A stretch of 37,333 bases of DNA. Origin: an uncultured Clostridia bacterium. GTDB lineage: Bacteria; Bacillota; Clostridia; Oscillospirales; Oscillospiraceae. The DNA is taken from NCBI GenBank assembly GCA_947306975.1, contig CAMZHU010000002.1, positions 1 through 37,333 on the forward strand, in the 5' to 3' direction. The notes beneath the pieces were generated by a model. That model ran no database searches, had not been told where the DNA came from, and saw nothing but the letters and a program-made list of their open reading frames with translations. Below, piece after piece: positions 1 to 37,333 of the stretch (position 1 is the first letter of the stretch; each line of letters begins with the position of its first letter). The translations under genes and the position numbers were made by a program.

Positions 1-328
1 GGGGAAGGGTCTGGCAGGAGTCTGCTCTCGGGCATGGTTCGGCTCCGGAAGTCAGACAGGCAACTGTCGCAAGGCTGCCCTCCATGAGCTCGAGGATCTC
101 TCCGACAGGGTATTCCTCGGGCCTGCGGCAGAGTTTGTAGCCTCCGCCTTTTCCGCTGACGCCTGTAATGAGTTTTCTGCTGACGAGATCCTTGACGATT
201 ATCTCGAGGTATTTCTTTGAGACCTGCTGGCGGGCGGCGATGTCCTTCAGGGGAATGTATCCGTCGTCTATGTGTTCCGCCAGATCAATCATTACGCGCA
301 GCGCATAGCGGCCTTTTGTGGAGATCAT
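1..328 (-). CDS. Rrf2/IscR-family transcriptional regulator (3' end truncated by window start)
   Basis: Manual reverse-strand translation gives MISTKGRYALRVMIDLAEHIDDGYIPLKDIAARQQVSKKYLEIIVKDLVSRKLITGVSGKGGGYKL..., typical Rrf2 wHTH, followed by Cys residues. It is not in the ORF track because it runs off the edge. Confidence 0.88.
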   Translation of the reverse strand, partial: MISTKGRYALRVMIDLAEHIDDGYIPLKDIAARQQVSKKYLEIIVKDLVSRKLITGVSGKGGGYKLCRRPEEYPVGEILELMEGSLATVACLTSGAEPCPRADSCQTLP

Positions 329-354
329 AGGATCGCGCCTCCTTCTTTTTGCCT

Positions 355-384
355 ATTATACTGCAGGGTAAATAAAGAAATCAA
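355..384 (-). promoter_or_regulatory. Putative sigma70-type promoter of the Rrf2 gene
   Basis: Reverse strand TTGATT - 18 nt - TATAAT about 27 nt upstream of the ATG. Confidence 0.5.
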
Positions 385-560
385 GTGGTTTCGACAAATT
401 ACCTACCAAAACTCCGTCTTGTACGCCGGGGGAGAGGAAAAGGCCGGTAGTCTGCGCTTCGGCTAAAAAGCAGTCCTGCGCTATTGACAACGTGCCGCTT
501 TCCGTACATGATTAATTGGTAACAGTCAGAAACGGCCGCGCAGACAGCGGCAGAGAGGCA

Positions 561-1931
561 ATGGTTCACATGGGCGCTGCAAAAAAAGCTAAAAACGAGA
601 TGATCCTGAGCGGCAGCCCGATGAAGACTGTCCTGATCTTTGCCGTCCCCATAGTGCTCGGCAACGTATTCCAGCAGCTGTACAATATCGTGGACGCGAT
701 CGTAGTGGGGAACTACCTCGGCGATACTGCCCTCGCGGGCATAAGCGTAGCGACGCCCATAATGGACATAGTTAACGCCCTTATAATAGGAGGGACCCTG
801 GGAGTCGGCGTGCTGACGGCGATGCTATTCGGCGCCGGGAACACAGATCGGTTAAAGACAGTCCACTCGACTTCCGTTCTTGGCGGCAGCGTCATCACGA
901 TACTTCTGGCTGCGGTGGGATTTGCGTTCTCAGGCGCTATTCTCCGTGCACAGGGCACTGCTCCCGAGGTCTGCGCTGAGGCGCTGAGATATCTGCACAT
1001 AATTTTCGCGGGACTTATATTCTGTTTCCTCTACAACTATTACGCGGCGCTGCTGCGTTCCAGCGGCGATTCCCGCACTCCCTTTATCGTGCTTCTCATA
1101 TCGTCTGTCCTTCACGCCCTTATGGATATCCTGTTTACAGGTTTCCTGGGCATGGGCGTAATAGGAGTGGCTGTTTCAACTGTATCCTGTCAGGCGTTCT
1201 CTGCTGTTCTCTGCATGATGTTCACCCGTCGGCGGCTCGGAGAGATCCGGCTGAAGAGGGGAGCCCTTCACATCAACTGGGCGGAAGGAAAGAACGTATT
1301 GAACTACGCGTGGGCAGCGGCCCTTCAGCAGGCTGTAATCTGCATAGGCCGCCTTCTCATCCAGGGGATGCTCACAGGTCTCGGAACGGATACGGTAACG
1401 GGATACAACATGGGCATAAGGACCGAGCAGTTCATATTCTGCTTCTCACAGGGATTCAGCGCCGCCATGGTCGTCTGTATATCACAGAATTACGGGCACG
1501 GCAATATTGCCAGGATGAGAAGGTTCCATGGCTGCGGTCTTATCATAGTGATCGTTCTGGCCGCTATAGTCGGCATCGTATGCAGGACAGTGCCGCACGT
1601 GCTGATAGGCGTCTTCTCAAAGACCCCGTCGGTGATTAGAGCCGGCGTCCAATATACAGGTACGATGGCCTTCTTCTATATATTCTCATTCCTCGGCGAG
1701 ATAACACAGGGGTTCTTCCGAAGCATGGGCAGGCTGCGGCTGACGATGATCGCCTCGCTCCTGCAGGTGGTACTGAGAGTCATCCTGTCATATTTCCTGA
1801 TCCCTGTGCTGGGCATAACAGGCATATGTCTTGCCGTAGCGGCAGGCTGGGCTCTTCTGACACTGATAGAAGGCGCCTACAGCATAAAGGTATCGAGGAA
1901 ACTTGCAGCAAAAGCACGTTCGGCGGCATAG
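561..1931 (+). CDS. MATE family efflux transporter
   Basis: Polytopic protein: ILSGSPMKTVLIFAVPIVLGNVFQQLYNIVDAIVVGNYLGDTALAGISVATPI... typical MATE (MatE) N-terminus. ATG at 561 preferred over the TTG at 516. Confidence 0.9.
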   Translation: MVHMGAAKKAKNEMILSGSPMKTVLIFAVPIVLGNVFQQLYNIVDAIVVGNYLGDTALAGISVATPIMDIVNALIIGGTLGVGVLTAMLFGAGNTDRLKTVHSTSVLGGSVITILLAAVGFAFSGAILRAQGTAPEVCAEALRYLHIIFAGLIFCFLYNYYAALLRSSGDSRTPFIVLLISSVLHALMDILFTGFLGMGVIGVAVSTVSCQAFSAVLCMMFTRRRLGEIRLKRGALHINWAEGKNVLNYAWAAALQQAVICIGRLLIQGMLTGLGTDTVTGYNMGIRTEQFIFCFSQGFSAAMVVCISQNYGHGNIARMRRFHGCGLIIVIVLAAIVGIVCRTVPHVLIGVFSKTPSVIRAGVQYTGTMAFFYIFSFLGEITQGFFRSMGRLRLTMIASLLQVVLRVILSYFLIPVLGITGICLAVAAGWALLTLIEGAYSIKVSRKLAAKARSAA

Positions 1932-1953
1932 CCGGTCTTAGGATACGGATAAT

Positions 1954-1982
1954 AAAGAGCAGCGGTATGTCCGCTGCTCTTT
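1954..1982. terminator. Bidirectional intrinsic terminator between convergent genes
   Basis: AAAGAGCAGCGG-tatgt-CCGCTGCTCTTT perfect inverted repeat. Confidence 0.75.
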
Positions 1983-2006
1983 GAGTTTACATAATATAAG
2001 CCCGTC

Positions 2007-2627
2007 TTATTCCTGATATATAAGTTCTATGCCTTTGCGCAGCGTTTCGCCGCTCATCGAACCTATCGACTGAGACGCTATGTTGCCGTCAGCGTCAATG
2101 AATACGGTCACGGGTATCGCGCTTATACCGTAAGCTTTCATACCCTCGAGCGAGGTGTCAAAGTAGACGGGGAAGGTATAGCCGTTTTTCCCGACAAAGG
2201 CGACTGCCGTTTCCATGGACTCGCTCACTCCGTCAGCGAGGTCCATTATCAGGAACTGCACTTTGCCTTCGTATTCCCGGCTCGCCGCGTCAAATTCGGG
2301 AAGCTCGTTTCTGCAGGGGCCGCACCAGGTCGCCCAGAAATTGAGGACTATCGGCGTTCCGAAGAAATCTGAGAGATTATAACTGTTGCCGTCCGCATCT
2401 ACGAAACTGAAATCCGGAGCGGAGCCGCTTTTGCCGCCGGTGTTTTCCCCGTCGGCTTCTTCTGCGTGGGAGGCGTCTTCCTTGTCACCGCCTGTGTCCG
2501 CGGACTGGTTCTGATCGGGGAGCAGACCCGGCGCGACATTGTCGGAAAGCTGATCATATGCGATATACGCTCCTACTAGAACGATCGCTATGACTATGAG
2601 TATGATTAAGGTCTTCTTTTTGTTCAT
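2007..2627 (-). CDS. TlpA-like membrane-anchored thioredoxin-fold protein
   Basis: N-terminal TM, acidic linker, then NFWATWCGPCRNELPEF active site. Confidence 0.9.
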   Translation of the reverse strand: MNKKKTLIILIVIAIVLVGAYIAYDQLSDNVAPGLLPDQNQSADTGGDKEDASHAEEADGENTGGKSGSAPDFSFVDADGNSYNLSDFFGTPIVLNFWATWCGPCRNELPEFDAASREYEGKVQFLIMDLADGVSESMETAVAFVGKNGYTFPVYFDTSLEGMKAYGISAIPVTVFIDADGNIASQSIGSMSGETLRKGIELIYQE

Positions 2628-2636
2628 GTAAGCCTC

Positions 2637-3299
2637 CTATGCGAGCAGGCTCAGGAGCCTGTTCAGGGCGCCAGTCGCCATTAGAATGCCGAGAAGCACC
2701 AGCAGACAGCCGCAGACAGTGTTTATGATGCCGTAGTTTCGCTTTATCCAGTCGAACGCGGATTTAAGATAAGTGATGAGCACGGCGCTGAGCACAAAGG
2801 GGATGCCCAGCCCGGCGGAATAGGCGAGGAGCATGAGCAGACCCTCCGTGACGTGACCGCGCTGTGAAGCGAGCATGAGAGCGGAACCCAGGAAGGCACC
2901 GACGCAGGGCGTCCATCCTATGGAAAAGACGAGGCCGAATACGAGCGCGGAGAAGAAACCCATATTCTCGGTTTTTACCTTTATTCCTGATCCGTGAAGG
3001 AATCCCAGCCTGAACACGCCCAGATAGCTGAGACCGAATATGATGACGATCGCTCCGCAGACGATGTTCAGAGCAGTCCTGTATCTTGCGAGCAGACTGC
3101 CAACGGTACCCGCAAGCGCCCCCATGGCGCAGAAGACGAGAGTAAAACCGAGAACGAAACCCAAAGCGCACACAAGCGTCTTTTTACCGCTGCGCTCTCC
3201 TCCTCCGGCAAAATAGGAGACGTAGACGGGCAGCATGGGCAGAAGGCAGGGGGATATGAATGTGACTATCCCTTCGAGAAAAGAAATGAAGTACTGCAG
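2637..3299 (-). CDS. CcdA-like thiol:disulfide interchange membrane protein (probable CTG start)
   Basis: Upstream extension of the ORF gives LQYFISFLEGIVTFISPCLLPMLPVYVSYFAGG..., the CcdA signature, with GGAGG 8 nt before a CTG codon. Also GWTPCVGAFLG. Confidence 0.82.
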   Translation of the reverse strand: MQYFISFLEGIVTFISPCLLPMLPVYVSYFAGGGERSGKKTLVCALGFVLGFTLVFCAMGALAGTVGSLLARYRTALNIVCGAIVIIFGLSYLGVFRLGFLHGSGIKVKTENMGFFSALVFGLVFSIGWTPCVGAFLGSALMLASQRGHVTEGLLMLLAYSAGLGIPFVLSAVLITYLKSAFDWIKRNYGIINTVCGCLLVLLGILMATGALNRLLSLLA

Positions 3300-3326
3300 G
3301 CCGTTCGCCTCCTTTCAGAATACGGA

Positions 3327-3364
3327 TAATAAAACGATCGCCTGCCATGATGCGGCAGGCGATC
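3327..3364 (-). terminator. Intrinsic terminator downstream of desulfoferrodoxin gene
   Basis: GATCGCCTGCC ... GGCAGGCGATC inverted repeat followed on the minus strand by GTTTTATTATCC. Confidence 0.7.
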
Positions 3365-3378
3365 ACGATTGCTTTCTT

Positions 3379-3756
3379 TTAGACCTCAGTCATCCAGAGA
3401 CCGTGGAGATTGCAGTAAGCATAGACCGCAATGGCTTTGTCGTCGCCGAGGAAGAACTTCGCCTTAGGGGCATCGCCGGGCTTGAGAGCCTTGCGCTGGC
3501 CGCCCTGTTCGGTCTTTACATAGATCCACTCTATGAAATGTTCAGCGAGCATGGGATGATCGACGGAGCCTACATTCACTTCGATGAAACCGTCGCCGGC
3601 CGTTACGACAGGCAGATGCTTCTCGCCCGCGGCGTCGACGGTGTTGGGTACGAGCGCTTCCATCTTCTGGCCGCAGCATACGACGTTGACGCCGGCGTCT
3701 TTGACCATGCCGATGATGTTGCCGCAGTGGCGGCAGATGTAGAACTGGGATTTCAT
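3379..3756 (-). CDS. Desulfoferrodoxin / superoxide reductase
   Basis: MKSQFYICRHCGNIIGMVKDAGVNVVCCGQKMEALVPNTVDAAGEKHLPVV ... AYCNLHGLW: Dfx N-terminal CxxC...CC iron site plus SOR His/Cys ligands. Confidence 0.93.
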   Translation of the reverse strand: MKSQFYICRHCGNIIGMVKDAGVNVVCCGQKMEALVPNTVDAAGEKHLPVVTAGDGFIEVNVGSVDHPMLAEHFIEWIYVKTEQGGQRKALKPGDAPKAKFFLGDDKAIAVYAYCNLHGLWMTEV

Positions 3757-3796
3757 TCTGTTAGCCTCCTTGATTGATTAAACGCAGGAAGATGTC

Positions 3797-4102
3797 TTAC
3801 AGTTCCAGAAGTCCGAGAATGGAATTCTTCGATCTCGGGCCGAATGCACGGGCGGCAAGTTTCCCGTCCTTGAAGACGAGAACGGCGGGAACGGAAGTAA
3901 TCTCGAACTGTTCTGTGAGGGCCTGTTCTTCATCGATGTCGAATCTTCCGAACTTGATGTCGTCACGGGTCTCAGCAAGACGGTTGATGATATCGTTGTT
4001 CACTCTGCAGGAATGGCAGGTGGCGCTGTAGACGTCGATGATAACGGGCTTGGCGGAGTGCAGTACTTCGTGCTCGAAATTAGTTTTGGTGATCGTGATC
4101 AT
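3797..4102 (-). CDS. Thioredoxin family protein with CHSC active site
   Basis: Thioredoxin fold: VIIDVYSATCHSCRVNNDIINRLAE...EQFEITSVPAVLVFKDGK. Confidence 0.88.
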   Translation of the reverse strand: MITITKTNFEHEVLHSAKPVIIDVYSATCHSCRVNNDIINRLAETRDDIKFGRFDIDEEQALTEQFEITSVPAVLVFKDGKLAARAFGPRSKNSILGLLEL

Positions 4103-4256
4103 AACTGTGTTGTGCCTCCTAATCAGTTGCTCGTTTTATGTAATTAATATTATACCATATGACAGCCCTTAGTTCCAAGCGTTTTTAATAAAATAATACC
4201 GTATGGAAAGAATTAACAAATTAAGCGAAGAAAGTTCACAGTTTGTTCATCAGATA

Positions 4257-4283
4257 TTAGCACTCTCGGGTTGACAGTGCTAA
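4257..4283. promoter_or_regulatory. CIRCE element (HrcA operator)
   Basis: TTAGCACTC-tcgggttga-CAGTGCTAA: canonical TTAGCACTC-N9-GAGTGCTAA with one mismatch. Confidence 0.88.
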
Positions 4284-4298
4284 AAACGGGTCTATAAT
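4271..4298 (+). promoter_or_regulatory. Sigma70-type promoter overlapping CIRCE
   Basis: TTGACA - 16 nt - TATAAT; the -35 lies inside the CIRCE. Confidence 0.8.
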
Positions 4299-4393
4299 GA
4301 TAATTGAACACAGGAACAGAGATCAAATGAATGACCCCCGTCCCCGATGCTCAGGTAACTAAAGGTTCGCTTACATATAAGGAGGTATGCATC

Positions 4394-4837
4394 ATGTTAC
4401 CGAGTATTTTTGGAGATAATTTGTTTGATGAATGGTTCGATTTTCCGACGTTCAGAGATTTCCACGACGTCGACCGCAAGCTCTACGGCAGACATGCCGC
4501 GCGAGAGATGAGGACCGACGTACATGAACACGAAGACCACTATGAAGTGGATATCGACCTGCCGGGCTTTGCAAAAGATGAGATAACCCTCAGCCTTGAG
4601 AACGGTTATCTTACCGTCAGCGCTGCAAAGGGGCTCGACAAAGAGAAGACCCATAAAGGCAAGATCATACGCCAGGAGCGTTACGCCGGAGCTCTCCAGA
4701 GAAGCTTCTACATAGGTGAGGGTCTTACCGAGGAGGATGTCACGGCAAAGTTTGAAAACGGCGTTCTTTCTCTGACCATCCCGAAGATGGAGACCAAAAA
4801 GCTTCCTGAGCGCAAAACGATACAGATAGAAGGATAA
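4394..4837 (+). CDS. Hsp20/alpha-crystallin small heat shock protein
   Basis: Alpha-crystallin domain: DVHEHEDHYEVDIDLPGFAKDEITLSLENGYLTVSAAK...FENGVLSLTIPK. AAGGAGG RBS before the ATG at 4394. Confidence 0.93.
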   Translation: MLPSIFGDNLFDEWFDFPTFRDFHDVDRKLYGRHAAREMRTDVHEHEDHYEVDIDLPGFAKDEITLSLENGYLTVSAAKGLDKEKTHKGKIIRQERYAGALQRSFYIGEGLTEEDVTAKFENGVLSLTIPKMETKKLPERKTIQIEG

Positions 4838-4879
4838 TTATATTATATCCGTTTGATGACCGGAAAAACCTGAGAAACA

Positions 4880-4910
4880 GTCCCCGCGGCCCTGCCGCGG
4901 GGACGTTTTG
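4880..4910 (+). terminator. Intrinsic terminator after hsp20
   Basis: GTCCCCGCGGC-cct-GCCGCGGGGAC followed by gttttg. Confidence 0.8.
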
Positions 4911-4994
4911 TTATCATCGGGATTGACAGAACGGATCAAATGCGATATCAATGAAAACATAACACAGTATACCGAACGATCTGGAGGCGATACC

Positions 4995-5453
4995 GTGCGA
5001 GAGACGGACTATGGATATCTGAATAAGAGCGCTGAGTCGCTGATAAATGGCGTACCGCACCTGATCGCGAATCTTGCGAATATCTCTGCCCTTATCTACT
5101 CCGAACTGGAGGATATAAACTGGGCCGGGTTCTATCTTTCCGAAGGGGAAATGCTCGTGCTCGGGCCCTTCCAGGGAAAGACGGCCTGTATCGAGATACC
5201 TTACGGCAGAGGAGTCTGCGGCACGGCGGCTAAGGAGGACAGAACTGTCCTTGTACCCGACGTTCATGAGTTCCCGGGGCACATAGCGTGCGACTGCGCG
5301 TCGCGCTCTGAGATAGTCGTACCGCTGCACGTGGGGGGAAGAGTGGTCGGAGTTCTGGATATCGACAGCCCTTCGGAGGGGCGGTTCACGGAGCCTGACA
5401 GGTATGGCCTTGAGGATCTGGTGTCGACGCTGGAGCGCGAGATCTTTTCGTGA
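4995..5453 (+). CDS. msrC: GAF domain protein, probable free methionine-R-sulfoxide reductase (fRMsr)
   Basis: NISALIYSELEDINWAGFYLSEGEMLVLGPFQGKTACIEIPYGRGVCGTAAKEDRTVLVPDVHEFPGHIACDCASRSEIVVPL: conserved fRMsr GAF with its Cys residues. GGAGG then GTG start. Confidence 0.88.
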   Translation: MRETDYGYLNKSAESLINGVPHLIANLANISALIYSELEDINWAGFYLSEGEMLVLGPFQGKTACIEIPYGRGVCGTAAKEDRTVLVPDVHEFPGHIACDCASRSEIVVPLHVGGRVVGVLDIDSPSEGRFTEPDRYGLEDLVSTLEREIFS

Positions 5454-5487
5454 ACAGGACCTATGATGAGAAAGGGGAAAACGGCAT

Positions 5488-6405
5488 ATGTATTATCTCA
5501 TCAAAGATCTGCTGCAGGAGTGCGGCGCTGAAGAGATAAAAGGCGGGGAAGCCCAGTATCTTGCCGTCCTCACGTCTGAGGAATGGAAGGAACACAGGGA
5601 AGACTTCGACATGGTCATCGACATGGACCGTGAACTGACGGACAGGAGCGAGACGAAGGCTGTAGTCAACTATGATTCGCTGACCGGCAGCTTTTCAGTT
5701 CCGGACAGGACGGATTTTTCGCGGAAAGATCACACGTTCGCCTTCGCGCTCGATGAAAAGGGGATCGTGCTTATCGACGACGAGGGCTATGCGCTCGATC
5801 TCGTCAGGAAAATACAGCGCACGAAAAAGTGGAGGCTCCCAAGCCTTGAGAGGTTCCTTTACGACTTCCTTGAGGAAATGATAGGCGGCGACCTTTATCT
5901 GCTGGAGTCTATCGAGGCGGAGTTGGACCGCACGGAGAAACGCATACTGGCTGACGAGGTAGACAAACTGCCCGCAGAGCTGAACGATATACGGGGCGAC
6001 CTGCTCGATCTGCGCGCACACTATGAGCAGCTCATCGACTTCGGACAGGAGCTGCAGGAGAACGAGAACGGTTTCTTCAAGACGGAGAATCTGCGTTACT
6101 TCAAACTTTTCACGGAGCGAGTTATGCGACTGCAGGACATAGCGGCGTCGCTCAGGGAGTATGTCGTCCAGCTGCGCGACCTCGTACAGTCTCAGCTGGG
6201 GGTAAGGCAGAACAAGATAATGACGCTGCTTACCGTAGTGACTTCGATCTTTCTTCCTCTGACGCTCATAGCTGGCTGGTACGGAATGAATTTCCGGTAT
6301 ATGCCGGAGCTGGAGATGAGATTCGCTTATCCGGCGGTTATCCTCGTGTCGGTCGCTATCGTAGTCGGATGCCTTATCTGGTTCAAGAAGAAGAAGTGGC
6401 TGTGA
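5488..6405 (+). CDS. corA: CorA-family divalent cation transporter
   Basis: C-terminal TM helices with the YGMNF signature (LIAGWYGMNFRYMPEL). Confidence 0.9.
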   Translation: MYYLIKDLLQECGAEEIKGGEAQYLAVLTSEEWKEHREDFDMVIDMDRELTDRSETKAVVNYDSLTGSFSVPDRTDFSRKDHTFAFALDEKGIVLIDDEGYALDLVRKIQRTKKWRLPSLERFLYDFLEEMIGGDLYLLESIEAELDRTEKRILADEVDKLPAELNDIRGDLLDLRAHYEQLIDFGQELQENENGFFKTENLRYFKLFTERVMRLQDIAASLREYVVQLRDLVQSQLGVRQNKIMTLLTVVTSIFLPLTLIAGWYGMNFRYMPELEMRFAYPAVILVSVAIVVGCLIWFKKKKWL

Positions 6406-6457
6406 AAACAGCGATATCCGTTGCTTGATAAAAGGTTTATCAGTCAATATTACTGTG

Positions 6458-6495
6458 CCGGGAAGACGTGAAAGACGCCTTCCCGGTTGTTTTAG
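6458..6495 (+). terminator. Intrinsic terminator after corA
   Basis: CCGGGAAG...CTTCCCGG followed by TTGTTTT. Confidence 0.75.
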
Positions 6496-6510
6496 TGGCG
6501 CACAGAACAA

Positions 6511-6540
6511 ATGTTAATATTTCTTAATATATATTAACAT
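6511..6540. repeat. Perfect AT-rich inverted repeat (10-10-10)
   Basis: ATGTTAATAT-ttcttaatat-ATATTAACAT. Confidence 0.8.
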
Positions 6541-6908
6541 TTATTAACCGGAAATCAGCCTCAAAAGAGATGGGCATAGAATAGCAAAGATGCAGCTGCG
6601 GATCGTTCGATCAGATCATATCGGGATCGTGAGCAAAACACAGGATGCTGACGTCGCATACCGGATAAAAATGCGAAAATTACGCGAATTCGTTGTAAAA
6701 CGGCAGAAATATCGGCAGAATCACAGAAAATGGCATACAAATATAACCAATAATTGTAAAATAATGACAAACAATTCTGCGCGAGGAGGCCAAAAACGTA
6801 TTATAATGAGCAAGCTGAAAGCACGATCGTCTTTGCCAGAAGCCATCAAAGTACGCAAAAGTCTGGCCTGAATAGTTAATATTAATTTAATAAAAGAGTA
6901 AATATTGC

Positions 6909-6937
6909 TTGACGCACAGACGCTCGTCTCATATAAT
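6909..6937 (+). promoter_or_regulatory. Promoter of the dctP gene
   Basis: TTGACG - 17 nt - TATAAT. Confidence 0.75.
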
Positions 6938-7000
6938 CTTAATGGCTGTACAGACGATTGATCCGTTATCCAGCTAAAAATTCTCAGGAGGCAAATACAC

Positions 7001-8137
7001 ATGACCAAAAAGATGATCGCGATTATCCTTGCAGTTGTGATGCTGGTTGCGGTCCTGGCTGCCTGCGGCGGCGGGAACACTGCTCCCAGCGACAACAGCA
7101 CTCCCAGCAACGAAACACCCAGCAACAATGATAAGAAAGACGATGAAAAGAAGGACGATTCCTCCGCACAGGAGTACACCCAGACTTATGCTCTCAAGTA
7201 CAGCTCCTATGCACCCGAAGGGCATCCCACAAACGTGACAATCGAAGTACCGCTCAAAGAACTCATCGAGAAGGAATCCAACGGCCGCATAACCGTTGAA
7301 ATATATTCCGCAGGTTCTCTTACGACACAGGCCAGCACGCTCGACGGCATCATCAGCGGCGTCACCGATATGGGCTACGACGCTCCCGCTTATTATGCAG
7401 GCGTTTATCCGCGCATCGAGCTCTTCACGACCCCCGGCCTCTACTACGGTGACGAGGATCAGCAGAACAAGCTCTTCTATGAATTCAACGAGGCTTATCC
7501 GAGCGAGAACTTCGAAAACAACTTCTATCTCCTTGCATGGCAGCCTTCTCCGCTCACTCTCTTCGTTTCCAATAAGCCGATGCAGACATGGAAAGACATC
7601 CAGGGATTCTCTCTCCGTGTTCCCGGCGACAAGGTCCCGTACTTTGAAGCTATCGGATGCGCTCCTGTCGTTATGAGCACAGCTGACGTTTACGAAGCTA
7701 TCCGTCTTAACGTTATTGACGGATGCGCTGTAGCTATCCAGGCTGTTAACACCACCAGTATTTATGAGCTCTGCGACTATGCAACCAGATGGTATGGAGC
7801 CACCGGCATGACCGGCTGGTACTTCAGCAAGGAAGCCTATGAGGATATGGATCCCGAGGCGCAGGCCGTTATGGATAAGGCGCGCGACTGGATGCGCGAC
7901 GGTATGTGGAAAGAGGACAACGACGCTCAGCTCAAGATCGCTGAGGAAAACGTCTTCGGCAAGAACCCCAACTTCAAGTACCTTGACTTTGACGAGGACT
8001 GCGTTGCGAAGATGGCTGAAGCTGCAGAGCCTGTTCTCCAGGCCAAAGCTGCTGAAGTCGACGCACTCGGACTCGACGGCACCGGCATCCTCGAATGGAT
8101 GAGAGCGCATGCTGTCGAGGTCCCCAAAGCCGCGTGA
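7001..8137 (+). CDS. TRAP transporter DctP-type substrate-binding lipoprotein
   Basis: Lipobox LAACGGG; DctP-like ...SNGRITVEIYSAGSLTTQASTLDGIISGVTDMGYDAPAYYAGVYPRIELFTTPGL. AGGAGG RBS. Confidence 0.9.
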   Translation: MTKKMIAIILAVVMLVAVLAACGGGNTAPSDNSTPSNETPSNNDKKDDEKKDDSSAQEYTQTYALKYSSYAPEGHPTNVTIEVPLKELIEKESNGRITVEIYSAGSLTTQASTLDGIISGVTDMGYDAPAYYAGVYPRIELFTTPGLYYGDEDQQNKLFYEFNEAYPSENFENNFYLLAWQPSPLTLFVSNKPMQTWKDIQGFSLRVPGDKVPYFEAIGCAPVVMSTADVYEAIRLNVIDGCAVAIQAVNTTSIYELCDYATRWYGATGMTGWYFSKEAYEDMDPEAQAVMDKARDWMRDGMWKEDNDAQLKIAEENVFGKNPNFKYLDFDEDCVAKMAEAAEPVLQAKAAEVDALGLDGTGILEWMRAHAVEVPKAA

Positions 8138-8170
8138 TCAGATTATACTGAAAAGTTCATAACTAAAGTA

Positions 8171-8206
8171 TACGGGAAAGACCTCTGCGGCCTTTCCCGT
8201 ATTTTT
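8171..8206 (+). terminator. Intrinsic terminator of dctP
   Basis: TACGGGAAAG...CTTTCCCGTA followed by TTTTT. Confidence 0.85.
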
Positions 8207-8242
8207 GCAAAAACGCGGCCTTTGCATTCGCATCGGCCGCGT
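8206..8242 (-). terminator. Intrinsic terminator of the ppk operon (minus strand)
   Basis: Minus strand ACGCGGCC-N14-GGCCGCGT followed by a T run (TTTTTGC). Confidence 0.78.
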
Positions 8243-8268
8243 TATTCATATCCTGTCGGTTGGCCTGA

Positions 8269-10479
8269 TCATGAGCCGCGGCTATTCCGCCCGCGACGGC
8301 TGAAAAAACGCCGCAGGGATGAAAATCGGGGTTTCTTCACAGGCAGAGGCTCTACCTTCCGGGCAGAGAAGTATTCGTACAGCCGCTCCTGGCTTGCGAC
8401 GCCTTCCGGTTCCGGGACCTTCGTATAAGTGCCGTCCGGCTGCATTTCCCAGCCTTTCACGTCGTCCTGGCGGAAAGCTTCCATCACCTCAAGCACCTGT
8501 TCCCGGATATCCGGGTCAGTGACTTCGACGAAGGCCTCCACACGGCGCTGGGTGTTGCGGTTGAGCAGGTCGCCGGATCCGATGAAGATCCTCTGCTCAT
8601 CGCCCCTGCCGAAGACGTACACGCGTGAATGCTCGAGGTATCTGCCGATAACGCTGCGAACTCTGATGTTATCAGAGTAACCGGGAAGACCGGGCCTCAG
8701 GCAGCAGATCCCCCTGATAAACATCTCTACGGGAACTCCCGCGCGCGAACACTCGACTAGTTTGGCCATGACGTCCACGTCGTTCATCGAATTGACTTTT
8801 ATGGCAACAAAACCTTCGCTGCCCTTGGATATCTCGTTGTCAAGAGCCGCGAGGAGCATGGGCCTGAAGCAGAGCGGGGAAGTTATGAGTTTCTCCGTAG
8901 CCTCGGGGGCCTGGCCTAGAGCGAGCGCTTCGAATATGGCGGTAGCGTCTATTCCGATCTGCCGGTCTGAAGTTATGAGGGAGAGGTCGCAGTACTGTTC
9001 ACTCGTTACCTCATTGTAGTTTCCGGTGCCTATCTGGGTTATGTACTTCACGGTATCTCCGCATTTTCTGGTTATGAGACAGAGCTTGCTGTGTACTTTT
9101 TCATCCTGAAGGCCGTAGATCACTGAACACCCTGCGTCTTCGAGCATCTCGCTGTAGTCGATATTGTTCTTTTCGTCGAAACGCGCGCGGAGCTCGAGAA
9201 GGCACAGCACGTCCTTTCCCTGATCCGCTGCGTAGGCGAGTGCCGCGGCAAGCTTGCTGCTTGCGGCAAGCCGGTACAGCGTGATCCGGATGGATACGAC
9301 TTCGGGATCATCGGCGGCTTCATAAAGCATTTCTATGAACGGCGTCATGCTCTGATAAGGAAAGCTGAGCAGGATGTCCTTCTTTTCGAGATAGCGGAAA
9401 TAGTCACCCTTTCGAAGCTGCACGGTGCGCACGCTGTGCCGTTCGGGATATTTCATGCCCGGTGCGGCCGTTAAGGCGCTTCCGAAACCGCGGCAGAAGG
9501 GGACGGAAGTCTGGAAAATCTGTTTCTCTGGAACCTTGGTGTATTTTTGCAGGAGTTCCACAAGACGCCTGTCTGCGCGGCCTTGGATCTGCAGACGGAC
9601 GATCTGCATCCTCTTGCGCTTGCGGAGGAGCTTTTCCATGCTCAGGCGGAAGTCGTCGTCCTCGGCCCGCGAGTTTTCGTCTATGAACACGTCGGCGTTG
9701 CGGGTAACGCGGATCGCGCAGGAGCTCTTGACATCATATTTCTTGAACAGGAGAGGGGCGAAATGCCGGACCATCGCGTCGGTAAGGATGATCTTCTGAC
9801 GTCCGTCCACCTCGAATACCCTGTATGCGGGAAGACGCGATATATAGACGAGACCCAGATCGGTCTTCTCGCGCTTCTTCAGCATCACGGCGACGTAATC
9901 CTCGCGGTTGTCGAGGAAAGGCATCGGGTGCTCAGCGTCGACGATGCGGGGCGAGAGCAGATGCCTCGCCTCTGCAAAGAACTTCCTGGCCATGCTCTCG
10001 TCGACCTTGGATATTCGGCGGAAGTCCACCAGCTCTATGTCAGCGGCCTTAAGGTCATCCATTACCTTTTTGTATATGCTCTGCTCGGTCAGCTGCTGCT
10101 GCTGGACCTCGCGGATGATCTTCTTCAGCTGGGTCTGGGTATTCCATCCGGTCTTCTGATCCGTATAATTAGGAAGCAGGATGCTCCTGTGCAGCAGAGC
10201 GCCGACGCGGACCATGAAGAACTCGTCGAGGTTGCTCTGGTATATAGACAGGAATTTCAGCCGCTCCAAAAGCGGCACGGTCGGGTCTCCGGCTTCCTTG
10301 AGCACGCGAAGATTGAACTGGAGCCAGCTCAGCTCCCGGTCCATGAAGCATGCGGGACCTACCGGGGGAGGACAGGCTTCTTCTTCAGCAGTTTCCTCGT
10401 TGACTTCAAGTTCGTCTTCGTCAGGCAGATCCTTTTCTTCAGTAAGGTCCTCAAGAAGGATGTTGTCCGTGTCTTCCAT
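8269..10479 (-). CDS. ppk1: Polyphosphate kinase 1
   Basis: FMDRELSWLQFNLRVLKEAGDPTVPLLERLKFLSIYQSNLDEFFMVRVG ... EKVHSKLCLITRK ... ITQIGTGNYNE: PPK1 hallmarks. Confidence 0.96.
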   Translation of the reverse strand: MEDTDNILLEDLTEEKDLPDEDELEVNEETAEEEACPPPVGPACFMDRELSWLQFNLRVLKEAGDPTVPLLERLKFLSIYQSNLDEFFMVRVGALLHRSILLPNYTDQKTGWNTQTQLKKIIREVQQQQLTEQSIYKKVMDDLKAADIELVDFRRISKVDESMARKFFAEARHLLSPRIVDAEHPMPFLDNREDYVAVMLKKREKTDLGLVYISRLPAYRVFEVDGRQKIILTDAMVRHFAPLLFKKYDVKSSCAIRVTRNADVFIDENSRAEDDDFRLSMEKLLRKRKRMQIVRLQIQGRADRRLVELLQKYTKVPEKQIFQTSVPFCRGFGSALTAAPGMKYPERHSVRTVQLRKGDYFRYLEKKDILLSFPYQSMTPFIEMLYEAADDPEVVSIRITLYRLAASSKLAAALAYAADQGKDVLCLLELRARFDEKNNIDYSEMLEDAGCSVIYGLQDEKVHSKLCLITRKCGDTVKYITQIGTGNYNEVTSEQYCDLSLITSDRQIGIDATAIFEALALGQAPEATEKLITSPLCFRPMLLAALDNEISKGSEGFVAIKVNSMNDVDVMAKLVECSRAGVPVEMFIRGICCLRPGLPGYSDNIRVRSVIGRYLEHSRVYVFGRGDEQRIFIGSGDLLNRNTQRRVEAFVEVTDPDIREQVLEVMEAFRQDDVKGWEMQPDGTYTKVPEPEGVASQERLYEYFSARKVEPLPVKKPRFSSLRRFFSRRGRNSRGS

Positions 10480-10486
10480 GGTGATA

Positions 10487-11968
10487 TCAGTCGTCCCTTT
10501 CTTTGATGGCGTTTTCCAAAGCGTCCACTACGATGCGCAGGGTCTTTATCCGCGCATACAGCTTGTCGTTCGATTCGATTATGTGCCAGGGGGCGAATTC
10601 AGTAGATGTCTTTTCCAGCATCTCCGAGACGGCTTCTTCATACTGGGGCCATTTTTCCCGGTTGCGCCAGTCTTCTTCCGTTATCTTCCACTGCTTAGAA
10701 GGATCGTTCTGCCTGTCGTTGAAACGCGCGAGCTGGGTCTCCTGGTCTATGTGTATCCAGAATTTCAGAATGACGGCGCCCCAGTCGTGGAGGTCAGACT
10801 CGAATTCGTTTATTTCATTATAAGCGCGCTTCCAGTCGTCCTCCGTGCAGAATCCTTCGATGCGTTCCACCATTACGCGGCCGTACCAGGTGCGGTCGAA
10901 GATGGCGACATGGCCTGTTCGGGGCAGACGCCGCCAGAATCTCCAGAGATAGTGTCGGGCAAGCTCGTGGGGCTCGGGCGACGCGATGGGGTATGTGTCG
11001 AATCCGCGGGGATCCAGCGGATAGGCGAGCCTGCGGATGTTGCCGCCTTTGCCGGCGGCGTCCCAGCCCTCGTAGCAGACGATCACCGGTATGCGCTTTC
11101 TGTAGATCCTGTTATGCAGATCGAATATCTTATCCTGAAGTTTCTTGAGTTCCTTGCGGTATTCATCTTTATCCATCTTTACTGAGAGATCGACATCGGA
11201 AAGGCGGGGAGTTTCGTGCATCGGGAAGTACTCGTCGAAAGCCTTTCCGTGATATTTGCCCGCAGCCACGCCTGCGGATACGGTCTCTGTGAGCAGAAGG
11301 TAAGCGTCGTAGTTCAGCTTACCGTACTTGGTGCCGTCCAGTACATGCCACGGGAAGATGTCGCTCGTCGCTTCCATGAACTCGCTGTATGCGTCACGGA
11401 ATCTCGAATAATGCGTATTCTGATACTCGTCGTACTCGGATGTGCGCCAGCTCGTGGTGCTGCTGGAACGGAGTTCGTCCTGCCGCTTTGTCTGCTCTTC
11501 CTTGGATATGTTCACGAAGAGCTTGAGGACGAGGTATCCGTTGTCGCGGAGCTGCCGCTCGAATCTGTTGACGGACCTGATCCTGCGCTGGAACAGCTCT
11601 TCATCCGTGACTTTGGTACATTTTTCGCGTACGGCGCCCTCCATCCAGCCGGCGTCCATGAACAGGAACGTTCCGTCTTCGGGAAGCGCGCAGAAGTAAG
11701 GATAAAGGAAAGGATAGCGGTTCGCCTCGGCCGTCCGTGCCTCGCCGCAGAAAACGCTCGAGAACCGCGGATCGATCTCGCTTATCAGAAGGTTGATGAG
11801 CCTGCCCTTTCCCGAAACGGCCCAGCCCTCCACAAGTACTATGACCGGCAGTTTCGCTTCGCGGATAGAGACCTGCTGGGCGGTGAGAAGCTTCTGCAGA
11901 CGCTTCGTCTCTTCCTTTCTGGTTTCCTTGTCGAGGCCGTCATCGGGGCGCACATAATCCTTTAGCAT
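10487..11968 (-). CDS. Two-domain PPK2 family protein (polyphosphate:AMP phosphotransferase-like)
   Basis: Tandem PPK2 domains: N-terminal VLVEGWAVSGKGRLIN and C-terminal VCYEGWDAAGKGGNIRRLAYPLDPRGFDTYPIASPEPHELARHYLWRFWRRLPRTGHVAIFDRTWYGRVMVERIEGF. AGGAG before the ATG at 11968. Confidence 0.92.
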   Translation of the reverse strand: MLKDYVRPDDGLDKETRKEETKRLQKLLTAQQVSIREAKLPVIVLVEGWAVSGKGRLINLLISEIDPRFSSVFCGEARTAEANRYPFLYPYFCALPEDGTFLFMDAGWMEGAVREKCTKVTDEELFQRRIRSVNRFERQLRDNGYLVLKLFVNISKEEQTKRQDELRSSSTTSWRTSEYDEYQNTHYSRFRDAYSEFMEATSDIFPWHVLDGTKYGKLNYDAYLLLTETVSAGVAAGKYHGKAFDEYFPMHETPRLSDVDLSVKMDKDEYRKELKKLQDKIFDLHNRIYRKRIPVIVCYEGWDAAGKGGNIRRLAYPLDPRGFDTYPIASPEPHELARHYLWRFWRRLPRTGHVAIFDRTWYGRVMVERIEGFCTEDDWKRAYNEINEFESDLHDWGAVILKFWIHIDQETQLARFNDRQNDPSKQWKITEEDWRNREKWPQYEEAVSEMLEKTSTEFAPWHIIESNDKLYARIKTLRIVVDALENAIKERDD

Positions 11969-12038
11969 ATATAAACAGCTCCTAACTTCACATAGACGGA
12001 TTACCGCCGCGGATAAAATCGGCAGTATAGATAATTCC

Positions 12039-12066
12039 ATTATAAACTATATGCATTGTATTGCAA
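12039..12066 (-). promoter_or_regulatory. Putative promoter of the PPK2-ppk1 operon
   Basis: Minus strand TTGCAA - 16 nt - TATAAT. Confidence 0.6.
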
Positions 12067-12216
12067 GCGTTTTCGGACTGTCGGTGCCATCTGGAGCGCT
12101 TTCTTCAGCGGCAACACATAAAGCAAAGAATGCCCCTTTCAGAAGGCAGCCTGTTCGCGATCGTTCATCGTATCGCTGCCCGTCCGAACGTCTCCGCAAA
12201 TTGGCGGATACACCGA

Positions 12217-12245
12217 TTGACAAATACTAAATACTTCCATATAAT
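12217..12245 (+). promoter_or_regulatory. Promoter of the TetR-headed cluster
   Basis: TTGACA - 17 nt - TATAAT, exact consensus. Confidence 0.85.
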
Positions 12246-12259
12246 GTTTTTATAAACAT
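12244..12259. promoter_or_regulatory. Candidate operator palindrome at the tetR transcription start
   Basis: ATGTTT-ttat-AAACAT immediately downstream of the -10; also AACATGTT at its right edge. Confidence 0.45.
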
Positions 12260-12278
12260 GTTCATAAAGGGTGATTCC

Positions 12279-12806
12279 ATGCCTAAGATCATTGAAAACG
12301 TAAGAGAACGCGCTATTGCGGAAGCAAGGGAAGTGCTGACCAGGGACGGTTACGCGGCCATGACCGTCCGCCGGGTCGCAAAAGATCTGGATATAGCTCC
12401 CGCGACCCTCTATAACTACTTCCCGTCCAAAGAGCATCTTGCTGCCTGCGTGATGCTGGAGGACTGGCGTGAACTGACCCGCGTGATAGAAGAAAGAAGC
12501 AGCGGTCTTTCCGCCGAAGACACTGTACGCGCTCTCTTCGACACAGTCAGACGCTTCACTGAGAAATACGCGCTCTCATGGTCGCAGTACGGGACGGAAG
12601 CGAGCGCGACTCCTATGCGGAAAAGATATCACTCGGTGCTGGTGGAACAGCTGGCAGGATACATTCGTGCGGCTATGACGCCGGAAGAATCGGGATCGGG
12701 ACCCTGGCGGCCGTTGTTTCTTGCGGAATTGGTGCTCAGGTTCGGCTCGGACGGCGTGAGCGTCTATGAAGACCTGGAACCTGCCGTAAAAAAGATCCTG
12801 GATTAA
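12279..12806 (+). CDS. TetR/AcrR family transcriptional regulator
   Basis: N-terminal HTH: AREVLTRDGYAAMTVRRVAKDLDIAPATLYNYFPSKEHLAACVM. Confidence 0.92.
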   Translation: MPKIIENVRERAIAEAREVLTRDGYAAMTVRRVAKDLDIAPATLYNYFPSKEHLAACVMLEDWRELTRVIEERSSGLSAEDTVRALFDTVRRFTEKYALSWSQYGTEASATPMRKRYHSVLVEQLAGYIRAAMTPEESGSGPWRPLFLAELVLRFGSDGVSVYEDLEPAVKKILD

Positions 12807-12859
12807 GAGATATACACAGTAGAACCCAGCGCCGACGGCGCTGTAATATAGGAGGTATT

Positions 12860-13798
12860 ATGAGTAGCTTCAAAGATCTGCGGATAGTGGACAACTTCTA
12901 TCAGACGTCCCTGTTCTTTCCCATGCCCACGGTGCTTATAAGCACCATAGCTGCCGACGGCTCTACAAGCCTCGGCCCCTACAGCCTCGTCCAGCCGTAC
13001 TACGTGGCCGGCAAGGATTATTACGCCATGCTCCTCAACTGCCGGAATTCTTCAAATACGGCGCAGCACATCCTGAGAACCGGCAAATGCGCTATAAACT
13101 TTATTCCGGACGACAGAAAGTACTTCAAGGAATGTGTCCGTCTCGGATGGCCCGGCGATACCCCCGCAGAGAAGATGAAGGGCTGCAAGTTCACTCTTGA
13201 GCCCGGCATCGCGGAGGGCGATGAGCCGCGCCCCCTTGTCGTTCAGGAGGCGTTCCAGGTCATAGAGTGCACCTGGATGAGAGAACTCGACGGAGCGGAC
13301 CGCGACGAGCCCGGCCAGCTGGAGGGCTACGAGCCGCCGTATCACGACTTCAACGGCATCACATCCAAATTCGGCGCTACATTCATCCTGCGCGTGGACA
13401 AGATCCTGATGAAGGAGAGGTACTACAACGCGATAATCAACGGAGTCAAGGCTAAGGATTTCCCCAGCGTTCCCGTGGATTACGGGTACAGGGATTCCAA
13501 GAACTTCTGGTATACGCGCTTTCCTGGCTTCGGAAAGCTCAGAGGAGCCATCCCGGAGCTGCTTCCCATGCGCGCTACCACGGTCAGCAGCGTACAGTAT
13601 GCGGCAGACCGGATCGATCCGAACATAAAGTTCACCGAAGAGGCCTGCGCAAAACTGGTGAACGTGCCCCGCATATTCCTCCCGATAGCCCTCAAAGGAT
13701 GCGTCTCCTGGGCAAAGGAGAACGGCGTCACTCTCATAACTGCGGAGCACATGGATATCATCAACGACAAGCGTTCCAAGGAAAAGAGCAAGAAATAA
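12860..13798 (+). CDS. Flavin reductase-like (FMN-binding split barrel) protein with C-terminal PCP_red-like helical domain
   Basis: PMPTVLISTIAADGSTSLGPYSLVQPYYVAGKDYYAMLLNCRNSSNTAQHILRTGKCAINF; C-terminus FTEEACAKLVNVPRIFLPIALKGCVSWAKENGVTLITAEHM resembles PCP_red from memory of the family. Confidence 0.78.
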   Translation: MSSFKDLRIVDNFYQTSLFFPMPTVLISTIAADGSTSLGPYSLVQPYYVAGKDYYAMLLNCRNSSNTAQHILRTGKCAINFIPDDRKYFKECVRLGWPGDTPAEKMKGCKFTLEPGIAEGDEPRPLVVQEAFQVIECTWMRELDGADRDEPGQLEGYEPPYHDFNGITSKFGATFILRVDKILMKERYYNAIINGVKAKDFPSVPVDYGYRDSKNFWYTRFPGFGKLRGAIPELLPMRATTVSSVQYAADRIDPNIKFTEEACAKLVNVPRIFLPIALKGCVSWAKENGVTLITAEHMDIINDKRSKEKSKK

Positions 13799-13834
13799 CG
13801 GCCCTGAGCCGAAAACTGACAGGAGGATAATAAT

Positions 13835-14680
13835 ATGAAAGTCGTATTAGCCGGCGCATTCGGACATCTTGGAGAGGACATACTGAGGTCTCTGGTCAGG
13901 GCGGGCCACGAGGTAACGGCCGCGGATATGGTCACCCGTGAGATCGAGGGCTGCGAGGGATTCACTCCGGTCAAGGTGGATATGACTGACAGGGAGTCCA
14001 TCAAGGGCCTGTGCGACGGCGCGGACGTCGTTATAACCACAGTCGGCCTTACGAAGACCAGCGCCAAGCTTACCAACTATGACATAGACTGGGGAGCAAA
14101 CAAAAACCTCGTTGACGAGGCCGTCGCCGCCGGTGTCAAGAACTTTGCGTACATCTCAGTACTCAAGGCCGACAAAGCCCCGAAGGTACCGATGCTTGAC
14201 GCCAAGGCAAAGCTGGAGGAGTATCTCAAGCGGAGCGGCATGACATGGGTCATCTTCCGTCCGACAGGATACTTTTACGATATCGCAAAGGTGTTCATGC
14301 CAATGGTCGAGAAAGGCAAGGTCACGCTCCTGGGAAAAGACGAAGTCCACGCCAATGTGGTGGATACCCCGGATTTCGCGGACTTCATCGTAGAGCACAT
14401 GCTGGACGAGAACAAGACCTACGACGTTGGCGGCAAGGAGACGTACTCTTATGAGGAACTTGCCAAAATGTTCTTTGAAGCAGCCGGCAAGGAACCGGTG
14501 ATCAGCCGTGCGCCCACGTGGCTCTTCGACGTTCTTGCATGGGTGAACAAGCTAAAGAAGAACGGCAAGGATGCCATAATCAAGTTTTCAAAGTGGACCC
14601 TCACGGAGGAGATGGTGGGCGACACCAAGGTCGGTGAACACAGCTTCGCCGAGTATATAAAGAACTGCTATAAGAAGTAA
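13835..14680 (+). CDS. NAD(P)-binding NmrA/atypical SDR-like protein
   Basis: MKVVLAGAFGHLGEDILRSLVRAGHEVTAADM Rossmann GxxGxxG; WVIFRPTGYF. Confidence 0.88.
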   Translation: MKVVLAGAFGHLGEDILRSLVRAGHEVTAADMVTREIEGCEGFTPVKVDMTDRESIKGLCDGADVVITTVGLTKTSAKLTNYDIDWGANKNLVDEAVAAGVKNFAYISVLKADKAPKVPMLDAKAKLEEYLKRSGMTWVIFRPTGYFYDIAKVFMPMVEKGKVTLLGKDEVHANVVDTPDFADFIVEHMLDENKTYDVGGKETYSYEELAKMFFEAAGKEPVISRAPTWLFDVLAWVNKLKKNGKDAIIKFSKWTLTEEMVGDTKVGEHSFAEYIKNCYKK

Positions 14681-14698
14681 GCATAGGGGGTAAGCGTC

Positions 14699-15502
14699 AT
14701 GATATTTCCTGCACTTACATGGGTGCTGCTGGTCGTAGCGGCCGTTATCAGCGCCGTCGGATTCTACAAGTTCATCTGGTTCCTGTCAGTGGGATACGGC
14801 CTGTCCGTAGCGGGTATCGGCGTCGCCATCCTGGTGATATCACTTATCCGCGGAGACCTGACGGTGATTATGGCGGTCCTCTGCGTACTGCTGATCGTCT
14901 ACGGCATACGTCTCGGCGGGTTCCTGCTCGTACGGGAGCTTAAAAGCGCAGCATACAAAAAGACCCTGGATTCCCAGACGGAAAAGCCGGTCCCCATGCC
15001 GGTCAAGATCGTGATCTGGATCTGCGTTGCCGTGCTCTACGTCATGCAGACGTCCCCGGTCTGGTACAGGGAGGCAACGGCTCCGCTCGGAGGGCAGGTG
15101 ACCGCTTGGATCGGCGCGGTCCTCATGGCTGCCGGCATGATCCTGGAGGCCACCGCTGACAGGCAGAAGAGCGCATCCAAGAAGAAAGATCCCCATAAGC
15201 CGGCAATGAACGGGCTCTATAAACTGTGCCGCTGCCCGAACTACTTCGGCGAGATCGTCTTCTGGACGGGCGTGTTCGTTTCCGGATGGGGCATACTCAG
15301 AGGCTGGCAGTGGCTGATCGCCGCTCTCGGTTACGTATGCATATTCTACATCATGGTCAACGGCGCCCAGCGACTCGAAAAACGTCAGAACAAGAATTAC
15401 GGCGAGATGGACGAATACCGCGAGTATGTCGCGAAGACGCCTATCCTGATTCCTTTCGTTCCCGTCTACCATCTCGTCAAAGAGGAGAAAGGGGAAAAAT
15501 GA
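14699..15502 (+). CDS. DUF1295-type (steroid 5-alpha-reductase/ICMT-like) integral membrane protein
   Basis: GLYKLCRCPNYFGEIVFWTGVFVSGWG...YVCIFYIMVNGAQRLEKRQNKNYGEMDEYREYVAKTPILIPF matches the DUF1295 pattern. Confidence 0.82.
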   Translation: MIFPALTWVLLVVAAVISAVGFYKFIWFLSVGYGLSVAGIGVAILVISLIRGDLTVIMAVLCVLLIVYGIRLGGFLLVRELKSAAYKKTLDSQTEKPVPMPVKIVIWICVAVLYVMQTSPVWYREATAPLGGQVTAWIGAVLMAAGMILEATADRQKSASKKKDPHKPAMNGLYKLCRCPNYFGEIVFWTGVFVSGWGILRGWQWLIAALGYVCIFYIMVNGAQRLEKRQNKNYGEMDEYREYVAKTPILIPFVPVYHLVKEEKGEK

Positions 15503-16161
15503 TGAGCATCCCGATGGCAATAGTGGATTTCGTTCCCGTCGTCCTGTTCCTTGCAGCGGCCGTTATCCTGCAGAGATGGCTGTACGCGAGGATGAGCAAG
15601 GGCTGCTTCGCTCTGTTCGCAGCCGGTACGATAATGATCGTATGTGCAGGTATCATGAAGGCGACGTGGAAACTGCTCTACGCAGCGGGCATCTGTGATT
15701 TCGAACGACTCAACCTGAGTTTTTTCCCGATGCAGGCCATAGGATTCCTCCTCGCCGGTATCGCTATTGCCGCCCTGCTGGCCTTCCCGCAGGGGAAGAG
15801 AGCAGAAGCGCTTTATACAGCAGCCGCGCCGGCTGTATTCCCGGGAACGATGGTGTTCGTCGCCATGATGGTCCTGGGCAGCTTCGGAATGTGCGGCGGC
15901 CTCGCGCTGACTGCAGCGCGCCAGAAGAAAAAGACCGCTGCGATCCTCTTCGGGGTTTCGTTCCTGTTCATGCTCGCGATGGGGTATCTGTCATCCCGTG
16001 ATTTCACGAAGCCGATACTTAACTGGATGGCGGAGATAGTTAACATTTTCGGAGAGGGCGCGCTCCTGGCCGCAACCGTCATGCTGGTGAAAAAACAGAA
16101 GGCTGTTCCGGAGATTCTTGAGAATCAGGAGGTTTCATATGAAGGAACTGATACTCAGTGA
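15499..16161 (+). CDS. Polytopic membrane protein of unknown function
   Basis: ATGA overlap with upstream stop; multiple hydrophobic helices; no family recognised. Confidence 0.7.
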   Translation: MMSIPMAIVDFVPVVLFLAAAVILQRWLYARMSKGCFALFAAGTIMIVCAGIMKATWKLLYAAGICDFERLNLSFFPMQAIGFLLAGIAIAALLAFPQGKRAEALYTAAAPAVFPGTMVFVAMMVLGSFGMCGGLALTAARQKKKTAAILFGVSFLFMLAMGYLSSRDFTKPILNWMAEIVNIFGEGALLAATVMLVKKQKAVPEILENQEVSYEGTDTQ

Positions 16162-16792
16162 ACTCGGCCGTGAGTACACGGTCAAAGAAAGAGATCTCGG
16201 GAAATACCGCGTCCTGAAGAAGTCCGGCATGACCTTCCGTATCTCGTCCTATGATGTCGAGGGGCTCGGATCCATGAGCACAATAGACATGAAGGCGATG
16301 CTCGGGCTCATGCAGATGGAGAGCGTAATACTGACGGCGGAGGAAAAGGATCTCCCGCTTTTCAGCATGGACTTTATCAAAGCCGCGGGGAAGTGTACGC
16401 TGCTGGAGGAATTCTACGACACGATGCTCTCTCCGATAGACACGGAGTCGCAGGACGGATACAGGCTGGTCAAGGCCCGTTACGCTTACCTGCAGAAGTA
16501 CGAGACGGGGAGCCGCTGGTATGACAGCATACGCTATGATTTCACACTCGGAGCTACAGACAAGAGCCTTAAGGAGATGAAAGAGGAGATAACGGCGTCG
16601 TACTTTGCCGCGTACAGGGAGAATGCCGGACGCGCGCCTGCCGTGGATCCCGTCCTTAAGAAAGCGAAGACAGCCGAATATGTGGACGGACTGTTCAGTA
16701 ACGGCGGCCCGGCGGTCGATCAGTTCAAAAAGCTCTTTGGCGAGGAGACCTCGAGAGAGGTGTTCGAGAGATTCGTCTTCTCGTGCAGGTGA
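16139..16792 (+). CDS. Uncharacterised protein, possible ferredoxin-dependent bilin reductase (HY2)-fold
   Basis: ATG at 16139 with AGGAGG upstream. DLPLFSMDFIKAAGKCTLLEEFYD and C-terminal VDQFKKLFGEETSREVFERFVF recall FDBR motifs (memory-based, not aligned). Confidence 0.6.
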   Translation: MKELILSELGREYTVKERDLGKYRVLKKSGMTFRISSYDVEGLGSMSTIDMKAMLGLMQMESVILTAEEKDLPLFSMDFIKAAGKCTLLEEFYDTMLSPIDTESQDGYRLVKARYAYLQKYETGSRWYDSIRYDFTLGATDKSLKEMKEEITASYFAAYRENAGRAPAVDPVLKKAKTAEYVDGLFSNGGPAVDQFKKLFGEETSREVFERFVFSCR

Positions 16793-16809
16793 TTCCCGGA
16801 GCGAACGAA

Positions 16810-17553
16810 ATGACGGAACGGAGATTCGTAAAACATCCCCGTCTGAGAAGGGTCCTGCTGATATCACTCATAGTGCTCATCCTGATCGCTGCAGCGGCTG
16901 TCTATGCGGCGGACTATTACCGCGCCGACGAAGCTGCCGGGTCCTCCATTACAGATCCCGCACCGGGGATACGCGTTGAGACCGGAAAGAGGAGGATCGC
17001 CTTTATCCCGGACAATCCTGAGGCCGGCCTCATATTCTATCCCGGCGGAAAGGTCGAGTATACGGCCTACGCGCCGCTTATGGAGAAGCTTGCTGAAAAA
17101 GGCGTCCTCTGCGTCATCCTGAAGATGCCTTTTAATCTAGCCGTACTGGACGCCAACGCCGCGGAAGGCGTGGCGGACGATTATCCGGAAGTGGATCACT
17201 GGGCGGTCGGCGGACACTCCCTCGGGGGAGCGATGGCAGCATCCTATGCCGCGAAGCATCCCGGAAGCGCCGATGCGCTCGTGCTGCTGGCAGCCTACTC
17301 GACATCAGACCTGACAGGCACCGGGATGAAGGTCATCAGCATCTACGGCACAGAGGACGGCGTCATGAACGCGGGAAGCTATGAGAAATACCGGGGGAAC
17401 CTGCCGGCGGACTTTTCGGAGACCGTGATCGACGGCGGATGCCACTCCTATTTCGGCAACTACGGACTGCAGAAAGGTGACGGCGAGCCCTTCATAAGCA
17501 GAGACGAACAGCAGGACCTGACCGCTTCGACTGTCGCTGGTCTCATATCCTGA
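16810..17553 (+). CDS. Membrane-anchored alpha/beta hydrolase
   Basis: N-terminal TM; GLIFYPGGKVEYTAYAPLMEKLAEKGVLCVILKMPFNLAVLDANAAE...WAVGGHSLGGAMAASYAAKHP (GHSLGG nucleophile). Confidence 0.88.
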   Translation: MTERRFVKHPRLRRVLLISLIVLILIAAAAVYAADYYRADEAAGSSITDPAPGIRVETGKRRIAFIPDNPEAGLIFYPGGKVEYTAYAPLMEKLAEKGVLCVILKMPFNLAVLDANAAEGVADDYPEVDHWAVGGHSLGGAMAASYAAKHPGSADALVLLAAYSTSDLTGTGMKVISIYGTEDGVMNAGSYEKYRGNLPADFSETVIDGGCHSYFGNYGLQKGDGEPFISRDEQQDLTASTVAGLIS

Positions 17554-17576
17554 AAACCTGTGGAACGTAAATAAGA

Positions 17577-17608
17577 AAGTCCCTGAGATCGTCTGATCTC
17601 AGGGACTT
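17577..17608. terminator. Strong inverted repeat between convergent operons, probable bidirectional terminator
   Basis: AAGTCCCTGAGATC-gtct-GATCTCAGGGACTT perfect 14-bp stem. Confidence 0.7.
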
Positions 17609-17634
17609 AGTTTCATAGCAGTGTTTTTGGACGG

Positions 17635-18219
17635 TCAGGCGTAGGTGCGTATGATCTCCTCCGCGACCTCCCGCTTAGGCACGCAGCGGTCCATTGCCTG
17701 CTTTTCTATATAACGGTGAGCCCGGGGCTCGTCCATATTCAGCTGTGAGATGAGGAGCCATTTCGCGCGGTTCACTATGCGGATCTCCTCCATCTTCTCC
17801 TCTACGGAGAGAGTCTTCTGCTCCAGTTTTCGCAGCCGTTCCCTTGCGCTCTGCATCCAGCCCAGGGCCAGCAGCACGGTGGAGGAAGAGAGCGGTTTGG
17901 ACAGCGTGAAGACGCCGTGTTCGACGACTTTTCCGCGAACGTCCTCATACAGGTCGGCGCGTACAAGAAGAAGGACGACGGCACCTTTTGATGAGGATAC
18001 GTCTATAGCGAACCTGATGCCGGTGTCGTCGGGCAGGGGGGAGTTTATGATTATGTGGTCGAACGCCTGTTCGCTCCACGCCCTTTTTGCCGCGCTGACG
18101 TTCGAAACGAACCGGACGGGGCTGTAATGGGACCCGTTCAGGAACGACGAGAGAGCAGTATTCAGTTTTTCAGCCGCAGACACGACCAGAACGCTGTATA
18201 CACGCTCTTTCAGGTCCAT
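17635..18219 (-). CDS. ANTAR-domain RNA-binding antiterminator with degenerate receiver domain
   Basis: C-terminal ANTAR: RIVNRAKWLLISQLNMDEPRAHRYIEKQAMDRCVPKREVAEEIIRTYA. N-terminal receiver-like fold lacks the phospho-Asp (FDHIIINSPLPDD). Confidence 0.88.
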   Translation of the reverse strand: MDLKERVYSVLVVSAAEKLNTALSSFLNGSHYSPVRFVSNVSAAKRAWSEQAFDHIIINSPLPDDTGIRFAIDVSSSKGAVVLLLVRADLYEDVRGKVVEHGVFTLSKPLSSSTVLLALGWMQSARERLRKLEQKTLSVEEKMEEIRIVNRAKWLLISQLNMDEPRAHRYIEKQAMDRCVPKREVAEEIIRTYA

Positions 18220-18252
18220 ATAAGCTCCTGTTCTCCGATTCCGCTGCCTATC

Positions 18253-19464
18253 TTACTTTCCGCAGTAAATGTCCAGGATCTCCGTCGGAATATGATCGGA
18301 GATAAAAGCGCTTTCGGCTGCCGCTTTACAGGCCTCCGCATAGTTCTCGGGGAGTTTTTCAAATCCTGAGAGAGTATCCTTGTCGGCTCTGTAGAGATTT
18401 ATGTCGGCAGCCGGCGGCAGCTTCAGTTTCCTGTCGATGCCGTCCAGACCTGCGTATATCAGAAGAGCGAACGCCAGATACGGGTTCGCGCAGGGATCGG
18501 GAGAACGGAGTTCCGCTCTGCGGTATTCGCCGGCTGCAGCCGGGATACGTATGAGCTGGGAGCGGTTCTCTGCTGACCAGGATACATAGCCCGGCGCCTT
18601 GTTCCTTCCCAGCCTCCTGTAGGAATCCTCCGTCGGATTCAGGAAAAGCGTCATGGCGCGGACGTTCGCCAGTATCCCGGCGATCATACAGCTGAACTTT
18701 TCGCTCTCGTCGAATGGCTTTATAGACATGTTTATATGGAAGCCGTTGCCCGGCGCATACTCGATGGGCTTGGGGGAGAAGTCAGCGCAGAGGCCGTTCC
18801 TGTGTGCAACGGTCTTGACAACGCGCTGGAACGTCATGGAATTGCCGGCGGCGGTGAGAGCGTCCGAATAGCGGAAGTCGATCTCGTTCTGGCCCGGACC
18901 CTCTTCATGGTGGGAGCTTTCAGGACGTATGCCCATCTGTTCGAGAGTGAGGCAGATCTCACGGCGCACGTTCTCGCCCTGATCATCGGGAGCGATGTCC
19001 ATGTAGCCTGCTTCATCGCTGGGGGTATGGGTCGGATTGCCTTTCTCGTCAAGGAGGAAGAGATAGAACTCCTGCTCCGAACCGAACGTGAATTCGCAGC
19101 CTCTGGCGCGTGCTTCTGCCACGGCTTTCTTGAGCAGACTGCGGGTGTCGCATTCGAAGGGCGTCCGGTCCGGATAGGTTATGGTCGAGAACATCTGCAC
19201 GACCCGCCCGTGTTCAGGCCGCCACGGGAGCGGCATGAGGGTATCCGGTTCGGGGTGCAGAAGCAGATCGCTGCGGGTCTCGTCCCCAAATCCGGCAATT
19301 GCGGACGCGTCGAAGGCTATGCCGTGTTCAAATGCCCGGGGGAGCTCGTCAGGCATTATGGAAATGTTTTTCTGCCTGCCGAATACATCGCAGAATGCGA
19401 GACGGATGAACTTAACATCCTCTTCCTGCGTGTACTGTATGACTTCTTCCCTGGAATACTTCAT
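18253..19464 (-). CDS. glnA: Glutamine synthetase (GSI family, short, 403 aa)
   Basis: FIRLAFCDVFGRQKNISI...GSEQEFYLF...PGNGFHINMSI...NKAPGYVSWSAENRSQLIRIPAA...ELRSPDPCANPYLAFALLIYAGLDGI. Confidence 0.93.
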   Translation of the reverse strand: MKYSREEVIQYTQEEDVKFIRLAFCDVFGRQKNISIMPDELPRAFEHGIAFDASAIAGFGDETRSDLLLHPEPDTLMPLPWRPEHGRVVQMFSTITYPDRTPFECDTRSLLKKAVAEARARGCEFTFGSEQEFYLFLLDEKGNPTHTPSDEAGYMDIAPDDQGENVRREICLTLEQMGIRPESSHHEEGPGQNEIDFRYSDALTAAGNSMTFQRVVKTVAHRNGLCADFSPKPIEYAPGNGFHINMSIKPFDESEKFSCMIAGILANVRAMTLFLNPTEDSYRRLGRNKAPGYVSWSAENRSQLIRIPAAAGEYRRAELRSPDPCANPYLAFALLIYAGLDGIDRKLKLPPAADINLYRADKDTLSGFEKLPENYAEACKAAAESAFISDHIPTEILDIYCGK

Positions 19465-19482
19465 GATGTCCTCCTTGAGGTG

Positions 19483-20211
19483 TTAGTTGGGCACATACAT
19501 CTGCATGTACGGATTCTTGCTGTCGGGCGTTACGACAGTGAAGGGGGAGTTGAGAACGGTGTCCGGGTCGTAACCGAAGACGTCGCAGAATCCCTCGATA
19601 TGAGCCTTCAGTTCGGCGATGTCCTCTTCGGACGCCGGCCGTGCTGTGACCTGCTCCGGGAAGACCACGCCGCTGCAGTCGGAGCGAAGGAACATCTTGC
19701 CTCCGTGCATACCGGTGCAGGGATAGAATCCCACGATCTTGTCCCGCGGAGTCTCCAGATTGAGGACTATTATGATGCCGCCCGCCTGGTACTCGCCGAG
19801 GAAACTGCCGGCCTTTCCTCCGATGACGATGACAGGGACCTTTTCCCTGTATTCCTTCATGTGGATACCGGCGCGGTATCCGGCGTTGCCCTTTACATAT
19901 ATCCTGCCGCCGCGCATCGCGTATCCGGCCGCGTCGCCTATATTACCGTGAACTATGATCGTTCCGTCGTTCATTGTATCGCCAACGGCGTCCTGGGCGC
20001 TGCCCATCACGGTGATGGTGCCGCCGTTCAGATAGGCGCCTAGCGCGTTTCCGGGTACGCCGTTAATGACGATGTCCCGGCCGGACATGCCTGCTGCGAT
20101 GAACCGCTGGCCGCAGCATCCGTCAATGACGCAGTCGCCCCCGGTGCTTCTTATGAGTTCGTTCAGAACCTTGTGTTCTACACCGTGCGCCTGTATTTTA
20201 TTAAACATCAT
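19483..20211 (-). CDS. Glutamate synthase GXGXG (GltB C-terminal-type) subunit
   Basis: Repeated G..GG.I.V.G: NGGTITVMGSAQDAVGDTMNDGTIIVHGNIGDAAGYAMRGGRIYVKGNAGYRAGIHMKEY. Confidence 0.9.
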   Translation of the reverse strand: MMFNKIQAHGVEHKVLNELIRSTGGDCVIDGCCGQRFIAAGMSGRDIVINGVPGNALGAYLNGGTITVMGSAQDAVGDTMNDGTIIVHGNIGDAAGYAMRGGRIYVKGNAGYRAGIHMKEYREKVPVIVIGGKAGSFLGEYQAGGIIIVLNLETPRDKIVGFYPCTGMHGGKMFLRSDCSGVVFPEQVTARPASEEDIAELKAHIEGFCDVFGYDPDTVLNSPFTVVTPDSKNPYMQMYVPN

Positions 20212-21440
20212 ACCACACCTCCAAACTTTTTTCTACGCAGTTCGGGAGAAAAAGCCGTCGTGGTCGCGGCTTTTTTCAGCACTTCGAAGTTCAGCGAGGA
20301 AATGGGGGTCTTTTCACGGATCAGCGAGGTGTATATACCTGCCCGTTCCTCGAGCCCTATCAGGATGAAACCTTTCAGTACATCGTCCTTGGTGAAAAGA
20401 CGCTTGAGCGATTTCTCGCCCTTTTCCTCATACATCTCGCCTTCATAGGTGCCGGCTGTCATAGCGTGGAACCCGAAGAATCCGATGGAGTTCATGGGCA
20501 TGCCCTTGCCGAAGACTTCGTCGCCGCCGGCCATGTTTATCCCAGCCGCACGTCCCTGCATATATGCATTTGGAAGGATGGCGAGCACTCTGTTCTGACC
20601 GAGGGAGATATCGTATCCTTCGGCGCAGTCACCGGCCGCATAGATGCAGGGCACAGACGTCTCCATCCGTTCACTCACTACTATGCCGCGGTTCACTTCG
20701 CCGCCGATCTCCTTTATCAGTGAGGTGTTGGCCCGGACGCCCACGGCGAGGACCAGGATATCGAAATGGACGACTTCACCGCTCTTCATGACGGCGCAGG
20801 TCCCGTCGAACCTTACGACGCTGTCGCTGAGGAGGAACTTGATCCCGTGCGATTCCAGGTGACTCTGCATTATTGCCGCGCACTCGTTGTCCAGGATGCT
20901 CGACAGGACACGGCCGGCGAGATCACAGACCGTTATGCCGGCGACCCTGCCGCAAAGGCCCTCGGCACACTTCATGCCTATGAGGCCGGCTCCTACGATG
21001 AGGACCTTGGAGTCCGGACCCACGGCCCTGTCAAGTTGAATGGCGTCGTCGAGCGTCATGAAGGAATAGCTCTCCGGTACGGTGTCGAGCCCTTCGAAGG
21101 GAGGGACGAAGGGGCAGGAACCCGCCGCGACACAGAGAGCGTCGTAAGGGATGACCGTACCGTCGTCCAGTTCTACTGTTTTCGCCCCGCTGTCTATATG
21201 CACCGCTTTTCTGCCGAAGTGCACTTTCGCGCCGTTGCGCTCATAGAAGCCCGGGGCGCGGTAGCGCATGCGTTCCAGATCAGTTTTGCCTTCGAGATAG
21301 TAGGAAATGAGGGGACGGCAGTATACGTCGTGCTCTTCTTCAGAAATGACGGTGATGGGGCCTTCGTGGTCGATGCTTCTTATTCCCTCGATGCATCCCG
21401 CCGAAGCGACGCCGTTTCCTATGATCACGTAGTTCTTCAC
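20208..21440 (-). CDS. FAD/NAD(P)-dependent oxidoreductase
   Basis: YVIIGNGVASAGCIEGIR ... VLIVGAGLIGMKCAEGL ... IYAAGDCAEGYD. Confidence 0.9.
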   Translation of the reverse strand: MKNYVIIGNGVASAGCIEGIRSIDHEGPITVISEEEHDVYCRPLISYYLEGKTDLERMRYRAPGFYERNGAKVHFGRKAVHIDSGAKTVELDDGTVIPYDALCVAAGSCPFVPPFEGLDTVPESYSFMTLDDAIQLDRAVGPDSKVLIVGAGLIGMKCAEGLCGRVAGITVCDLAGRVLSSILDNECAAIMQSHLESHGIKFLLSDSVVRFDGTCAVMKSGEVVHFDILVLAVGVRANTSLIKEIGGEVNRGIVVSERMETSVPCIYAAGDCAEGYDISLGQNRVLAILPNAYMQGRAAGINMAGGDEVFGKGMPMNSIGFFGFHAMTAGTYEGEMYEEKGEKSLKRLFTKDDVLKGFILIGLEERAGIYTSLIREKTPISSLNFEVLKKAATTTAFSPELRRKKFGGVV

Positions 21441-21877
21441 TCGACAGCACCTCTTTCCTCATACACGATGGCCTTGTTGGGACAGCCTTTCACGCAGGCG
21501 GGCTCGCCGCATGCGTTCTGAAGGCAGAGTTCACACTTCTGCATGACACCGTCCTCGTTCGGCGCCAGAGCGCCGTAAGGGCAGACCAGAACGCAGGTAA
21601 AGCAGCCTACGCACTTGTCCTTGTCGATCTGCATGACGCCGTCGTTCATGGTGATGGCCCCGGCTATGCAGCTCTTGACACACATTGGATCCGTACAGTG
21701 ACGGCAGGACACAGCGTAGGAGATTTTTTCATCGCCTTCCACGTGTATCCTCGGATAGATCGGCTTGCCCTTGAGGGCATAGGCCATGTCGGTCATGCCG
21801 GAATTGGCGAAAGCGCAGTTGTACTCGCAGAGGTGGCAGCCCAGACACCACTCTTCATTAACATATACCCGTTTCAT
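21437..21877 (-). CDS. 4Fe-4S dicluster-type ferredoxin subunit
   Basis: CLGCHLCEYNCAF, CRHCTDPMCVKSC, CVGCFTCVLVCPYG, CELCLQNACGEPACVKGCP motifs. Confidence 0.92.
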   Translation of the reverse strand: MKRVYVNEEWCLGCHLCEYNCAFANSGMTDMAYALKGKPIYPRIHVEGDEKISYAVSCRHCTDPMCVKSCIAGAITMNDGVMQIDKDKCVGCFTCVLVCPYGALAPNEDGVMQKCELCLQNACGEPACVKGCPNKAIVYEERGAVE

Positions 21878-21881
21878 ATGA

Positions 21882-23387
21882 TCACTCTCCTGCGTGCGAG
21901 ATACCTAGTATCTGAAGTTCTTTCTCGTTCAGTCCGACGCCTCTCAGCATGAGTCTGTTGCCCCGGAGAGCCTCAATGGAGTTTATCCCCATTCCGCCCA
22001 TGAGCTCCATTATCTCATTCCTCCAGGCGGTCAGGAGGTTCACAAGCCTCTTGCTGCCGATGTCGGGGTTCAGGCGCTTTACCAGATCTGCGCGCTGGGT
22101 CGCGATGCCCCAGTTGCATCTGCCCGTCTGGCAGGTCCTGCAAAGATGACACCCCAGAGCCAGAAGAGCGGCTGTGGCGATGTAGCAGGCGTCTGCTCCG
22201 AGAGCGACCGCTTTGACTATATCAGCTGCGCTCCTGATCGAACCTCCGACGACGAGGGAGACGTTGTCTCTGATGCCCTCGTCCCGCAGCCGCTGATCGA
22301 CGGCTGCAAGCGCCAGTTCTATCGGAATGCCGACGTTGTCGCGTATGCGCGTCGGTGCAGCTCCGGTGCCGCCGCGGAAACCGTCGATAGCGATGATGTC
22401 GGCTCCGCTTCTGGCTATGCCGCTGCAGATGGCGGGAATGTTGTGGACTGCGGCCACCTTTACTATTACCGGCTTGCGGTATTCGGTCGCTTCCTTGAGC
22501 GAAAGAACGAGCTGGCGTAGATCCTCTATGGAGTAAATGTCGTGATGGGGGGCGGGGGATATGGCGTCTGACCCCTCGGGGATCATCCTTGTGCGGGAAA
22601 CGTCACCGACGATCTTTGCTCCGGGCAGATGCCCGCCGATACCGGGTTTTGCGCCCTGGCCCATCTTGATCTCGATGGCGGCACCTGCCTCCAGATAGTC
22701 TTCATGTACGCCGAAGCGGCCGCTGGCGACCTGCACGATCGTATTGGGACCGTATTTATAGAAGTCCTCGTGAAGACCGCCCTCGCCGGTGTTGTAGAGG
22801 ACGCCGGCCTCGGTGGCCGCACGGGCAAGAGAGGCGTGAGCGTTATAACTCAGGGAACCGTAGCTCATCGCCGAGAACATGACGGGCATCGAAAGTTCTA
22901 TCTGCGGGGGAAGATCGCATACGATCCTGCCGTTTTCGTCTTTTCTGATCTTATCCGGCTTTTTGCCCAGAGAGACCCGGGTCTCCATGGGTTCGCGAAG
23001 CGGATCGATAGACGGGTTCGTGACCTGGGAAGCATTTATAAGGAGGTTGTCCCAGTAGACCGGGAGCGGCTTCGGGTTGCCCATTGAAGACAGAAGCACG
23101 CCGCCGCTGGAGGCCTGTTTGTAGATCTCCGTGATCGTATCGTGCTGCCAGTTGGCATTTTCACGGAGCCTGCAGTCGGATTTGACTATCTTAAGGGCCC
23201 TGGTGGGGCAGAGGGAGACGCAGCGCTGGCAGTTGACGCATTTTGTCTCGTCGCTTATCATGGCTCCGCGTTCCGTACTGTACATGTGCACCTCATTTGC
23301 GCACTGGCGTTCGCAGACGCGGCACGCGATGCACCGGTTTTCGTTCCTAATGACTTCAAATTCAGGGAAGATGAAATCGACGCCCAT
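21882..23387 (-). CDS. Glutamate synthase FMN-binding (central) subunit with N-terminal 2x[4Fe-4S]
   Basis: CIACRVCERQCANEV, CVNCQRCVSLCP; SMPVMFSAMSYGSLSYNAHASLARAATEAG...GEGG...KMGQGAKPGIGGHLPGAKIVGDVSRTRMIPEGSDAISPAPHHDIYSIEDL. ATG at 23387 overlaps the upstream TGA. Confidence 0.94.
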   Translation of the reverse strand: MGVDFIFPEFEVIRNENRCIACRVCERQCANEVHMYSTERGAMISDETKCVNCQRCVSLCPTRALKIVKSDCRLRENANWQHDTITEIYKQASSGGVLLSSMGNPKPLPVYWDNLLINASQVTNPSIDPLREPMETRVSLGKKPDKIRKDENGRIVCDLPPQIELSMPVMFSAMSYGSLSYNAHASLARAATEAGVLYNTGEGGLHEDFYKYGPNTIVQVASGRFGVHEDYLEAGAAIEIKMGQGAKPGIGGHLPGAKIVGDVSRTRMIPEGSDAISPAPHHDIYSIEDLRQLVLSLKEATEYRKPVIVKVAAVHNIPAICSGIARSGADIIAIDGFRGGTGAAPTRIRDNVGIPIELALAAVDQRLRDEGIRDNVSLVVGGSIRSAADIVKAVALGADACYIATAALLALGCHLCRTCQTGRCNWGIATQRADLVKRLNPDIGSKRLVNLLTAWRNEIMELMGGMGINSIEALRGNRLMLRGVGLNEKELQILGISHAGE

Positions 23388-24481
23388 CAATAAGCACCTT
23401 CTTTCACATTGACTATAACTGGTTCTCCGCCGGCCGGGGCCCATACGTTCTCGGCATCGGGCTCCATAGTGCGGATCGCAGCTTCCTCGCTGGCGATGAA
23501 CACCTTGTCATCCTTCTCGCCGACTACCATTGAACGGAGCTTCAGCCTGTCGTTCAGCGCCATGAGCCCGCCGGTATACCCAAAGACGACAGAGAAGGGG
23601 CCAGTCACGAGGAGGCTCGGGAACATCTTCCGCAGAAAAGCGTACTGTTTTCTCGCGGCTTCATCGGTCTCCTGCTCAATGGTGCTCCAGAACGGGGCGG
23701 CTATGACGCTCGCCGCTTCCCTGAGGGTCAGACCCTGCCTGCGGATGAGATAATCCATTATATAGGTAATGACCTCGGTGTCTGTCTGCAGCGTGCATTT
23801 GTAGCCGAACATCTCGATGTACCTGCGGTTCGCGTCATACGAGGATATCTCGCCGTTGTGTACTATGGAGTAGTCGAGGAGGGTGAAGGGATGCGCGCCG
23901 CCCCACCAGCCGGGGGTGTTGGTGGGATAGCGTCCGTGGGCTGTCCAGGAGTACCCTTCATACTCATCCAGCCTGTAGAAGACGCCGACGTCCTCCGGAA
24001 AACCGACTGCCTTGAATGTGCCCATGTTCTTGCCGCTGGAGAACACATATGCGCCGTCCATCTCAGTGTTGATCTTCATAACCGTTCGCGCTACGAACTC
24101 TTTTTCATCCAGCTGCAGGTTCGCAAGCATGGATTTGAGCGGCGCGACGAAATAGCGCCAGATTATAGGCTCGTCTGTAATGGCGGGCATCTTGCGTGTC
24201 GGAATGAGCTCGGACTTGACGATCTCGAAATGCTCTTTGAGGAATATCTCGCATTCCTTCTGCACGGCGCGGTCATCAAAGAACAGATGCAGCGCGTAGA
24301 GATCCTTGTACTCGGGATAGATGCCGTAGCCTGCGAATCCGCCGCCCAGACCGTTTGAACGCTCGTGCATGGGGACCATCGACCTGATTATCGACTCGCC
24401 GGTCATCCTTTTCCCGTCCCTGGAAATCACAGCCGCGATCGCGCATCCTGAGGGGATGCGAACCTGACCCTCTTTAAACAT
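23387..24481 (-). CDS. Glutamate synthase-type class II glutamine amidotransferase subunit
   Basis: MFKEGQVRIPSGCAIAAVISRDGKRMTG...MHERSNGLGGGFAGYGIYPEY. AAGGAG RBS before the ATG at 24481; the track start at 24568 lies in the leader hairpin. Confidence 0.9.
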   Translation of the reverse strand: MFKEGQVRIPSGCAIAAVISRDGKRMTGESIIRSMVPMHERSNGLGGGFAGYGIYPEYKDLYALHLFFDDRAVQKECEIFLKEHFEIVKSELIPTRKMPAITDEPIIWRYFVAPLKSMLANLQLDEKEFVARTVMKINTEMDGAYVFSSGKNMGTFKAVGFPEDVGVFYRLDEYEGYSWTAHGRYPTNTPGWWGGAHPFTLLDYSIVHNGEISSYDANRRYIEMFGYKCTLQTDTEVITYIMDYLIRRQGLTLREAASVIAAPFWSTIEQETDEAARKQYAFLRKMFPSLLVTGPFSVVFGYTGGLMALNDRLKLRSMVVGEKDDKVFIASEEAAIRTMEPDAENVWAPAGGEPVIVNVKEGAY

Positions 24482-24502
24482 TGGCTTCAGCTCCTTAGGA
24501 CA

Positions 24503-24562
24503 GATAATAAAGAAAAGGCGTTCATCACCGTGCAGAAGATCTGTACGACAATGAACGCCTTT
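24503..24562 (-). terminator. Leader terminator/attenuator of the gltB-like operon
   Basis: Minus strand AAAGGCGTTCAT ... ATGAACGCCTTT (12-bp perfect stem) then TTTTCTTTATTA, upstream of the RBS. Confidence 0.82.
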
Positions 24563-24569
24563 GCTCATT
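24550..24569 (-). promoter_or_regulatory. ANTAR-type hexaloop hairpin in the leftward leader
   Basis: RNA AAUGAGC[AAAGGC]GUUCAUU: 7-bp stem (one G-U), hexaloop with A1 and G4; 3' half overlaps the terminator 5' arm. Confidence 0.72.
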
Positions 24570-24576
24570 TGCCTGC

Positions 24577-24605
24577 ATTATATGCCGTCCGAAACGGCTT
24601 GTCAA
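24577..24605 (-). promoter_or_regulatory. Consensus promoter of the leftward glutamate synthase operon, with palindrome in spacer
   Basis: Minus strand TTGACA - 17 nt - TATAAT; the spacer contains GCCGT-ttcgg-ACGGC. Confidence 0.88.
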
Positions 24606-24635
24606 CACTTTTTACATTATAATTTGCCTGTTATC

Positions 24636-24660
24636 TGCAAGCCGCGTGCAAAAACTTGCA
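24636..24660. repeat. Inverted/direct TGCAA repeats between divergent promoters
   Basis: TGCAAG-N13-CTTGCA, with TGCAA at 24636, 24647 and 24656. Confidence 0.5.
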
Positions 24661-24669
24661 AAAAAACTG

Positions 24670-24698
24670 TTGACATAGCGATGGAGAGGGTGTATATT
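24670..24698 (+). promoter_or_regulatory. Promoter of the rightward GSIII-amt operon
   Basis: TTGACA - 17 nt - TATATT. Confidence 0.82.
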
Positions 24699-24707
24699 GA
24701 CATTCGT

Positions 24708-24725
24708 AAAGGCAAGGGCGTCTTT
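24708..24725 (+). promoter_or_regulatory. ANTAR-type hexaloop hairpin 1 in the rightward leader
   Basis: RNA AAAGGC[AAGGGC]GUCUUU: 6-bp stem (one G-U), hexaloop with A1 and G4. Confidence 0.7.
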
Positions 24726-24758
24726 GAGTGATTACTTGGAGACGCCCTGTTTCTTTTC
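24715..24758 (+). terminator. Terminator-like hairpin 1 in the rightward leader
   Basis: AGGGCGTCTTTGAGT-gatt-ACTTGGAGACGCCCT (15 pairs incl. G-U) then GTTTCTTTTC; overlaps ANTAR hairpin 1. Confidence 0.65.
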
Positions 24759-24790
24759 AGATACCGGGCAAACAGAAAACTGAAAAAGGC

Positions 24791-24808
24791 AAAGGCAAAG
24801 GCGTCTTT
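24791..24808 (+). promoter_or_regulatory. ANTAR-type hexaloop hairpin 2 in the rightward leader
   Basis: RNA AAAGGC[AAAGGC]GUCUUU: same stem as hairpin 1, hexaloop identical to the leftward leader. Confidence 0.72.
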
Positions 24809-24850
24809 AGTGTTTGATCACATTAGCGTCTTTGCCTTTTCTTATTTCAA
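24791..24850 (+). terminator. Terminator/attenuator 2 in the rightward leader
   Basis: AAAGGCAAAG ... CTTTGCCTTT stem then TTCTTATTT tail; overlaps ANTAR hairpin 2 and precedes the GSIII RBS. Confidence 0.75.
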
Positions 24851-24872
24851 CGGAGAAAAGGAGTTTTGAACG

Positions 24873-26969
24873 ATGAGTACAGTATCTGATTATTTCGGCA
24901 GCCTGGTCTTCGACGACCGCGCAATGCGCAAAAGCCTCTCTTCCGACGTCTACGCTTCGCTCCGCAGGACGATCGACGAGGGCAGCGAGCTCGACATCGG
25001 CGTAGCCAACGCCGTGGCCGAAGCGATGAAGGAATGGGCGGTAGAGCGGGGCGCGACTCATTTTACTCACTGGTTCCAGCCCCTTACCGGTATTACCGCT
25101 GAAAAGCACGACAGCTTCATCACTCCGGCCCCTGACGGCAGCGTGATAATGGAATTCTCCGGGAAGGAGCTTATAAAGGGCGAACCCGACGCTTCGTCGT
25201 TCCCAAGCGGTGGCCTCCGGGCCACCTTCGAGGCGAGAGGCTACACGGCCTGGGACCCGACTTCCTACGCGTTCATTAAAGGAAAGACGCTTTGCATTCC
25301 CACCGCGTTCTGTTCTTACGGCGGTCCGGCCCTCGATAAAAAGACGCCGCTGCTCCGCTCCATGGAGGTCTTGAGCAAGCAGGCGCTGCGCATACTCCGC
25401 CTCTTCGGCAACGATACGGCCAAGCGTGTCGTATCCTCGGTCGGCCCGGAGCAGGAATACTTCCTCGTGACCAGGGAGATGTACGAGAAGCGCCCTGACC
25501 TGAGGTTCACAGGACGCACCCTGTTCGGCGCCAAGCCGCCGAAGGGCCAGGAACTGGACGACCACTATTTCGGCGTCATCAAGCCGGGCGTGACTGCGTA
25601 TATGGAGGATCTGAACGAAGAGCTCTGGAAGCTGGGCATCCTGGCCAAGACCGAGCACAACGAGGTCGCTCCCGCTCAGCATGAGCTGGCTCCCATATAT
25701 ACGACTACCAACGTGGCCACCGATCACAACCAGATAACCATGGAGATCATGCAGAAGGTGGCCGCAAAACACGGTCTCGTCTGTCTGCTGCATGAGAAAC
25801 CGTTTGCGGGAGTCAACGGCAGCGGCAAGCATAACAACTGGTCAATCGCGACCGACAGCGGGCAGAACCTTCTGTCACCGGGAGAGACGCCCTATGAGAA
25901 CGCACAGTTCCTGCTGTTCCTATGCGCCGTAATAAAGGCAGTGGACGACTATCAGGATCTTCTCAGAATCGCGGTCGCTACCGCAGGAAACGATCACCGC
26001 CTCGGCGCGAACGAGGCGCCGCCGGCCGTCATTTCCATGTTCCTGGGCGACGAGCTGAACGCGGTCCTCGAGGCTATCGAGACCGGAAAACCGTACAAGG
26101 GAGCAAAGAAGACGCAGATGAAGCTGGGCGTCGATGTTCTGCCGAAGTTCAACCGCGACACCACAGACCGTAACAGGACGTCTCCCTTCGCGTTCACGGG
26201 CAACAAGTTCGAGTTCCGTATGCTTGGTTCTTCCAACAGTATAGCGTGCGCCAATATAATGCTGAACGCAGCGGTCGCCGAGAGCCTGCGGATCTACGCA
26301 GACAGACTGGAGAAAGCGGAGAACTTCCAGACTGTGCTCCACGACATGATCAAGAAGACCATAAAAGACCACAAACGCATCATCTTCAACGGCAACGGCT
26401 ACGACGATGCGTGGATAAAGGAAGCCACAGAGAAAAGAGGCCTTCTCAACTACCGCACCACCGCAGACTGCATGCCGCACCTTCTCGACAAGAAGAACAA
26501 GGATATGCTCATAAATCTCGGCGTCTTCACTGAGGAGGAGCTCAGATCCCGCTGCGATATCATGCTTGAGAATTACTGCAAGAGCGTAGTTATCGAGGCG
26601 AACACCATGGCGGACATGGCAAGGACACAGATCGTTCCGGCCATCGAAGCTTACGCATCCGACATTGCTAAGACTGCTTCCGCCAAAAAGGCGGTCGCTC
26701 CTGAGCTGGCGTGCGGATATGAAGCCGGCCTCGTCAGAAAGCTGTCACAGCTTATCGATGAGATCGACGAGAAGAGCGGCAAACTCGAGGACGCGGTGCT
26801 CGCGCTCGACGGAGCTGACGGAATAATTGAAGAGTCCGCGATGATCCGCGATACGGTACTGCCCGTAATGAGCGAGCTGCGCCTGCCATGCGACAAAGCG
26901 GAAGTGCTGACCGCGAAGAGCTACTGGCCGTTCCCGACGTATGCGGATCTGCTCTTCGGTGTTAAATGA
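24873..26969 (+). CDS. glnN: Glutamine synthetase type III
   Basis: Large (698 aa) GSIII: THFTHWFQPLTGITAEKHDSFI...SSFPSGGLRATFEARGYTAWDPTSYAFIK...GPEQEYFLV...GKHNNWSI. Confidence 0.96.
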   Translation: MSTVSDYFGSLVFDDRAMRKSLSSDVYASLRRTIDEGSELDIGVANAVAEAMKEWAVERGATHFTHWFQPLTGITAEKHDSFITPAPDGSVIMEFSGKELIKGEPDASSFPSGGLRATFEARGYTAWDPTSYAFIKGKTLCIPTAFCSYGGPALDKKTPLLRSMEVLSKQALRILRLFGNDTAKRVVSSVGPEQEYFLVTREMYEKRPDLRFTGRTLFGAKPPKGQELDDHYFGVIKPGVTAYMEDLNEELWKLGILAKTEHNEVAPAQHELAPIYTTTNVATDHNQITMEIMQKVAAKHGLVCLLHEKPFAGVNGSGKHNNWSIATDSGQNLLSPGETPYENAQFLLFLCAVIKAVDDYQDLLRIAVATAGNDHRLGANEAPPAVISMFLGDELNAVLEAIETGKPYKGAKKTQMKLGVDVLPKFNRDTTDRNRTSPFAFTGNKFEFRMLGSSNSIACANIMLNAAVAESLRIYADRLEKAENFQTVLHDMIKKTIKDHKRIIFNGNGYDDAWIKEATEKRGLLNYRTTADCMPHLLDKKNKDMLINLGVFTEEELRSRCDIMLENYCKSVVIEANTMADMARTQIVPAIEAYASDIAKTASAKKAVAPELACGYEAGLVRKLSQLIDEIDEKSGKLEDAVLALDGADGIIEESAMIRDTVLPVMSELRLPCDKAEVLTAKSYWPFPTYADLLFGVK

Positions 26970-26988
26970 CGACAGGAGGTCGGGATAA

Positions 26989-28707
26989 ATGACAGTTGAA
27001 TTTTGGTTTCTGATCGGCGCAGCGCTGGTGTTTTGGATGCAGGCAGGCTTTGCGATGGTCGAGACGGGTTTTACACGTGCAAAGAACGCCGGCAACATCA
27101 TCATGAAGAATCTCATGGATTTCTGCATCGGGACTGTGGTCTTTTCGATTCTGGGCTACGGGCTCATGATGGGCGAAGATATCTTCTTCGGGCTCCTGGG
27201 GAAACCTAATCTCGACCTTTTCACACATTTCAAGGAATTCATAGCGTCGCCGGCCGAGGGGTTCGCAGGTTCGAGCTATTTCGTATTCAACCTCGTATTC
27301 TGCGCTACTACGGCGACTATCGTATCCGGGTCTATGGCGGAGCGGACAAAGTTTTCCGCATACTGCGTATACTCAGCGGTCATATCCCTCGTTATCTACC
27401 CGATCGAGGCTCACTGGATCTGGGGCGGAGGCTGGCTCAGCCAGCTCGGTTTCCACGACTATGCCGGCTCATGCGCCATACACATGGTCGGCGGCATCGC
27501 CGCCTTGATCGGCGCCGCTGTACTGGGTCCGCGCATCGGTAAGTACAAGACAGACAGCGCCGGAAAGATCGTCAAGGTAAACGCGATACCCGGACATTCG
27601 CTCCCGCTGGGAGCCCTGGGCGTGTTCATCCTGTGGCTCGGATGGTATGGATTCAACGGTGCTGCGGCGACTTCAGCGTCTGAGCTCTCCAGCATATTCC
27701 TCACGACGACGATAGCTCCCGCCGTGGCCACCTGCACCACGATGATCTTCACTTGGATAAAGAACGGCAAGCCCGATGTCTCCATGTGCCTCAACGCATC
27801 GCTTGCAGGACTCGTCGGTATAACCGCCGGGTGTGACGCTCTCGATGCTTTCGGATCCGTCGTCGTAGGTATAGTTTCCGGCATACTGGTAGTCGTTGTA
27901 GTCGAAGTGCTCGACCTGAAGCTACATATAGATGACCCGGTCGGAGCTGTGGGCGTCCACTGCGCGAACGGCGTATGGGGAACTATAGCGGTCGGCCTTC
28001 TGGCAAACCCGAATGCGCCGGCGGGACTCAGCGGCCTGTTCTATACGGGCGATTTCAGACAGCTGGGACTGCAGCTAATCGGTTTCGTTACTGTTGCCGC
28101 TTGGAGCGGGATAACGATGTTCTGCTTCTTCAAGATACTGAAGAAGATCGATTTCCTCAGAGCAGATGCGGCTGACGAGCTCTCAGGTCTGGATATAAGC
28201 GAGCACGGCCTGCCCAGCGCATACGCGGACTTCATGCCTTCAGTCGACAAGTACGCGGAATTCGGATCCGGCGATCATATAGTTGCTGTGACAGGAACGA
28301 CGCCCGTTGCTGAGGCTGTTCCCGTAAAGAGAGAACCGACCTTCGGCGAGCATAAATTCACGAAGATCGAGATAATCTTCAAGGAGGAAAAGCTCTACGC
28401 GCTCAAGGACGCCATGTCAAAACTTGGCATCACCGGCATGACCGTTTCCCATGTCATGGGCTACGGGATGCAGAAGGGGCATACTGAGTTCTACCGCGGC
28501 GTCGCTGTTGAGACCGACCTCCGCCCGAAGGTACAGGTGGATATCGTAGTTACGGCGATCCCGGTCAGGGACGTCATAGAAACAGCTAAAAGAGTCCTGT
28601 ATACCGGTCATATCGGAGACGGAAAGATATTCGTATACGATGTGGAGAACGTCATTAAGGTGCGTACCGGCGAGGAGGGCTATGCGGCCCTGCAGGATGT
28701 TGAGTGA
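26989..28707 (+). CDS. Ammonium transporter with C-terminal PII (GlnK-like) domain fusion
   Basis: Amt core (FWMQAGFAMVETGFTRAKNAGNIIMKNLMDF; GGIAALIGA; GVHCANGVWGTIAVGL), then from about nt 28350 FTKIEIIFKEEKLYALKDAMSKLGITGMTVSHVMGYGMQKGHTEFYRG...GHIGDGKIFVYDVENVIKVRTGEEG. Confidence 0.95.
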   Translation: MTVEFWFLIGAALVFWMQAGFAMVETGFTRAKNAGNIIMKNLMDFCIGTVVFSILGYGLMMGEDIFFGLLGKPNLDLFTHFKEFIASPAEGFAGSSYFVFNLVFCATTATIVSGSMAERTKFSAYCVYSAVISLVIYPIEAHWIWGGGWLSQLGFHDYAGSCAIHMVGGIAALIGAAVLGPRIGKYKTDSAGKIVKVNAIPGHSLPLGALGVFILWLGWYGFNGAAATSASELSSIFLTTTIAPAVATCTTMIFTWIKNGKPDVSMCLNASLAGLVGITAGCDALDAFGSVVVGIVSGILVVVVVEVLDLKLHIDDPVGAVGVHCANGVWGTIAVGLLANPNAPAGLSGLFYTGDFRQLGLQLIGFVTVAAWSGITMFCFFKILKKIDFLRADAADELSGLDISEHGLPSAYADFMPSVDKYAEFGSGDHIVAVTGTTPVAEAVPVKREPTFGEHKFTKIEIIFKEEKLYALKDAMSKLGITGMTVSHVMGYGMQKGHTEFYRGVAVETDLRPKVQVDIVVTAIPVRDVIETAKRVLYTGHIGDGKIFVYDVENVIKVRTGEEGYAALQDVE

Positions 28708-28721
28708 TAAGGTGATATGAC

Positions 28722-30305
28722 ATGTGTTCAATTATCGGATACTGCGGCACCGTCGCTGACGCGGGGGCTTTCGATGCGGGCTTTGCCCGCACGAAGTCCC
28801 GCGGCCCCGATGACAGCCGCGTAATAGATACCGGGAGAGGCATCCTCGGCTTCCACCGGCTTTCGATCATGGGGCTGACGCCGTCAGGCATGCAGCCCTT
28901 TGAGCTTGACGGGAGCTGGGCCGTATGCAACGGCGAGCTTTACGGATTCGAGAAGGAGAGGGACGAACTCATAAAGAAGGGATATACCTTCAAGAGCGAC
29001 AGCGACTGCGAGATACTGCTGCCACTGTACAGGGAGTACGGCACGGATATGTTCGCAATGCTGGACGCAGAGTTTGCCTGCATCATCTACGACGGGGAGA
29101 CCGGGGGTTTTGTTGCTGCCCGCGACCCGATCGGAATCCGCCCGCTCTATTACGGGTACGATGGAAAAGGGACTATCGTGTTCGCCAGTGAGGCCAAGAA
29201 CCTTGTGGGCATAGCAGACAGGATCATGCCGTTTCCGCCGGGATATTTTTACAAAGACGGCAGATTCGAGCGATACTGCGATATAACCGCGGTCGACGCG
29301 GTATCCGGCGACGACATAGAGACGGCGTGCGCAAAGATCCGGGAAAAGCTCACGGAGGGCGTGAAGAAACGCCTCATATCCGACGCAAAGGTAGGATTTC
29401 TGCTCTCCGGCGGGCTCGATTCCTCTCTGGTATGCGCCATAGCGGCCAAAGAGATCGACAGACCGATAGAGACCTTTGCAATAGGTATGGAAAAGGACGC
29501 TATCGACCTCAAATACGCCCGGCAGGTAGCCGATTTCATCGGGAGCCACCACACTGAAGTGTTCATGACGCCGGAAGAGGTCGTATCATCTCTTGAGGAT
29601 GTCATCCATCTTCTGGGCACTTACGACATCACCACGATCCGCGCAAGTATGGGCATGTACCTTGTATGTAAGGCGATACACGAGCGGACGGATATCCGGG
29701 TGCTGCTCACAGGCGAGATCTCCGACGAGCTGTTCGGTTACAAATACACCGACTTCGCACCTTCGGCTGAAGCCTTCCAGAAGGAGGCTGTAAAACGCGT
29801 CAGCGAGCTCCACATGTACGATGTGCTGCGTGCGGACCGCTGTATATCCGTAAACTCCCTCGAAGCCCGGGTCCCTTTCGGAGACCTGGATTTCGTGAAG
29901 TACGTCATGAGCATTGATCCGGCTATGAAGATGAACAGTTACGGAAAGGGCAAGTACCTGCTGCGCCACGCGTTTGAAGGCACGGGGATCCTGCCCGACG
30001 AGATACTCTGGCGCGAAAAGGCGGCATTCTCCGACGCAGTCGGGCATTCCATGGTGGACGACCTTAAGGCTTTCGCTGAGACCAGGTACACTGACGAAGA
30101 GTTCGAGAAGCTCAAGATGAAGTACACACACGCCCGCCCCTTTACTAAGGAGTCGCTTCTGTACCGGGAGATATTCGAGAGATACTATCCGGGACAGGCG
30201 GAGATGGTGGCGGATTTCTGGATGCCGAACCGTTCGTGGGAGGGCTGCGACGTGGACGATCCGTCCGCGAGGGTCCTGTCGAACTACGGAGCCAGCGGAG
30301 AATAA
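28722..30305 (+). CDS. asnB: Asparagine synthetase (glutamine-hydrolysing)
   Basis: MCSIIGYCG class II GATase; FLLSGGLDSSLVCAIAAKEI PP-loop; LEARVPFGDLDFVKYVMSIDP. Confidence 0.93.
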   Translation: MCSIIGYCGTVADAGAFDAGFARTKSRGPDDSRVIDTGRGILGFHRLSIMGLTPSGMQPFELDGSWAVCNGELYGFEKERDELIKKGYTFKSDSDCEILLPLYREYGTDMFAMLDAEFACIIYDGETGGFVAARDPIGIRPLYYGYDGKGTIVFASEAKNLVGIADRIMPFPPGYFYKDGRFERYCDITAVDAVSGDDIETACAKIREKLTEGVKKRLISDAKVGFLLSGGLDSSLVCAIAAKEIDRPIETFAIGMEKDAIDLKYARQVADFIGSHHTEVFMTPEEVVSSLEDVIHLLGTYDITTIRASMGMYLVCKAIHERTDIRVLLTGEISDELFGYKYTDFAPSAEAFQKEAVKRVSELHMYDVLRADRCISVNSLEARVPFGDLDFVKYVMSIDPAMKMNSYGKGKYLLRHAFEGTGILPDEILWREKAAFSDAVGHSMVDDLKAFAETRYTDEEFEKLKMKYTHARPFTKESLLYREIFERYYPGQAEMVADFWMPNRSWEGCDVDDPSARVLSNYGASGE

Positions 30306-30333
30306 GAGTCAACAGTATACGGAGGAATAAGTA

Positions 30334-32154
30334 ATGTGCGGTATAGTCGGATTTACGGGTACACAGCCCGCTGCGCCGGTCCTTCTGGAAGGACTTAAGA
30401 AACTTGAATACAGGGGCTACGACTCTGCGGGGATAGCAGTGATGTCGGACGGCGTGATATCGGTCAGCAAGGTCACGGGACGCATCGCCAACCTTTGCGA
30501 GAAGACAAGGGACGGTGCGGAAGTGCCCGGCGCCGCCGGGGTGGGGCACACGAGATGGGCAACCCACGGGGCGCCTACCGAAGAAAACGCGCACCCCCAT
30601 CTGAGCAACGACGGACGGTTCGCCGTAGTACACAACGGGATCATTGAGAACTACATCGCACTCCGGGAGGAGCTCATCAGGGACGGTTACCGTTTCGAGA
30701 GCGAAACAGATACTGAAGTCATCGTCCATCTTGTAGAGATGTACTACTCCGGCAGCGTCAGGGACGCCCTGATCAAGACTACGAACCGTCTGCGGGGATC
30801 ATACGCGCTCGGCGTGATCTGTGCGGACGAGCCGGGGAAACTGTTCGCGGTCCGGGAGGCAAGCCCGCTCATCCTCGGCGTCGGAGTCGGTGAGAACTAC
30901 TTCGCCTCTGACGTCACGGCCCTGGTCCCCTATACGAGGAACTGCATTTACATGGACGACGGAGAGTACGCGGAACTGTCGAGAGATTCCGTGAAGATCT
31001 TCGACTGCACAGGCCAGGAGATCGCAAAAGACGTCGTCCGCGTCACATGGGACGTTCAGGCCGCCGAAAAGGGCGGCTACGAGCATTTTATGCTCAAGGA
31101 GATCATGGAACAGCCCGCCGCCATAAAGGCCGCCACGGCTCCAAGGATAAAAAACGGTAAAGTCTTTTTCGAGGAGATGGATATAAGCGCGGAGCAGCTC
31201 AGGGATATAAGAAAGATCGTTATAACTGCCTGCGGCTCAGCGTATTACGCGGGATGCTCGGGAAGATACGCGATTGAAAAACTCTGCAGGATACCGGTGG
31301 AGGTGGAGCTGGCCAGCGAGCTGCGATACAACAACCCGCTGATCGACGGGCATACGCTTCTGATCGTCATATCCCAGTCCGGAGAGACGGCGGACACGAT
31401 AGCGGCGATGAAGGAGTGCAAAGCCCGGGGCGCTAAGGCTCTCGCGATCGTGAACGTCGTGGGGAGCACGATAGCCAAACTCGCGGACTGGACCGCATAC
31501 ACATGGGCCGGGCCTGAGATAGCCGTGGCCACTACTAAGGGATACACGACCCAGCTTGCGGTCCTGTATCTCCTTTCTGTGTATTTCGCGGATAAACTGG
31601 GGTATATCGGTGACTGTTCCAAATACGTTTCTTCTCTGCGCGCGCTGCCGAGGCTCATACAGCAGGCGATAGATATGAACCCCGGCGTTGCACAGCTGGC
31701 GAAGAAGTATCATTCGAGCAGGTCCCTGTTCTTCATAGGCCGCAATACCGATTACGCTGTGGCGCTGGAAGGGGCGCTGAAGATGAAGGAGATATCGTAC
31801 CTTCACGCCGAGGCGTACGCTGCCGGCGAACTGAAGCACGGTACGATCGCCCTCATAGAGGAACACACTCCGGTCGTCGCGCTGTGCTGCAACCCGGCGA
31901 TAATGGAGAAGACGCTGAGCAACATAGTCGAGGTGAAGGCAAGGGGAGCGGAGGTCCTGGCGCTGACATTCAGGGACAACCAGAAGATACTCTCTGTCGC
32001 CGACGACTTGCTGTTCATACCGAAGGTCGACGCGCTCTTCTCCGCCGCAGTGGAGATAATTCCGCTCCAGATCCTCGCCTACTTCGTGGCGAAGGAGAAC
32101 GGCTGCGATATCGACAAGCCCAAAAATCTGGCGAAGTCGGTCACTGTTGAATAA
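30334..32154 (+). CDS. glmS: Glutamine-fructose-6-phosphate aminotransferase (isomerising)
   Basis: MCGIVGFTGTQPAAPVLLEGLKKLEYRGYDSAGIAV; SIS domains; C-terminal DKPKNLAKSVTVE. Confidence 0.97.
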   Translation: MCGIVGFTGTQPAAPVLLEGLKKLEYRGYDSAGIAVMSDGVISVSKVTGRIANLCEKTRDGAEVPGAAGVGHTRWATHGAPTEENAHPHLSNDGRFAVVHNGIIENYIALREELIRDGYRFESETDTEVIVHLVEMYYSGSVRDALIKTTNRLRGSYALGVICADEPGKLFAVREASPLILGVGVGENYFASDVTALVPYTRNCIYMDDGEYAELSRDSVKIFDCTGQEIAKDVVRVTWDVQAAEKGGYEHFMLKEIMEQPAAIKAATAPRIKNGKVFFEEMDISAEQLRDIRKIVITACGSAYYAGCSGRYAIEKLCRIPVEVELASELRYNNPLIDGHTLLIVISQSGETADTIAAMKECKARGAKALAIVNVVGSTIAKLADWTAYTWAGPEIAVATTKGYTTQLAVLYLLSVYFADKLGYIGDCSKYVSSLRALPRLIQQAIDMNPGVAQLAKKYHSSRSLFFIGRNTDYAVALEGALKMKEISYLHAEAYAAGELKHGTIALIEEHTPVVALCCNPAIMEKTLSNIVEVKARGAEVLALTFRDNQKILSVADDLLFIPKVDALFSAAVEIIPLQILAYFVAKENGCDIDKPKNLAKSVTVE

Positions 32155-32194
32155 ATATGTACATATTCGCAATAAAGGTATATAAGGTACAGAC

Positions 32195-32908
32195 ATGAAC
32201 AAAGGCGAGCTCCTTTATGAGGGGAAGGCTAAGAAGGTCTATATGACTGACGACCCCGGCCTTCTCATCGTTTCTTACAAGGACGACGCAACGGCCTTCA
32301 ACGGTCTCAAGCGCGGGACGATCCAGGGGAAAGGCGTGATCAATAACAGGATGAGCAATCTGCTCATGAAACGGCTGGAGGAGAAGGGCATCCCGACCCA
32401 TCTGGTTGAAGAATTAAGCGAGCGCGACACCCTCGTAAAGAGAGTATCGATCGTGCCGCTTGAAGTGATCGTCAGAAACATCTCAGCCGGCTCGTTCTCA
32501 AAACGTTACGGCGTGGAAGAGGGAATAGTCTTCGAGGCCCCTACCATTGAGATATCGTACAAGAACGATGAACTGGGAGATCCGCTGCTGAACCATTACC
32601 ATGCCCTGGCGCTTAAGCTGGCGAGCGAGAAGGAGCTCGAGACCATAAAAGAATACTCTTTCCGCATAAACGACGAGCTGAAGTGCTTCTGGAGCGGCTG
32701 CGGCGTTACGCTGGTCGACTTCAAACTCGAGTTCGGAAGGCTCCCCGACGGGACCATCGTCCTGGCTGATGAGATCAGCCCGGATACATGCCGGCTATGG
32801 GACAGCGCCACGGGCAAGAAGCTCGACAAGGACCGCTTCCGCCGTGATCTGGGCGGCGTCGAGGACGCCTATCAGGAGATCATGCAGCGGCTGAAGGCCA
32901 ACATATAA
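32195..32908 (+). CDS. purC: Phosphoribosylaminoimidazole-succinocarboxamide synthase
   Basis: LLYEGKAKKVYMTDDPGLLIVSYKDDATAFNG; VRNISAGSFSKRYGVEEG; DEISPDTCRLWD. Confidence 0.96.
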   Translation: MNKGELLYEGKAKKVYMTDDPGLLIVSYKDDATAFNGLKRGTIQGKGVINNRMSNLLMKRLEEKGIPTHLVEELSERDTLVKRVSIVPLEVIVRNISAGSFSKRYGVEEGIVFEAPTIEISYKNDELGDPLLNHYHALALKLASEKELETIKEYSFRINDELKCFWSGCGVTLVDFKLEFGRLPDGTIVLADEISPDTCRLWDSATGKKLDKDRFRRDLGGVEDAYQEIMQRLKANI

Positions 32909-32923
32909 AGGGGGTAGATCGTG

Positions 32924-34195
32924 ATGAACAGCGCTATCGTCGGCATCAACTGGGGCGACGAGGGCAAAGGCCGTATGGTCGATCTGCTCACCGAGAGCTA
33001 CGACGTCGTCGTCCGGTATCAGGGGGGCGGCAACGCAGGTCATACCGTTATAAACGAGAGGGGCAGATTCGCACTGCATCTGCTCCCCTCCGGCATATTC
33101 AGGGATGGCGTTGTGAACATACTCGGAAACGGCGTCGCTCTTGATCCCGAGAATCTCTGGAAGGAGATTCAGGAAGTCTCATCCAAAGGCGTATCCGTCA
33201 CGCCGGAGAACCTGAAGATCAGCGACAGGGCTTCTCTGCTCATGCCATGGCACAGGGATCTTGACGAACTCGAGGAGCTTCGTCTTGCGGACAAGAAGTA
33301 CGGATCGACGAAGCAGGGCATAGCGCCTTTTTATTCCGACAAATACCAGAAGAAGACGGTCCTGGCAGGGGAACTCCGCGACGGAAATGCTGTAAGAGAG
33401 CGCCTGAAAGGTTTACTGGAATGGAAGAACCTCACTCTGACGAAGGTCTACGGAGCTGAACCGTACACCATGCAGAAACTGGAGCAGTGGCTACGTGATT
33501 ACTGCGACATGATACTGCCGTTCGTATGCGATACCGGTACGTTCCTTAAAGAAGCGCAGAAGGACAATAAGAGCATCCTTCTGGAGGCTCAGCTGGGCGC
33601 ACTCCGAGATCTTGACTACGGAATATATCCTTACACCACGTCTTCCAACACGACGGCAGCATATGCACCTATAGGCGCCGGACTGCCCTCCCTGAGGATC
33701 GACGACGTCGTCGGTGTCGTCAAGGCATACTCCACATGTGTCGGAGAGGGCCCGTTCGTCTGCGAGATGTCCGGACCCGAGGCGGACAGGCTCCGCGAGG
33801 CGGGTTCGGAATACGGCGCAAAGACGGGAAGACCGCGCAGGGTCGGACCTATAGATATAGTTGCGACCAGATACGGCGTTGAAGTACAGGGAGCCACCCG
33901 GATCGCACTCACGAAACTGGACGTGCTGAGCTATATGGAAAAGATACCCGTTTGCGTCCGCTACCGCATCGGCGGCAGGGAAACGGACAGCTTCCCGTTC
34001 CCGACGGAGCTCGACAGCGCAGAGCCGGTTGTCGAGTATCTCAACGGCTGGAACTGCGACATCTCCGGTGCGCGGCGTTGGGAGGATCTGCCCGTAGCTG
34101 CGAAGGAATACGTAACTTTTGTTGAAAAAACGATCGGCTGCCCGGTAGCCTACGTTTCTGTAGGTCCGGAGCGAGAAAAGGTCATAAGGAGATAA
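32924..34195 (+). CDS. purA: Adenylosuccinate synthetase
   Basis: AIVGINWGDEGKGRMVDLL; YQGGGNAGHTV. Start GTG 32921 or ATG 32924. Confidence 0.95.
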   Translation: MNSAIVGINWGDEGKGRMVDLLTESYDVVVRYQGGGNAGHTVINERGRFALHLLPSGIFRDGVVNILGNGVALDPENLWKEIQEVSSKGVSVTPENLKISDRASLLMPWHRDLDELEELRLADKKYGSTKQGIAPFYSDKYQKKTVLAGELRDGNAVRERLKGLLEWKNLTLTKVYGAEPYTMQKLEQWLRDYCDMILPFVCDTGTFLKEAQKDNKSILLEAQLGALRDLDYGIYPYTTSSNTTAAYAPIGAGLPSLRIDDVVGVVKAYSTCVGEGPFVCEMSGPEADRLREAGSEYGAKTGRPRRVGPIDIVATRYGVEVQGATRIALTKLDVLSYMEKIPVCVRYRIGGRETDSFPFPTELDSAEPVVEYLNGWNCDISGARRWEDLPVAAKEYVTFVEKTIGCPVAYVSVGPEREKVIRR

Positions 34196-34199
34196 ACAG

Positions 34200-35615
34200 A
34201 TGACGAACAGATATGAATCACCGCTCTCTTCGCGGTACGCATCAGATTATATGCTCGGGCTGTTCTCATCCGACACCAGGTTCCGCACATGGCGAAGACT
34301 GTGGACGGCCCTTGCCCGTGCGGAAATGGAGCTCGGGCTGCCTGTAACGCAGCAGCAGGTGGATGAACTGGGAGCGCATATCACGGATATCGACTACGAT
34401 CTCGTGCGTGAAAGAGAGAAGGAGGTACGCCATGACGTAATGGCGCACGTCTACGCCTACGGGAAGGCGGCGCCTTCAGCGGCAGGCATCATCCATCTCG
34501 GCGCTACGAGCTGTTATGTGACCGACAACGCCGACCTCATAATCTACAGAGACGCTCTTGCCCATATCAGGGGAGAACTGCTCTCAGTGCTTGCAAACCT
34601 CACGGAGTTTGCCGAAAGATACAAAGCAACGCCGACTCTAGGATACACACACTATCAGCCGGCGCAGCCCGTCACGGTGGGAAAACGCGCTTCGCTGTGG
34701 ATGCAGGACCTGCTCTCCGACCTTGGGGAGCTGGATTTTGCCGCAGCTAACATAAAATTCCTGGGATGCCGCGGAACGACAGGCACCGAGGCGAGTTTTG
34801 TGGAACTTTTCGACGGAGACGTCTCGAAGATCGATGAGATGAACAGGATGATCGCCGAAGAATTCGGCTTTTCCGAGTGCTTCGACGTCTGCGGACAGAC
34901 TTATCCGAGAAAGGTGGACAGCCGTATACTGAACGCTCTGTCCTCGATAGCTCAGAGCCTTTACAGGATGGCCAACGATATACGTCTAATGCAGCACGAC
35001 AGGCAGATAGAGGAACCTTTCGAGAAGAATCAGATCGGTTCTTCCGCGATGGCATACAAACGCAATCCGATGCGCTGCGAGAGGATATGCTCCCTTTCGA
35101 GATATCTGATGGCCGACGCTGCCAACGCCCCGATGACGGCTTCCGTCCAGTGGCTAGAACGCACGCTCGACGACTCCGCCAACCGCAGGATATCACTTCC
35201 GGAAGGATTCCTCTGCGCAGACGCGATACTGCGTCTCGCCCGGAACATAACGGACGGCCTTCATGTTAACGAGAAGATCATCGACAGGACCCTTCGAGAG
35301 TATCTGCCCTTTATCGCGACCGAGAATCTTCTTATGGAAGCGGTGAAACGCGGCGGAGACAGACAGCAGCTCCACGAGATCATCAGGCGGTGCTCCATGG
35401 AGGCGGCCGCCGTCATGAAAGAGGGCGGGGAATGCGACCTTCTCGCGCGCCTGTCGGCAGAGCCGGGCTTCGGGCTGTCGGAGTCGGAGATGAAAGATAT
35501 CCTCGACCCTAAGCTGTATATAGGCAGATGCCCCGAACAGGTCGACAGGTTCCTGGAGAAAGTCCGGCCGCTCCTCGCGGGGGCCGATACGGAGCCGGCT
35601 GAGATCAATCTGTAG
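34200..35615 (+). CDS. purB: Adenylosuccinate lyase
   Basis: HLGATSCYVTDNAD; QIGSSAMAYKRNPMRCERICSLSRYL signature. Confidence 0.95.
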   Translation: MTNRYESPLSSRYASDYMLGLFSSDTRFRTWRRLWTALARAEMELGLPVTQQQVDELGAHITDIDYDLVREREKEVRHDVMAHVYAYGKAAPSAAGIIHLGATSCYVTDNADLIIYRDALAHIRGELLSVLANLTEFAERYKATPTLGYTHYQPAQPVTVGKRASLWMQDLLSDLGELDFAAANIKFLGCRGTTGTEASFVELFDGDVSKIDEMNRMIAEEFGFSECFDVCGQTYPRKVDSRILNALSSIAQSLYRMANDIRLMQHDRQIEEPFEKNQIGSSAMAYKRNPMRCERICSLSRYLMADAANAPMTASVQWLERTLDDSANRRISLPEGFLCADAILRLARNITDGLHVNEKIIDRTLREYLPFIATENLLMEAVKRGGDRQQLHEIIRRCSMEAAAVMKEGGECDLLARLSAEPGFGLSESEMKDILDPKLYIGRCPEQVDRFLEKVRPLLAGADTEPAEINL

Positions 35616-35626
35616 GGGGCTGAGTC

Positions 35627-37159
35627 ATGGAAAAGATCCTGGTGCTGGATTTCGGCGGGCAGTATGACCAGCTCATAGCCCGCAGAGTAAGAGACCAGCA
35701 TATTTACGCTGAGATAAAGCCGTACAGCGCCATATCTCTGCCTGAAATAAAGGACGCAGGATATGCCGGGATCATCTTCACGGGAGGTCCCAACAGCGTA
35801 TACGACAGCGATTCTCCCCATTACGACCCGGCGATACTTGACGCGGGCATCCCGATACTTGGCATATGCTACGGAGATCAGCTCATGGCGTATATGGCGG
35901 GCGGGACAGTATCGTCCGCCGAGGACTCCAGCGAGTACGGAAAGACGGTCGTGAACGTCACCGGGGATGCACTTTTCGCCGGGGTGCCGGAAGAGAGCGT
36001 CTGCTGGATGAGCCATACGGATTACATCAGCGCCACACCTCGCGATTTCAGAACGACAGCGCGCACTGCCAGCTGCCCCTGCGCGGCTATGTGCGACGAA
36101 GGGCGGAAGCTGTACGGTGTCCAGTTCCATCCGGAGGTGACCCACACCGAGTACGGGACGCAGATACTCCGGAATTTCCTCTACGGTATCTGCGGATGCA
36201 CCGGAGACTGGAGCGTTGAGGATTACGCAGAAAGGACGATAGAGGAATACAGAGTTAAGCTAAGCGGCAAAAAGGTGCTGCTGGCTCTTTCGGGCGGCGT
36301 GGATTCTTCCGTCGCCGCGGCTCTCCTCAGCCGCGCGATAGGCAGCGACCTCACCTGCGTTTTTGTCGATCACGGACTGCTCCGCAAGGACGAGGGAGAC
36401 ATGGTCGAGAGAACGTTCGGGAGCGGTTACGGTCTCAACTTCGTGCGCGTGAACGCTCAGGAGAGGTTCATCTCGAAGCTGGCGGGCGTCACCGAGCCCG
36501 AGAAAAAGAGAAAGATCATCGGGGAGGAGTTCATACGCGTATTCGAGGATGAGGCGAAAAAACTCGGTCGCATCGACGTGCTCGCACAGGGTACGATCTA
36601 TCCCGATGTCATCGAGAGCGGAAAGGGAGACTCCGCTATTATAAAGAGCCATCACAACGTGGGAGGCCTGCCGGACGTCATCTCCTTCGAATCCATAGCG
36701 GAGCCTCTCAGGGACCTGTTCAAGGATGAGGTCAGGAAAGTCGGCACGATGCTGGGAATCCCGCACGAGCTCGTGTGGAGACAGCCGTTCCCGGGGCCCG
36801 GACTTGCGGTCCGGGTGATGGGGGAAGTCACCGCCGAAAAGCTCTCCGTCCTCAGGGAAGCGGACGCCATATTCCGCGAAGAGGTAGGGAAGCTGGGACT
36901 TGAAAACGCTCCTGACCAGTATTTCGCGGTACTTACAGACACCCGAAGCGTAGGCGTCATGGGCGACGCCAGGACATACGGTTATGTGGTCGCTCTCCGA
37001 GCCGTCACCACCGACGATTTCATGACGGCTGAATGGACCAAACTTCCGTTGGAGGTGCTTGAACGCGCCAGCGGCAGGATCACGAACGAAGTACACGGAG
37101 TTTCACGTGTCGTTTATGATATTTCATCCAAGCCTCCGGCAACGGTGGAGTGGGAGTGA
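35627..37159 (+). CDS. guaA: GMP synthase (glutamine-hydrolysing)
   Basis: [54 protein letters not shown]-terminal [12 protein letters not shown]. Confidence 0.97.
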
Positions 37160-37171
37160 GGGGGAAAGAAC

Positions 37172-37333
37172 ATGACGAAGTACATCTTTGTGACAGGCGG
37201 CGTCGTATCCGGACTCGGCAAAGGGATTACAGCGGCGTCGCTCGGAAGGCTCCTCAAGGCGCGGGGCCTCAAAGTCGCCGCGCAGAAGCTCGATCCGTAC
37301 ATCAACGTCGACCCGGGCACGATGAGCCCGTAT
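37172..37333 (+). CDS. pyrG: CTP synthase, N-terminal fragment (cut by window end)
   Basis: Manual translation [54 protein letters not shown]. Confidence 0.96.

Follow-up and report, generated by a model that had tools for sequence, protein, structure and literature searches.

Single-hexaloop ANTAR-type leaders with overlapping terminators precede divergent nitrogen operons in an uncultured gut Clostridia bacterium

How might a short intergenic region govern two divergent nitrogen operons? The question is raised by the window analyzed here, the whole stretch of 37,333 nt from an uncultured gut Clostridia bacterium (GCA_947306975.1, contig CAMZHU010000002.1, 1-37,333), in which a glutamate synthase operon and a type III glutamine synthetase (GSIII) operon diverge from a region of 382 nt (24491-24872). 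A first-pass annotation had described three hexaloop hairpins overlapping leader terminators in both operons; all three were located with the sequences it gave, and each overlaps an intrinsic terminator of its own. In every hairpin the loop is closed by a C-G pair next to a G-U pair, and the ANNGGC loop has A as its first base and G as its fourth (A1/G4). The leftward hairpin, AATGAGC[AAAGGC]GTTCATT, occupies 24550..24569 on the minus strand (loop 24562-24557) and scores 45.2 bits against our covariance model R1, while the rightward leader carries, on the plus strand, TAAAGGC[AAGGGC]GTCTTTG at 24707..24726 (loop 24714-24719; 44.2 bits) and AAAGGC[AAAGGC]GTCTTT at 24791..24808 (loop 24797-24802; 37.1 bits).

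The leftward terminator and its U-rich tail span 24503..24562 (minus strand), and the 5' arm of this terminator is made of the hexaloop together with the 3' arm of the hairpin. Rightward terminator 1 (24715..24758, plus strand) has a 15-bp stem and a U-rich tail, and rightward terminator 2, likewise with a U-rich tail, lies at 24791..24847 (plus strand). The loop and 3' arm of each hairpin are shared with its terminator, as is the 5' arm in the second rightward element. The leftward terminator and its U tract were correctly recognized in the first-pass annotation, but the stem is 18 bp in the predicted fold rather than 12 bp, and the tract as printed took in the last U residues of the stem, the tail proper being UCUUUAUUA. 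Predicted terminator folds are -29.2 (leftward), -25.8, and -30.0 kcal/mol (rightward 1 and 2), with z scores of -7.1, -4.3, and -7.1, compared with only -3.8 to -5.2 kcal/mol predicted for the weak hexaloop hairpins alone, indicating that termination is the default fold. Three elements in 24491-24872 compare with 0.0017 expected per dinucleotide shuffle, and none of 3000 shuffles contained three; elsewhere in the 37-kb window, no element with a stem of at least 6 bp was found. An Rfam search returned no family at the gathering threshold and only chance-level matches at relaxed thresholds, and the pattern GGCANRGGCGTC, scanned over the whole genome, matched no more often than its reversed control and was not informative.

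Comparable elements recur in relatives, which are uncultured rumen and gut Clostridia recorded as Oscillospiraceae, Lachnospiraceae, or Bacillota. Across 80 related loci (1.19 Mb), we counted terminator-overlapping hexaloops with a stem of at least 5 bp for all 16 base combinations at loop positions 1 and 4: A1/G4 gave 151 matches versus 9–42 for each of the 15 other combinations, and 131 of these A1/G4 elements also close with C-G and have a loop fitting ANNG[AG][ACT]. Overlap with an intrinsic terminator was itself a condition for being counted, and percentages of pairing are inflated by selection on both stem and terminator; for this reason, the hairpin was evaluated in a structure-blind set, defined by a promoter followed by C-ANNG-NN-G with no structure used in choosing. 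This set divides into two groups, a background with stems of 1–3 bp and a group with stems of 5–8 bp (103/164), and it recovers the same leaders as the structure-selected set. The covariation check over relatives that the first-pass annotation had proposed came out in its favor: in the 89 structure-blind sequences whose loops resemble the consensus, pairs of the hairpin stem were altered on both sides in 139 cells versus 59.5 in shuffled data, a value reached in 0 of 500 shuffles, and sliding the pairing partner abolished the signal. Covariation is also seen in each of the two mutually exclusive helices, terminator and hairpin, in 50 sequences selected for both. As a separate observation, three loci (L062:1101, L063:1101, and L066:1101) carry a hexaloop-terminator element, TGAAGC[AANGGC]GTTTCA, before a protein of 862–873 aa with a PPDK_N (pyruvate phosphate dikinase, ATP-binding) domain, an unexpected member of the regulon.

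A covariance-model search had also been proposed, and it linked the elements to ANTAR genes. We ran R1 on 117 genomes of the order, 77 with and 40 without an ANTAR gene. At E≤1e-4, R1 matched 42 of the 77 ANTAR-containing genomes and none of the 40 others (Fisher p ~1e-10, which overstates independence because the genomes are related); at E≤0.01, the counts were 53/77 and 4/40, the four being weak. Contrasts within genera agree: in genus g80, G079 and G136 have both the gene and the element and G110 has neither, and in g107, G167 has both and G124 neither. No R1 match at E≤0.01 was obtained in 24 of the 77 ANTAR-containing genomes (for example, G016 and G021), and the model does miss variant elements.

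Both leaders are directly preceded by a predicted near-consensus promoter. The leftward promoter, TTGACA-N17-TATAAT (24577..24605, minus strand), matches the consensus at 12/12 positions, its -10 box ending 7 nt upstream of the hairpin stem, while the rightward promoter, TTGACA-N17-TATATT (24670..24698, plus strand), matches at 11/12 positions and ends 8 nt before the stem. Start sites were predicted by assuming initiation ~7 nt after the -10 box. With so few nucleotides separating that box from the stem, no other structure precedes the hairpin in the predicted transcript, and the gap therefore leaves no space for an upstream hexaloop hairpin (P1). The arrangement is common among relatives: of the 131 elements, 83 have a promoter with at least 9/12 matches ahead of the hairpin, the distance from the end of the -10 box to the stem is 6–11 nt in 76 of these 83 leaders, and among order- and class-wide matches it is 6–13 nt in 67 of 72 elements. 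In none of the 83 promoter-linked leaders does an A1/G4 hexaloop lie between the -10 box and the stem. Where elements occur in tandem, they are complete single units with their own terminators, the second following the first by 61–127 nt.

The genes behind these leaders center on nitrogen metabolism. The leftward operon contains the split glutamate synthase genes (19483..24481, minus strand), encoding GXGXG, pyridine nucleotide-disulphide oxidoreductase, ferredoxin-like, Glu_synthase, and GATase proteins, with the start of the GATase subunit set at the ATG at 24481, and continues into GlnA, a type I glutamine synthetase (18253..19464, minus strand; Pfam Gln-synt_C, 2e-86), which lies directly before an ANTAR gene. 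In 73 of the 80 related loci glnA directly precedes the ANTAR gene, the commonest layout being glt-glnA-ANTAR divergent from GSIII. The GlnA of the window is short, at 403 aa, and falls below the NCBIfam GlnA cut-off (334 versus 429 bits). Rightward, on the plus strand, the first gene encodes GSIII (24873..26969; GSIII_N, 1.8e-79), followed by an ammonium transporter (Amt) with a C-terminally fused P-II domain (26989..28707; residues 458-562), situated between GSIII and AsnB, and by asparagine synthase B and GlmS (28722..32154). Closely spaced genes for PurC, PurA, PurB, and GuaA follow (32195..37159), and gaps of at most 41 nt suggest that they are possibly part of the same transcript. In relatives, genes downstream of the elements encode GltB1, GSIII, GlnA, GdhA, Amt, PurC, GuaA, and PyrG. 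Several of these products are glutamine-dependent amidotransferases, which suggests a signal relating to glutamine or nitrogen status. The same genome holds a second GSIII copy outside the window (G000:C4:18579-20657), 63% identical, with no R1 element listed nearby.

The leftward glt-glnA operon ends with a gene (17635..18219, minus strand) that encodes a predicted ANTAR RNA-binding regulator with a pseudo-receiver domain (Pfam ANTAR, 1.1e-17; Response_reg, 5.3e-07). Its ANTAR score is 64 bits versus a cut-off of 27.3, and it is the one ANTAR gene detected in the host genome, which is 64% complete. Neither this gene (17635-18219) nor the near-consensus promoters figured in the first-pass annotation. 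In alignment with EutV, the position of the phospho-accepting Asp54 is taken by Asn59, a replacement found in 80 of 81 homologues, and Ser14 stands in the acidic-pocket region in all 81. As judged by its sequence, therefore, the protein is not a canonical response regulator, lacking both the phospho-acceptor Asp and the acidic pocket. Given such a receiver, its activity is probably governed not by a histidine kinase but by a ligand or a partner protein; GlnA and P-II are candidate partners, and the short GlnA beside the ANTAR gene could serve as the sensor. Among the RNA contacts of EutV (PMC8934654), Lys149 (K153 here) and Glu160 (E164) are kept, while Tyr164 is replaced by H168, a His also present in AmiR, and Arg142 by Ile146. 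An AlphaFold2 model of the protein has a mean pLDDT of 89, and among full-length matches the structure closest to the predicted fold by TM-score is RNA-bound EutV (6ww6, TM 0.77).

Could the hairpins nonetheless belong to the canonical dual-hexaloop motif, with the two rightward hairpins acting as P1 and P2 and the leftward hairpin having an undetected partner? The well-characterized ANTAR antitermination targets are all dual, and the rightward leader does hold two hexaloops. In the eut leaders of Enterococcus faecalis, however, two hexaloops are joined by a linker of 5–12 nt, with the second overlapping the terminator, and changing the linker to 3 or 14 nt strongly reduces induction (PMC3369931), whereas 83 nt, including a complete terminator, separate the two rightward loops here. 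The predicted leftward transcript begins at its hairpin, the corresponding interval is free of A1/G4 hexaloops in all 83 promoter-linked leaders, and where a second hexaloop follows a GltB1 element it has no fixed place: some A..G loop occurs in 21 of 40, with positions scattered and, like the loops, unconserved, and many in the coding region. The dual reading is accordingly improbable, and these leaders appear to lack the canonical dual arrangement; what the first-pass annotation took for the usual ANTAR motif has the hexaloop determinants of an ANTAR target, but as a single hairpin. As a positive control for the dual-hairpin detector, 50 eutP loci were scanned together with four 20-kb eut regions, and no convincing A1/G4 pair with a terminator emerged; given the weakness of this control, the single-hairpin claim rests on promoter adjacency. 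Among eut loci of the same order (L208-L211 and L188-L207), some with adjacent ANTAR genes, no recognizable dual hexaloop was seen near eutP. In a eutP leader from another Clostridia family (L220:1046-1130), inspection by eye revealed a dual-like arrangement, attgtac[AACGGC]gtacaat closely followed by aaagc[GATGAA]gctt overlapping a terminator, with G1 in the second loop.

The terminators are strong and dominate the predicted fold, and the hexaloops might in principle be by-products of terminator sequence in plain attenuators on which no ANTAR protein acts. We regard this as very improbable: the 5' arm of the hairpin pairs independently and covaries although a terminator has no need of it, A1/G4 is conserved, and the elements track ANTAR genes. 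We give equally little weight to the notion that the hairpins are ANTAR targets whose main effect is on translation or RNA stability. Such a role has been proposed for certain ANTAR RNAs of actinobacteria, where only a few are linked to terminators, and an mRNA could be shielded by a hairpin placed at its extreme 5' end; but the terminator helix covaries, the structure-blind set recovers the same leaders, and the hairpins in the window do not overlap ribosome-binding sites.

We therefore favor the reading in which both leaders are ANTAR antitermination switches, with one hexaloop per terminator, that respond to nitrogen limitation, and consider it very probable. As in known ANTAR systems, the genome carries an ANTAR gene, the target hairpin presents an A1/G4 hexaloop, and its formation would exclude a terminator. 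Under this antitermination model, the intrinsic terminators in the leaders would hold both operons off. RNA polymerase would start a few nucleotides upstream of the hexaloop hairpin, and in the unaided transcript the stronger terminator, reusing the loop and 3' arm, would displace the weak hairpin and transcription would stop. When nitrogen is limiting, an ANTAR dimer would bind the single emerging hexaloop and keep the hairpin closed, blocking the terminator so that the operon is read; the rightward leader would act as two such gates in series. Since the ANTAR gene is last in the leftward operon, the switch would feed back positively on itself. We infer the binding, the antitermination, the direction of the response, and the signal from the features described above. 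The first-pass annotation had likewise supposed that one ANTAR antiterminator controls glutamate synthase and GlnA leftward and GSIII, Amt, and amidotransferases rightward, a supposition that gains support from conservation, covariation of both helices, co-occurrence, and the placement of the ANTAR gene within the operon.

This kind of system is known from predictions made in 2012 and from NitR. ANTAR nitrogen regulons comprising glutamate synthase, Amt, P-II, and GS, with several attenuators per transcript, were predicted by Ramesh (2012), and in Clostridium saccharobutylicum NitR is described, in the summary of Stutz et al. (2007) given in PMC6316151, as an ANTAR protein inducing the genes of the GS/GOGAT cycle by antitermination on nitrogen limitation. 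The present system resembles NitR in that respect and, relative to that summary, also takes in GSIII, Amt, GdhA, and nucleotide genes. Predicted ANTAR attenuators precede glutamate synthase and other nitrogen genes in Desulfotomaculum reducens and D. acetoxidans as well, the latter having 13 in six transcription units (PMC3369931); the model behind that prediction requires both stems, and single-hexaloop leaders would therefore not fit it. With EutV and the eut leaders, the system has in common the A1/G4 hexaloop, the conserved closing pair, the overlap of loop and 3' arm with the terminator, and the ANTAR fold, but it has one hexaloop rather than two, its hairpin opens the predicted transcript, and a pseudo-receiver replaces the phosphorylated receiver. 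In Pseudomonas aeruginosa, AmiR is likewise a pseudo-receiver ANTAR protein without phosphorylation residues and is controlled by AmiC (PMC8934654), whereas here no AmiC-like neighbor is present and GlnA is adjacent.

On the genomic evidence, we judge the single-hexaloop layout to be a widespread variant of the known ANTAR antitermination system. Deletion of P1 in E. faecalis negatively affects eutP inducibility, and full induction in vivo requires P1 (PMC3369931). Walshe et al. redefined one hexaloop as the minimal binding motif but argued that antitermination needs both, and they raised the question of what a single hexaloop does (PMC8934654); by these arguments, a lone hexaloop might be inefficient or depend on a further factor. 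A bolder proposal would make these leaders a distinct Clostridia class, with a single hexaloop at the 5' end, no recruitment hairpin, and a phosphorylation-independent ANTAR protein set by direct contact with GlnA, such that glutamine synthetase reports nitrogen status to RNA; we put this forward tentatively and think it rather unlikely. The promoter-abutting single-hexaloop layout, its spread in Clostridia, and the glnA-adjacent pseudo-receiver were not found described in our literature search, which did not take in Stutz et al. (2007), a study that may record part of this for C. saccharobutylicum.

In the accepted model of ANTAR antitermination, the first hexaloop recruits the protein and the second blocks the terminator, and regulation through a single hexaloop was left open in 2022 (PMC8934654). 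The leaders described here offer many natural candidate targets with a single hexaloop, small enough for in vitro work, and the pseudo-receiver protein encoded beside glnA raises the question of how nitrogen status is sensed. Through such leaders, ANTAR regulation would reach central nitrogen genes and glutamine-amidotransferase genes in many uncultured Clostridia from gut and rumen.
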